Shown here piece after piece: positions 1 through 64,000 of a DNA stretch of 64,000 bases. This DNA is from Sinonovacula constricta (lineage: Eukaryota; Mollusca; Bivalvia; Cardiida; Solecurtidae). Each line of letters opens with the position of its first letter. Within the stretch, counting starts at the first letter, position 1. The stretch lies in NCBI GenBank assembly GCA_007844125.1, contig CM017559.1, forward strand, positions 69,270,546 to 69,334,545, in the 5' to 3' direction. Below the pieces are notes generated by a model that was given only the letters and a program-made list of their open reading frames with translations, had not been told where the DNA came from and made no database searches. The position numbers were made by a program, and so were the translations under genes.

Positions 1-374
1 AATACTATATCACAACTAGTATATATCCTGTTTACACAAATATTATTATCGTATAAAATATAAAGGATTTCAACAAATTTCCGAATAAAACATATTGATT
101 AAATAACGGAAATGATAAACCATTGCTTGTACAAGCAAACTATAGCAAAGGCAAAGTTCATATTATAATATCATTGTTTACCAATTTGATCCCAATTATA
201 TTTATTAGCCTCAATATTTAAACATAACAAATGCCCTAAGTAAAGGGGATACATCTTATACGAATATTAACATATGAGTAACAAATGAAAGGGTCTTGGA
301 GAGCGGCATATAGAAATGATGCCTGTATAAAGAATTATATTAAGTACTCGATAACAACTTGATATTTCTAGTAG

Positions 375-490
375 CGAAGAGGCTTTAATAGTATATCAAA
401 ACTTCGGTGCGAGGTTGGAGCACTCCCTAAATCAGGTTTAAGCATTCTAGTCGGTCCCTTTGCCGACTGACCGGTTCAAAGCGGAAACTG
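375..490 (+). repeat. Dispersed repeat, family E copy 1
   Basis: Contains a block of the form GGTTTAAGCA...AGTCGG...TTGCCGACTGACCG...AAGCGG.AACTGT that recurs at 47017-47112 and, more diverged, at 43797-43885. Three copies in 64 kb mark a dispersed repeat of unknown type, perhaps the tail of a larger element. Confidence 0.6.
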
Positions 491-3400
491 TTTGGGTGGG
501 GGTCGGGGTGGCGGTCAGTGTGTCCTGCCCCTACCATTGATAGTGTCACTTTTACATGAATTTCAGTGTGTATTGTCTAGCTGCAGTTCACATTTAAATA
601 TATGCGGTAGCTGTCAAAGGACCGTGTCATAATTCAATTGCAACACTACTATTTAGAAAACACACATGTTAAACAACAACAAACCCTGACAATTGTAGTG
701 ATTTTGCATAGTTCGAATATACGATAAATGGATTTCTATTTACTAAACATGCACAGGCAATAGAGCGTGAAGAAATACAATAAATGATATATAAGAGACA
801 GAGAATTTCAAAAAAAAACTTTTAAAAAAAGAAGACAGTAAATCCGAGGACATGAAAACTGATTACAGATTTAAAACGTGTGTTATAAACGGTCGCGTAT
901 ATTGTCCGAAAATTATAATGCTCAGAAAAATATTGTTATAACTAAAATATCCATCGTAAAGAGATGGTAAATTTTTAAAAGAAGCGAGACTTGAAAATAC
1001 TTGTACAGTGCACACACAAAACGTCCTTAAAGCATGGTTTTAACATTATAACATCTTTGACAAAGGTGTTGCCAAACTTAAAAGGACCTAATTCTAATAT
1101 ATAAGAGACAAGAAACTAACGATATAATAGTATATATGTACATGCTAACTGATCACATAAAACAGTGATTTTATCTTAAAATATCATCACATAAACTCTA
1201 CTTTACGTGCTTTCCATCACCATGGGTGCGCTTATAGATGATGATGATGAGCCAAGTCAGATGATGGTATAGGCTTTTTATTGGAATCAAAATAATGGTG
1301 ATGTATTTTTAACTATAAAACACAACATCACAATCTCTAGGAGGTATTAGTTATTGTCTTTGTGGAACTAAGACAGGTAAAGCTGTGAAATCATTGCGCT
1401 TATTTCCTGGGAATCCTGACGTTTTGGAGAACATAAGGATGACTGTCCTTCGACACTTGTATTTTTTACTACTTATAAAAATATATTATTACGAAAACTA
1501 TTTCAATATGAAAGGTAGTCCAGTCACCGGTAATGAGATAATAAACCCGTTATTGCATGGTTGTAATTACAACATCTGTTTCATGTTGCGTCCGCTGTTG
1601 TCTGTGTTACTTTGACGAATTTCCAAATCGCACTGGATGTTTGTGATCGTGGTGACGTAATCATTTTAAAGTTGACTGTTGTAGGATGGTGGTTTGGTTG
1701 GTGGGTATGACATATTATCATTCACCTGGAATTAGAAGAAAGTAAACATCAGTGTAAGTTATGATCGATTTGTTTTATACAATACAGCTTCAATATGTGG
1801 CCTTATGCAACAGGTTACAAAATATCAAATATGCCTTCCTATGTTATATATAGGTATCTAGAACTTCATAAATTTTTAGCATTAATCAAGCAAATCTAAA
1901 ATAATAATAATAAAACAAGGGATATAAACAGGTTGACGGTGCACCAAGAACTAACGTACTTCAATACAGAACCATTTGTATTACGATATATATCATAGGA
2001 AGCTGGCGAAGTGCGCTTAACGTTACATGTTTGTAATTATCGTTTTGATTCTATAATAAATAATGTTGTTGTGTCAAAAAATATGACACGCTCCTGCACT
2101 TAAGCTTATGACCTGAAGTAAATCGGTATTATCATTGTAAAGCAACATGTAAGTTTTATACTGTTTTGTTTGTAATTTATTGAAATAAATGAATGTTAAT
2201 TCTGCACTTGCTTAAAATGGCCTTTGGGCAACATCCATTTTGTACCACATTTTACATAGACATACCACTTTGTTGTTAGTTTAATACTTTAATAAATAAT
2301 ATTTACTATGTGACTACATAAGAAAGCATAATAGTTTGGATTTCTCTTTCCTTGTAAAGGCACGGCTATGTGTTGTTATCACATTAACATATAGCTCGCA
2401 TATGTCTATCTTTATCTGATGCTAACTCACATTTAATATAGCCTGCAATATATGTAGGACTTTGCCATATCTTAATATTATAAATATATATATATACATA
2501 TCTTGTTGCAACCGCGTAGTTCTGTTAAGCTTTAATTAAATATAAAACAATTATATTCATTAACGTTATTTTGTATCAAACCAAGACAAAATATTATAAA
2601 CGTTTAAAATTTAAACTATATTCAGTGGTGGCAACTTCCACAATATACTTTCCCACTGAAATTAAGGAAGTAGAAATATTGCAAAGATTCATAAACAACT
2701 GTGTTTATCTGTTTTATTCAGAAGAGAACGAAAAGATATTTTTTTCATTAATAGTGTATTGATTTCACAACGAAGAAACAACAGAATCAAAAGGTCACAT
2801 TGTTATGGTAATAATATTAGTACATGCATTAGAAACCTGGGGTAATTTAACTCGAAGCTCCATGCAGCATGATTGTGTTAGGAAAGAAACACAATTACTA
2901 TTAATAGAATGAGGGTAACATTTAAAACAGTATTTCAAAATATCTTTTTAAAATGCTGAAAATTTATTTCGTTATTTTCTTCATTCTATGTCAAAATAAA
3001 ATCAGGTTTAACAGCAAACAAACGTGATGTTTAATAATAAAAAAAAAAAAACGCTGGAAAATATACAACTTATGACAAACTAATGAAGACTGAACACGTC
3101 CAACAACATTGAGGATTAATCTCATGCTATCCAATACAATAGTTTGTAACGAATGTGTTCCTTTATCATTTTGAAAGCTATGCATTCTATGCAAGTTTTG
3201 ACAAGTTACATTTACTTGTTGCTTTCCTTTTGCCCAACCCAATTCACAAATAAAATTACCCTTTTCATGCATGCATAAAACAAAATAAATCGCTAAACTT
3301 CCTTTCGGGTTTTTAAAATAAGCAATGAATTCTTTCTGACATCTTAAAAATAAGGAAGCCAAAAGTTACAAAACAAACGTGTAGTTTAATACTGTTAATT

Positions 3401-4650
3401 TGTTCATAAACCGCGAACACAAAACTGTTCTAAAGTAACTTATATGACACACCAACATGTATATATAAATGATATTGTTTAAGCAATTTGTCAAAATAAT
3501 TTTAAAAATAAACATAAACGCCGAGAGTTTTAAAGGAACCTGAAGAATCATAGTGGAAAAGACAACGAGATTGGGTTGACTAAAGCTACAGGTAAACAAC
3601 AGGGCAATATGGCTACCTCAGGCGATGTAAACGCTCTGGATGCTCGTGTTCTTCACCTGAATGATTTGGAGACGTGAATGTAAACTTGAGTATACATGTA
3701 TGCAAACGTCCCAACAATCAAGTATCTGTTGCATTTTATTAATTCTCATGGACCGTGGAGGCTTTTAAGTAGATAAACGCATTCCAGCTAGAAAAAGGTT
3801 CTGTATATTGATCTAAATGAACTTACCAATTGATAATGTCGTCTACGTGTGATAACTTGATTAAGCTGTGTTGGTATGCTTAAGGGTCCAGAACTTATCA
3901 GTATTGCAGGTTGAAAACGTAGTTAGTATAATCAATGTAAGGTTCTAGATTAGAGCTGTGAATATAAAGCTAAGTGCAAGGGTTCGTTAGAAGCTTAATG
4001 GTATGGGCAATTATGTGATGTGTGTTTTTCCTGTAAAAGTATGTGCTACGTATTTTTTTCACATTTCATTAAATATCTGGTAACATAAGTAGAAAACTGA
4101 TTTTGATGCAACATGTAACTTGTGTATGATTAATGGTAACAAATTATCCAATATCGGTGGTTATCGAACAATGGGAACCATAAACTAAAATACAAATTAC
4201 CTCGGAAACAGCAATCCACGCTGGTTTTCAATCACATCCTCACACAACTCTCGCACATATATACATGCATCGATTATAATATGTGGCGAAATTACTTAAA
4301 ATTATTGAAAAATATTCACGTTCATTGCTTTTTCCGTTTAAGATCATAGATGATGCCAAATTAGTTGGCCAGTTTGATTAATTGACAGGGTTAGTCAGGC
4401 GTAATGAAGATGAAGTCAAAATTCAGGTCATCAGCAAATATCGAACTATGTCTACAGACATAGTTTACAGTACAGTCGTTTACAGTGTTGACGTTTGGTG
4501 TGGTTTTATTTGATTACCTTAAATCAGCTGTGACGTTTTTTAAAGTTATCGAAAGTATAATCATGCATTATGTAAATTTAAATTCCATTGCCAACTTTAG
4601 TTTGCAATAAGAGTGTAACATCACACAACACAATCATATGTAAAGTTTTG

Positions 4651-4715
4651 GTGGAGAATCACTACAGACAAATGTCTAGGTAGAAGCACCTGCGCTCAGC
4701 ACGTCAGCTGACATC
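4651..4715 (+). repeat. SINE B fragment
   Basis: Contains ACAGACAAATGTCTAGGTAG followed by CACCTGCGCTCAGCACGTCAG, a diverged piece of the module seen complete at 38110-38190 (other orientation) and 59731-59822. Confidence 0.5.
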
Positions 4716-5967
4716 AGCAAGAAATCCATTTAGAAGAAAACAGTATTGATATCTCTGGATTATCAAAGAAAGGCTGAAATAAAATCTTAATGTGATGAAA
4801 TTGGAAATAAATCTATTTAGGTGTTAACAGGCTTCACATTCTCTGGAATCTGTTATGTTTTATTATACATTTTACCTCTCACTTAATGTATTATATATAT
4901 ATATTAATACACAGTAGCTGTAAAGTTGAATTACCAGGGAGAACCAATATCTTCTTCAAACGAATCACACAGCAAACAGTAAACGCCATTTACTTTAGTA
5001 TTCACGGCATGAATTATGCGAAGCCAAACGTCCATTCTGCAAACTGGATAAACGTTGTGTGCAATCTTCAAAACTAGGTTGTTCAAATCACACTGAACTG
5101 TGGATTAGTTGGGACATATTTTACACGAGGAGGAAAACAGTGCTATACCTAGACTCGAGATGAAGATGCACGTGTTTTCAAATGCCAATTGCTGCTATTT
5201 GTGGCCTCCTATAAATGGTGAAAAACATTGGAGTCTGAGTTGTAACGCCAATAACTTATTCCTTTTATTTAATATGAGATGAAAGGATATAATATTATTA
5301 TCCACTGACAGCCTTGAGAGCAGGAGGTTTAATGTTGGGACAAGGTGTTATATACTTCTGTTTTAAAAGTGTATAGTTCTGTTATGTAAGTGCTTTGAAA
5401 TTATTCCAACGAAAGGACAGCCTTGCAAGTGATATATGAGGTATCCAATAAGCAATTGTTATTTGTAAGTGTTATATATAGCTGAAAGTAAACACCAATA
5501 ATGGTGAAATGATAGTAACATATACTGACATCATAACAAACCAGTCAGTAAACATCGGTCGGAGACCAGCGACACAACAATCTGTAACAGTACCCTTTTA
5601 GACTCAAACAGTCCATGATCGAAACGTGTAGCTCGTGTCCAGTACAGTGGACATAAAAGCAGAGGCCATCAAATGATGTTCATGTCCAGCTCATAGTTCA
5701 TGTAATAATATTAAGAAAAAATAATAAAACAACAAATGTAAATTTAGCTGATGTTTCAAATAAAATTATGTAAATTATTGATGGTTTAGGGCTCAAGCTA
5801 CGAGATGAAGAAGACAAACAAAGCAGTAACAATACATGAATGTAGACAAATACATACATGGGGATTATAGAAATGTGCAGAGTACATGAGGTGGTTGAAA
5901 ACTAGCTAGACTTAGATTCTATCAGGAATTTGTAAAGATGCGAACACAAGATGAAATGATAAGAGAC

Positions 5968-6141
5968 CTAGTCAACGTAGGCAACGTAGTAGGGCATCCC
6001 AGGGTCATGGGCTAGCTGGGCATGCGCGTGCATTCCAGGGTCATGGGCCCGCTGGGCATGCACGTGCTGCGGTTTGTAGCTCGCTTGGACATGGTAAAGG
6101 TTCTTCGAAGGCGCACCTTTTGTTTTTTCTGTAGACTTTAT
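5968..6141 (-). CDS. SLC6 exon 15: distal C-terminal tail with internal duplication, stop codon (residues 661-717)
   Basis: A phase-0 acceptor (CTAACATTTCAG) leads into 57 codons and a TAG, matching the phase of exon 14. The tail is His/Ala-rich and has a 12-residue tandem duplication: [12 protein letters not shown] (686-697) followed by [12 protein letters not shown] (698-709), then PYYVAYVD. This exon is assigned from phase, splice site and position only, because distal tails are not conserved in the family. No strong polyadenylation signal follows at once; the nearest minus-strand AATAAA I see is around 5263-5268, so a 3' UTR of about 0.7 kb is possible. An alternative last exon cannot be excluded. 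Confidence 0.65.
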   Translation of the reverse strand: MKSTEKTKGAPSKNLYHVQASYKPQHVHAQRAHDPGMHAHAQLAHDPGMPYYVAYVD

Positions 6142-9100
6142 CTGAAATGTTAGTGGGTCTTGCTGAAGCAAGCCATAATGCCGATGTATAAACTATCTAG
6201 CAAGCTTGAAGGTCCTGTACAGGCTATTAGGCCCATGTACAAACCATTTAAACAAAGAAGCAAGTTATATATAGCAAACAACTAGGCCCATATGATAATC
6301 TGTACGACCCTGTATAAAGCACTAAATCTATAAAACAAGTTATAAGACAATGACAAACTATTTAACCCATGTTGCTTTTTTCAAATTATTGTCTTGTTAA
6401 AAGAATGTGTGCCAAATTTTAGCATCGACGCTTTCAAGTCATACAGCATCAAGGATTTTCTGACACTTATTGATAGAAAATACCGCAAACAAAATTTAGC
6501 AAAAAGTAAAAACGTATATATAAATAAAGTAAATATACTCAATGAGATCAACTCGTTGTTGTTGTTATTGTTAATTTAATGTTAAATAAGCCGTTTAAAT
6601 ATATTCATGTACAACGTAATGAAAATCAAGAAGCAATATTGCATAAGCGCAGAGCTTAGTCCTAATCACATCCCCGAGTTTTGCAATGATGTTGACAATG
6701 ACATGCACGATAGTTAGGAATAGCATTGTATCTGTTACAGTTGATTATTTTTAGTTTAAAAACAAAGTTCTTGTTCAAGGTTATTGTCCAATAACACGAG
6801 GATACAAATGATGGGTCACATGTTACAGTACTTAACATTAGTCTCAATTTGCAGGAGTTTTCAGCTGCTTATACACTTTTCAAAACCCTTAAAAGCTTGC
6901 TACCCAAAGCACTAATATATTTTTGTAAATAACACAATGTATCTACCTAGGAACAGTGTCCTATTAATGCACTTAATTTGTTGGAATCAGGACCTTATTA
7001 TTTTTGCTTATGTTGAATCAATCTTCAAACAAAAACTGTTCATCACTCATTCAAACAAATCATTCACTTTTCTTTCTCTCTGCCACATTCTCAAATATTG
7101 TCGTGTACTTTTCGTAAGGAACCTGCCAAAATAACAGTCAATGGAAAAGTCAACATAGAAAATAGACAAGAACACATATCATTGTAATGACGGCAGCAAA
7201 TATTGACGACAAAAACTAAGAAAGGTAAAAATAAGGCAAGAAAGACATTGAAATATGGACAAAGTTTGATTTTAATTAAGTTGGAAAGGGTGGTTGTGAT
7301 AACCTTACTTTCCACACAGCTTGAATCTTTGTTCCACGCCGTCATAATAAACAATGATTTCGCGTGCATTTTGTTTTAATATACAAGTATATTTATCACA
7401 AATATTCTGGCTTCTACCATCTTTCGTCCCTAGAGAAAACCCCTATTTTCTGTCTGATTGTAGATTAGTATTTGAATGCAACTCTGCAATAACTTCACTA
7501 TTTCAATACGAGATTTGTTCTTGAGGGAGTGTCACACTGTTTTGCAATAAAATGTCGGATCTCAAGCAATATTTGTTATCACCTTTGGCAAATGAACATG
7601 TTGTTTTGCATATAAAGAAGCATGGTAACGGCTAACCTTCTATGATGCTGAAAGTCAATATTTACCTGCAGATTGACGTCATTTGGTGACACATCCATCT
7701 CGCCCTTGCCCCATGGATCCACCACAAAACCAGGCACATACTTGGCTACCAGGGTCCTGTGTTTGACAAGCGCTGGGCCCCATTCAATTGAAGGCTTGCA
7801 GGCATTCTTCAATTTCTGTTAAAACGTTTATTTTTCTTTTACTTGTTTATAGAAGGTCTTTCTTTGACGTTATAATTATATTTTTATGAACTTGTTAAAC
7901 GTATCTGTCTGTAACCAAAGCCAATAAATATATTTGGTAACTGGTGAGCACGCTTTTAATTAGGCGTGAAGACTTCGACAGCCTTGAATGTATCAATCAT
8001 ACCTTATATATATATTAAGGGCTTTTACCCGTCACTAGATGAAAAATGTCCCGCCTGAAAAAATTAGCCATTATTCAAGTGAAAAATGTTATTAAGAGAA
8101 ACATGGGCATATTTTGCTCTTAGAACATTCTGAAATAATGTGTAATAAAGGCCTAAGTGTAAATTTAAATATCTGCAAACAGGTCATTAATATAGTTCCA
8201 CTAGACACATTTGAACGATGGAGCCGGAAGTTTAAGATTAAATGCGGAAATAACCGAAATGTTTATTGTGGAGTATATCGTAACACCACAGACAAATGTC
8301 TCGGCAGAACTTTCTGGACACCTCATGTCACCTAAGCGACCTCCTGACACCTCACATAAGTTTATTGTCCCGATCGGGTCACGATAACTTCGCCGTGAGA
8401 AGTTGAGAGTTACAAGTCGATGAATCCGAACGCCCAGCAACAGGCGACATTACCCGAAATGATCCAACTTACCCCTATGCCAGACCCTTCGGCCATGCAG
8501 ACGGCAACGAAAGCACCGATAATCACGGCAACAATTACGGTCAGCGTCATCAACCAGCCCAGAGCGTCAGCCCAGTCAGGGAAGGCCTCCCCTTCCATGT
8601 CAGTGTACTTGACCCACGAGAAGATCATGATAAACTGCAAGGAGAACAGAAAGGAAGTCAGCCATATGAACAAGAGGTGTCTGCCAATAAACATTTTAAA
8701 AGAAGTACCAGGCAAAATGAAATAAACGCCAATATGAAAACGGCAGCCAACTGTGCTGCCCTATATCTGACTTGATTACAAGTAGCAATATCCACATTTT
8801 GTAAATAGATGTAACGTTATGTCCTCATGTGATTATTACTGTTTTGACGTCACCGAAAGTTAGAATAAATACTTCAACAGTGAAAGGTCTTTTGCTTCCT
8901 TCCTTTGGCACGCAGGGCCCATTTTAAATAAAACAAATTTGTGTGAAGTTTTGTCAGCCCAGGAAAATTATTATAGTTGTTCTTATTTAGAGATTCTGGC
9001 TGTGTTTTGTTATCATTATCAAAGTAATCTTGTCGGTCCGTTAAGATATATTTACGGCTTCCGATCCATTGGATTTTTGTTTTCAGACTGATTTTATTAG

Positions 9101-12100
9101 CTATGAGGAAGGTGTTTAGTCATAAAGCCTGAGCATGGCTCACTCATGTACTCATTGCAAACAGATATTTCCTATCTGAGCAACGCTGCAGAGATAGCTA
9201 TTTTTAAACCATGTGACAACTTACTGTGAAGATTGCATTATATCGTCATCCTACTACGCCCTGAAATCGTTTTCTATTTTTAGTAGGGATTACAATTGTG
9301 CTTATTAATAGACTTCTAATGGACTTGTACTGCCTTACCATATAGACTGTGTTCAAAATAGTCTTTACTTCGACTAACATACATTTACAGTTTATGCGGA
9401 TATTGTGCATAAATCCCAAGAAACTGTCGAAAAGATGTTCGTTTGTTTCTTTATTGGGTTTATCGTCCCACCAACAGTATTTCAGTTTCCTGGAGACGGT
9501 GTCCACTTGAAGCAGATAAAATGCTGCCTTCACTGTGCATAGCATGCCGTGAACACCTGGCATGATACCACACCCAGTCACATTATCCTGACACAGGCCA
9601 ACCAGTCATGGAACTACCCTTATATTTGCTTGAGCGTTAGCAAGGGAAATATACCACTACCATTTTTAACGACTTTGGTATATCGCGGCCCGGGATCGAA
9701 CCCGTCGAAAAGATGTTACATGTGTTTTATTTAGGTAAATTATCGGTCACCTGCTTTAAAGTTTATTATCGGATGATAAATATAAACAATGCTAATAATT
9801 CGAAACGTGCCATTTAACTTGAAGTGTGTGTGTGTTGGGGGGCGGGTGGGGGGTGGGGTGGTGGGGGGATGGGGGGGGGGGCAGAGATTACATGGTGCTG
9901 TCTAAGCTTCCCTTGGGTATGTACACATTTTTCATTTATTTTGTGTATAAGCTTTTTACACTTAATGAAAATACCCTTCTTTATTGTCCATTTACATAAA
10001 ACCGCCAAAATCTATTTTCATTATTTATTATCACTGGCTCTTAGTAGAACATCAACGGTCTCAAGTTAAAATCTTAAATTAAAAAGTATTTGCCAGCCAG
10101 ATCATTTTGATATTTAATACATAGGAGTATATGCATGAAATAGAATGAAAACAACAAAAAAAACATCGAGCAGGAAGGGGAACCCTACCATATCCAGTCC
10201 CCCTGAATAACATGTAATTCGTATACGCTATGCCTTTGGCGTTTGAGGGAAAAAAAACCCAGCAAGAACTGAAACAAAACAGCGCTTGACCACTCCAGTG
10301 CCTGAATGTATGATTAAGCTTTACAGTGCAAGCACACAGTTACAACCTTAATATATTTGCACCAAAATTGTCTTAGTCGGACCAGGGACAGTAAAAAATT
10401 GCACATGTATTACAAACTAAGCATTAGATAGTAGCTGCAAACAAAATTTTAACAGGGGAATTCCGGTGACACTGACGTAGACGAAGACGCTCATGTAATT
10501 TTTAAATCTCCTTTTTTTCAAAGAAGAGTCGGCTTAAAGCTATTGAAAACGCATACCAGAACGCCAGCGGGGGTTAAGATGCACCAGCAAAGAGCCCACC
10601 AGTACTTGCAGATGAAAAATGGACAAAAGCCACAAGCAGTCGCGCCAACCATCGTCTCAATGTCAATCAAGAACCGCTTGATACCTAGTAAACATGGAAG
10701 AAGTATCAAAATTTTGTAACAAGATCGCAGCACATACATGAAATTTGCAAAACATAAAGTAAGGAGTGAAATAGTATTGTTTGACACAAAACAGAAAAAT
10801 ATAATTAAAAGGAGTAAATATTCAACTCTCAAATAATTGCAAACAAAAAGAAGAGCATACATTTATTAAAAACGAAATACATATTGTACAATAGATTTAT
10901 ATACATAAATTGAAAAAATAGCTATACATAAAACAATGAAATGGTGGTTAAGGATTGGATTGGATTAGATTAGCCGGCATTTTTGCCGAAACTGTGTAGC
11001 GACATTTCTATCACTGTAGCACAGGGGCACTTATGAGGTGCCCAGAAACTGAACCCGGCCGGTCCATTATACCGACACCGACGAGTCAGGCGCAATGCTG
11101 TCCCCTTAAGCTTTAGGAAGGAAGCCACTATTACCAACTTTAAAGTCTTTAAAGACATCCCGATCCGAAAGCCGACGCAATACCATCTGAGCTATTACGG
11201 CCAGTTAGTGGTTAATGGTTTTATTTATAAGTAATTGAAAAACTTTAGATTTTAATTTTTTTATCGATGAAGGTATTAAATATGGACAATGAAAATCACA
11301 ACGTTTTTGATACCCATGCTAAAATAGTCATGAGACTAAGACAAAGTTCTTTGCTTGTTTGTGCCGCTCTTGACTGCAGTGTCACTTAGGAGATGCATTT
11401 TTGTGAACGATAGTGTAACAAGCAATAACAGAAAATCGCAGCAATTCTGAGACATTCTTCAGAAAAAAGAACTGCGTACTCCGTTTTTTCACGGCGAGGT
11501 CTTTATTTGTGCAAGAAACATAGTATATTAACAAGGCTTGTAATTGCAGATGAAGCAGACAACAAGAAGTAAGTAGCAGATAGTCTAGTTCTAGTCAGAG
11601 GTACGAATCGTTACTCTACACTATTTATGTAATGAATAAACACGCACGAGAGTGTTAAGCTCCCAGAATAGTCATCGTCTTGTTTCAAGCGCTTGCTATC
11701 AACGGCGCCTTGGATGTCTAAGATCTGTGCTCTTTCATGTTTTTGATGGAACAGCCAAAGAGTTCAGTATGGCTACTGCCCGCGGCTAAGTTCCTATACT
11801 TGAGTACATGGCGCGGACATGAATCGGATGGCCGTGTTGGAAAGGAAGAAATATTGCCCATAGGTCATCACAAACAGTAATTGTAATTTAAGATTGGCTT
11901 ATATGTACAACGTTGTGTCAAGTGTGGTTAAAATGGTATCTGATCATCTGACTCTGTAGAGTTTCCCTATATAACCTCTCCCTATAAAAGTTAGAGGCTC
12001 GGTCAGGGTGCAGAGAAATATATGATATACAGCTTGTAATATGCATATTTTCAATGGTGTACATCACTATAGACTTTACATTCTTAGGAGAAAGATGTTT

Positions 12101-15100
12101 GTCTATTGGTTTTTATCGTCTCACCAACAGTATTTCAGTTATCTGGAGTCCGTGGAGAAAGACGGCTATTGTCAATTATATCAACTATATTTATCATATA
12201 CAGGTATACAAATCAAACAATAACATACCGTAGATGTAACAGATTGAAACACACTCGCAGATGGCAATAAACATGATGTTCCACCCTCCAGAGTACGTGT
12301 CCATGACCTCAAGCATGTAAATTCCGCCCTGAATTGAATTGAAAATGAAAAAAAATGAAAAGCAATGCAATATAGTAGTTTTTATGAATATGATTTACTC
12401 AAATAGTTGAGTAATGATTGTGAATTTTTGTTATCATACATGAGTGCGTGCCTGTTTGCGTGTGTGCGTTGGAGAACATTGATTACCACATATTGTAACT
12501 TCAATCTTACATATTTGTTGCTGTTGTTGTTTGCTTTTGTTTGTTTTGTTGTTGTTGTGTTGTTGTTGTTGTATTTGCTGCATCGCGCTGACACAATTAT
12601 GGTCATATAGAAGACGTCCAGTAAATTATTGGTCGATGAAAACCCCAGACTTATGTCTTGGTAGAACCACCAGCGTACCACATGCAAGCTGGATTATCAT
12701 TTCTGGAGACTGACCTCTTGAATTAAAAATAAAATTGCTAAATAATGAGAAGTTACCACAATGGGCCAGTTGCTTAGCTAGCTGATCAATGCTAGCAATT
12801 ATTTAGTTAAAAACTTTTTGAATGTACTCTGTCAAATTGTTTTGGCACGATTTTCATCCTGAGCTACAACGTAGAGACGATGGCCTATCGACGGCTACAC
12901 CCAGAGAAATCTCTCTAGCAGACAACCACTCACAAAGCGCGATTCATCGATATATAGCAACCATAGCTTGTGGCTGTTTAGGATGATAACTGGTCATGGT
13001 TTGAATTTGTATTTTGTTCATACGATCTTATAAATTTTTCGCTAATGAAGATAGTGATTTTTCTTTTGTAATCATTTTTCGACGCCATGTGAATATCCGC
13101 TTTATATAAAAGCGATTCATTTGAAAAACTCTTATTTTTTCAAAAATATAATTTCCTGACCGAATCAACACCATGTACTTACAGAAAAAAAGAATTAAAG
13201 TCTAGTTATATTCATGCCAAGCGGTTCCAAATTCCTGATGCTGGACCTAAAATACACTGACATGCTGCATTGTGCAGCGATTGGCCTAAACCTACGGTCT
13301 TATCTTTGTGGTGATGTAATTCCGCTCCCCGCATTAAGGACACCGGAAAGGCAGTTTCAATCAAAACCTTTCAAGTAAAACATACTTTGCTTTATTTTCT
13401 TCATGTCTTTTTCATTGCACACAGTATGTGGATACCACATACAAAAACAGAGTCAAGGTATTCTATTTTCATTTTGATGGGTTAATTTAAACTCTAACAC
13501 AGATGAACGTAAATCGGTCGGTCTTGGCGACATAGTGGGAAGATCCAGATAAGCCGGCTCCAGCTGGGAGCTGTGATCAACGCACATCCTCTAACAACAT
13601 ACAGTGTGCTACAGGGCTTACAACATACAGTCTGCTACAGGGCTTACAACATACAGTCTGCTACAGGGCTTACCAAATACAGTCTACTACAGGGCTTACA
13701 ACATATAGTCTGCTACAGGGCTTACCAAATACAGTCTGCTACAGGGCTTACAACATATAGTCTGCTACAGGGCTTACAACATACAGTCTGCTACAGGGCT
13801 TACAACATACAGTCTGCTACAGGGCTTACAACATACAGTCTGCTACAGGGCTTACAACATATAGTCTGCTACAGGGCTTACAACATACAGTCTGCTACAG
13901 GGCTTACAACATACAGTCTGCTACAGGGCTTACAACATACAGTCTGCTACAGGGCTTACAACATATAGTCTGCTACAGGGCTTACAACATACAGTCTGCT
14001 ACAGGGCTTACAACATACAGTCTGCTACAGGGCTTACAACATATAGTCTGCTACAGGGCTTACAACATACAGTCTGCTACAAGGCTTACAACATATAGTC
14101 TGCTACAGGGCTTACAACATACAGTCTGCTACAGGGCTTACAACATACAGTCTGCTACAGGGCTTACAACATACAGTCTGCTACAGGGCTTACAACCATA
14201 CAGTCTGCTACAGGGCTTACAACATACGTCCTGCCTACAGGGCTTACAAACATACAGTCTGCTACACAAGGCTACCAACATATAGTCCTGCTACAGGGCT
14301 TACACATACAGTCCTGCTACAGGGGCTTACAACATACAGTCTGCTACAGGGCTACAAACATACAGTCCTGCTACAGGGCTACAACATATAGTCTGCTACA
14401 GGGCTACAACATACAGTCTGCTACAGGGCTTACACATACAGTCTGCTACAGGGCTTACAACATATAGTCTGCTACAGGGCTTAACAACATATAGTCTGCT
14501 ACAGGGCTTACAAACATACAGTCTGCTACAGGGCTTACAACATACCAGTCTGCTACAGGGCTTACAACATAATAGTCTGCTAGCAAGGGCCTTACAAACA
14601 TACAGTCTGCTACAGGGCTTACAACATACAGTCTGCTACAGGGCTTACAACATACAGTCTGCTACAGGGCTTACAACATACAGTCTGCTACAGGGCTTAC
14701 AACATACAGTCTGCTACAGGGCTTACAACATACAGTCTGCTACAGGGCTTACAACATATAGTCTGCTACAGGGCTTACAACATACAGTCTGCTACAGGGC
14801 TTACCAAATGCAGTCTGCTACAGGGCTTACAACATACAGTCTGCTACAGGGCTTACAACATATAGTCTGCTACAGGGCTTACAACATACAGTCTGCTACA
14901 GGGCTTACAACATACAGTCTGCTACAGGGCTTACCAAATACAGTCTGGTACAGGGCTTACCAAATACAGTCTGCTACAAGGCTTACAACATATAGTCTGC
15001 TATAGGGCTTACAACATACAGTCTGCTACAGGGCTTACAACATACAGTCTGCTACAGGGCTTACAACATACAGTCTGCTACAGGGCTTACAACATATAGT

Positions 15101-18100
15101 CTGCTACAGGGCTTACAACATACAGTCTGCTACTGGGCTTACAACATATAGTCTGCTACAGGGCTTACAACATACAGTCTGCTACAGGGCTTACCAAATA
15201 CAGTCTGCTACAGGGCTTACAACATACAGTCTGCTACAGGGCTTACCAAATACAGTCTGCTACAGGACTAACAACATACAGTCTGCAACAGGGCTTACAA
15301 CATATGGTCTGCTACAGGGCTTACAACATACAGTCTGCTACAGGGCTTACAACATACAGTCTGCTACAGGTCTTACAACATATAGTCTGCTACAGGGCTT
15401 ACAACATATAGTCTGGTACAGGGCTTACAACATACAGTCTGCTACAGGGCTTACAACATATGGTCTGCTACAGGGCTTACAACATACAGTCTGCTACAGG
15501 GCTTACAACATACAGTCTGCTACAGGGCTTACAACATATAGTCTGCTACTGGGCTTACCAAATACAGTCTGCTACAGGGCTTTCCAAAGACAGTCTGCTA
15601 CAGGACTTACAACATACAGTCTGCTACAGGGCTTACAACATACAGTATGCTACAGGACTTACAACATACAGTCTGCTACAGGGCTTACAACATACAGTCT
15701 GCTACAGGGCTTACAACATACAGTCTGCTACAGGGCTTACAACATATAGTCTGCTACTGGGCTTACCAAATACAGTCTGCTACAGGGCTTTCCAAAGACA
15801 GTCTGCTACAGGACTTACAACATACAGTCTGCTACAGGACTTACAACATACAGTCTGCTACAGGACTTACAACATATAGTCTGCTACAGGACTTACAACA
15901 TACAGTCTGCTACAGGACTTACAACATACAGTCTGCTACAGGACTTACAACATACAGTCTGCTACAGGACTTACAACATACAGTCTGCTACAGGACTTAC
16001 AACATACAGTCTGCTACAGGACTTACAACATATAGTCTGCTACAGGACTTACAACATACAGTCTGCTACAGGGCTTACAACATACAGTCTGCTACAGGAC
16101 TTACAACATACAGTCTGCTACAGGGCTTACAACATACAGTCTGCTACAGGGCTTACAACATATAGTCTGCTACTGGGCTTACCAAATACAGTCTGCTACA
16201 GGGCTTTCCAAAGAAAGTCTGCTACAGGACTTACAACATACAGTCTGCTACAGGGCTTACAACATACAGTCTGCTACAGGACTTACAACATACAGTCTGC
16301 TACAGGACTTACAACATACAGCCTGCTACAGGACTTACAACATATAGTCTGCTACAGGACTTACAACATACAGTCTGCTACAGGACTTACAACATATAGT
16401 CTGCTACAGGGCTTACCAAAGACAGTCTGCTACAGGGCTTACAACATATAGTCTGCTGCAGGGCTTGCCAAATACAGTCTGCTACAGGGCTTACAACATA
16501 CAGTCTGCTACAGGACTTACAACATACAGCCTGCTACAGGACTTACAACATACCGTCTGCTACAGGGCTTACAACATAACAGTCTGCTACAGGGCTTGCC
16601 AAAGACAGTCTGCTACAGGGCTTGCCAAATACAGTCTGCTACAGGGCTTACAACATACAGTCTGCTACAGGACTTACAACATACAGCCTGCTACAGGACT
16701 TACAACATACAGTCTGCTACAGGGCTTACAACATAACAGTCTGCTACAGGGCTTACCAAAGACAGTCTGCTACAGGGCTTACAACATATAGTCTGCTACA
16801 GGGCTTGCCAAAGACAGTCTGCTACAGGACTTACAACATACAGTCTGCTACAGGACTTACAACATACAGTCTGCTACAGGGCTTACAACATATAGTCTGC
16901 TACAGGGCTTACAACATATAGTCTGCTACAGGGCTTACAACATACAGTCTGCTACAGGACTTACAACATACAGCCTGCTACAGGACTTACAACATACAGT
17001 CTGCTACAGGGCTTACAACATAACAGTCTGCTACAGGGCTTGCCAAAGACAGTCTGCTACAGGGCTTACAACATATAGTCTGCTAAAGGGCTTGCCAAAT
17101 ACAGTCTGCTACATGGCCTACAACATATAGTCTGCTACAGGGCTTGCCAAATACAGTCTGCTACAGGGCTTACCAAATACAGTCTGCTACAGGGCTTACA
17201 ACATATAGTCTGCTACAGGGCTTGCCAAAGACAGTCTGCTACAGGGCTTACAAAATACAGTCTGCTACAGGGCTTACCAAATACAGTCTGCTACAGGACT
17301 TACAACATACAGTCTGCTACAGGGCTTACAACATATAGTCTGCTACAGGACTTACAACATACAGTCTGCTACAGGGCTTACAACATACCGTCTGCTACAG
17401 GGCTTACAACATATAGTCTGCTACAGGGCTTACAACATACAGTCTGCTACAGGGCTTGCCAAAGACTGTCTGCTACAGGACTTACAACATACAGTCTGCT
17501 AAAGGGCTTACAACATATAGTCTGCTACAGGACTTACAACATATAGTCTGCTACTGGGATTACTTACATTCGTTGTAAGAGTGAGGCCAAGCAGGAAGAA
17601 TATGATGCAGAGGATCATCACAGTGAGCAGCTTGTAGTCCCTCATCTTGACGAATCGATCCATTAAAGCCGTGGTTACAGTCTCAACCAGTACAAACTGT
17701 GGCAACAAAAAACGTAATCCTTGTATACAAGGTGAAACATAAAGTCCTAGCAAACAATTCGGAACATATAGTCCTAGCATACAAAGTGGAACATTAAGTC
17801 CTAGCAAACAATTCGGAACATAAAGTCCTAGCAAACAATTTGGAACATAAAGTCCTAGCAAACAATTAGGAACATAAAGTCCTAGCAAACAATTTGGAAC
17901 ATAAAGGCCTAGCAAACAATTTGGAACATAAAGGCCTAGCAAACATGGTGGAATATAAAATCCTACAAAAATAGTGGAATATAAGGGCCTAGCAAACATT
18001 GTAAACCATAAAGTCCTAAAAACATTGGAGAACAAATCGTCCTTGACCCAGCAAGTATATTGTGGCATGTAAAGTACAAATAACTCTCTGATTTTTGCTC

Positions 18101-21100
18101 ACTTCTATTATAATATCACACTCATTTAGTTAAGCCCTATTTAACTATATAAAATAATTGATACGAAAGAGGAATCATACATATGTTTTGTAGATGACAG
18201 TTAACTAAATGTATAATTAATGAGAACATACACGTTTTCAAGTCTGAGTAGAACTGATGTTAGTAAGGATTATTGCCGTTTGCCATTTTTAAATAGCATC
18301 AAGATTTCACCCGAGTTTTGTGATAAACCTGTAACCTGCGCAGAATACAATCTGATACAACCGACTGAGCAGCGGTTAATTTAACACGTTAAAAGTGTGC
18401 AGAAAATTATTGCTGCATGCAACTGCAGCACTATAATTTGTGCAAGATTGCACTAATTTATCTTTCATGCAAATGTCTATTGTTGGTTGAAAGACATATG
18501 TATACTCGTAGGTCTAAATGTGTATATGTCCCTAAAAATCTTAACATGAATACATATTATATAAGCGTATGTGGTGCGAGTGTGCGTGCATTTGTGCGTG
18601 TGTGTATGACTACATAGTCGCTTCTTCAATCGACTTGTATATATAGCTTTGAACTTAAAGAGCCAATTCCCCGTCATTGCCGGTGGGATGACGGATGGTC
18701 ATGTTGATTATTAATATGTTCAATGGAGATGCGAGGTCATAAAATTGGTATCGTTTGAAGTCAATTCACATCACATATTACTAACCTGACTGTCGACACC
18801 TAGAGTGATCAGCATGAGGAAGAATATAATGGCCCAGAACGGAGCTGCAGGCAGTTTGGTGACTGCGTAGGGATAAACAATGAAGGCCAGGGACGGTCCG
18901 GACTTAGCAACCTCGTCAATGGGCACACCCAGTTCATGCGACAGGTTGCCAAGGTACGAGAAGATGACAAAGCCGGCGAAAACGCTTGTCAAACAGTTGC
19001 CAATAGCAACTGAAATTGCGTCCCTAAAATAATAATACACAGTTAAAGCGACACCAGTATAGTGTTTACTAGTACCACGCCAGAACAGTTGAATACACAA
19101 AATGTTGTTTATTTTGTTGTTGTTGTTGTTCGTTTGGTTGTTGTTGTTGTTTATTCTTTGTTAAAAAGTCTGACAAGCTATACAAGTGACAGTTTACTAG
19201 TAAAAAACGTCAAGATCAACAATTTCAACTTATACAAAACCTGACAAGCTTTACAATTTACTCTTTACGGGTACCACGCCTGACCACCTAAATATTTAGT
19301 AGTTATATCTACGTGTATTTCGTTTTGACAAGTGTAACTTGTTGTGATTTATATTCGAATTGATTCATTCAGTAATATGTCTAAACAGTTTATTGAAGAA
19401 ACAATAATATCAACATGCCCCTATGTGTACTTGTAATTCGTTTATTTTATTTACATATCAAAAACTTTGTCAACGACACCTGTCCTGTTTCAATTTTATG
19501 TTATGGTCTTACCTGAGACAGTCGTTATGGAAGCGGTTGTAGCTGGCCAAGGCGATCAACCCTCCCCAGGAAGCAGAGAGGGAGAAGAAAATCTGCACGG
19601 CGGCATCCTTCCAAATCTGAATTCAACACGTTATATATAATTAAAAATAGAAGCATTTTGATTCGCCAAAAGATCAGCTGATGATTAAAAATAGTATTGT
19701 TCATTTTGGTCAATGCTTCATAAATACAAAGTACATCGATGTACTATGCTGTATTCAACTTTCAAATGTTAAAAAAGATATACACTAGCCACTGATATAG
19801 ACCAGCCACTCACATACACCAGCCACTGACATACACCAGCCACTGGTATACACAAACCACAGAAATACACTAGCCACTAAAATACACTAACCACTGATAT
19901 ACAAAAGCCACTAATAAACACCAACCAATGGTATACACAACTTATAAAAACTTGAAACTGACATACACCTACCACTGGTATACATCAGCCAGAGATATAC
20001 ATCTTCCACTGGTATACACCAGCCTGAGATATACACCTTCCACTGGTATACACTAGCCTGAGATATACACCTTCCACTGGTATACACCAGCCAGGGATAT
20101 ATACCTGCCACTGGTATACATCAGCCTGAGATATACACCTTCCACTGGTATACATCAGCCTGAGATATACACCTTCCACTGGTATACATCAGCCTGAGAT
20201 ATACACCTTCCACTGGTATACACCAGCCTGAGATATACACCTTCCACTGGTATACACTAGCCTGAGATATACACCTTCCACTGGTATACACCAGCCAGAG
20301 ATATATACCTGCCACTGGTATACATCAGACTGAGATATAGCCAGAGATATATACCTGCCACTGGTATACATCAGCCTGAGATATACACCTTCCACTGGTA
20401 TACACCAGCCTGAGATATACACCTTCCACTGGTATACACCAGCCAGAGATATAAACCTGCCACTGGTATACATCAGACTGAGATATAGCCAGAGATATAT
20501 ACCTGCCACTGGTATACATCAGCCTGAGATATACACCTTCCACTGGTATACACCAGCCTGAGATATACACCTTCCACTGGTATACACCAGCCAGAGATAT
20601 ATACCTGCCACTGGTATACATCAGACTGAGATATACACCTTCCACTGGTATACACCAGCCAGAGATATATACCTGCCACTGGTATACACCAGCCTGAGAT
20701 ATACACCTTCCACTAGTATATACCAGGCTGAGATATACACCTTCCACTGGTATATACCAGCCTGAGATTTACACCTTCCACTGGTATACACCAGCCTGAG
20801 ATATATACCTGCCACTGGTATACATCAGCCTGAGATATATACCTTCCACTGGTATACATCAGCCTGAGATATACACCTTCCACTGGTATACATCAGCCAG
20901 AGATATACACCTTCCACTGGTATACACCAGCCTGAGATATATACCTTCCACTGGCATACATCAGCCTGAGTTATACACCTTCCACTGGTATACATCAGCC
21001 TGAGATATACACCTTCCACTAATATACATCAGCCTGAGATATACACCTTCCACTGGTATACATCAGCCTGAGATATACACCTTCCACTGGTATACATCAG

Positions 21101-24100
21101 CCTGAGATATACACCTTCCACTGGTATACATCAGCCAGAGATATATACCTGCCACTGGTATACATCAGCCTGAGATATACACCTTCCACTGGTATACACC
21201 AGCCAGAGATATATACCTACCACTGGTATACATCAGCCTGAGATATACACCAGCCACTGGTATACATCAGCCTGAGATATACACCTTCCACTGGTATACA
21301 CCAGCCAGAGATATATACCTACCACTGGTATACATCAGCCTGAGATATACACCAGCCACTGGTATACATCAGCCTGAGATATACACCAGCCACTGGTATA
21401 CACCAGCCAGAGATATATACCTACCACTGGTATACATCAGCCTGAGATATACACCAGCCACTGGTATACACCAGTCACTGGTATACACCAGCCACGGATA
21501 TACACCTGCCACTGGAATACACCAGTCAGAGATATACACCAGCCACGGATATACACCTGCCACTGGAATACACAAGCCACGGATATACACCAGCCACGGA
21601 TATACACCTGCCACTGGTATACACCAGCCACGGATATACACCTGCCACTGGAATACACCAGTCAGAGATATACATCATCCATCGATATAATCCCAGCAAT
21701 TGATATACACCAGTCACTAATATGGACATAAAGCAGCCAGGGATATACACCTGTCATTTATTTACACCAGCATTGATATACACCAGACACTGGTATAAAA
21801 TGATCTTTGATATATCGCGTCACAGATATACACCCACCACTAATATACACCCGTCACTGATATACACACACAGCTGATATACACCAGCCACTGATATACA
21901 CTTACATGTAAGTGATATACCCCAGTCGCTGACGTAAATCAGCTCTGACATACACCAGCCCTGACATACACCAGCCACTGATATATACTGACCACTTATA
22001 TACAGCGACCACTTATATACATCCGCCACTGTTATGTTCCCGCCACTGATATACACTAGCCATTGATAAACACCGACCACTGATATAAACTGACCACTGA
22101 TATGTACCCGCCATTGATCTACAGAAGCCACTGATATACACCAGTCATTGATAAACACCTATCACTGATATACACTGATCACATATATACATCGACCACT
22201 ATTGGGTTTCCTCAGCCTTTACAATATGACTCGTAGAAAAAGAATCACATCTTATCATTTTTATTGCTCACTAATCAATAATTTGTTACGGGTATGTCTC
22301 GATATATAAACTTTTTTGGCGTGCATAATATCTGGGCTTTTGAGCCGTACATTCCAAAATATACCGTTAGGACGTCGGAGTCTTCCTTCAGCAAAATAGC
22401 TATTATGTGTATTTCCTTCAAAGTAATAATAGACACATACATACTTAACATTATACAGTGCGCCTATAACAAGTAAGAACTGAACAACATGCATGTACGA
22501 TTACAAAGAATATCAATGACAATCAAGATGTACATGTACTTGAGAAAAATGCTAGATACAAGAAACATTGAGACTGAGAAATACTTAGAAGAAATGGAAA
22601 AAACGATAGAGAGAAACAAAGTTGAGTAGGGGAAAGAGCTGATTACTGCGAGAAAGTGCATCAATAATATAAAAAATAATCTAGTCACTTACAGGACGAA
22701 TTGAGGCAGAGTACAGACAGAAATGTAAGAGAAACAATTCATTTTATGAATGCCCTTGCCGAAATGAAACACAAATGAAGTTTATAAAAACAACTGATTA
22801 AAGACTGACAAAAATTATTTCTATTATTACTTTTAGCATAAACATGATTATAATAATCGACATCATCTTTATAACATTTCATAACAAACACATCATCATC
22901 AACCTTTAACAAAGACAAATTTTCACACCGGCTTGTGCTTATTTTGTTATCATCACCGTCCTTATGCATGTCATGCAACATTTTACACTATTTTGCGTCA
23001 TAAGAAACAAATAATCAGCATCAACATCATCACCATCTGCATCATCACCAATCGCATCATCACCATCATCACCAACATCATCACCACCAACATCATCACC
23101 ATCATCACCATCTGCATCATCACCACCAACATCATCACCATCAGCATTAACATCATCACCACCATCATCATCAAAAACAACATCTTCAGCATCATCGCCA
23201 TCAGCATCATCACCATCTGCATTATCAGCATTAACATCATCACCACCATCATCATCAAAAACAACATCTTCAGCATCATCGCCATCAGCATCATCACCAT
23301 CTGCATTATCAGCAGCAACATAATCACCATCTGCATCATCACGATCATCACTGTGGTCATCATTATATAAATTATATTTACCACTTCATAAAGATCTCTT
23401 AAAAATATTCTATAACTGACAACGTACCACTGAGTCACTGAGTTTACTCAAATCAGGAGTGATGTAGAACTGTATTCCATCCTTGTAGCCTTCCAGAAGG
23501 AGACCCCGGATGAACAGGATAACCAAAACGACGTACGGGAAGGTGGCAGTGAAGTAGACGACCTAGAGAAACATACATACACAAATTTTATGTGAGGTGA
23601 CATAACTCACATAGTCACTCAGCCAGGCGGCATGTAGACCAATACCATAGTCATTTTACATCGGATATACATCGAATATCTTGTAATTAGTAACGCACTT
23701 TTAGTAATACTATGGTGCAATGGAAAGGACGTCTACTTTTCGGATATTTTAGAAACAAAAGCTACATGTACCATATGTTAGATATGTTTTATGAAAAGCA
23801 CTTTAAATACAAAACGATCTAACATAAATCAATGACATGCTTAAAGAAGTAAACAGTTTGACCATTAATTTTGTGGGTGCTTTGGCCTGGTAATAAGAGC
23901 ATGAGCACAGATACATTACTTGATACAACTGCCCATATTTCACCCACCTTCCCGGACGACTTGATGGATTTGCTGAGTGCCAGGACTACCATAATGAAAG
24001 CCAGCAGATAACACAGGACGATCCTCCATCGCATAGGGCCTAGGTCTCCAAGGCCATTGCTGAACGCAGACCCGATCACGGAACGCCTGAAAATACAGCA

Positions 24101-27100
24101 TCGCCGTAATGAAAAAGTTATGTAATATTAATTTATTATAAAATTAACTAAAATAATAATATTTGGTAGCCAATGCCATCCTAAACAAAAGATAAAATAA
24201 AGCGAGATATTAGTAGTTAAATGTTAAACTGGCTAAAATGGTTTCCAAAAACAAAGAGGTTAAAGTTTTTGATCGACACTTTGTTATCCTGTTGCTGTCA
24301 CTTATACGACTGAAACTCGCTATAAATAGTGTGTGTTGTTGTTTTAATTTGTATCAAAATCAAACAACTTTCTCAACTTACTCAAAATATTCTTCAGACG
24401 GGAGATTTCTCTTGATGTCGAACTGCTTGGCCAAAGGCTGGTCGTAGATGGCTTTCAATGTTCCATTCACATTATAGCAGGTGCCGTTGTCATACGGAAT
24501 CCATCCCTCAACATGACAAGCTACCCGGCTCGCCACAATAGTCACATAATCCAGACACACTGTAAACAAATAACATGGCCACTTTCACGTGTGTATGATT
24601 CACGCATAACCTGCTTTACAAGACGTATAAGGTTTATGTATTCACAAGGTTCTAAATGTTGTCCGTGTCCTAACTAAGCTTTGCAACTTCAGTTGAATAT
24701 GCATTTAGTTACACAACGGTGGAATTAGCTGTGAAATATTTGTGTTACAGCAAAATATATATCAACATGTAATGTAGTTAATAATGTTGCATGTACTCTG
24801 CTTTTAAGACATTTAATCAAATACACGAAGAGTATTTACTATCAGTTCAGATCTAAACATGACCTTCACCTTGGTCTGTAGGCTGACTTTAGCAAATCGT
24901 CATAGCGGATGAGAACCATTGCGGATAAGAACGGTTCCATCAAACTGAAGCCTTAATGCGATCCTATAGGGTTAATTGTATAATGTAAATTCGTCATTTT
25001 TATTTTGATGGCGACGAAAATTATTTAACACAATTCTGTTAAACGATTAATTTCAAAGCAATGCCCTTTTGAATAGACATTTGACTCTATATAATGAATT
25101 AAAACGAAGTCTAAATGAAGACAAGAAAGTTACCAAGACAATAACTTTCGGCGGCTATACATTGTTTAATCCCATAATTTTGGGTACTCTCCTGTCGTAG
25201 TTGCTATCCGTATTCTGTTATATTACACATTTTTAGTACAGAACACATGAAGTTTATTTATATTTTAAGACTTACGAACTGGCCAAATACGCGGCGTTAA
25301 TAAAAAACGAATTTTAATTGAACTGTAAACTTCATGAAGATATTTCAAATAACGAGTAACTAAAATTATGGCAGTCAGTGATTAATAAAAATAGGAAGGA
25401 AAAGATAAAGTACTCAGAAAACGACGTTTTGTCATCAATGTTATGGCCATACTGGTGACGTCCAGACATAAGTCCGGGAAAGAGATTTGGGATTTGCCGG
25501 CATTTTTGCCGATACTGTGCAGCGACATTTCTATCATAATACAGCACAGGGGCACTTATGAGGTACCCAGGGACTGAACCCGGCCGGTCCATTATATACT
25601 GACACCGACGAGTCAGGCTTAATGCTGTCCCCTTAGTCCCGAGAGTTAGGAGGGAAGCCACTACTACCAACTTTAAAGTCTTTGGTTTGACCCGGCCGGG
25701 GTTTGAACCCACAACCTCCCGATCCGAAAAGCCGACGCTCTACCACTTGAGCTATTGCGGCCGGTAGTTGTGGAAAACCACAAAATATGTAGATCCAGCT
25801 AAGCTATCTCCTACAAGAATAGGTCTCATCAAGAACTACACTGTTTGCTTAAGTGCCTACCATCCCTATCATAACAATATGTAGTGTTATCTTTTCATGC
25901 AGTATGTTGCCTCTAGTGGTTTGTTGCTTAAAGGTGGTATTCGACAGTTTGGACCAAATATTTTTCTCAAATAGCCAACTATATCAGTTATCTGGAAAGA
26001 TCCTGTAAAATGCGGCTCATTGATGCCCTAGATCAGCGTGAGCATTGAAACATAAATCCTCATTCCTCATTACAAACAAGTATTTCCTATCTGAGCCACG
26101 ATGCAGAGATAGCTATTTTTGACTAGGAAAACCACTTGACAACTCACTTTCGAGATTACGCTATACCGTCATCCGGGTAATTCGCTCTGAATTCGATATC
26201 TAGTTTCAGCAGAGATCACTTTCGTGCTTATTTATGGATTTGGAATTATTGAACTTTTGAAGTGTTTTTATTGCCATTTGTTCAGTCTAACAACATGTAC
26301 AGTGGTCAAACCACTTTTCTTCTACTTAAGTATGAGTTGATGCAGAAATTAAGCCCTAATTCCCCAAATTACGGGTGAGGTTGTTACATGAGCTTTGGTA
26401 CAAGCAAACTGTCGGATACCACCTTTAACTAAGAAAGTAGCATGGTTATGATTAGATTGACCACACACTTACTGGGCGTGCTCCATTCGGAGTCGCATTT
26501 GTCCCAGGGCAGTTTTCTGGTAAAGGAAGCGAACAGGTAGTAGAGGGACCAGCCGATGATCATGTTGTAGTAGATGGCGACCATGGCGGACACAGCCACC
26601 ATACCAACGCCTACACCTGTAAGGGTGGAACTTGAGATAAAATTGGACGGTAGAGTTGAGGTTGGTTTCATTCGAAGTCATTTATGATCTTGCTGTACTC
26701 AGCCGCCATCAGTGAAATTCTGTTTAACATCTAAACCCAGCTCGCATGTCTTTCATGAAATAATGCATTACAATTTAAGATTCCGATCTAAAACGCCCAA
26801 CACATCAAATTTTCCTTAAATTAAAAAAGTTTTACCCACTTTACAACTTTTGGAACAAAATTAAAATCTGATAAAAACCTTCTCTACAAAAGTTAGATGA
26901 TAGGGAAGCAACATCCTTTTATATTTCTATAATTTATGTTGTTGTTTTATTTGTGATTTTCTGTTTTAATTCATAACATGTGTAAAATTAAAGGAAATCT
27001 ATTATCATTTTATCAATTTATTATCATTAAACTATAACAGTATAATATAAAAATGACACTTAGAATATCGCTGGTCTGGATTTCATCCTTAATGTTGTTT

Positions 27101-29043
27101 TTGTAAACAAAACTAATTTTGTAAACAAAGACTTTACGCTGTAACTGCAAATAACCCAGCACGGAGATTGGTAACTCTGCATGAGTAGTCTACCTTGAAA
27201 GAGTGGAGCAAACTTCCAGCAGGTGAGGGGCCCACAACTGGAGAACTGTCCCAAACTGAGCTCCATGAAGAATATGGGTAGACCGACGAAGACCAACATG
27301 ATCACATATGGAATGAAGAAGGCGCCTGAAATGAAAGTGTAATGTAACAATTGTTTTAAAGACGTTTGCGAGAGAACTGCGAGACTCTCTCGCGCATAGT
27401 TGTCATTGACTTAAAGTCTAGACCGTGTCTGTATGATCTGTGGTTTATTTCAAACAATTATGGCTACTTTGATACCTAAACACCATCCATTCATCGTCAT
27501 CAGTTATTTAACATGCGGTTTCCATGGTACCGGGTAACACCTTGACTAACATTAGTCCCTAGTCTGTTTCTATCTAGAGCCGGACGTGGTTAACACATAG
27601 TGACTTGTGGCCTTTTATATGGACATAATATAAGGTTTGCTTTGGTTCTCTTGTCCACTTAGTCCATTTACTTTTTACTCCGTTGGGGTTATTATCACCA
27701 CATGAATTGTTTTTCATGAACCTGGCAAACCAGGCAGATAGCACCTATTGTGCCATTACCAAACTGTGTGTCGTCAATGGACACGTGCAAAGCGGATTCT
27801 GCTATCAAAGACACATTTATTATTTGAAAGAAAACCATACACGAAAGTTGTCATCGTAAGTCAGTTAAACATTGTTAATACTCATAATTATTCTATGCGA
27901 CTTCATACCTCCTCCGTTTTTGTAGCACAGGTAGGGAAATCGCCACACGTTACCCAAACCGACGGCGTAACCAAGGCAACTAAGAAAGAAGTCAAAGCGC
28001 CCAGACCAATTCCCTCGCTCCTTGTTCTCATCCTCGAGGTTCTGGAAAGAAAGTTAAAAGGGCACATAACTTAAGATGTCTCAGATGTGCGTCAAAATCT
28101 TAACTCTGGTTCATGCTATAGAGTTATACAGGGTTAAATTCTTATCATAATACGTTAAATAAAACAAAATCATGCATACGAAACATGAGCATTGATTAAA
28201 GATGTGCAGCAAGTGATAAAGAATGCTCTACCAACTGAATAATTTGCTGCAATGTTTCCAAATTCCTCAGGACTCCTCCCGCAACCACCAACCGTCGTCT
28301 ACACCCCTCCCCCCCCCCCCCCACACACACACAGACAACACACGCACACACATACACACACACACGTGCAAGCAAGTCCGCGCGCCCCGATAACATTTTA
28401 TCTCCGGGGACACTATACTTTTTCATAAAGCAGACATGCACGCGCATTATTTCCTGATATATGTACTTACCGTGCAACTGAAGATAAATCCATGGGTTTT
28501 TAAAACTAATTTGTAATCATACACTATTTTTATTACAAGTATAACATAATTTCGATTAAAGTTATTTCATGGTGTCGCAATAACATTTGTAAGAAGTTAA
28601 TTTATTGAGGTTTTTCATTAACACTGGTCTAAAGCGTGTTAATTCTTAAGATGACGTGATTGATACAAGGGAGGTAAATCGTATAAAGCTTAAAGAAATA
28701 AAACATTTCACATTTGTATCCCTTTTTGAACCCTTGAAATAGATTTGGCGGTTGGGTCATATATCGCATCATAATTCACATCGTTTCGTTCAAATGTTTT
28801 GTAATTAATCACTTAGGCCCGCAGCATTCGTGATTAAACTTCTGTGCCAGTAAACGCAACACAGTGCATTATTCTTATCTATCACACACAACAGTTCGTG
28901 AAGTCAAGGCGAAATGTTGTTAGATAAATTATCAGACTTAAAACAGTTTACACCGCACAGTTCACACATTTCCCCTATTATCCACCTACATGAACAATTT
29001 GAATTTTTCTTCTCTTTGAAATAATAATAATAATTATTATACA

Positions 29044-29123
<80 letters not shown>

Positions 29124-29303
29124 TAATAATAATAATAATAAAAAAATAATATTAATATTAATAATAAATAATCAACAACAAAAACAATGTCTTACAAATG
29201 CTGCCGCAAGCCTCTTTTTCTTCTGCGCCAAGGCTTTGATTATTTGTTCGTTTTGGGACTCTATCCTGTCGAGCCGCTGCTCGATCGTACGGCTATCGTC
29301 CAT
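5968..29303 (-). CDS. SLC6-family Na+/Cl- dependent glycine-transporter-like protein (whole gene, 15 coding exons)
   Basis: Joining 15 exons through GT-AG sites gives a 717-residue protein with no phase conflict, a normal length for SLC6. It should be a 12-helix plasma-membrane symporter moving a small amino acid with Na+ and Cl-. Visible family hallmarks are the RxxW intracellular gate (R45, W48), [14 protein letters not shown] in TM1 (60-73), Cl- ligands Y87, Q331, S335, N367 and S371, Na2-site residues L432, D435 and S436, and the EL2 disulfide C165-C174 with two N-glycosylation sites (N197, N204). TM6 reads SLSASWGG, close to the Ser-type GlyT2 pattern, and [11 protein letters not shown] before TM8 is also GlyT2-like. 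I therefore infer a glycine-transporter-like member. GABA or betaine transport cannot be excluded from sequence alone. All introns lie within the window. The promoter and any further 5' UTR exons upstream of 29349 are not identified. Confidence 0.93.
7666..7815 (-). CDS. SLC6 exon 14: proximal C-terminal tail (residues 611-660)
   Basis: Encodes [20 protein letters not shown] then [20 protein letters not shown] and [10 protein letters not shown]. The [17 protein letters not shown] block matches the conserved juxtamembrane tail of glycine and GABA transporters (KPSRDWGPAL in GlyT1). Acceptor AACAG, donor GTAAATA; phase 0 at both ends. Confidence 0.92.
8228..8412 (+). repeat. SINE B, degraded copy
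   Basis: Carries the ACAGACAAATGTCTCGGCAG and CACCTCATGTCACCT module and ends near GAGAGTTACAAGTC, like the tRNA-like head of family B in reverse. Heavily diverged. Lies within the SLC6 intron between exons 14 and 13, next to exon 13. Confidence 0.5.
8473..8634 (-). CDS. SLC6 exon 13: TM11 end and TM12 (residues 557-610)
   Basis: Encodes [20 protein letters not shown] then [20 protein letters not shown] and [14 protein letters not shown]. The extracellular PDWADALGW motif between TM11 and TM12 is a strong family mark. Acceptor CTTGCAG, donor GTAAGTT; phase 0 at both ends. Reading continues slightly into the intron on this strand, and the opposite strand is also open here, which is only a shadow. 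Confidence 0.93.
9120..9312 (+). repeat. Dispersed repeat related to the interior of the 25.9-kb MITE
   Basis: Shares TATTTCCTATCTGAGCAACG, GCAGAGATAGCTATTTTT and ATATCGTCATCC with 26080-26180. The terminal inverted repeats are not recognisable here, so it is an old or truncated copy. Confidence 0.55.
9447..9717 (-). mobile_element. tRNA-headed SINE-like repeat, family C
   Basis: The plus strand reads TATCGTCCCACCAACAGTAT, then ACACCTGGCATGATACCACA, then TATATCGCGGCCCGGGATCG. On the minus strand its end is a B-box-like GGTTCGATCCC, suggesting a tRNA-derived head with the element on the minus strand. This copy is truncated inside the head (AACCC then GTCGAAAAG). Better copies are at 38353 and 40605. 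Confidence 0.6.
9828..9884 (+). repeat. G-rich tract (possible G-quadruplex)
   Basis: After (GT)n the plus strand has several runs of four or more G, including GGGTGGGGGGTGGGGTGG and a run of about 12 G. It lies in the SLC6 intron between exons 13 and 12, so the transcript of the gene would carry the C-rich strand. Confidence 0.7.
10557..10684 (-). CDS. SLC6 exon 12: IL5 and TM11 start (residues 514-556)
   Basis: Encodes [20 protein letters not shown] then [20 protein letters not shown] and GVL. The pattern Y-I-Y-G-hydrophilic-F-x-x-D-I-E-x-M across the exon 11/12 junction is typical of SLC6. It is rich in Cys and Trp, as expected for TM11. Acceptor TTACTAG, donor GTATGC; phase 1 in, phase 0 out. 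Confidence 0.92.
10973..11203 (-). mobile_element. tRNA-derived SINE, family A (internal deletion)
   Basis: On the minus strand the head reads GGCCGTAATAGCTCAGATGG and the tail contains GGACCGGCCGGGTTCAGTTT and GCAAAAATGCCGGC. Compared with the copy at 25496 it lacks about 40 bp that contain the B box, so it is probably no longer transcribable by RNA polymerase III. It lies in the SLC6 intron between exons 12 and 11. Confidence 0.75.
12090..12160 (-). repeat. Family C fragment in SLC6 intron
   Basis: Shares TATCGTCTCACCAACAGTAT and TTCAGTTATCTGGAGTCCGT with family C, about 70 bp from SLC6 exon 11. Only the distal part is present. Confidence 0.5.
12229..12328 (-). CDS. SLC6 exon 11: TM10 (residues 481-513)
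   Basis: Encodes [20 protein letters not shown] then [25 protein letters not shown] matches the GGIYMFQLVDTY type of glycine transporters, including the TM10 Asp used in the extracellular gate. Acceptor AATTCAG, donor GTATGTT; phase 0 in, phase 1 out. The preceding intron (12329-17567, about 5.2 kb) is the largest here and is about three-quarters 26-bp array. Confidence 0.93.
12582..12716 (+). repeat. SINE B, degraded copy preceded by TTG-rich run
   Basis: After a (TTG)-rich stretch (12500-12572) the sequence reads CATCGCGCTGACACAATTATGG and then the TCTTGGTAGAACCACCAGCG module of family B. The same start, CATCGCACCGACACAAGTAT, occurs at 32648, so this is a shared dispersed repeat. Confidence 0.6.
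13590..17567 (-). repeat. 26-bp minisatellite, about 150 units, inside the SLC6 intron between exons 10 and 11
   Basis: On the gene strand each unit begins GTAAGYCCTGTAGCAG and ends TATGTT. At (17567-13590)/26 the array has about 150 units. Variants include GTAAGT versus GTAAGC starts, with GTAAGT units clustered at about 15600-16400, and units with TTTGGTAAGC or TTTGGCAAGC. The array reaches the donor of exon 10: the intron itself starts GTAAGTAATCCCAGTAGCAG and runs straight into normal units. Plus-strand frames are open across many units (up to 172 codons) because the unit lacks stops on that strand and 26 is not a multiple of three; they are repeat artefacts. Confidence 0.97.
17568..17696 (-). 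CDS. SLC6 exon 10: rest of TM8 and TM9 (residues 438-480)
   Basis: Encodes [20 protein letters not shown] then [20 protein letters not shown] and TTN, in phase 0 at both ends. The acceptor is TTGCCACAG and the donor GTAAGTA. This exon is caught between two unrelated minisatellites: the 27-bp array starts about 45 bp upstream of its acceptor, and the 26-bp array begins at its donor. A longer open frame extends upstream through the 27-bp array, because 27 is divisible by three, but it reads intron and is not evidence of coding. Confidence 0.94.
17741..18036 (-). repeat. 27-bp minisatellite, 11 units, upstream of SLC6 exon 10
   Basis: Plus-strand units start at 17741, 17768, 17795, 17822, 17849, 17876, 17903, 17930 and then with more change near 17957, 17983 and 18010. 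The core is AAAGTCCTAGCAAACAATT. On the gene strand each unit has TTGTTTGCTAGGAC, which resembles a 3' splice site. It lies about 45 bp from the true acceptor of exon 10, in the branch-point and polypyrimidine region of that intron. Confidence 0.93.
18786..19023 (-). CDS. SLC6 exon 9: TM7, EL4 and TM8 start (residues 358-437)
   Basis: The largest coding exon. N367 and S371 ([11 protein letters not shown]) complete the chloride site in TM7. The EL4 segment ends with [20 protein letters not shown] and D435-S436, the Na2-site residues of the LG(L/V)DSQ motif. Acceptor ATTTTAG, donor GTTAGTA; phase 2 in, phase 0 out. The intron between exons 9 and 8 (19024-19512) contains a TTG-rich run near 19110-19160 and nothing else notable. 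Confidence 0.95.
19513..19616 (-). CDS. SLC6 exon 8: TM6 substrate and chloride site (residues 324-357)
   Basis: Encodes [20 protein letters not shown] then [15 protein letters not shown]331 and S335 are the TM6 chloride/sodium ligands, and SLSASWGG is the unwound substrate-binding segment. The Ser at 337 matches the GlyT2-type residue, where GlyT1 has Gly; this is the main sequence hint towards a GlyT2-like member, though selectivity is not proven. Acceptor ATTCAG, donor GTAAGA; phase 0 in, phase 2 out. The 17-bp array ends about 160 bp upstream of the acceptor. Confidence 0.95.
19780..22205 (-). repeat. 17-bp/34-bp minisatellite in the SLC6 intron between exons 7 and 8
   Basis: The basic unit is 17 bp (plus strand about CCACTGGTATACACCAG). 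From about 19990 to 21640 two diverged 17-mers (CCACTGGTATACATCAG and CCTGAGATATACACCTT) alternate as a 34-bp higher-order unit with local 68-bp patterns. The flanks (19780-19990 and 21640-22205) hold older, diverged 17-mers. Minus-strand open frames of 60-140 codons with a 17-residue period are repeat artefacts. Confidence 0.95.
23012..23366. repeat. CAT/ATC-rich interrupted trinucleotide tract
   Basis: Mixed CATCAC, CATCAG and CATCAT triplets, with a longer duplicated block of about 83 bp (near 23152 and 23235, both with AAAAACAACATCTTCAGC). It starts about 60 bp inside the intron from the donor of SLC6 exon 7. Open frames on both strands (145-146 codons of Ile/Thr or Met) are low-complexity artefacts. 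Confidence 0.93.
23428..23562 (-). CDS. SLC6 exon 7: TM5 (residues 279-323)
   Basis: Encodes [20 protein letters not shown] then [20 protein letters not shown] and [18 protein letters not shown] is a near-universal metazoan SLC6 signature. The acceptor is TCTCTAG and the donor GTACGTT. Only about 60 bp beyond the donor the intron enters the CAT-rich tract, and farther along it the 17/34-bp array. Confidence 0.96.
23948..24086 (-). CDS. SLC6 exon 6: TM4 (residues 232-278)
   Basis: Encodes [20 protein letters not shown] then [20 protein letters not shown] and SIKSSGK. The GDLG motif before TM4 and the KSSGK end are well conserved; the [10 protein letters not shown] stretch that normally follows KSSGK starts the next exon exactly. 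Acceptor TTTTCAG, donor GTGGGTG; phase 2 in, phase 0 out. The ORF continues a few dozen residues into the intron, which is read-through and not coding. Confidence 0.95.
24382..24559 (-). CDS. SLC6 exon 5: large extracellular loop 2 (residues 173-231)
   Basis: This exon holds the poorly conserved glycosylated loop. C174 pairs with C165. Two sequons, N197-G-T and N204-G-T, lie seven residues apart. The end reads NLPSEEYF, matching the conserved PSEEYW/F that precedes TM4 in glycine transporters. The acceptor is TTTACAG and the donor GTAAGTT; it enters in phase 1 and leaves in phase 2. Confidence 0.93.
25496..25764 (-). mobile_element. tRNA-derived SINE, family A, full-length
   Basis: Head on the minus strand: GCAATAGCTCAAGTGGTAGA (A box), then GTGGGTTCAAACCCCGGCC (B box). 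The body contains GACTTTAAAGTTGGTAGTAG and GGGGACAGCATTAAGCC, and the end GCAAAAATGCCGGC forms a small palindrome. The same order occurs at 51165 on the plus strand. It sits in the SLC6 intron between exons 5 and 4, antisense to no gene (same strand as the transporter). Confidence 0.8.
25928..26428. mobile_element. MITE with 24-bp terminal inverted repeats and TTAA or TA target site
   Basis: The left end TTAAAGGTGGTATTCGACAG and the right end, read in reverse, TTAAAGGTGGTATCCGACAG match over 24 bp with one difference. TTAA at both edges fits a piggyBac-type target duplication, or TA for Tc1/mariner. No transposase is encoded in the 0.5 kb. The inner part (26040-26240) resembles 9120-9310, and a single end occurs at about 57560-57613. 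It lies in an SLC6 intron. Confidence 0.75.
26473..26616 (-). CDS. SLC6 exon 4: TM3 and start of EL2 (residues 125-172)
   Basis: Encodes [20 protein letters not shown] then [20 protein letters not shown] and CDSEWSTP. The TM3 YYN motif (140-142) matches the conserved Tyr next to the substrate site. LPWDKC and the Cys in the next exon (C165 and C174) make the conserved extracellular-loop disulfide. Acceptor TTACAG and donor GTAAGTG; phase 1 at both ends. Confidence 0.95.
27194..27325 (-). CDS. SLC6 exon 3: TM2 (residues 81-124)
   Basis: Encodes [20 protein letters not shown] then [20 protein letters not shown] and PLFQ, the classic TM2 and first intracellular loop of SLC6. Y87 is the TM2 tyrosine that helps coordinate chloride. 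The ELSLGQ motif (102-107) is a strong family signature. Acceptor TTTCAG, donor GTAGAC, phase 1 at both ends. The flanking introns (26617-27193 and 27326-27908) show no further coding or repeat content that I can name. Confidence 0.95.
27909..28041 (-). CDS. SLC6 exon 2: N-terminal gate and TM1 (residues 37-80)
   Basis: Encodes [20 protein letters not shown] followed by [20 protein letters not shown] and KNGG. R45 and W48 form the conserved cytoplasmic gate motif, and residues 60-67 are the unwound TM1 segment that binds Na+ and substrate in this family. R70 corresponds to the extracellular-gate arginine (LeuT R30). The acceptor is TTTCCAG and the donor GTATGA; the exon starts in phase 0 and ends in phase 1 inside the GGG codon run shared with the next exon. 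Confidence 0.95.
28309..28366 (+). repeat. Poly-C followed by CA microsatellite
   Basis: About 17 C then (CA)n in the intron between SLC6 exons 2 and 1. The minus-strand reading frame here is an artefact. Confidence 0.85.
29044..29126 (+). repeat. (ACT)n microsatellite near SLC6 exon 1
   Basis: About 27 ACT units with two TTC interruptions, followed by AAT-rich sequence up to the donor of exon 1 at about 29195. Confidence 0.93.
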
Positions 29304-29349
29304 GATGTTGGGTCACCTTCTAATGGCGGTATATTATCGGGCAAATCTT
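29196..29349 (-). CDS. SLC6 exon 1: 5' UTR end plus N-terminus (residues 1-36)
   Basis: The ATG is at 29303-29301, and an in-frame TGA lies four codons upstream, so this start is well supported within the exon. An acceptor (CTTTTCTTTTCAG) ends at 29350, making 29304-29349 untranslated and implying at least one more 5' non-coding exon upstream, which I could not locate. The coding part is a short, charged, Gln/Lys/Arg-rich cytoplasmic N-terminus starting [20 protein letters not shown], with the look of a short amphipathic helix. The donor is GTAAGA, phase 0, and the exon joins without a gap to the RGNW motif of the next one. Confidence 0.8.
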
Positions 29350-30687
29350 CTGAAAAGAAAAAGCAATTGTGGAACAGTGCAGAACAGTCATTCTAGCGAC
29401 AATCTATTATTGGTTCGATAAAAACTCGTGATGAAAATATCCTAACTCTACCACAAAAAGCGGGTCGCCAAATGGATGGCATGGTGCATTCACCTGTATA
29501 CTCATGAAAATAATTTTACAACTACATTCATGAGGCGTTGGCGTGTAGCGTAGTGTGACCAATCCTTTTATAATGAATTTCTAAATAAACCTTTCTAGAT
29601 TCTTAGTTATATTTCTTTAACTAATTCTCCCACTGATTGAGTTACGTCGTTATGAAAAGAGTTTACCTGCCAAAGGTAAATGGCTATCTTTTTTTCTAAT
29701 TTTACTTTATTTACTCATACCAAACGCCCAACTGACGTCCTGTATAATTGAATTAATGGCAATATGAGAGACATGTCAAATACTCGGTGCACATTTAAAA
29801 TAAAGGTAAGGGTTTATTGCGATGCCATTTCAAAGACACAGCAAAGAAGGTCCACATTATATATGCTGTTAGTGTGTGGGGCCATCCATGACTTCGGAGG
29901 GATGGGCAAAATGTTTAAGGAATTATTATTCGACTTTTTTTTCCTAAAATAAGTTTTAAACATGCAACATGTAAGCATGCAAGACAACCATGAATAGGCT
30001 TTTTCTGGTAACAGTTGCGTTTCAACATAGTTGTAACGATAAGGTCTAAAATGGTAAAACTGAAAAAAACTTACTGTAGTTAAGTCATAGTGTGTATTTT
30101 ATGGTTACAAGACATCCGAAAACGACGACAACAGTAACTCGTACAAGGAAAAGCACTATCAGTAATTATAGAGACATTTTATACGTGTCAAAAACGAATG
30201 GTAGAAAGTCGCAGTGGAAATTGTCGGATGCGATGGGACCATCAGTTAAATGACATTTCAATTTCGTCAGCGCCGTCAATTAAGCGCAATAGAATGAAGA
30301 GGATAACTTGTTGTCCGATAAGGAAGTACAGTAAGAATTGGCACGCCGTAGTTGGTCCATAAGGTCTCTGTGTTTTGTTGTGTTTTGTTGTTGTTGTTGT
30401 TTTGCATTTGTATTATTGATAGTGTAAAAAAAGGTTTTAAACGCTAACATTTAGAAATGAGTGTTAGTAAAATGTATTAAAACGTGAGTCTACCAAAGAA
30501 AACGTTACTTGGAGACAAATAAAACCCACACTCCTCACTGTACGAAACCCATTTTTCATAAGTGGATGCATGTATGTTAAATGCATAAATTTAAAAAACT
30601 AATGAAACGCGGATCGTCGTTTAAAATTGAATAGCTCAAACTTTCTGCTTGGCCCTCGTAACTTTAGAAGACGGTGACTTAAATCAT

Positions 30688-30775
30688 GCATGTTACTGCG
30701 TTCACTGTGCTAGGATGCAATGAACTTCTGACGTGATACCAAGTCGCATTATTCTGACCATGCATCGCCATCTTA
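30688..30775 (-). repeat. Family C fragment
   Basis: Contains TTCACTGTGCTAGGATGC, ACGTGATACCAAGTCGCATT and ATTCTGACC, a diverged piece of the middle of family C. Confidence 0.4.
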
Positions 30776-32135
30776 TTTCTAAGTAGAAAAAGAATGGAAC
30801 TTTGTTACACTGTTTAGCTCCGTTTAAGCAGGGAGAGGACCGAGGTCATCCTAATTAGGTTAGTGTGCAAGTTTTACCAGTCTTATTGAACAAGACGACT
30901 AATACATCTCCATTATACAGGACTACTGAAGTAGCATGGCTTGTATTTCTCTCCTGAACTCTTTTAACCTTTGTGTGTGTATGAAAGGGGTTCATGTTTA
31001 TTCACTTATCCAGATTTATCCTTGGCTGCTGGGTCTTTCTACAGGCAAAACGTGTAGATCCGGACTGCCCAGCACCCCTGGAAGAGGTCCGATCACGCTC
31101 TAAACTATTTGTTGTCATTTAGACTTATAAACTATGAATGCAGTTGTTTATAACCAGAAAATAAATGTACTTTAACCAAATATAGCAGGCTGTGGGTTAA
31201 ATCTTAATACTGATCCATCGGAGCAATGTAAATGTCATGTTTGCATACTGGGTCTGGTATACCGGCTTTTGTCCAACTCCCTTGTTTTGTTGAATGGCTG
31301 AATGGCTTATAGTGTGCATTCATGCGATAATGTGAACAAAACATTTCAGACTTAAAGGTAATTGAGATTTACGGTTGTGTATTGATAAGGCGTTCATACA
31401 ATCACATGGGTTTTGAGGAAAAAAATACTAATACCTTTATATATCTATCTTGAGGCCATGGCTATATATAAAGGTTGTATCGACAGCGAATGGCGGTACT
31501 TTAGGATGGTTATGTTACTCAGAGCATGTTTGAAGCATTTGTAGAATTACAAGTGTATATGAAATTAATTTAGCCATATCTATAAAACTGACACTTATAA
31601 ATGTATACACTGGTCCTATTCTGTGATTGTTGCTTTGGTGAGTTATACACCCTCGACTTTTTCTTTAAATTCGTGTTACCATGTATTCAGTTTTATCTGC
31701 GTGGATAAAAATAATGATTTTAACGTGTTTTTGTATTAAATCAAAATGCTACTTTATCTTCAACATCAAACATTGCTCAGCTGTCTGCATAGAATTGATC
31801 CCACTAATAATAGCTGGTTATTTATAGCTGATCTATTGCCGAATATGTTACCCATTGTTTGCATGAAAATGCATGTATACGTTATTTTCGACAGTTGGTT
31901 GTTTTATCCATTCTATTCCTTATGCAACTTGATGCAACTTAATGTGGATTTTTACGAATAAATAGATAGTTATATTTGTTATACACGCATCCTACCATTT
32001 GTCTTAGATAGAAGTTCTTGTCCCGTCTTGGAAAGGCAATACCTTTATCGGTCGGTTTAAATTGATGGTTTGCGTATCAACACTGGTTACATTTTTTTCT
32101 ACGATAATTGTATGTTTGTGTGGGCAAAATTACAG

Positions 32136-32289
32136 GAGAAGGCGAGGTGACGTTAATTCACAGACTGTGAGAAGTTTGATATCCGACGAAACAAGAAATA
32201 CAACTGCATTTGACATAGTCTGGTTTCCAGCGTACTATCCTACGCAATATAACGTAGTGAAAGGGGAAGGAACTCCAGACTACATTTGA
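32136..32289 (+). CDS. Possible terminal exon of an unidentified small membrane protein
   Basis: An acceptor-like site (GGGCAAAATTACAG) precedes 50 codons and a TGA. The peptide starts RRRGDVNSQTVRSLISDETR and ends in a Tyr/Pro-rich tail (FDIVWFPAYYPTQYNVVKGE then GTPDYI). Basic residues followed by a Tyr/Pro tail recall the cytoplasmic ends of cysteine-tyrosine-rich (CYYR/shisa-type) small membrane proteins, but I found no matching signal-peptide or Cys-rich exon upstream. It could be a chance open frame. The unspliced frame also opens upstream with a hydrophobic stretch. Confidence 0.2.
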
Positions 32290-32647
32290 CATTGTATTAC
32301 TACAAAGCGAAAGTATTTCCAAGCTGTTGAATACGGCATAAATCTACATGGCTTCGTATTGGTGATTAATATCTCCCCTCTTTCATCTTAACAATGGGGG
32401 TCTCGACCCATGCCAGATTGTTTCAGAATTTAGTGTACTTTAAAATATACTAAATGTTAATGCTGTATGCGGGTTGTACTTAAATGCAGATCGGTTCTCA
32501 ATAGAGAAAGAAGATCGAACGGCTCATAACAAATGGAGACCACATGTTAAAGCCCCTTTTTATCATGACTTATTTATGTCATTTTTTATTATTACATACC
32601 ATTGTATCTTGAAATTTTGTTGTTTTTATAATTGTTTTTGTTGTTAC

Positions 32648-32828
32648 ATCGCACCGACACAAGTATGGTCATGTTTGCGACGTCCAGCTAATTGTTGGCG
32701 GAGGAAGACCCGGATTGATGTCTATGTAGAACCACCGGCGCACCGCAGGTTAGCTGGTAAACCTCTCCACATTAAAGTTCCCGCCCCGACTGGGACTCGA
32801 ACCAACGCGGTGAGCGGCTGAGGAGTTA
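32648..32828 (-). mobile_element. tRNA-derived SINE, family B
   Basis: Read on the minus strand it starts with a tRNA-like head (ACTGTAACTCCTCAGCCGC, then GGTTCGAGTCCC, a good B box) and continues through ACCTGCGGTGCGCCGGTGGT into a tail. The same module order occurs in the three tandem copies at 38006, 40258 and 42512. It lies in a gene-free stretch. Confidence 0.65.
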
Positions 32829-33329
32829 CAGTAAAATCAATGTTCTCGTGCTAATTAATGTACACATTAAAATGTCTACACATTTTTGTTAGAATTTAAT
32901 ACAAACCAACTGGGTTCATTTCATGAAATTGAGACTGCCATCACCAGTTTAACTATAAAATACTTCTCACATAACTTACGGAATAGGCGAAGGAGAAAAT
33001 CCTTCTAAAACTAGTCTTGTTTGACAGTCCGAACCTTTGACCTTTTAATGTAAACATACATACATGGACACCTTGACAAAATCCGCCCTCGATAGCATTT
33101 CTTTCTGAATAGATATTTTCTCTATTTACATATCCAAATTGTTAACGTGTTCCCACCCATCCGCGCTAGAGCCACTTGCACAAAGTTTGCAAAGGTACAA
33201 GGCACATAGTACCACACGATAGGCACTTCATGTGCATTTAACTTTTTGAGTCGCTCTGTAGCCAGTGTATTGGTTATGACTATCGTACAGACATCGCTAG
33301 AACCTTAGCAGTTATGATCTTAGAGGAAC

Positions 33330-33548
33330 ACCACACACGATTGACCTCCCCAAATGATCATGGAGGAAGACCACACACGATTGACCTCCCCAAATGATCG
33401 TGGATGAAGACCACACACGACTGACCTCCCCAAATGATCGTGGAGAAAGACCACAAACGATTTACCTTCTCAAATGATCGTGGAGGAAGACAACATACGA
33501 TTGACCTCCCCAAAAAATCGTGGAGGAAGACTACACACGGACGACCTC
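33330..33548 (+). repeat. 40-bp tandem repeat, about 5-6 units
   Basis: The core reads CACACGATTGACCTCCCCAA followed by ATGATCGTGGAGGAAGACCA, at an exact 40-bp spacing for the central units. Open frames on both strands here are repeat-derived. Confidence 0.92.
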
Positions 33549-33611
33549 CCACGAATGGCACTCCCACATCCACTCCCACTCCAAATGCATTAATTGTCTT
33601 ATTTGAAATCA

Positions 33612-34810
33612 GGCGGTGCGGGGCAGATGGATTATAAGGGGTTGTAATTGCTGATTCCAATGCTCTGTCACAGGCGCGGCAGACCGGTTATAGTGGGTTG
33701 TAGTCGCTGATTCTACCGCCCGGGTACAGGCGCGGCAGACCGGTTATAGTGGGTTGTAGTCGCTGGTCCTACCGCCCGGGTACAGGCGCGGCAGACCGGT
33801 TATAGTGGGTTGTAGTCGCTGATTCTACCGCCCGAATACAGGCGCGGCAGACCGGTTATAGTGGGTTGTAGTCGCTGATTCTACCGCCCGGGTACAGGCG
33901 CGGCAGACCGGTTATAGTGGGTTGTAGTCGCTGATTCTACCGCCCGGGTACAGGCGCGGCAGACCGGTTATAGTGGGTTGTAGTCGCTGGTCCTACCGCC
34001 CGGGTACAGGCGCGGCAGACCGGTTATAGTGGGTTGTAGTCGCTGATTCTACGCGCCCGGGTACAGGCGCGGCAGACCGGTTATAGTAAATTGTAGTCGC
34101 TGGTCCTACCGCCCGGGTACATGCGCGGCAGACCGGTTATAGTAGGTTGTAGTCGCTGGTCCTACCGCCCGGGTACAGGCGCGGCAGACCGGTTATAGTG
34201 GGTTGTAGTCGCTGGTCCTACCGCCCGGGTACAGGCGCGGCAGACCGGTTATAGTGGGTTGTAGTCGCTGGTCCTACCGCTCGGGTACAGGCGCGGCAGA
34301 CCGGTTATAGTGGGTTGTAGTCGCTGGTCCTACCGCCCGGGTACAGGCGCGGCAGACCGGTTATAGTGGGTTGTAGTCGCTGGTCCTACCGCCCGGGTAC
34401 AGGCGCGGCAGACCGGTTATAGTGGGTTGTAGTCGCTGGTCCTACCGCCCGGGTACAGGCGCGGCAGACCGGTTATAGTGGGTTGTAGTCGCTGGTCCTA
34501 CCGCCCGGGTACAGGCGCGGCAGACCGGTTATAGTGGGTTGTAGTCGCTGATTCTACCGCCCGGGTACAGGCGCGGCAGACCGGTTATAGTGGGTTGTAG
34601 TCGCTGATTCTACCGCCCGGGTACAGGCGCGACAGACCGGTTATAGTGGGTTGTAGTCGCTGATTCTACCGCCCGGGTACAGGCGCGACAGACCGGTTAT
34701 AGTGGGTTGTAGTCACTGATTCTACCGCCCGGGTACAGGCGCGGCAGACCGGTTATAGTAGTATATTGTATATTGTAGTCGCTGATTCCACCGCTCTGGT
34801 ATAGGCGCGC
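33612..34810 (+). repeat. 56-bp GC-rich minisatellite, about 21 units
   Basis: The unit contains CAGGCGCGGCAGACCGGTTA and TAGTGGGTTGTAGTCGCTG, and ends TACCGCCCGGGT. Two versions differ at one place: GATTCTACC (A) and GGTCCTACC (B). Type A dominates at both edges and B fills the centre. The unit carries CCCGGG and ACCGGT palindromes and stands out from the AT-rich surroundings. Confidence 0.95.
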
Positions 34811-36485
34811 TCACACATAGTAGCAGAGGGTAGGTAAGTGTACATGTGTGTCTGTGTGTCTGGAGTTACATTATAAACATACTTAAAACGTGATTACAAA
34901 CGAGTGTATGCAAGTTTGAACGAATAGTAAGTGTAACGGTGTATGTCTTATACGTATGGTTGCACAAGGCGAATGTATAAGAGGTTACCTCTATCAAACA
35001 TCTTATAAATATGCAATTTGCGATAAAATTATAACTACATGGCTGTTTCGGATAAACTTAATTAATTGAACTTTTTCCCAAAACAACTCATACGTTTGGG
35101 AGCATAAATAGACATGTACCACGAACGTTTGCTTGGGGACTTTCTGGCTTGAAAATTTTCATTTCAATTCAAACCACTGGGAGGATGGTTGACTGTCCGA
35201 AATTGGCGATCAAAACAATTGACCATTTGGACAACAAATAGGTTTATGTGCGAGTATCAACTGAGCATGATTGAGTAGATTCACGTATGAGGTCATAAAC
35301 GATTTGCCATCTTTTAATTTTACCTTGCATTCGATAATTTTAAGAAAAACCCGCGTTTAATTCTTCATATGTTGTTGTTGTTTTGCTAATAACAACATGT
35401 ACATACAGACGTATCGAAACATGTGTATATACAGGCTGGTCTAACATAAAGAATACTGGGGAAATTCCCACAAGCCGGCTCAATACTGTATGTATAGGGT
35501 GTCAAGAAAAAGAGGTGAGCAGTTGAATTAAATGGTTACGCTTGGTGAAGTTCGAAAAGGTAAAAAGCTTTAAGTTTACTTTTACGGGACCGTTAAACGA
35601 GGACATTCGTTGCTAGGGCGTAATCGCGCATTGTGTATTGGTCTTTGGGTTCCCCTGCTAACTGTTTAAAATAACTCACCAGATACACATGTGGGTGGGT
35701 CAGGGTCACAACATAGTGTCTCTAAAATATCCACAGGGTCATTTAGTAATTGTTATGTGACCTTTCAAAGTAGCTGGCCATTGTATCAAAACGATGTCGC
35801 CTTAAATCAATTGTTCCTCGTTTAAATCTTTCAATTTGTGGCTTTTTGTTGTTTTAAGTTGTGCCTAAGAAAAAGATGCCATTCATTTGGGTTGTAAACA
35901 ATAAGTAAATTAACTGATACTGATCAAAACACAAACAATTATGGAAGTAATAAAACACATGAATAATATTAAAGCAAATTCAGCTGTAAAATGCGACAAA
36001 ATGGCAAACATAAGATATTAAACAAATAGCTCAATAAAATACACGCATATATTAAGTTTGTTGTGTAATTATCTAACATACATTGAAGGAATGTGTATGT
36101 AAACAAAGTTCATAACTTAACTTGACAAGAAGGGTTTGCAGTAGTTTGCTTATACTTGGCAGAGTGCCTGATAAGCTATATGTTTATCCAACATGTAATC
36201 TGCAGCACACGTCGAAATCAAACACTGATCGCGTGAGTCACACAATATAATTATTGTTTTTGAGAAAATGTTTTATGGCACTTTATTTAACTGCGCTGCT
36301 CAACCAATGTGCATAATGTCCAGTACCAAATTATCTTCCTGATTTAAATTTTACTCTATCATTTCTTTCATCTCAGACTGTTCTTTATGGCCCCTGGTTA
36401 AGCAGAATGAAATACCTAAAACAATCTTAATACGTACCCAGCGAAACTGTCATTCACCCAAATACCTAGTTTTACCTGACTTTGG
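34811..36485. other. AT-rich stretch without recognised features
   Basis: No coding exon, RNA gene or tandem array is visible. Confidence 0.6.
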
Positions 36486-36493
36486 CAACAGGC

Positions 36494-36863
36494 CAGGCGC
36501 GTTTCTGCCATTACGCACTTTACGCACGTGCGTAACCTCCGTTCGAAAAATCGAAAATCTTAAAGTACCAAAAACACTTAGAAAGTCGATGCCGGACCCG
36601 GGTTAGAAATAATATATTTTATTTGCGTAGTTTCTATGTTATAAAATCTTATTGCCACACCAATCAAGTTGAAAAGGTTTAAAATGATTAAACTTACACA
36701 CGTCAGGATTTTAGTCGTTCATATTTTTCGTCAAGTTCCTCGCATGTCCGCATTTTACATGTTATTCATTAGAAAAGAACCGAATATATTCAAAAGTATT
36801 ATTACAAAGGTTATTTCCCTTGTAATTGTGCGTAACTTCAAACATGGCCCAGATACGCGCCTG
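36494..36863. mobile_element. Non-autonomous hAT-type MITE with 8-bp target duplication
   Basis: The left end is CAGGCGCGTTTCTGCC and the right end in reverse is CAGGCGCGTATCTGGGCC. The 8 bp CAACAGGC lie directly on both sides (36486-36493 and 36864-36871). CAGG-type ends and an 8-bp duplication are diagnostic of hAT elements. At 370 bp it carries no transposase; the open frame inside is incidental. Confidence 0.85.
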
Positions 36864-38005
36864 CAACAGGCTCACAAAATGATATAGCAATTTGCTCAAA
36901 TTTCGCCACCGACGGCATAACATAGGATCTAATTACCAGTTCAGTGTTCTGACAAATGGGCACATAGATATATTTGGGGGCTGTCAGTTGTTTGCGTACC
37001 CCGTTCAAAGAAAAAAAAATACATTACGGTTATGCTTAGCTAGATGACCCTTGAAAATTTATGTTAATCAAAGCGGTTCAACATTGAAAGTGTTCAACAT
37101 CCATTCAGTTCAATATTTAAAGCTTTCCGACACGCCAGACTACCACCGAGTTGCTTACAAATAAGTTTCTATGACAGGACGCCAATCAAAAACTTCCGCC
37201 TTGATGAAATGTAGTTTAACCAATTTTTAACAGCAATTAGGCCTTAAATATGCATTTAAACAAAGGTGCAAGTACTGTGAAAATCAGATATTCACTTAAA
37301 ACTTATCTAACTTATTTAATCTAAGAGAAATCACTAAACTGTGCAAAAGGTAAGCCTGCAATAGGTCATAAAACCCGGATTAAATATATCAAATATCTGA
37401 AAACCTGTAGGTTTATGGAACGGTAGTGCTGGAAACCAACTTTCTATCTAAGGTTTAAACATATCAAATTCGTGGTTATATCGAGATCAGAAAGACGACC
37501 ATTTATAAAAACACTGCCATCTAAGATTTCAGTGCAGAAGCCCACTTAAACCAACAATACGTAACAAAACAGACCGCATACAAGTTGTTTACAGAGTAAG
37601 TTTGGGGAAAAAAAGGAAAATGCCACGCCAATGAAGTGGCGAAAATTGTTGACATAGGGAATGTCTCAACACAAGAACAATGTCAATATTTTGATAGGTC
37701 TTGTCGATTTCTTAAAAACTGAAAGCAAGTATGTATCATATTTAGTTCAACTTCTATATATCTGGACCTCCTCTAGTGATGTTTAATGTACCATCTTTGT
37801 CGAGTTTATAGTCACCCTATGCATGCATCTGCCATCAAGCAAGTACAAGTGGTTATATTACGCATTCAATGATCGGTTTTATTAAATAGTTATGAGTACG
37901 TGTATTCAAATATGAATGTAGTAATCTGCATTCTTACTGTGAGTGTAATTGCTTCACAGTTTTAAATCCCTTACTGAACATTTTGGGTCAGTGTCAAAAC
38001 TAGAA

Positions 38006-38245
38006 TAGGGGGCGCCCGTGGCGTTGTGGTAGAACCGCTGACTTGTAACTCCTCTGACCGCATAGCCTCTCACCGCGTGGGTTCGAGTACTGTTTGGGGC
38101 AAAGGACTAAATGTGGGAAGGTCTTCCAACTGACCTGCGGTGCGCCGGTGGTTTTACCCAGACATTTGTTTGGGGTGTTCCTCCACCAAAATAGCCGGAA
38201 GTCACTATAATTATCATAACTGGTCGCTGCGATGTATTTAAAAAA
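38006..38245 (+). mobile_element. tRNA-derived SINE, family B (in tandem segment copy 1)
   Basis: The head reads GGCGTTGTGGTAG (A-box-like), CTTGTAACTCC, and GGGTTCGAGTACT (B-box-like), followed by ACCTGCGGTGCGCCGGTGGT and a unique tail. Copies with a few substitutions are at 40258 and 42512 as parts of the larger tandem segment. Minus-strand open frames here (95 and 70 residues) are shadows of the repeat. Confidence 0.65.
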
Positions 38246-38352
38246 CAAAACTGGAACTCCCAAGTACAAACAAAACACCATAACCAATTAATCGGAGTAT
38301 GCAACTGCAAGAAACACAAACACGCAGTACATCAATGACATCTACTTCATAT

Positions 38353-38640
38353 GTTTGTTTATTTATTGGGTTAATCGTCCCACCAACAGTATTTCAGTTA
38401 TCTTGAGACGGTGTCCACCTGAAGCAGATATAGTGCTGCCTTCACTGTGTATAGCATGCCGCGAACACCTGACATGATACCACACCCAGTCACATTATCC
38501 TGACACCGGGCCAACCAGTCGTGGAACTACCCTTATATTTGCTTGAGCTCTAGCAAGGGAGCTATACCACTACCATTTTAACGACTTTGGTATGTCGCGG
38601 TCCGGGATCGAACCCGGGGCCTCCCGTACCTGGAGCCGAC
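38353..38640 (-). mobile_element. tRNA-headed SINE-like repeat, family C, full-length
   Basis: On the minus strand it begins with AGTCGGCTCCAGGTACGGGA, then CCCCGGGTTCGATCCCGGAC (B box), and runs to GGGACGATTAACCC. It is repeated at 40605-40892 in segment copy 2 and is truncated at 42843-42960 in copy 3, where its distal part is missing. Confidence 0.65.
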
Positions 38641-39122
38641 TTCTTATGTAAATAAGCCGTACATAGGCGAGACATTACTGACGAATACTATCAACATGTC
38701 ACTAAAATGGCGCTGGTGCGTTAATGCAGATGCGATCTCTTTGTTTCCGTAAACAAATACTAGTATTAAACTATGCCAGGCAAACGCTAAAACTACTTTA
38801 GCCATTGGCGGGGTTTAGGATTTTACCTCAAAGAAAGAATGAATCTAATTTTGACATGTGGAAGGCAAATGTTTTCACTGGCCTTGGTAATCAATTTTTG
38901 TATCATATAAAATATCGAATGCCCTATAGACAAGGATCTGGAGGCTGATATGGTACACTTATATAAGTTTGCTGCTGGCGTTGGGACATGCTTCCCCAGA
39001 TTGTTTATCTATGGCGTGACGGCAAAACTTTCCGATAAGTATCTTAATATTGATCGATCCTTAAATCTTAACAGTATATTTAACGTAATAAATTTCATTT
39101 TAGGTATGTTTCGGGGCGCCCC

Positions 39123-39199
<77 letters not shown>
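39123..39199 (+). repeat. (CA)n microsatellite in tandem segment copy 1
   Basis: About 38 CA units after GGGGCGCCCCAA. The equivalent tracts are at about 41376-41453 and 43446-43505 in copies 2 and 3, with different lengths. Confidence 0.95.
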
Positions 39200-39201
<2 letters not shown>

Positions 39202-41374
39202 ATAAATCCGCTATTGGATCAGCTCTAATACGACAAAATGTAAAAGCAGAGAAGATGATCTTAATACACTTTGTCTTACGCAGTACTTAAAGGCTTTGGT
39301 AATATTTCCTCTCGGTAAAATGACGTCATATCTGGTAAGATTAAACCAAAATATGTCAGTGCCGATATTCCAACTTTTAATTTTGTGTTTGTGAGTTTTA
39401 TTTTGGTTCTCGTTTATTAACTTCTGAAGCAGGTGCTTACTGTTAGCTGCTTCACTTCAGGATGTTTTTTTTTTATTTTTGACAGCAATTAGGCCTTAAA
39501 TATGCATTCAAACAAAGGTGCAAGTACTGTGAAAATCAGATATTCACTTAAAACTTATCTAACTTATTTAATCTAAGAGAAATCACTAAACTGTGCAAAA
39601 GGTAAGCCTGCAATAGGTTATAAAACCCGGATTAAATATATCAAATATCTGAAAACCTGTAGGTTTATGGAACGGTAGTGCTGGAAACCAACTTTCTATC
39701 TAAGGTTTAAACATATCAAATTCGTGGTTATATCGATATCAGAAAGACGACGATTTATAAAAACCCTGCTATCTAAGATTTCAGTGCAGAAGCCCACTTA
39801 AACCAACAATACGTAACAAAACAGACCGCATACAAGTTGTTTACAGAGTAAGTTTGGGGAAAAAAAGGAAAATGCCACGCCAATGAAGTGGCGAAAATTG
39901 TTGACATAGGGAATGTCTCAACACAAGAACAATGTCAATATTTTGATAGGTCTTGTCGATTTCTTAAAAACTGAAAGCAAGTATATATCATATTTAGTTC
40001 AACTTCTATATATCTGGACCTCCTCTAGTGATGTTTAATGTACCATCTTTGTCGAGTTTATAGTCACCCTATGCATGCATCTGCCATCAAGCAAGTACAA
40101 GTGGTTATATTACGCATTCAATGATCGGTTTTATTAAATAGTTATGAGTACGTGTATTCAAATATGAATGTAGTAATCTGCATTGTCACTGTGAGTGTAA
40201 TTGCTTCACAGTTTTAAATCCCTTACTGAACATTTTGGGTCAGTGTCAAAACTAGAATAGGGGGCGCCCGTGGCGTTGTGGTAGAACCGCTGACTTGTAA
40301 CTCCTCTGACCGCATAGCCTCTCACCGCGTGGGTTCGAGTACTGTTTGGGGCAAAGGACTAAATGTGGGAAGGTCTTCCAACTGACCTGCGGTGCGCCGG
40401 TGGTTTTACCCAGACATTTGTTTGGGGTGTTCCTCCACCAAAATAGCCGGAAGTCACTATAATTATCATAACTGGTCGCTGCGATGTATTTAAAAAACAA
40501 AACTGGAACTCCCAAGTACAAACAAAACACCATAACCAATTAATCGGAGTATGCAACTGCAAGAAACACAAACACGCAGTACATCAATGACATCTACTTC
40601 TTATGTTTGTCTATTTATTGGGTTAATCGTCCCACCAACAGTATTTCAGTTATCTTGAGACGGTGTCCACCTGAAGCATATATAGTGTTGCCTTCACTGT
40701 GTATAGCATGCCGCGAACACCTGACATGATACCACACCCAGTCACATTATCCTGACACCGGGCCAACCAGTCGTGGAACTACCCTTATATTTGCTTGAGC
40801 TCTAGCAAGGGAGCTATACCACTACCATTTTAACGACTTTGGTATGTCGCGGTCCGGGATCGAACCCGGGGCCTCCCGTACCTGGAGCCGACTTCTTATG
40901 TAAATAAGCCGTACATAGGCGAGACATTACTGACGAATACTATCAACATGTCACTAAAATGGCGCTGGTGCGTTAATGCAGATGCGATCTCTTTGTTTCC
41001 GTAAACAAATACTAGTATTAAACTATGCCAGGCAAACGCTAAAACTACTTTAGCCATTGGCGGGGTTTAGGATTTTACCTCAAAGAAAGAATGAATCTAA
41101 TTTTGACATGTGGAAGGCAAATGTTTTCACTGGCCTTGGTAATCAATTTTTGTATCATATAAAATATCGAATGCCCTATAGACAAGGATCTGGAGGCTGA
41201 TATGGTACACTTATATAAGTTTGCTGCTGGCGTTGGGACATGCTTCCCCAGATTGTTTATCTATGGCGTGACGGCAAAACTTTCCGATAAGTATCTTAAT
41301 ATTGATCGATCCTTAAATCTTAACAGTATATTTAACGTAATAAATTTCATTTTAGGTATGTTTCGGGGCGCCCC

Positions 41375-41455
<81 letters not shown>

Positions 41456-43446
41456 ATAAATCCGCTATTGGATCAGCTCTAATACGACAAAATGTAAAAG
41501 CAGAGAAGATGATCTTAATACACTTTGTCTTACGCAGTACTTAAAGGCTTTGGTAATATTTCCTCTCGGTAAAATGACGTCATATCTGGTAAGATTAAAC
41601 CAAAATATGTCAGTGCCGATATTCCAACTTTTAATTTTGTGTTTGTGAGTTTTATTTTGGTTCTCGTTTATTAACTTCTGAAGCAGGTGCTTACTGTTAG
41701 CTGCTTCACTTCAGGATGTTTTTTTTTTATTTTTGACAGCAATTAGGCCTTAAATATGCATTCAAACAAAGGTGCAAGTACTGTGAAAATCAGATATTCA
41801 CTTAAAACTTATCTAACTTATTTAATCTAAGAGAAATCACTAAACTGTGCAAAAGGTAAGCCTGCAATAGGTTATAAAACCCGGATTAAATATATCAAAT
41901 ATCTGAAAACCTGTAGGTTTATGGAACGGTAGTGCTGGAAACCTTCTTTCTATCTAAGGTTTAAACATATCAAATTCGTGGTTATATCGATATCAGAAAG
42001 ACGACGATTTATAAAAACCCTGCTATCTAAGATTTCAGTGCAGAAGCCCACTTAAACCAACAATACGTAACAAAACAGATCGCATACAAGTTGTTTACAG
42101 AGTAAGTTTGGGGAAAAAAAGGAAAATGCCACGCCAATGAAGTGGCGAAAATTGTTGACATAGGGAATGTCTCAACACAAGAACAATGTCAATATTTTGA
42201 TAGGTCTTGTCGATTTCTTAAAAACTGAAAGCAAGTATATATCATATTTAGTTCAACTTCTATATATCTGGACCTCCTCTAGTGATGTTTAATGTACCAT
42301 CTTTGTCGAGTTTATAGTCACCCTATGCATGCATCTGCCATCAAGCAAGTACAAGTGGTTATATTACGCATTCAATGATCGGTTTTATTAAATAGTTATG
42401 AGTACGTGTATTCAAATATGAATGTAGTAATCTGCATTGTCACTGTGAGTGTAATTGCTTCACAGTTTTAAATCCCTTACTGAACATTTTGGGTCAGTGT
42501 CAAAACTAGAATAGGGGGCGCCCGTGGCGTTGTGGTAGAGTCGCTGACTTGTAACTCCTCTGACCGCATAGCCTCTCACCGCGTGGGTTCGAGTACTGTT
42601 TGGGGCAAAGGACTAAATGTGGGAAGGTCTTCCAACTGACCTGCGGTGCGCCGGTGGTTTTACCCAGACATTTGTTTGGGGTGTTCCTCCACCAAAATAG
42701 CCGGAAGTCACTATAATTATCATAACTGGAAGCTGCGATGTATTTAAAAAACAAAACTGGAACTCCCAAGTACAAACAAAACACCATAACCAATTAATCG
42801 GAGTATGCAACTGCAAGAAACACAAACACGCAGTACATCAATGTGGAACTACCCTTATATTTGCTTGAGCGTTAGCAAGGGAGCTATACCACTACCATTT
42901 TAACGACTTTGGTATGTCGCGGTCCGGGATCGAACCCGGGGCCTCCCGTACCTGAAGCCGACTTCTTATGTAAATAAGCCGTACATGGGCGAGACATTAC
43001 TGACGAATACTATCAACATGTCACTAAAATGGCGCTGGTGCGTTAATGCAGATGCGATCTCTTTGTTTCCGCAAACAAATACTAGTATTAAACTATGCCA
43101 GGCAAACGCTAAAACTACTTTAGCCATGGGCGGGGTTTAGGATTTTACCTCAAAGAAGGAATGAATCTAATTTTGACATGTGGAAGGCAAATGTTTTCAC
43201 TGGCCTTGGTAATCAATTTTTATATCATATAAAATATCGAATGCCCTATAGACAAGGATCTGGAGGCTGATATGGTACACTTATATAAGTTTGCTGCTGG
43301 CGTTGGGATATGCTTCCCAAGATTGTTTATCTATGGCGTGACGGCAAAACTTTCCGATAAGTATCTTAATATTGATCGATCCTTAAATCTTAACAGTATA
43401 TTTAACGTAATAAATTTCATTTTAGGTATGTTCCGGGGCGCCCCAA

Positions 43447-43507
<61 letters not shown>

Positions 43508-43796
43508 ATAAATCCGCTATTGGATCAGCTCTAATACGACAAAATGTAAAAGCAGTGAAGATGATCTTAATACACTTTGTCTAACGCAGTAAATGCTTTG
43601 GTAATATTTCCTCTCGGTAAAATGACGTCATATCTGGTAAGATTAAACCAAAATATGTCAGTGCCGATATTCCAACTTTTAATTTTGTGTTTGTGAGTTT
43701 TATATTTGGTTCTCATTTATTAACTTCTGAAGCAGGTGCTTACTGTTAGCTGCTTCACTTCAGGATGGTTTTTTTTAATTTTCATTTTCAGATCCC

Positions 43797-43885
43797 CATA
43801 GGAAGTGGAAGTTGTTCCGCTCCGTTAATCAGATTTAAGCACACCAGTCGGTGTTTAGCTTACTGACCGCTCCAACGTAATGTTT
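43797..43885 (+). repeat. Dispersed repeat, family E copy 2 (diverged)
   Basis: Shares AGGAAGTG at the start, then TTTAAGCACACCAGTCGG and ACTGACCGCTCCAA with the copy at 47017. It lies directly after the third copy of the 2.25-kb tandem segment. Confidence 0.45.
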
Positions 43886-46800
43886 GCTAAAGCGATTTTG
43901 TTATTTTTACATTAGCTTCCGTGCGTGTGCCTTTGTCAAGTAAAAGTTCACGTTTTATATATATGATAATTCTCGAAGGATTTTTCTTATATTTTGACAT
44001 TAATGGTGTTTAGTAGTAAGAGATGTCCGTAGACAACGTGCCATACTGTTCTTGTTCTGACAGAAGACTGAAAATTCCTTAGTCGAAGGGGTGGGGTGGG
44101 GTTGGGGTGCATAACTTAAAATTAATTCAAGAGATCATGGCCTTCTGATTTTGGTTCAGCTTTTCAAAGTAAAGATGTATTTTAGTTTGAAATAAATATT
44201 TTACGATTTTCGAGGAACAAACTCTCACAATAAAGTTAACCAACGCCGACACAAACTCACACGCCGGAGAGCGGGTCTTTTTTTAAATGGACCTACAAAG
44301 GAACATACTTCGGGAGCAGCTGGCATCAACAAAAACACAACTTACAGATCTTTCCCCCCCCCCACACACACACACACACACACCTCACACGCCCAATGAG
44401 GATGCCGACGTGGATATAAAATCCCATTCTTATTCCTTATTTAACAAACGTGAAAATATTAATCACAACATTCTATTAACTTGTTTTTTGTAGAGCAGAT
44501 AAAGTTAAGCATGGTGCAAAGTGGGACAGATGCTAGAGCTAGTCAAAAGAACTTTTCTGTTTCCACCATACACATACAGAGCATGTATCAACAATAAAGC
44601 ATTCAAATCCCGATCTCATGAATGGCTTGAGTGACAATATCTAGCACATACAATTATATCGCTCAAACACCTTTTGAAAAAATGTGTATGAAATGTTTGA
44701 CAAAAAAAAACATAGCAAATTTTGACAAAATCTGTAACATTTTAAAACATGAACGAAAAGGAAGTTTTTAGTACAAGTCTTCAACTTTTTCTACTTTTTA
44801 TACAACTTTGTCTTTTTTTCAATGATTCCAGCATTGTTATATATTATGATCAATACTACAAATATATTATTTCAATAAAATGATCAATTTAATCTTTTCA
44901 TACGACATCTTGTAAGGATCAGCATTAAATAACGTCTTCATATATATATTCGGACAAATATAAATAAATTAGGAATTGCAATCGCCATTGCGGGTCACCG
45001 TTTTGCGGTGACACCACATTTCGGTGACCCCGCTCTTACAAAATCACCCTGAGCAGAAATCTTGCCAAATCTTAGTTACGTAATTTGAGACAATAATAAT
45101 AAATGCAATTTAAGAAAACGACATCAGAAAAGCCCAAACAGCAAAATCAAGCGAAAAGTTCGAAGAATGGGATTATGCACACTAAGTAAAGGCTGAGAAA
45201 TGAGCTTACCTGTATATCCCGATGTAAATTCTACCAAACTGTATACCAACACTGCCGGGGTAGTCCGGGGTAAACCTACGTGTGCAACAGACCATAACTC
45301 ACCCTAGAATTGAAACAGGTTTTATTCAATTCAGGATTGCCACAAGATCTGTGGGAAAACTCTAAAGCAATAAACCATCTATATTCTTTATGGACAATGA
45401 AAAGGTTATGCAATGTCTGGGAAAATAGTTTTGGTTTAAACGGTAATGAGTTATGTTTCATCAGAACCTTTCTGATAATTACATTGGACATTTTGTCCAA
45501 ATATCTAACTTTTCTTTGTACAAGCAGGTCAACTATTTTCACTTATGTGATGGGCACCCTGACGTTTACATTTAGTGTGTCATTATAAAAGACACAATTC
45601 TCGAGGTAAGCTATCAACAATACAACACAGCCAAGCCTGCAGGAGCTGGGTAGTTAGATTAAGCATGAAGAAATCGCCCGAATGTAAATAAGAGCGTAAG
45701 TATTCATTTTGCAAGGGCACCTATTCCGCAAATGTCGTTGAATTATAACTTGCATGTAAATAATAATAATAATAATAATAACAATAATAATAATTGATTA
45801 TTATACTTTATTTGTTATTTTTTACGGACAGTCTAAAAATGACAAACAAGACACATTAATGTATTCAGACGTGTCTAAAGTAGGGCTGTTTGCTACCCAG
45901 AAGTGACCGATTGTACATTTAATATTGATTTTACTTTTATCTATACAACCAGAGCAACATATCCAGAATTTGTTCCTCATAAAGCACGTCCCACCAACCC
46001 CACCCACCCATCACCCCACCCCCATAGATTATAACAAAAAAGATCTTCACAAAAGATATGCGGCGTTGGTGAAGCATTAACTTACAAATTTCCTATCGTG
46101 TTTATGGTTGTATAGAAAATAAATATGCATGAACAAAGACACCAAAAGATTAACATTTTACACCAGTCGCTCGCTCTATCTACGCCTCATAATTCTGTAG
46201 TTCCTGTAATAGACACTAAAATGTATGGAGCATTAAGACAGCGCCGGTGTGAATGACCTACTTTGTGGCCATGGACAGACATTACGTTTAAATGAATGTA
46301 AGAAGTCACGTTGTATGCACAATACACACTGATACTGCATGAGATATTTTAAAATTGTTTATGACTAATATAACTGTATAAATAACTATATATCCCCCTG
46401 AGGACGTTTAATAGGAATACTACGGTAAATTATGCTAGTTGGAATTATTACGAATGCGAGTCGCTCTGATATTCATTCGGGCTAGCCTTGCCAAAGGTGA
46501 AGTTAGACAGCTACGCCGAACTAGCAAGTGAAGGTTTATACAAGAAAGCCGTTGATGTGAAACATCAAATGCGACGCAAACGATCAAAACACATTTAAAA
46601 GAAATTGTTACATGTATTTTTAAACTTAATGTTACTTGTGCAGTGTGGCGGTCGTAAAAAGTCTCCTCGTGCATGTAATTTATGTTGTCATTTAATTCAT
46701 CCTATAAGAATTGTTGCGTGTATTTCCTTTGATGGACATTGGATTTGGTTCCTCAATTACATCTCCGCATAAACAGGATGCTACAACCATTTACTCTTCT

Positions 46801-47016
46801 CTGTTTTCCTTGATTCAAAGTTAATTTCACTTATAATCAACAAATTTAGTGTAGTTTTTATAATCGGAATGAAACCTTTTTTTTCTAAACCCTATGTGCA
46901 CATTATTTTACAATGACGTCACTACTTTCGTCATAACTGATCAAAGTCAACATCAGCGCTTGGACATTTTGTATTCAAATAGATCGGTTTTCTTTTCATT
47001 GCTTGCATTTGAGAAA
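43886..47016. other. Gene-free stretch
   Basis: Only short simple repeats (CA at 44360, AAT/AAC at 45760-45795, C-rich 45990-46022) are seen. Overlapping open frames on both strands at 45276-45588 have no splice or family support. Confidence 0.5.
44353..44392 (+). repeat. Poly-C and CA microsatellite
   Basis: CCCCCCCCCC followed by (CA)n ending CCTCACACGCCC. Confidence 0.85.
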
Positions 47017-47112
47017 CCCATTAGGAAGTGCGAGGTTAGAGCTCTGTAAAACCGGTTTAAGCACCCCAGTCGACCCATATTGCCGACTGACCGTTCCAAG
47101 GCGGTAACTGTC
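47017..47112 (+). repeat. Dispersed repeat, family E copy 3
   Basis: Carries the clearest version of the family: AGGAAGTGCGAGGTTAGAG, then GTTTAAGCACCCCAGTCG, then TGCCGACTGACCGTTCCAAG. It sits about 70 bp from the foldback element at 47185. Confidence 0.6.
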
Positions 47113-47184
47113 GGGTTTGCTCTTTTCGTTAAATGACTCATCACAAATTTGTTCTTGCGTTTCACTTGGCTTGCATGTAAACAA

Positions 47185-47295
47185 GCAATAGGGTACCTTA
47201 TGTTGTGTTTTTCAGGTTCGAAGCACAGAAACATGATCTAAATTTCTTATAAATCATTTCGAACCTGAAAAACACAACATTAGGTACCCTATTGC
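47185..47295. repeat. Foldback (long inverted repeat, 37-bp arms)
   Basis: The arm 47185-47221 (GCAATAGGGTACCTTATGTT then GTGTTTTTCAGGTTCGA) is repeated in reverse at 47259-47295 with 36 of 37 matches. The loop is about 37 bp. It could be a tiny foldback element or a hairpin-forming remnant. Confidence 0.9.
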
Positions 47296-50200
47296 TCTAA
47301 AGCACTCAATATCAGTCTGCAAACACTGCAGAGATGGGACCCCTGTGTCACTATCCCTTTAATAACTTTTAAACGACAACATGGACAGACAAAATCAGAC
47401 CAGCAACAGGTGTCTTTAACTTACCGCTAGGTGGTTATCGCATATACAATACATAAAATACACGAAAATGTACTTACTTTACAGAATTTATAGTCCAAAT
47501 TTGACAAAATCCGTTGTATATGCCGCCATTGGCACCGCTCTCCATGAAATAATCGACTTAAAGCACCGATCTCCGCACTTTAGGTTAGACCCCTTGGTAA
47601 AATACCTTTGTCCTGTGCCTTTTAGGAGTTTGGTATGTATTGCAATGCTCATATATTCGCATTAGTGGACGGTGGTATCCAACAATTTTCCTTATTTAGA
47701 TAAAGGTAAATAAAAGAATTAATTAATTTAATAATAAAACAAAAAGAACAAACAACCTAACACCATGTACCGAATTACGACCCGTATCTTATCATGGTTA
47801 TGAAAGTCCGCAAAACAAACTTTTCCCTTTTACAAATTTCAGTGAGCATACCATATATAGGCGTCGCGCTCCAGCGCGCCGCCAATAATAAACACAGGCC
47901 AGGTAAAAAAAAATCGAGATATTAATTATACAAGCGGCCTCTCTGTGTGGAGGCATCAAACTAGTTTGTCAAATATCTTGTTAATTACACGTATTATTCC
48001 AAACCATTCTTTATATTTTGCAGTAATAAATATTACGTTTGAGTTAAGCTTTTTTGTGCAAATCGTACAAATTGCGACTATATCTCGCTATGTTATAAAT
48101 GTTATATTTTTCTTAAATTTAAACTGTTCAAAAATACAAACTGGCTCGATAATGCTTGAAATGGAGAGTTCAAAAATGTTGATTCATACATGTATTATGC
48201 ATACCACATGAAAACACGTTTCAGCTGCAGGTTAAACGTATATCTTTCAAATTTGGGGGTGGTTTGATTTTTTTTAAATGTTTCATAAATGTGCCCATTG
48301 AATTGTTTCAATTTTTCATTATTAGTAACTTAAGTTCTGAGTGACCAAGATACGCACAGATCTATCTAAATCAATTATACATTTTACAAACGTGAATTTA
48401 AAATGTGATAAATATTGAAGCAATACTGGTCCCCAATATTATACAAAGTTGACTTCAATACAAGAGATCAAAAATTAATATCATGCTAGAGAACAAATAT
48501 ATAACCGCCTAACAACTTGTTCTAGCTCTATAGTACGTGTTGGCTAATGTACATATTTAGTTCAGAAAATAAAATCGGTCCCAATTATATTACATTTTAT
48601 TTTAAGCAGATGCGCCCATTGATTTTATATAAAAAAATCTCAACAAATCATATTCATCAAATGACAGAGATAAAATGCATAACGTTTTTTACATGTTCGG
48701 TAAATGGTAAATTTCATCATAATTGGTACAGTTACCCGTCGGAAGAGGCGAATGTAGATGACGATTTGAAGATTTAAATGCATGCTGACATGTATAACTT
48801 TTCATCGTTCTGTATTTTAAAATATACATTCCTTATTTGTTGTATCTACAATACAAAAAAAAATCATAGTGTAATTTAACGGGTCTTTTCTGTCACGTAC
48901 ATTGCATTTTGAATCCGAAATGTTACTGTCTGTTGTAGCATTATTGCAGAAGGTTCCAGTGAAATAAATCGATGACGTATCATTTTTTTATAGATTCTGA
49001 TTGGCTACCAATGTAGGGCGACATTTAAATTACATTACAATATCCTTTAATTTATACATTTAGTTAGCACTTGCCAATAAATACATCCCGTGTCTGAGCT
49101 TCTGCTTTGTCATTTTTACACGTTCTATTATCGTAAGTGTACTATTTTGCACCTTTATTAAAGTTCAGTTTTAATTATACCCATGACATGAATACAAATG
49201 AAACATTACCGTAAACCAACTGAACATAATGTACATATGATAATGAGACTTGCATCTTTTGAGACGAGCCGACTACTTAGAGCGGCAACACCGCCGGTCA
49301 TTTGCTTGTCTTATACCAATTACAGACTCAATATAAAAGTTTTTACTTACTTTAAATAATTAATATAATTTTTTTATTTATTTTATTTCATTTTATTTCA
49401 ATTTTTATAAAGTATAAATAGATGGTGAACTATGCCTGAGCAGGACGAAGTCAGAGGAAACTCTGATGGAGGTCCGCAGCGATTCTGACGTGCAAATCGA
49501 TCGTCAAACTTGGGTATATATGCATTATGAAAGCGAGGGACCCCTTATTTGTATACATTTACTAGAGATTTTTCTTATGATCTTAACAAAGTGCTCTTTA
49601 CAAATAATAACAAAACCATACAATACCTTTGTCTGCACTCAGACTTGTGAGTTTTCTGTACACGACTTTGTTATACGGCTTGGCTTACACATGTTAATAC
49701 ACATACAGCGTATATACTCGTCCCGCCCTCCACTATATTAATAAACAGTAACAATCTTCTCACTGTTGCTACGTAACCGCGTTTTTTCACACAAAATCAA
49801 GAGATAGCAATAAAATTACATGACCGAAGACTGTGAAAGTCGTTGACAAAGATCCTTTAATGAAATTCAATAATGTACATTGGTTGCTACAGAAGACTAT
49901 ATAAGTTGGCCCTCACAATACCAGACGAAACAACTTTGACAAAACTATGCAGATTTTTATTTACTTACGCTATAAGTAAAGCAAATGTGAATAAAGAATC
50001 TAATTGATTCTGAATTGTAAAATATTCTAGTAGTGTACATCGCTTATGATCTGAAGTATAGATAGTACATCTTGATGTTAACGCGCAATGTCAAGTATGT
50101 TCGTCACAGCATGTCTAAATTCAAAGTCAGTTGTAAGAGACAGCTGGCGCAGATCAAGCCTGTCATGTTTTTGACAAATGTGTGCTTTTGGTTAAATTTT

Positions 50201-51100
50201 CGCATTTCTTTTAATTTCTACGTGAATATAAACAATGGATACCTTTAAAAGCCGTCTAAAACTGGTAACCCTAAGAGTTGAAAGATCATTAGTTTTGTAT
50301 TTTTGTTTTTTCGCAGTTTGGCTCTAACTGCACACCGACACTTGATAGGCCCTACAAAGCCGAATACCATACTAGCTTCCTACTGAATGTAGTCAGCAAT
50401 ATAAAGACAGCAAAATGTCACTTTGGCCTCATATTATGATAATCTGCATTTACCTACTGCATAAAATAAAGGTGCGTGAAACTTTCACATAAATGTGCAA
50501 AATGAAAAAAATCACAACACCGATTATTTGTCCGATCGTCTGTCCCCACGCCTTTTGCAACATAATGTACGAGTCGAGCGAATAAGCATTTATGTGCAAT
50601 TACTTATGCAAAGCAATAAGTTGAGAAGTAATTTTATTCAAAAGGAAATACTGTTGTTGTCTTTATACAATAGGTATTTTTCATATTCCATGGTGTGTAA
50701 ACAAATATATTACCAAGGAAATCAAGCAATATCACCTTTTTAAATTATTTTAATCACAGACACGCTACTGTTTATAAATACAAGAAAAAAAAAACAACTT
50801 TACATTTTGATCCCTTTCCACATGTATCAAGTCAACAAACTTAAGAACTTAGAAACCTAAATTACGTTTCATTAATGTAGTGATATCTCCAAAGTTGTCT
50901 GTTTTACATGGACAAATTTGTGTCCGAGGTCATAAATAACCTTTCATTGACATTGTGTAGGTCTACAGCAGATCAAAGTGGCCTGTGGATTCAGACGCAA
51001 TGCATAATGGGTGACTGGATGCGGTTGTTGACCGGGAAAAAAAATATCAGTAAAAAAGAATACCGAAAAGGTTTCATGCTTCTTAATTTTTACCCTACTG
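47296..51100. other. AT-rich gene-free stretch
   Basis: No coding region, RNA gene or array could be recognised. Confidence 0.55.
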
Positions 51101-51480
51101 TAATGCAGTGATTAACTACATGTTGGAAAAGTATTATGCAGTGATTTAATACATGTTGGAAAATCGGCCGCAATAGCTCAGTTGGTAGAGCGTCGGCTTG
51201 CGGATCGGGAGGTCATGGGTTCAAACCACGGCCGGGTCAAACCAAAGACTTTAAAAGTTGGTAGTAGTGGCTTCCCTCCTAACGCTCGGGGACAGCATTA
51301 CGCTTGACTCGTCGGTGTCAGTATAATGGACCGGCCGGGTTCAGTCCCTGGGCACCTCATAAGTGCCCCTGTGCTATAATGATAGAAATGTCGCTGCACA
51401 GTATCGGCAATAATGCCTATCCCATCCCAATCCCACATGTTGTAAAACTATAATGCAGTGATTAACTACATGTTGGAAAA
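51101..51480 (+). repeat. 30-bp direct repeats surrounding the SINE
   Basis: The 30 bp at 51101-51130 recurs without change at 51451-51480, and a variant lies at 51132-51163. A short tandem array of a unit of about 31-33 bp existed before the SINE inserted and split it. Confidence 0.75.
51165..51420 (+). mobile_element. tRNA-derived SINE, family A, with probable target duplications
   Basis: Head GCAATAGCTCAGTTGGTAGA and GGGTTCAAACCACGGCC are good A and B boxes. The 3' end falls into a CCCATCCCAATCCC tail. ACATGTTGGAAAA lies just before the element (51151-51163) and ACATGTTGTAAAA just after (51434-51446), a 13-bp target-site duplication with one mismatch. The head resembles a tRNA but the anticodon arm is not a convincing functional tRNA, so I call it a SINE. 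Confidence 0.82.
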
Positions 51481-52229
51481 AGGACGAGTGGGCGAATAAA
51501 GAGACACCTACATAAAACCTGCTACCTGTATTCAAGGTATAATCTCGGCATTAGAGTGTAGAATAATTTTATTCGTTTAACATGACAATAAAAATGTTTC
51601 ATACATTTTGTTGGCGCTTGGTCAATAGTCAAAACAATTATTTCATATACGGCGTCCGCATGCCTAGCACTATTTGCAATGTTACGTCGATGCTCGTTTG
51701 CAAGAATCTGCGCATATTATACGTCTCGAATTTTAATTGGATTGCCAAAAATAGGGTACGTCATTGTTTATTCGACTTTTAACTGTAAAAAAAAACTAGA
51801 AATATTGCTGCACCGATGGAAATCTGTCTCTTCCTAACATTGCCACTTTAATATAAGATTGCTGAAATCAAGTTTAGACAAATATTGATTGTGCATACGC
51901 TGTTTTCTGAAACAAAATAATTAATTTGACTTATTTTAATGATTTGACTAGTAAATGATATGATTACTAGTATCTATAATTATTAATAGCTATTGCCAAA
52001 CTTGTTGCAGCTTTAGTGTTGGGTCAGTAAATGAACATGTATTCAATAAGGGACTTTACATTAACGCGTGTTAAGCTGACCGATAAAAGGTAATTCAAAA
52101 GCTCCGTATGTGCATGTAGACCTGACATTCATAGTTATATTTAGTATTAATTACATGGTAGATTTCCATCATGAATTCGGTTAGACTATTTACATGCCAA
52201 GACATTTTAGCGAATGGATAAAGTATGTA

Positions 52230-52268
<39 letters not shown>

Positions 52269-55215
52269 TTTTCCTGTGTGCTACTTACGCACTTGTACTA
52301 AAAAACACCAAGCAAAGGTTGATGGCCAATATAAACATGTTATGATTTGCATGTCAAATATTTTACTCTAGTTCAATGCATTATGCCAGTATACTAGTAG
52401 TCCCACATTATAATCCTATCAACGGGCGGTTAGCTAACCCAATATATCATGAATTACCCTTTCTATTATGCTGACTTTTAACATGCTCAACACGAATTGA
52501 CATGTGTATTTATGAAAATAGTGTAGATCTAATTCATCCAACACCGGCTGAGAGCTAACTGTTCAGGATCAGTACTATATGCTGCAGCGTCTCTATAAAT
52601 ATGTGATCATTACACATACATGTAGTTTTTTAGCAAAAGCAGTTAATTTTGTATTGCTTAAATAAACTAAGCGTGCTAAGAGTGAATGGTGGATGTTATA
52701 TGGAGGTAGACATAGGACCTTTGTGTGAATGTTTGTGATGGGATCTTATTCACCTGTCAGTATGTGCCAGGTCTACCTGGATTTACTTGTCACCTATTGA
52801 AAGATAGTGTCTTAATTGGCAAAAATCAGGGTTTCTATGGCAACGGTTTTCTATTGGCACCAGGTCCGTCACTAACTGTCACAAATTGTCAGTAGAGATT
52901 ATCCGTCATAATTCCCATGGAAAGTGTTTTAGTTTAGTCTGAGTCAGGTTGTTTTCTGTTTGTAATATGGTTTGTAGGTTAAATAAACATAGAAGTACAT
53001 CACTACGTGGTTTTCAGAGTTTGGCCGATGTAAGGCTTCTTAATTTTAGGTTAGTATAACCTCGAACACATCACCCCGTCTAAATATATCCCTCGGTCGG
53101 GATGGAATAGGTATGTGTGTTTTAAATGATCATAGGACGATAAACAAAGTACCAGCACGAGGTAAACATTCTTTCCAGGTGTCATGTTGTTGTCTTATGT
53201 GAATACAGCTTTGCCAGTGAAGGAAACTTTGTAAGGGGATATCCGCCATATTTAATGACTATTTTTAACTTTGAATACACGGATTTGTTACTGTACATGT
53301 CAGTTTGTGAATTGCAACACAGCATATGCTAAATACCGCTATCTAATTACATGCTAACTTTAATATTAAATGAAAATGTTCACTTTTGATTATTACATTT
53401 GAACAATTTTACATTTCTGGCATATAAAATTTAAAAGTTATAAATCGCGGGGCAAAAATCACGAAAACATTTCACATTTCCAGCATCTAATTTACAAGTT
53501 ACAAATCTAGAGGCGCAAATCTCTAATGTAAAAAAAGTACGCTGCATAACACTATTTCAACATTAGGACGCAACGGGGCGCTTCTAACACGGGATAGCGC
53601 ATCTATAATCAGATTTTACCGCTTGAATTGGTCCGTTCCAATCAGAGCACCTCGGATAATTTACGAATCATCTCTCGAATGTATGAGGTAGTCAGATCAC
53701 CTCGGCCATTTCCCTAGATGGGACTACTTTTGAGACAGACGTCAAAACAAATATGGCAGCTCGGGTGACAGCTCACTAAAGTATGATGCCTGTTAGACTT
53801 CTATTTGTGGCGGCTTCAAATTTAAATCATCCTATTTAGTCCAGAAAATTTAGGATTTGACCCTGAACTAATTGCAAAAGAAACTAAACTGAGATAGAAT
53901 AATAGATTCATGCGCCATGAACAACATACAAAAAGTCTAGAAAAATCTGACAATGGGAAACTTGTGAAAAATAGTCTTTTAATCCGGTCGTAATGTAATT
54001 CAGGTATATGGCCTTCTTGATTAAATTAACATGCATCTGATCTAGAAACCTTGATGAATTGGGCGTTAGATCACGTAAACATAAAACCTATTTCCTAAAC
54101 ACTAAACGACGACGCGGACGTTTGTAACTTGTGTAAAATTAATTCTTTGATATAATTTAAGTTTGACAATTCAATTTTAAGCGACTTACGCACAGTTTGC
54201 ATACCGCATGCGGTAATTGGTGTTGAAATTCAACATTACCTTTTTATGCTGAGTTTTATTTCACCACGTCACAAGTAAAACAGTATTTTCATGATTACAT
54301 AACCCTTACTCTAAACAAAACTTCCATTTTAAAATTTAAAATCCATGTTTTCTTGGGCATTCTCCGCTGGTTGCAGTCAAAGACAAAATTTCAAATACAA
54401 CATATTCATGATAAAAAATAGTTCTCAGATAATCAGCACTTAATTTTGTTCCACGTAAAATACATAAACAATTGTATGCAATATTTAAATGTGATGTCAA
54501 GAGAATTTTGGGAAATATAGGGATAAGGAAGTACCAAAAGGTCATGAAATACTCTGTGCGTAGTAGTGAAAGGTCAAGTACTTCTTGTGACATATCCGCC
54601 ATTTTTGTCGTCCCATAAAAAATGGATGCTAAGTAAACTATTAGCTGTGCGGTGTTAGTTTGCTGATATATAAACTTTGTCAAAGGGTGAAAAAATGTTC
54701 AAGTTTATCTACGGACACGGTTCATATGACGAACATGCTGCACGTGAACAGTGCCTTAATTCGTAAGTCATTCCTAAATATTGTTTCTTCCGCAGTGAAA
54801 TTATAATTTTTATTTCACTAATAAATCGTGATATTTCACTGCTTTGCGTAAATTAAAATATTTGTTTCCCTTATATGTTGTGGTTAAAATGATTTTAACT
54901 TATTTTAAAAGTACAACACAAACTTGACAAAATATGGCCAAGGAACTGAAAAAATACAGACTGTGCAAGTTTTCAAAGACTTTTCGATAGTACCTTTCCT
55001 ACAACGAGAAAAAGTGCCTTCATGGCAAATAGTTCGTGTTTGTTTGCTTGTGTGTTGTTGTTCTTTTCGTTAAAAAAGGGGGAACTTCAGCAAATATAAA
55101 ATGCAATTCTTGTAGAGAAATCAGGGATATCAGTGCTGAATCAACACAATTTTACATTACGTTGTGTATTTTGTTAAATTATAACATTTAAAAATAATTT
55201 AATTTTTACTTTTTT
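51481..55215. other. Gene-free stretch with one (GT)n tract
   Basis: A (GT)n microsatellite lies at 52226-52262. A relatively CpG-rich patch at 53560-53770 could be a regulatory region, but no gene start is supported. Confidence 0.5.
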
Positions 55216-55238
55216 CCGTTGTCGACGTCAACATCAGT

Positions 55239-55313
55239 TAGGCACAGTAGTAGTAGTAGAAGTAGTAGTAGTAAAAGTAGTAGCAGTAATAGTATTAGCA
55301 GTAGTAGTATAAC

Positions 55314-55348
<35 letters not shown>

Positions 55349-55391
55349 ATAGCAGCAGTAGTAGTAGTAGTAGTTGCAGTAGTAGTATAAC

Positions 55392-55429
<38 letters not shown>

Positions 55430-55692
55430 ATAGCAGCAGTAGTAGTAGTAGCAGAAGTAGTAGTAGTAGCAATAATAGTAGTAGTATTAATAGCAGTTGT
55501 AGTAGTAACATAGTAGTAGCAGAAGTAGTAGTAGCAGCAGAAGTAGCGATAGTAGTAGTTGTAGTAGTAATAGTAGCAGTAGTAGTAGTAGCAGTAGTAG
55601 TTGTAGTAGCAGCAGCAGTAGTAGTACTAGTAGTAGTAGCAGCAGAAGTTGCAGTATTAATAGTAGTAGTAGTGGTAGCAATAGTAGTAGTT

Positions 55693-55768
<76 letters not shown>

Positions 55769-55925
55769 CAGCAGAAGTGACAGTAGTAATAGTAACAGTA
55801 GTAGTGGTAGCAATAGTAGAAGTAGTAGTAGTTGAGTAGTAGTAGTAATGGCAGTAATGGCAGTAGCAGTAGAAGTTGTAGCAGCAGTAGCAATAGTAGT
55901 AGTACATTTCAATAGTAGTAGTGCT
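55239..55925 (+). repeat. Long interrupted (AGT)n / (ACT)n tract
   Basis: Nearly 690 bp of AGT triplets with AGC, AAT, ATT and AGA interruptions, and an internal repeat around ATAACTAGTAGT (55310 and 55388). The longest pure stretch is at about 55690-55770. Frames reading poly-Ser, poly-Val, poly-Thr or poly-Leu (up to 248 codons) are artefacts. Confidence 0.95.
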
Positions 55926-55944
55926 ACATTTCAAAAGTTTTCTG

Positions 55945-56054
55945 GGGAGCATGCCCCAACCCCCACCCCCACCCCTAGCATGGCTCGCTCAGTTAGGTCC
56001 AACCCCCCTACCCCCAACTTCGCTACCTGAAAAAAATCCTGGATCCGCCCCTGT
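55945..56054 (-). mobile_element. Probable hAT transposon end (truncated)
   Basis: On the minus strand it begins CAGGGGCGGATCCAGGATTT, a terminal sequence type known from many animal hAT elements. No matching opposite end or 8-bp duplication was found; the other side runs into the AGT tract. Confidence 0.5.
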
Positions 56055-57930
56055 AACAAAACTATTTTTGTGAGCACAACAATATCTGACACAGTTTTGA
56101 GGCAGTAATTTTCCAAACTATTCGAAGGTCAAGCCATAGATAAGTTTCATTTTGAACTAAATACATACGGGCAGGTGTTTTGTCCTCTTGTTTTATTGTT
56201 AACGACCCGGTGATGACAGCGATATCGTAAGGACGGAATGAAATCCAATAGTGCTAAATTGTATTGTTACACACTCAGGTTAGTAGGTATGTAAGAAATG
56301 TCTTGTGTCCTCTTTTTTAAACTGGTTTGTATAATAAAAATCACCAAACATTCAGTGATTATTAGCGACCCATAAATGACAGTTACGCACTGAAACGCAG
56401 AAGACATTTGCATAAATAAACATAAAGGAACCATGGTATATATTATTCTTTTCTTTCCCAGTTTATTAATTGCATAAATTTTAATGAAAAAACAACATAA
56501 ATACTTATTGGATTCCGGTAAGAGAGAAATTCGATATTATTTCTGATCGGTAGCCAACAAATTTCACAAGATGTATTCATGGGTTCGGTTGTCTTCACAG
56601 AACATCACATTACAAACAGAATATGGCTGCAAACCATAATCAATGAGTGTTTTTACTGTAACTGTTTAAAAAGGACATTATGACCCAAAGTAACAAGAAG
56701 AAAACAATACAATTTAAGATATAGATAACGGTTAATCGTGAGTTTAAGGTATACCTAACTTAATTATACACACACTTTAGTCATGCGATGACTAATTTTG
56801 CCATTTTATCATATGACCATGTGTTAAGTGCTGGTGGTGTGAATGCGTGTTTACGTGCGTCTGCGCGCGCGTGTGTGCGGGTGTGTGTATGTGTGTTACA
56901 CGGTCGTGATTTGATAGTGTTCTATTGAATAATTAATCGATAACTTACGACGCATCTTTTAAAAAAGATTAAATTGGGTTCCTTTCCATTTTGGTTTGGT
57001 TGATTTATGTAAAATATGCTTTTCTGAAGCTTTGAGCCGCAATTAACATGAAGAAAAATTACATACAGTTTTTTTCTTGAAACATTGTCATACAAACTGC
57101 GTGTCAATGCTCTACATTTATGTGGAAGTTACCTAAAAACAAAACATGATTTAAGACGGATGGAGTCTTTCTTGTTTATGCAGCCTAATTAGTTATTTTC
57201 AGAGCAATACCAGACCTTTGTTTGGAGTATTTGTACATAATTTGAGCATTGACGATTTTCAACAGTATCATAATTTAAGGGCAGTTAGAGGTGCGGCACG
57301 TACTCGTTAATCAACATTTAAATGTTCATTCTTTTCAAATCTATAAATAAAAACGATTGGGATTCCTGCTAAAAATAGACATCGAGGTCACAACGGATTA
57401 AGTGGATGCGCTAAAACATAAGTGGTCACGTAGGTTTGTTGTTTAAATATAGCTAACTGTGCAGCGTGGCTAAGAGTGGAAATACACGTTTGAAATGACG
57501 ATTGTTACGTTATGATTCACTATTCAGACAGGTGTAGGACATAATTAAACAGCATTTTGGGAGATCTGTTTAATGAAAATATTTTTGGTCCAAACTGTCG
57601 GATACCATCTTTAAGATACATGTACAATCGTCCTTACTGACTGCACATCCATAACTATGGACACTTACCAAGCACAAATAACCAAAGACAATAAGTTCCA
57701 GCTTTATTCTCGGATAAATCAAGATAAATTAAAAGAATTTTTTGACGTTTTCTCTAAGTTCAATAATTGTAACAGATGTAAGTAGCGACACAACCAGTGC
57801 TAAATAACTGGAAATTATATCATTATATGTATATTAGTGAAGCTCATCAGAACCAAATTCGTCAAGTTAGTAGAACATTTAAATGTTCAATTAATGTGTA
57901 AATTGTGGACAAATCAAATATGTATTGATA
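56055..57930. other. AT-rich gene-free stretch
   Basis: Contains a short GT/GC alternation at 56850-56900 and the solo MITE end at 57555. Nothing coding is recognised. Confidence 0.5.
57555..57613 (-). repeat. Solo MITE end
   Basis: Ends TTTGGTCCAAACTGTCGGAT then ACCATCTTTAA, the inverted terminal repeat of the 25.9-kb MITE with one change. The opposite end is not found nearby. Confidence 0.5.
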
Positions 57931-57931
57931 A

Positions 57932-57984
57932 AGGTGGGGGTGGGGTGGGGGGATTGGTTGGTGGAGGGGGGGGGGGGGGGGGGT
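57932..57984 (+). repeat. G-rich tract (possible G-quadruplex)
   Basis: GGTGGGGGTGGGGTGGGGGG then a run of about 19 G. It lies about 120 bp left of the 34-bp array. Confidence 0.75.
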
Positions 57985-58099
57985 ATCTCTGTTGGTAGGT
58001 GTGTAAATAAGTAGATGTTATAAATAATTTATTACAATTACATAATTAACATTAAAGCTACAATTACAAAAATAACTAAACTAAAAAGTAATATCAGTA

Positions 58100-59695
58100 C
58101 TATACCTATATTAACATCGATTCAATACACGACAGAATTCTTTTTTAACATCGATTTAATACAGGAGAGAATTCTATATTAACATCGATTCAATACAGGA
58201 CAGAATCCTATATTAACATCGATTCAATACACGGCAGAATCCTTTATTAACATCTATTCAATACACGGCAGGACCCTATATTACCATCGATTCAATACAC
58301 GACAGATTCCTCTATTAACATCGATTCAATACAGGACAGAATCCAGTATTAACATCGATTCAATACAGGACAGAATCCTATAATAACATCGATTAAATAC
58401 AGGTCAGAATCCTATATTAACATCGATTCAATACACGACAGAATCCTATATTAACATCGATTCAATACACGACAGATTCCTCTATTAACATCGATTCAAT
58501 ACAGGACAGAATCCTGTATTAACATCGATTCAATACAGGACAGAATCCTATAATAACATCGATTAAATACAGGACAGAATCCTATATTAACATCGATTCA
58601 ATACACGACAGATTCCTATATTAACATCGATTCAATACAGGACAGAATCATATAATAACATCGATTCAATACAGGACAGAATCCTATATTAACATCGATT
58701 CAATACAGGACAGAATCCTATATTACCATCGATTCAATACAGGACAGAATCATATATTAACATCGATTCAATACAGGGCAGAATCCTATATAAACATCGA
58801 TTCGATACAGAACAGAATCCTATATTAACATCGATTCGATACAGGACAGAATCCTATATTAACATCGATTCAATACAGGACAGAATCCTATATTAACGTC
58901 GATTCAATACAGGACAGAATCATATATTAACATCGATTCAATACAGGGCAGAATCATATATTAACATCGATTCAATACAGGGCAGAATCCTATATAAACA
59001 TCGATTCGATACAGAACAGAATCCTATATTAACATCGATTCGATACAGGACAGAATCCTATATTAACATCGATTCAATACAGGACAGAATCCTATATTAA
59101 CATCGATTCAATACAGGACAGAATCCTATATTAACATCGATTCAATACAGGACAGAATCCTATATTAACATAGATTCAATACAGGAGAGAATCCTATATT
59201 AACATCGATTCAATACAGGACAGAATCCTATATTAACATCGATTCAATACAGGACAGAATCGTATATTAACGTCGATTCAATACAGGACAGAATCGTATA
59301 TTTACATCGATTCAATACAGGACACAATCCTATATTAACATCGATTCAATACAGGACAGAATCCTATATTAACATAGATTCAAAACAGGACAGAATCCTA
59401 TCTTAACATCGATTCAATACAGGACAGAATCCTATATTAACATCGATTCAATACAGAACAGAATCCTATATTAACATAGATTCAATACAGGACAGAATCC
59501 TATATTAACATCGATTCAATACAGGACAGAATCCTATATTAACATAGATTCAATACAGGACAGAATCCTATCTTAACATAGATTCAAAACAGGACAGAAT
59601 CCTATATTAACATCGATTCAATACAGAACAGAATCCTATATTAACATCGATTCAATACAGAACAGAATCCTATATTAACAGCGATTCAATACAGC
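58100..59695 (+). repeat. 34-bp minisatellite, about 47 units
   Basis: The unit is AACATCGATTCAATACAGGA followed by CAGAATCCTATATT, repeated at 34 bp. Variants include CACGACAG, TAGATT for CGATT, and ACAGAACAG; several multi-unit blocks recur in the same order (for example 58740-58870 and 58920-59050), showing larger duplications. It begins about 390 bp downstream of the TMEM272-like stop codon. Confidence 0.95.
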
Positions 59696-59730
59696 GACCA
59701 ATTATGATAATTATAGTAATATCCAGCTTT

Positions 59731-59822
59731 AAGGTGGAGGAATACCTCAGACAAATGTCTGGTTAGGACCACCGGCTCACCGCAGGTCAGTTATAAGACC
59801 TTCCAACACCAAGTCCTTCGCC
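59731..59822 (+). repeat. SINE B fragment next to the 34-bp array
   Basis: Reads GGTGGAGGAATACCTCAGAC then AAATGTCTGGTTAGGACCAC and CGGCTCACCGCAGGTCAG. It is the tail module of family B and marks the right edge of the 34-bp minisatellite. Confidence 0.6.
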
Positions 59823-60085
59823 CAGAATATAATACATACATAACTACAACTATATATATAGTATAGAATTAGCTAGAGTCAATGATTAAATAGGTACAAC
59901 AAAATACAAGTAATATGAGATATTGTGGGAAGCACCAACATGGGCTTTTGCCTTTGAAACAATCAAGTACATGGGTAACAGAAAGGGAAATTAATATACG
60001 AATATACATATTATATTTAGTGGAAGATTCAAGATATACAGCTGCAGTTGGATATTAGAAAATGCGAAACACGGAAAAATGTAAA

Positions 60086-60276
60086 TTATTTCTTCAGCAT
60101 GCCGCAGCAGACGGCCAGTATCAGTCCCGTACACACGCAGCAACAGGACAGACCGATAAGGATGTAGGAGGACACTGTCACCCAAAAGGCAAACCAGTAC
60201 AGCGTCCCATCACAGTAGTTATCAGCCTCGACGTCAGTGCTAAACTCACCGTACGTCCGGAATATCCAAACATTTC
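60086..60276 (-). CDS. TMEM272-like terminal exon: TM3 end, TM4 and stop
   Basis: Encodes NVWIFRTYGEFSTDVEADNY then CDGTLYWFAFWVTVSSYILI and a Cys-rich tail (GLSCCCVCTGLILAVCCGML) ending KK. AWFIAGNVWIF is rebuilt across the junction, as expected for the family. The clustered cysteines at the cytoplasmic end of TM4 are candidates for palmitoylation (inference). Confidence 0.87.
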
Positions 60277-63155
60277 CTAAAATCCAGAACAGAACTTTAT
60301 TTATCGATACTTTATAACTTTAAACGTTATATCTTTATTTATACGGTATATCTTTAGTTATATATATATATATATCATAAATGAATATACATGTACATAG
60401 CATCCAGACTTTACCTACAATTTACCTAGAAGTTTTCATAATTAGAGCAAGCATGGAAGAGGAAAATGGTTTTGTAAAAGGAACAATAAACAGATACAAG
60501 GAAAAGAGGATAGTGTCATCTAAATACACAAAAGACGTGTCTGTATATATTCGGTTAAAGTAACAAGTACGGATGCTGACCTTTCTTAATCGGTATTGCC
60601 AAAAAGGTAATGGATAATTCCGAAGGTAAGCAATAATAGCACACAGGAGATTACAAATATGACAAGACATATAACAGAAAATATGTGAAGATGAAGTATA
60701 AAATGTCGGCTCTCATTGTATCAGTAACCATGACACAATGCTAAAGGCATACTATCAAAGGGACGAGTCACCAACAAAACATACGAACCTGCTATAAACC
60801 AGGCAAGCAAGAAACAATTTAAGATAGCGTCCACCGGATTCGTTTTGCTGTTCTTTTCTTCGGCGTTCTCTTCTTTCGAGTTTCTGCAACGCTGAATGAA
60901 GTTGATCAAAGTCTTGAGGATGCTGAAACTTCCACCCACTATCAGGTAGATGGGAATCAAACGTTCGGCTGGACAGTCTTTGATATGGATTGCGCCTAGA
61001 ATGGAAGGCAACTGATGGGAGTCAACTGGGAATTATGCATGTCCTTGTATACATGTTGGGATTTAGGGTAAAGATTCCAACATGGTAATTTACATTTCAA
61101 CTTGGTAGTTAGTTGTGCATGATGAATACTTTCAGATCAAATGATTTTTATGTAATGTCAGCTGCAATTTTATGATTTTATTACCTTAATTTTATTAGAA
61201 TTATTGTTTGCAAATATATATAAAAAACAACACATTCACACGACGGAAGATTTGACATGACAATATTATAATTACTATTTAAATTTTAGTTAAGTATTTT
61301 AGATCTACTATTCTTTTTTAAATATAAATGTATAAATTTCTACTCTTGTTGTTTTAATTTATGCTGACAGCATATGCTAGATATTTAGGACAGAAAAACT
61401 ATTGTTTTTCAAATAAAAATAAAGTGAGAGGACAGATCTCTCTTTTTGAACTAATAATGGTTCGTTGTGTCAACACACGGTCAAAATGACCACTGGGGTG
61501 TGTGAATTGGTGTGAGGAGTCTTGCTGTGTCGTTTCCTTTTTGATGAGTGCGATTGAATGCGTGTGTATGTATTAGTGTGCAAGCGTGCGTGTATACGTT
61601 GCGTTTGTGTCTGTGTTTGTATGTGGTTTTGAAAAGACTTGATGATCAGTGACATTGATAGTAATTATCTCACAGCTATGTACTATGTACAAGTTGAGAC
61701 AAATAAAAGACTGCTCTGTTCTGTTCTGTTCTTTTAATAGGCCTACAGTCCAAAAAAACCCTTTTGGGACGAATCGCAGCTCGGTGAATAATACAGCAAT
61801 TAGTGGTGGTGTGTTTGGTTTAGATTTGGACAGACTGCACTAATTACCAAGCACATTTGCTGGAATAATTTGATAGACAAATGTGTAACATTTTGTTTGA
61901 CGTGGAGATTTGTATTTTTATCAAAATGTTTCCTTGTAGTGTTAGCTTAGTAAGGTAGAGAACGTTGGTCGTTCTTTCTTGTACAGAGTTGTTTCCCCTG
62001 AGTTCAAACATTATGCCGACTACAAATCTTCCACCAAGAGGGAATGCTTTCTCTCTCAAGGTCCGAGGTCACGTGCCTTTTAGATCAACTTAACGTCTGC
62101 TACTAAAAGGAAAATCGTCCATGGGCTTGACGAACAAGATTTTAACGAGATTATGGAACAGTTTTACATTTAAACCGATATCGAGTACACAAGCATGATT
62201 TCCATGATGGTCACGTACTTTTCGAGACGGCAGTGGTTACTATATCAAACCGAAACGTAATCGGAGTGCGGTGTGTGGTATGATCTAGTCTATACTATGC
62301 TATTATCATATCAAACAAAATATAAATAACAAACACAAGATATTTGTGTGACCAGACGTGACGTATTTATTTGTAAACACGAGTCGTAGATGTCAATTTT
62401 GGCAGCAAAACAAATGGTACACATTTATGCAATTGTAAATACATGTTCTCTCTCCCCAACAGATAATGCTCAACTGCGATAAGACTCGCCCAGGAAAAAC
62501 CAGAGAATTTTACTCTGGAAACCTGTGCCACACTTGTCACTTGTCTATCGGGGAGTGTGTGACCTCACTCTGAGCCATCTGTAATGACACTGTAATGCTT
62601 TTTTGTATATCATCTGTACACATGATCATTGTTTCATATGTCAATACATGTTTATATATAATATACATATATATATAAAACGGCCTTGCCAGTGCGAAGT
62701 CGTCTGGTAGAATGACCAGCAATACACATTCGACTACCTTATATACACCATATACGCACGATAAGCTCGTGCGCTATATGCGAATCCGGCAGTAAATATC
62801 CGCAACGTTTCAGACAAACATTTCACGCTATACTACGAAACGCGTGAAATTAATATTACCTATCTATCACTGTATATTGAAGGAAAAAAGAAACGTCACA
62901 AACGTCATCTATGTCACTATTTTCATCCTCATGTTCCGGCACTTTAAGTTTAATAATAAGGCTTAAACATCATTCATTTCACCCTTGGATCATTTAATTA
63001 TATTAACTACGTTGCTTTCTAGCCAATGATTTCAATGGAAGACATGGACGTTATATTTTTACATCTGTATGTGGGCAAACAATGTTGATACTCACCGATC
63101 ACTATCATGGCTACAGGGATGACCATCATGATACCCAGACAGATACTACAGCCGA
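60086..63155 (-). CDS. TMEM272-like four-helix membrane protein, 3' part (three exons; 5' end outside window)
   Basis: Exons 63096-63155, 60789-60995 and 60086-60276 join in phase (all junctions phase 1) and end at a TAA. The product has the layout of TMEM272-like proteins: TM1 GCSICLGIMMVIPVAMIVIG, a short loop with DCPAERLIPIYLIVGG leading into TM2, a charged Lys/Glu-rich cytoplasmic loop, TM3 NCFLLAWFIAGNVWIF, an extracellular loop with an acidic stretch and Cys, then TM4 ending in a Cys-rich run. The family is widespread and often multi-copy in invertebrates; its biochemical role is not established, so I assign none. The amino-terminal exon or exons must lie to the right of 63155 and I did not recognise one before the window end. 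Confidence 0.85.
60789..60995 (-). CDS. TMEM272-like exon: TM2, cytoplasmic loop and TM3
   Basis: Begins with AIHIKDCPAERLIPIYLIVG and contains the most diagnostic block of the family (DCP...IPIYLIVGG). A Lys/Glu/Asn-rich segment (RNSKEENAEEKNSKTNPVD) links TM2 to TM3. Acceptor CCATTCTAG, donor GTTCGTA, phase 1 at both ends. Confidence 0.87.
60996..63095 (-). other. Intron of the TMEM272-like gene
   Basis: About 2.1 kb, with GT and AG at the proper ends. No nested gene or array is seen; a GT-rich patch at 61490-61625 and a short TCTGT repeat near 61716 are the only structures. Confidence 0.7.
63096..63155 (-). CDS. TMEM272-like exon: first transmembrane helix
   Basis: A 60-bp exon with acceptor GTTCCAG and donor GTGAGTA. 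It reads GCSICLGIMMVIPVAMIVIG and is too short for ordinary ORF finding. The VIPVAMIVIG end followed in the next exon by the DCP motif is what ties it to the family. Confidence 0.8.
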
Positions 63156-64000
63156 CTGGAACAAAGAATCAATATATAAACAAGTATTTATTAAACAGCG
63201 TACAAAAATTACGACTAATACGGTCAGAACTGAAACGCCCGCCCGCATATGACAGTGATATGAGTCTGAACCATTCCTATAAGTGATATCATCTTCTACA
63301 AGGACCCTTACAAGAAGCTCGCTCGACAAACCAGCTGCTTCGAGGTAGAATGTAGCGTGATAGTTCTTTCACGCAAAATTAAAACATTAATTTGTTAAGA
63401 TTGGAAACGGAGTCAATCTTAAAAATGCTCTATCATTTCCCGGTATTTTCAATATTTGCATCACGTTTATCGGTGTTCAACATTTACAGCTAATTTCTAC
63501 ATTATTTCTTACGACTTATCAGCGTTGCCTTTTCGCTGCAACAATACGACCATTGAGGAAAGGGTAATATTTTGTGTTGTCGAGGTTGGAGACTGTACTT
63601 AGTCGTTGATTCAATAGTAGTTTTGAATTATGTCCATACCGGGAATAATGCGGCATTTTTGTTTTATGAATTACCCACCTTACTTTTATATTTTTGCTGC
63701 AGAGAACTTTGTCGGATGTTTTATATAGATACAAAATCTTCTTACTAAGGAGTTATTTGTTTAACCCTTTATATTATTTTAAGGTGTGCTGATGTGTATT
63801 GATTATGTTATTATATACATTACGAATGTAATCTTTGTTAAACCCGTTAGTATACATGTATAATATCTTTAGCCATGTTGTTAAGCATGATTATATTCTA
63901 TTTTACTCAGCATCTTAAATTGTTATATTAAACGGATAACAAAATAATAAAACAATCTTTATACACCACCTCACTCTCACCCCCACCCCCTTAGTTTCCT
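63156..64000. other. Upstream intron of the TMEM272-like gene
   Basis: Presumably intron, since the exon ending at 63155 starts with an acceptor. I could not identify the preceding exon before the window end. Confidence 0.5.

Follow-up and report, generated by a model that had tools for sequence, protein, structure and literature searches.

The window analysed here is a 64,000-nucleotide stretch of the genome of the razor clam Sinonovacula constricta. It contains an SLC6 transporter gene (Table 1) whose top protein match is AAT4 of Sinonovacula rivularis (96%), and its joined exons 9-11 carry the SNF domain (Pfam SNF, 1.3e-52). The intron between exons 10 and 11 begins with GTAAGTAA; the 20-base donor start is GTAAGTAATCCCAGTAGCAG and the 30-bp stretch at the donor is GTAAGTAATCCCAGTAGCAGACTATATGTT. 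Most of this intron is occupied by a 26-bp minisatellite that lies in sense orientation relative to the gene. TRF gives about 152 copies with a period of 26 bp, in agreement with the original prediction of a minisatellite of some 150 units in this intron.

Table 1. Features of the transporter gene and its repeat arrays (positions in the window)
Feature	Position	Strand	Details
SLC6 transporter gene	5152..29303	minus	tblastn of Sinonovacula rivularis AAT4 on the window; 15 coding exon pieces
Exon 11	12229..12328	minus	
Intron 10 (exons 10-11)	12329..17567	minus	5,239 bp; first base 17567, last base 12329; about 76% array
26-bp minisatellite	13594..17563	minus	consensus GTAAGCCCTGTAGCAGACTGTATGTT in gene sense; TRF and wraparound alignment
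Indel-rich units (16)	14195..14622 (approx.)	minus	probable assembly or consensus error
First of 14 TTG/GTAAGC pseudo-donors	17272..17277	minus	frameshift and stop if used
Second GTAAGT	17532..17537	minus	in-frame gain of 10 codons (30 nt) if used
Terminal donor-side unit GTAATCCCAGTAGCAGACTATATGTT	17538..17563	minus	differs by a single substitution from the unit type of 15558, 15766 and 16182
True donor GTAAGT	17562..17567	minus	4 bp out of array register
Exon 10	17568..17696	minus	43 codons, FVLVET...LTLTTN; ends in phase 0
27-bp array	17736..18018	minus	10.5 copies; intron 9; ends 39 bp before exon 10

Results

Allowing up to three mismatches, a 25-nt pattern of the unit matched 141 times in the window and not once in 100 shuffles. 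On the sense strand of 13590-17567, GTAAG occurs 133 times, GTAAGC 99 times and GTAAGT 32 times (the true donor included), TTTGGTAAGC 14 times and CTGTAGCAG 131 times, and none of these five motifs has an antisense copy within the same interval. A splice-signal-like start is found in most repeat units: 132 of the 152 full units begin with GTAAGC (101) or GTAAGT (31), and the other 20 begin differently, so the claim that every unit restarts with one of these motifs is true of the large majority rather than of all. Divergence between units is graded by position (Spearman -0.39, p = 2.6e-6, for 136 of the 152 units, with the 16 units of an indel cluster left out); the most diverged units lie on the donor side and the distal units are uniform. 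There was no peak of higher-order periodicity at lags 1-20, and block copies are local only, around 15558, 15766 and 16182.

TRF and wraparound alignment place the donor-side edge of the array at intron +5. The original prediction had the motifs recurring at the same place from the true donor onward, which fails at the donor itself: the next GTAAGT (17537) begins 30 bp, and not 26, past the donor G (17567), leaving the first interval 4 bp off register. This register sets the terminal unit at 17563, so that its own donor position holds the degenerate GTAATC, and the last two bases of the true donor overlap that unit. When four bases (TAAT, +6 to +9) are taken out of intron +1 to +30, what remains is exactly an existing unit type. 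The junction can be read in one of two ways: either the array excludes the donor and its terminal unit carries one substitution, or the donor lies within the array's first unit, given one 4-bp indel.

How strong are the donor-like sites within the array? Several units had been proposed to be better donors at position -1 than the true site, and this is borne out slightly by U1 pairing and not by a 5' splice-site matrix. At 14 of 153 sites, which read TTG/GTAAGC, the U1 duplex energy is somewhat better than that of the true donor (-8.0 versus -7.0), and by the matrix these sites tie with it (3.8 versus 3.8). U1 pairing is weaker than at the true donor at the other 139 in-array sites, 135 of which also fall below it by the matrix, the remaining four having no GT or GC and hence no matrix score. 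Only two sites besides the true donor give a stop-free reading through exon 11, one at +30 (in frame, with 10 added codons) and the other at +56 (frameshifted), which upholds the expectation that donors beyond the first units would bring in stop codons. Of the array's pseudo-acceptors, 142 have 9-11 pyrimidines in 20 positions, compared with 10-18 at six real acceptors (exons 2, 7, 8, 10, 11 and 13, with exons 1, 5, 9, 12 and 14 left out), and are weak because of these low counts. Recursive splicing, with AG beside GT, was ruled out, as the consensus unit separates AG from GT by 10 bp.

A Val-Ser reading, as expected of a GTNAGY-like donor, directly follows the exon in seven of seven relatives. 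Past it, all seven have 5-60 residues of unrelated sequence with no repeat within the visible residues; the readings may include paralogues, and over this reach they are compatible with an array deeper in the intron. Because all seven relatives have the donor-like reading without the repeat, the true donor is probably older than the array, whether or not it seeded it. At the protein level, the LTT[N/D]/GG junction is uninterrupted in all 10 proteins examined of 120 listed, the Sinonovacula protein included, and no inserted array codons were found at the exon 10-11 junction in these 10.

Minisatellites are nothing unusual for this genome. In a published S. constricta assembly, tandem repeats form the largest repeat class, at 15.4%, and a 200-kb sample of one contig holds 14 tandem arrays, a few of them low-complexity, at a cut-off of period 10 or more and 4 or more copies. 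Donor motifs are not enriched in arrays generally (GTRAG in 3 of 20, about the shuffle level), and the other arrays of the gene do not lie significantly close to exons (P = 0.10 and 0.29). The 27-bp array of intron 9 has GACT[AT]TATGTT in common with the 26-bp unit, a score reached by 8 of 300 shuffles, uncorrected; we claim no kinship between the two, since among the 380 pairwise comparisons of 20 arrays this pair ranks 7th and unrelated arrays stand above it. The unit pattern had no exact match in viral contigs and was absent from 22 of the 23 loci examined, the remaining one being this locus itself. With up to two mismatches, GTAAGTAATCCCAGTAGCAG has a single genome occurrence, here, and a reversed-pattern control has five.

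Discussion

We favor the reading, at a probability of roughly 0.7, that the array is a lineage-specific, near-neutral intronic minisatellite abutting the exon 10 5' splice site of a razor-clam SLC6 amino-acid transporter. It would have arisen on this lineage close to the intron start by replication slippage, and slippage or unequal exchange may then have expanded it away from the exon. The true donor would be used mostly, being the most exon-proximal site, with U1 pairing possible from +1 to +7, and the array would be near-neutral, with no more than some leakage to the in-frame second donor at +30. We infer both the neutrality and the use of the true donor. Two points weigh against neutrality: the 14 sites whose U1 pairing is slightly better than the true donor's, and the human ABCA7 array, which shows that an array of this type can alter splicing and expression.

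Did the array grow from the intron's own 5' end, as the original prediction held? This is possible but unproven. The edge at +5, the sense-strand GTRAG, the divergence gradient and the exact unit type left when TAAT is taken out of +1 to +30 speak for it; the donor's position off strict register and the end of exon 10, which is unlike the unit, speak against it. A randomly placed array would come as close as 4 bp to one exon or the other with P = 0.008, and greater divergence on the donor side is as expected if growth ran distally. However, strict register puts the donor outside the array, so that only four donor bases (GTAA) are left as evidence, and exon 10 resembles the unit no more than chance allows (over its last 26 bases all 1000 of 1000 shuffles reach its score, and over its last 40 bases 895 of 1000 do). 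Whether the GTAAG of the unit has the donor as its source or just looks like it is close to a toss-up, with descent a shade ahead. The main competitor, to which we give somewhat less than even odds, is coincidence: a minisatellite born at any point of the intron reaches the exon edge and holds GTAAG by chance, without the donor as its ancestor. Allowing one substitution, the terminal unit keeps full register with the donor left out, GTRAG falls on one strand in 4% of shuffled 26-bp units, and both the commonness of arrays in this genome and the shuffle-level frequency of GTRAG among them fit such an origin; the improbable abutment and the gradient, which points to the donor-side units as the oldest, do not. 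The converse, in which repeat DNA took over the intron start and supplied the present splice site from one of its units, is very improbable. Although the units carry a usable GTAAG and the terminal one shares the donor's last two bases, the Val-Ser reading stands at the same place without visible repeat in the relatives, and the true donor is off register. An assembly artefact, in which the animal's own array is far shorter or far longer, is just as improbable. Sixteen consecutive units hold 19 of the array's 22 insertions and all six deletions, like a badly polished long-read stretch, and since this cluster is probably consensus error the exact copy number is unsafe; however, the other 136 units have three insertions and no deletions, and the donor-side junction is clean sequence.

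An effect on splicing has a close precedent in human ABCA7, where an intron-18 VNTR with a 25-bp unit beginning at the donor is reported in 12-427 copies, the donor one unit in is used, and longer arrays go with more exon 19 skipping and lower expression (De Roeck et al. 2018, PMC5954066). The clam array could likewise be a functional ladder whose donors compete for U1 and whose length tunes expression through unit retention, downstream skipping or intron retention, chiefly by way of the +30 site, which preserves the frame, and the 14 TTG/GTAAGC sites that surpass the true donor in U1 pairing. We regard this as unlikely. The relatives' proteins have no insert at the junction, retention of one unit in ABCA7 itself is reported not to depend on length (PMC5954066), and the amphioxus repeats known as mirages, according to their authors, leave regular splicing undisturbed (PMC3087553, PMC3902484). 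Less probable again is the full version, in which 5' splice sites seeded from the donor form a competing ladder of variable length that tunes amino-acid transporter output in an intertidal clam. If the ladder were real, the +30 donor would yield an isoform with 10 in-frame codons at LTTN/GGIY, and later donors would yield frameshifted or stop-containing transcripts.

The idea behind the original prediction is also not new in kind, being preceded by ABCA7 intron 18 and the amphioxus mirages. Intronic VNTRs also occur in human SLC6 genes, in intron 8 of SLC6A3 and in intron 2 of SLC6A4, and are not known to lie at a donor; the likeness is that of minisatellites in SLC6 introns, and we claim no homology. 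CeRep25B of C. elegans is described as a mostly intronic, near-palindromic 24-base minisatellite with clusters on chromosomes III and II (PMC4039745), and it also has the heptamer AGCAGAC, which occurs 138 times in the clam array and may be shared by chance. The mirages, reported from Adh3, globins and TnC, with similar repeats in PGBD5 (PMC3087553, PMC3902484), are likewise tandem repeats at an exon-intron boundary that multiply splice-site sequence. As described, they cross the boundary and hold exon sequence (in BflGb6, units of 150-160 bp in 3 and 6 copies), whereas the clam array stops within the intron at +5 and its unit is unlike the exon end.

The closest precedent is ABCA7. Both arrays have a unit of about 25 bp set directly against the upstream exon's donor, a donor-like GT in the unit, a transporter gene as host and tens to hundreds of copies (about 152 in the clam). 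In the published ABCA7 account, the array's first GT is the donor, the region is C-rich, and length polymorphism and splicing effects were measured; the clam donor is 4 bp off strict register, and its array is known from the sequence of one assembly. One unit adds 25 nt in ABCA7, a frameshift, whereas the first step in the clam would add 30 nt, in frame. Taken alone, the clam array is probably a modest addition. If arrays that start at a donor recur in animals as unrelated as human (ABCA7), clam and amphioxus, however, intron 5' ends may be a favored birthplace of minisatellites, and the clam, with its roughly 150 graded copies, would be a test case for how the spliceosome chooses the first among many near-equal donors.

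Results

The window (C5:69270546-69334545 in a genome of 1.22 Gb) contains the 26-bp array, in a minus-strand gene that by sequence is an SLC6 transporter. An SNF domain (Pfam; E 1.3e-52) falls in its joined exons 9-11, and Sinonovacula rivularis AAT4 is the best full-length match among the best 120 of 1402 proteins (96% identity over the query).

Features of the SLC6 gene and tandem arrays in the window
Feature	Position	Strand	Description
SLC6 gene	29303 down to 5152	minus	15 exon pieces of S. rivularis AAT4 aligned
Intron 10	17567 to 12329	minus	5,239 bp; holds 26-bp array
26-bp array	13594-17563	minus	TRF: 26 bp x 152.1 copies, 91% matches
27-bp array	17736-18018	minus	Minus-sense unit CTAGGACTTTATGTTCC[AG]AATTGTTTG; acceptor-like TTTGCTAG in unit
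17/34-bp array, intron 7	19779-22200		162 bp upstream of exon 8
CAT-rich array, intron 7	23014-23347		80 bp past exon 7
56-bp array	33670-34759		19 copies, 97% matches; outside gene
34-bp array	58105-59694		47 copies; outside gene

The array is a real minisatellite, ordinary in kind but striking in position. Wraparound alignment gave 152 full units and two edge stubs, with the gene-sense consensus GTAAGCCCTGTAGCAGACTGTATGTT. Most of its insertions (19 of 22) and all six deletions are confined to 16 units at 14195-14622; outside that stretch there are three insertions and no deletions. This cluster is likely a poor consensus from an unpolished long-read stretch, and the copy number is therefore approximate. 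Neither AATAAA nor ATTAAA occurs inside the array. The heptamer AGCAGAC occurs 138 times within 13594-17563; in C. elegans genes subject to multiple splicing decisions it is reported to be enriched in the introns on either side of alternate exons, and it also belongs to the CeRep25B minisatellite (PMC4039745).

How unusual is this arrangement? If the array were placed at random in its intron, the probability of its ending no more than 4 bp from one of the two flanking exons would be P = 0.008, and 4% of shuffled 26-bp units carry GTRAG on a given strand; both figures are post hoc, the feature having been picked by the original prediction. The gene's other arrays also lie close to exon edges, but not significantly so. 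Exon 10 is flanked on both sides, by the 27-bp array upstream and the 26-bp array downstream; the former ends 39 bp short of the exon by TRF, and its last unit lies 27 nt from the acceptor AG by eye. Sampling 200 kb of the contig (spaced loci L004-L023) yielded 14 arrays with a period of at least 10 and four or more copies, a few being low-complexity sequence, and tandem repeats form the largest repeat class (15.4%) in the published S. constricta assembly (PMC7358530). GTRAG showed no excess, occurring in 3 of 20 arrays compared (7 from the window, 13 from other loci). Two of the arrays sampled from this contig, at L011:8524-8923 and L007:4690-6018 (73-bp and 102-bp units), contain the donor-like GTRAG in their units. 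Elsewhere in the window, ~37978-43581 holds (AC)n tracts and blocks that recur with identical or near-identical short readings (for example GGARGVVVE... and RLWYVAVRDRTRGLPYL); these probably represent a single mobile element present in several copies.

Donors were scored by U1 duplex energy and a 5' splice-site matrix. The true donor (-7.0 kcal/mol; matrix 3.8) is middling, since the gene's ten scored donors (of 14 introns) span -4.2 to -11.0 by U1. Several units had been proposed as better donors at position -1; TTG/GTAAGC, at 14 of 153 in-array sites, is stronger by U1 (-8.0) but ties by matrix (3.8), and the common site types reach -4.3 or -5.4 by U1 and 0.8 or 1.7 by matrix. Use of the donor at 17537 would add 10 residues in frame, and use of the third donor (17511) would shift the frame and leave exon 11 without a stop. 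Every other in-array donor meets a stop before exon 11 ends, as predicted for donors beyond the first few units.

Discussion

Did the array arise from the intron's own donor? Each unit was said to start over with a donor-like motif in a constant position. Most do open with GTAAGC (101 of 152) or GTAAGT (31), the others with GCAAGC (9) or other hexamers (11), but the array edge is at 17563, intron position +5, by both TRF and wraparound alignment. The true donor, GTAAGT at 17567-17562, begins four bases before this edge, and the next GTAAGT follows after 30 bp. Two parses of this edge are possible. The terminal donor-side unit, GTAATCCCAGTAGCAGACTATATGTT, is one base (column 5) off the unit type at 16182, 15766 and 15558, which would require one substitution and leave four donor bases unexplained. 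Alternatively, a single 4-bp indel would put the donor inside unit 1, as intron +1 to +30 minus four bases (TAAT, +6 to +9) is exactly that unit type. We do not rank the two because each lacks a parallel in the array: the terminal unit alone among 152 has T in column 5, and no further 4-bp indel was seen outside 14195-14622. The unit shows no resemblance to the end of exon 10: with the last 26 bases of the exon, 1000 of 1000 shuffles scored at least as high, and with the last 40 bases, 895 of 1000 did.

Seven database readings, all the candidates running through the end of exon 10, were assumed to be genomic because they continue past the exon. All seven have LTT[N/D] then Val-Ser, the expected translation of a GTNAGY donor, followed by unrelated residues (5, 13, 13, 23, 23, 25 and 60 of them) in which no repeat was visible by eye; the readings may mix in paralogues, Ser may be TCN, and an array deeper in the intron would escape view. 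Because Val-Ser stands without the repeat in these relatives, we cautiously suggest that the donor predates the array, which would be new on this lineage. No insert was found at the spliced exon 10-11 junction in the four proteins (of nine fetched) that span it, or in any of the ten fetched from a second set of 120 listed. Across 136 of the 152 units (the 16 indel-cluster units left out), units nearer the donor carry more mismatches to the consensus than distal ones (Spearman -0.39, p 2.6e-6), with means per unit of 1.66 in the donor half versus 0.88 in the other (0 of 5000 permutations). Such a gradient would be expected if the donor-side end were old and the array had grown distally. Derivation from the true donor is plausible, with the odds near even. 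As a whole, the sequence facts of the original prediction stand, with corrections.

Two known systems resemble this array. In amphioxus mirages, exon-intron boundaries are repeated, reportedly leaving regular splicing undisturbed (PMC3087553, PMC3902484). The clam array is not a strict mirage because its repeat contains no exon sequence. The human ABCA7 VNTR (PMC5954066) consists of 25-bp units, the first GT serving as the exon 18 donor, in alleles of 12-427 units. There, a donor one unit in is reportedly used independently of array length, exon 19 skipping increases with length, and expression is lower. The clam array shares this layout except for its 4-bp offset, and by this analogy it may have a role in splicing.
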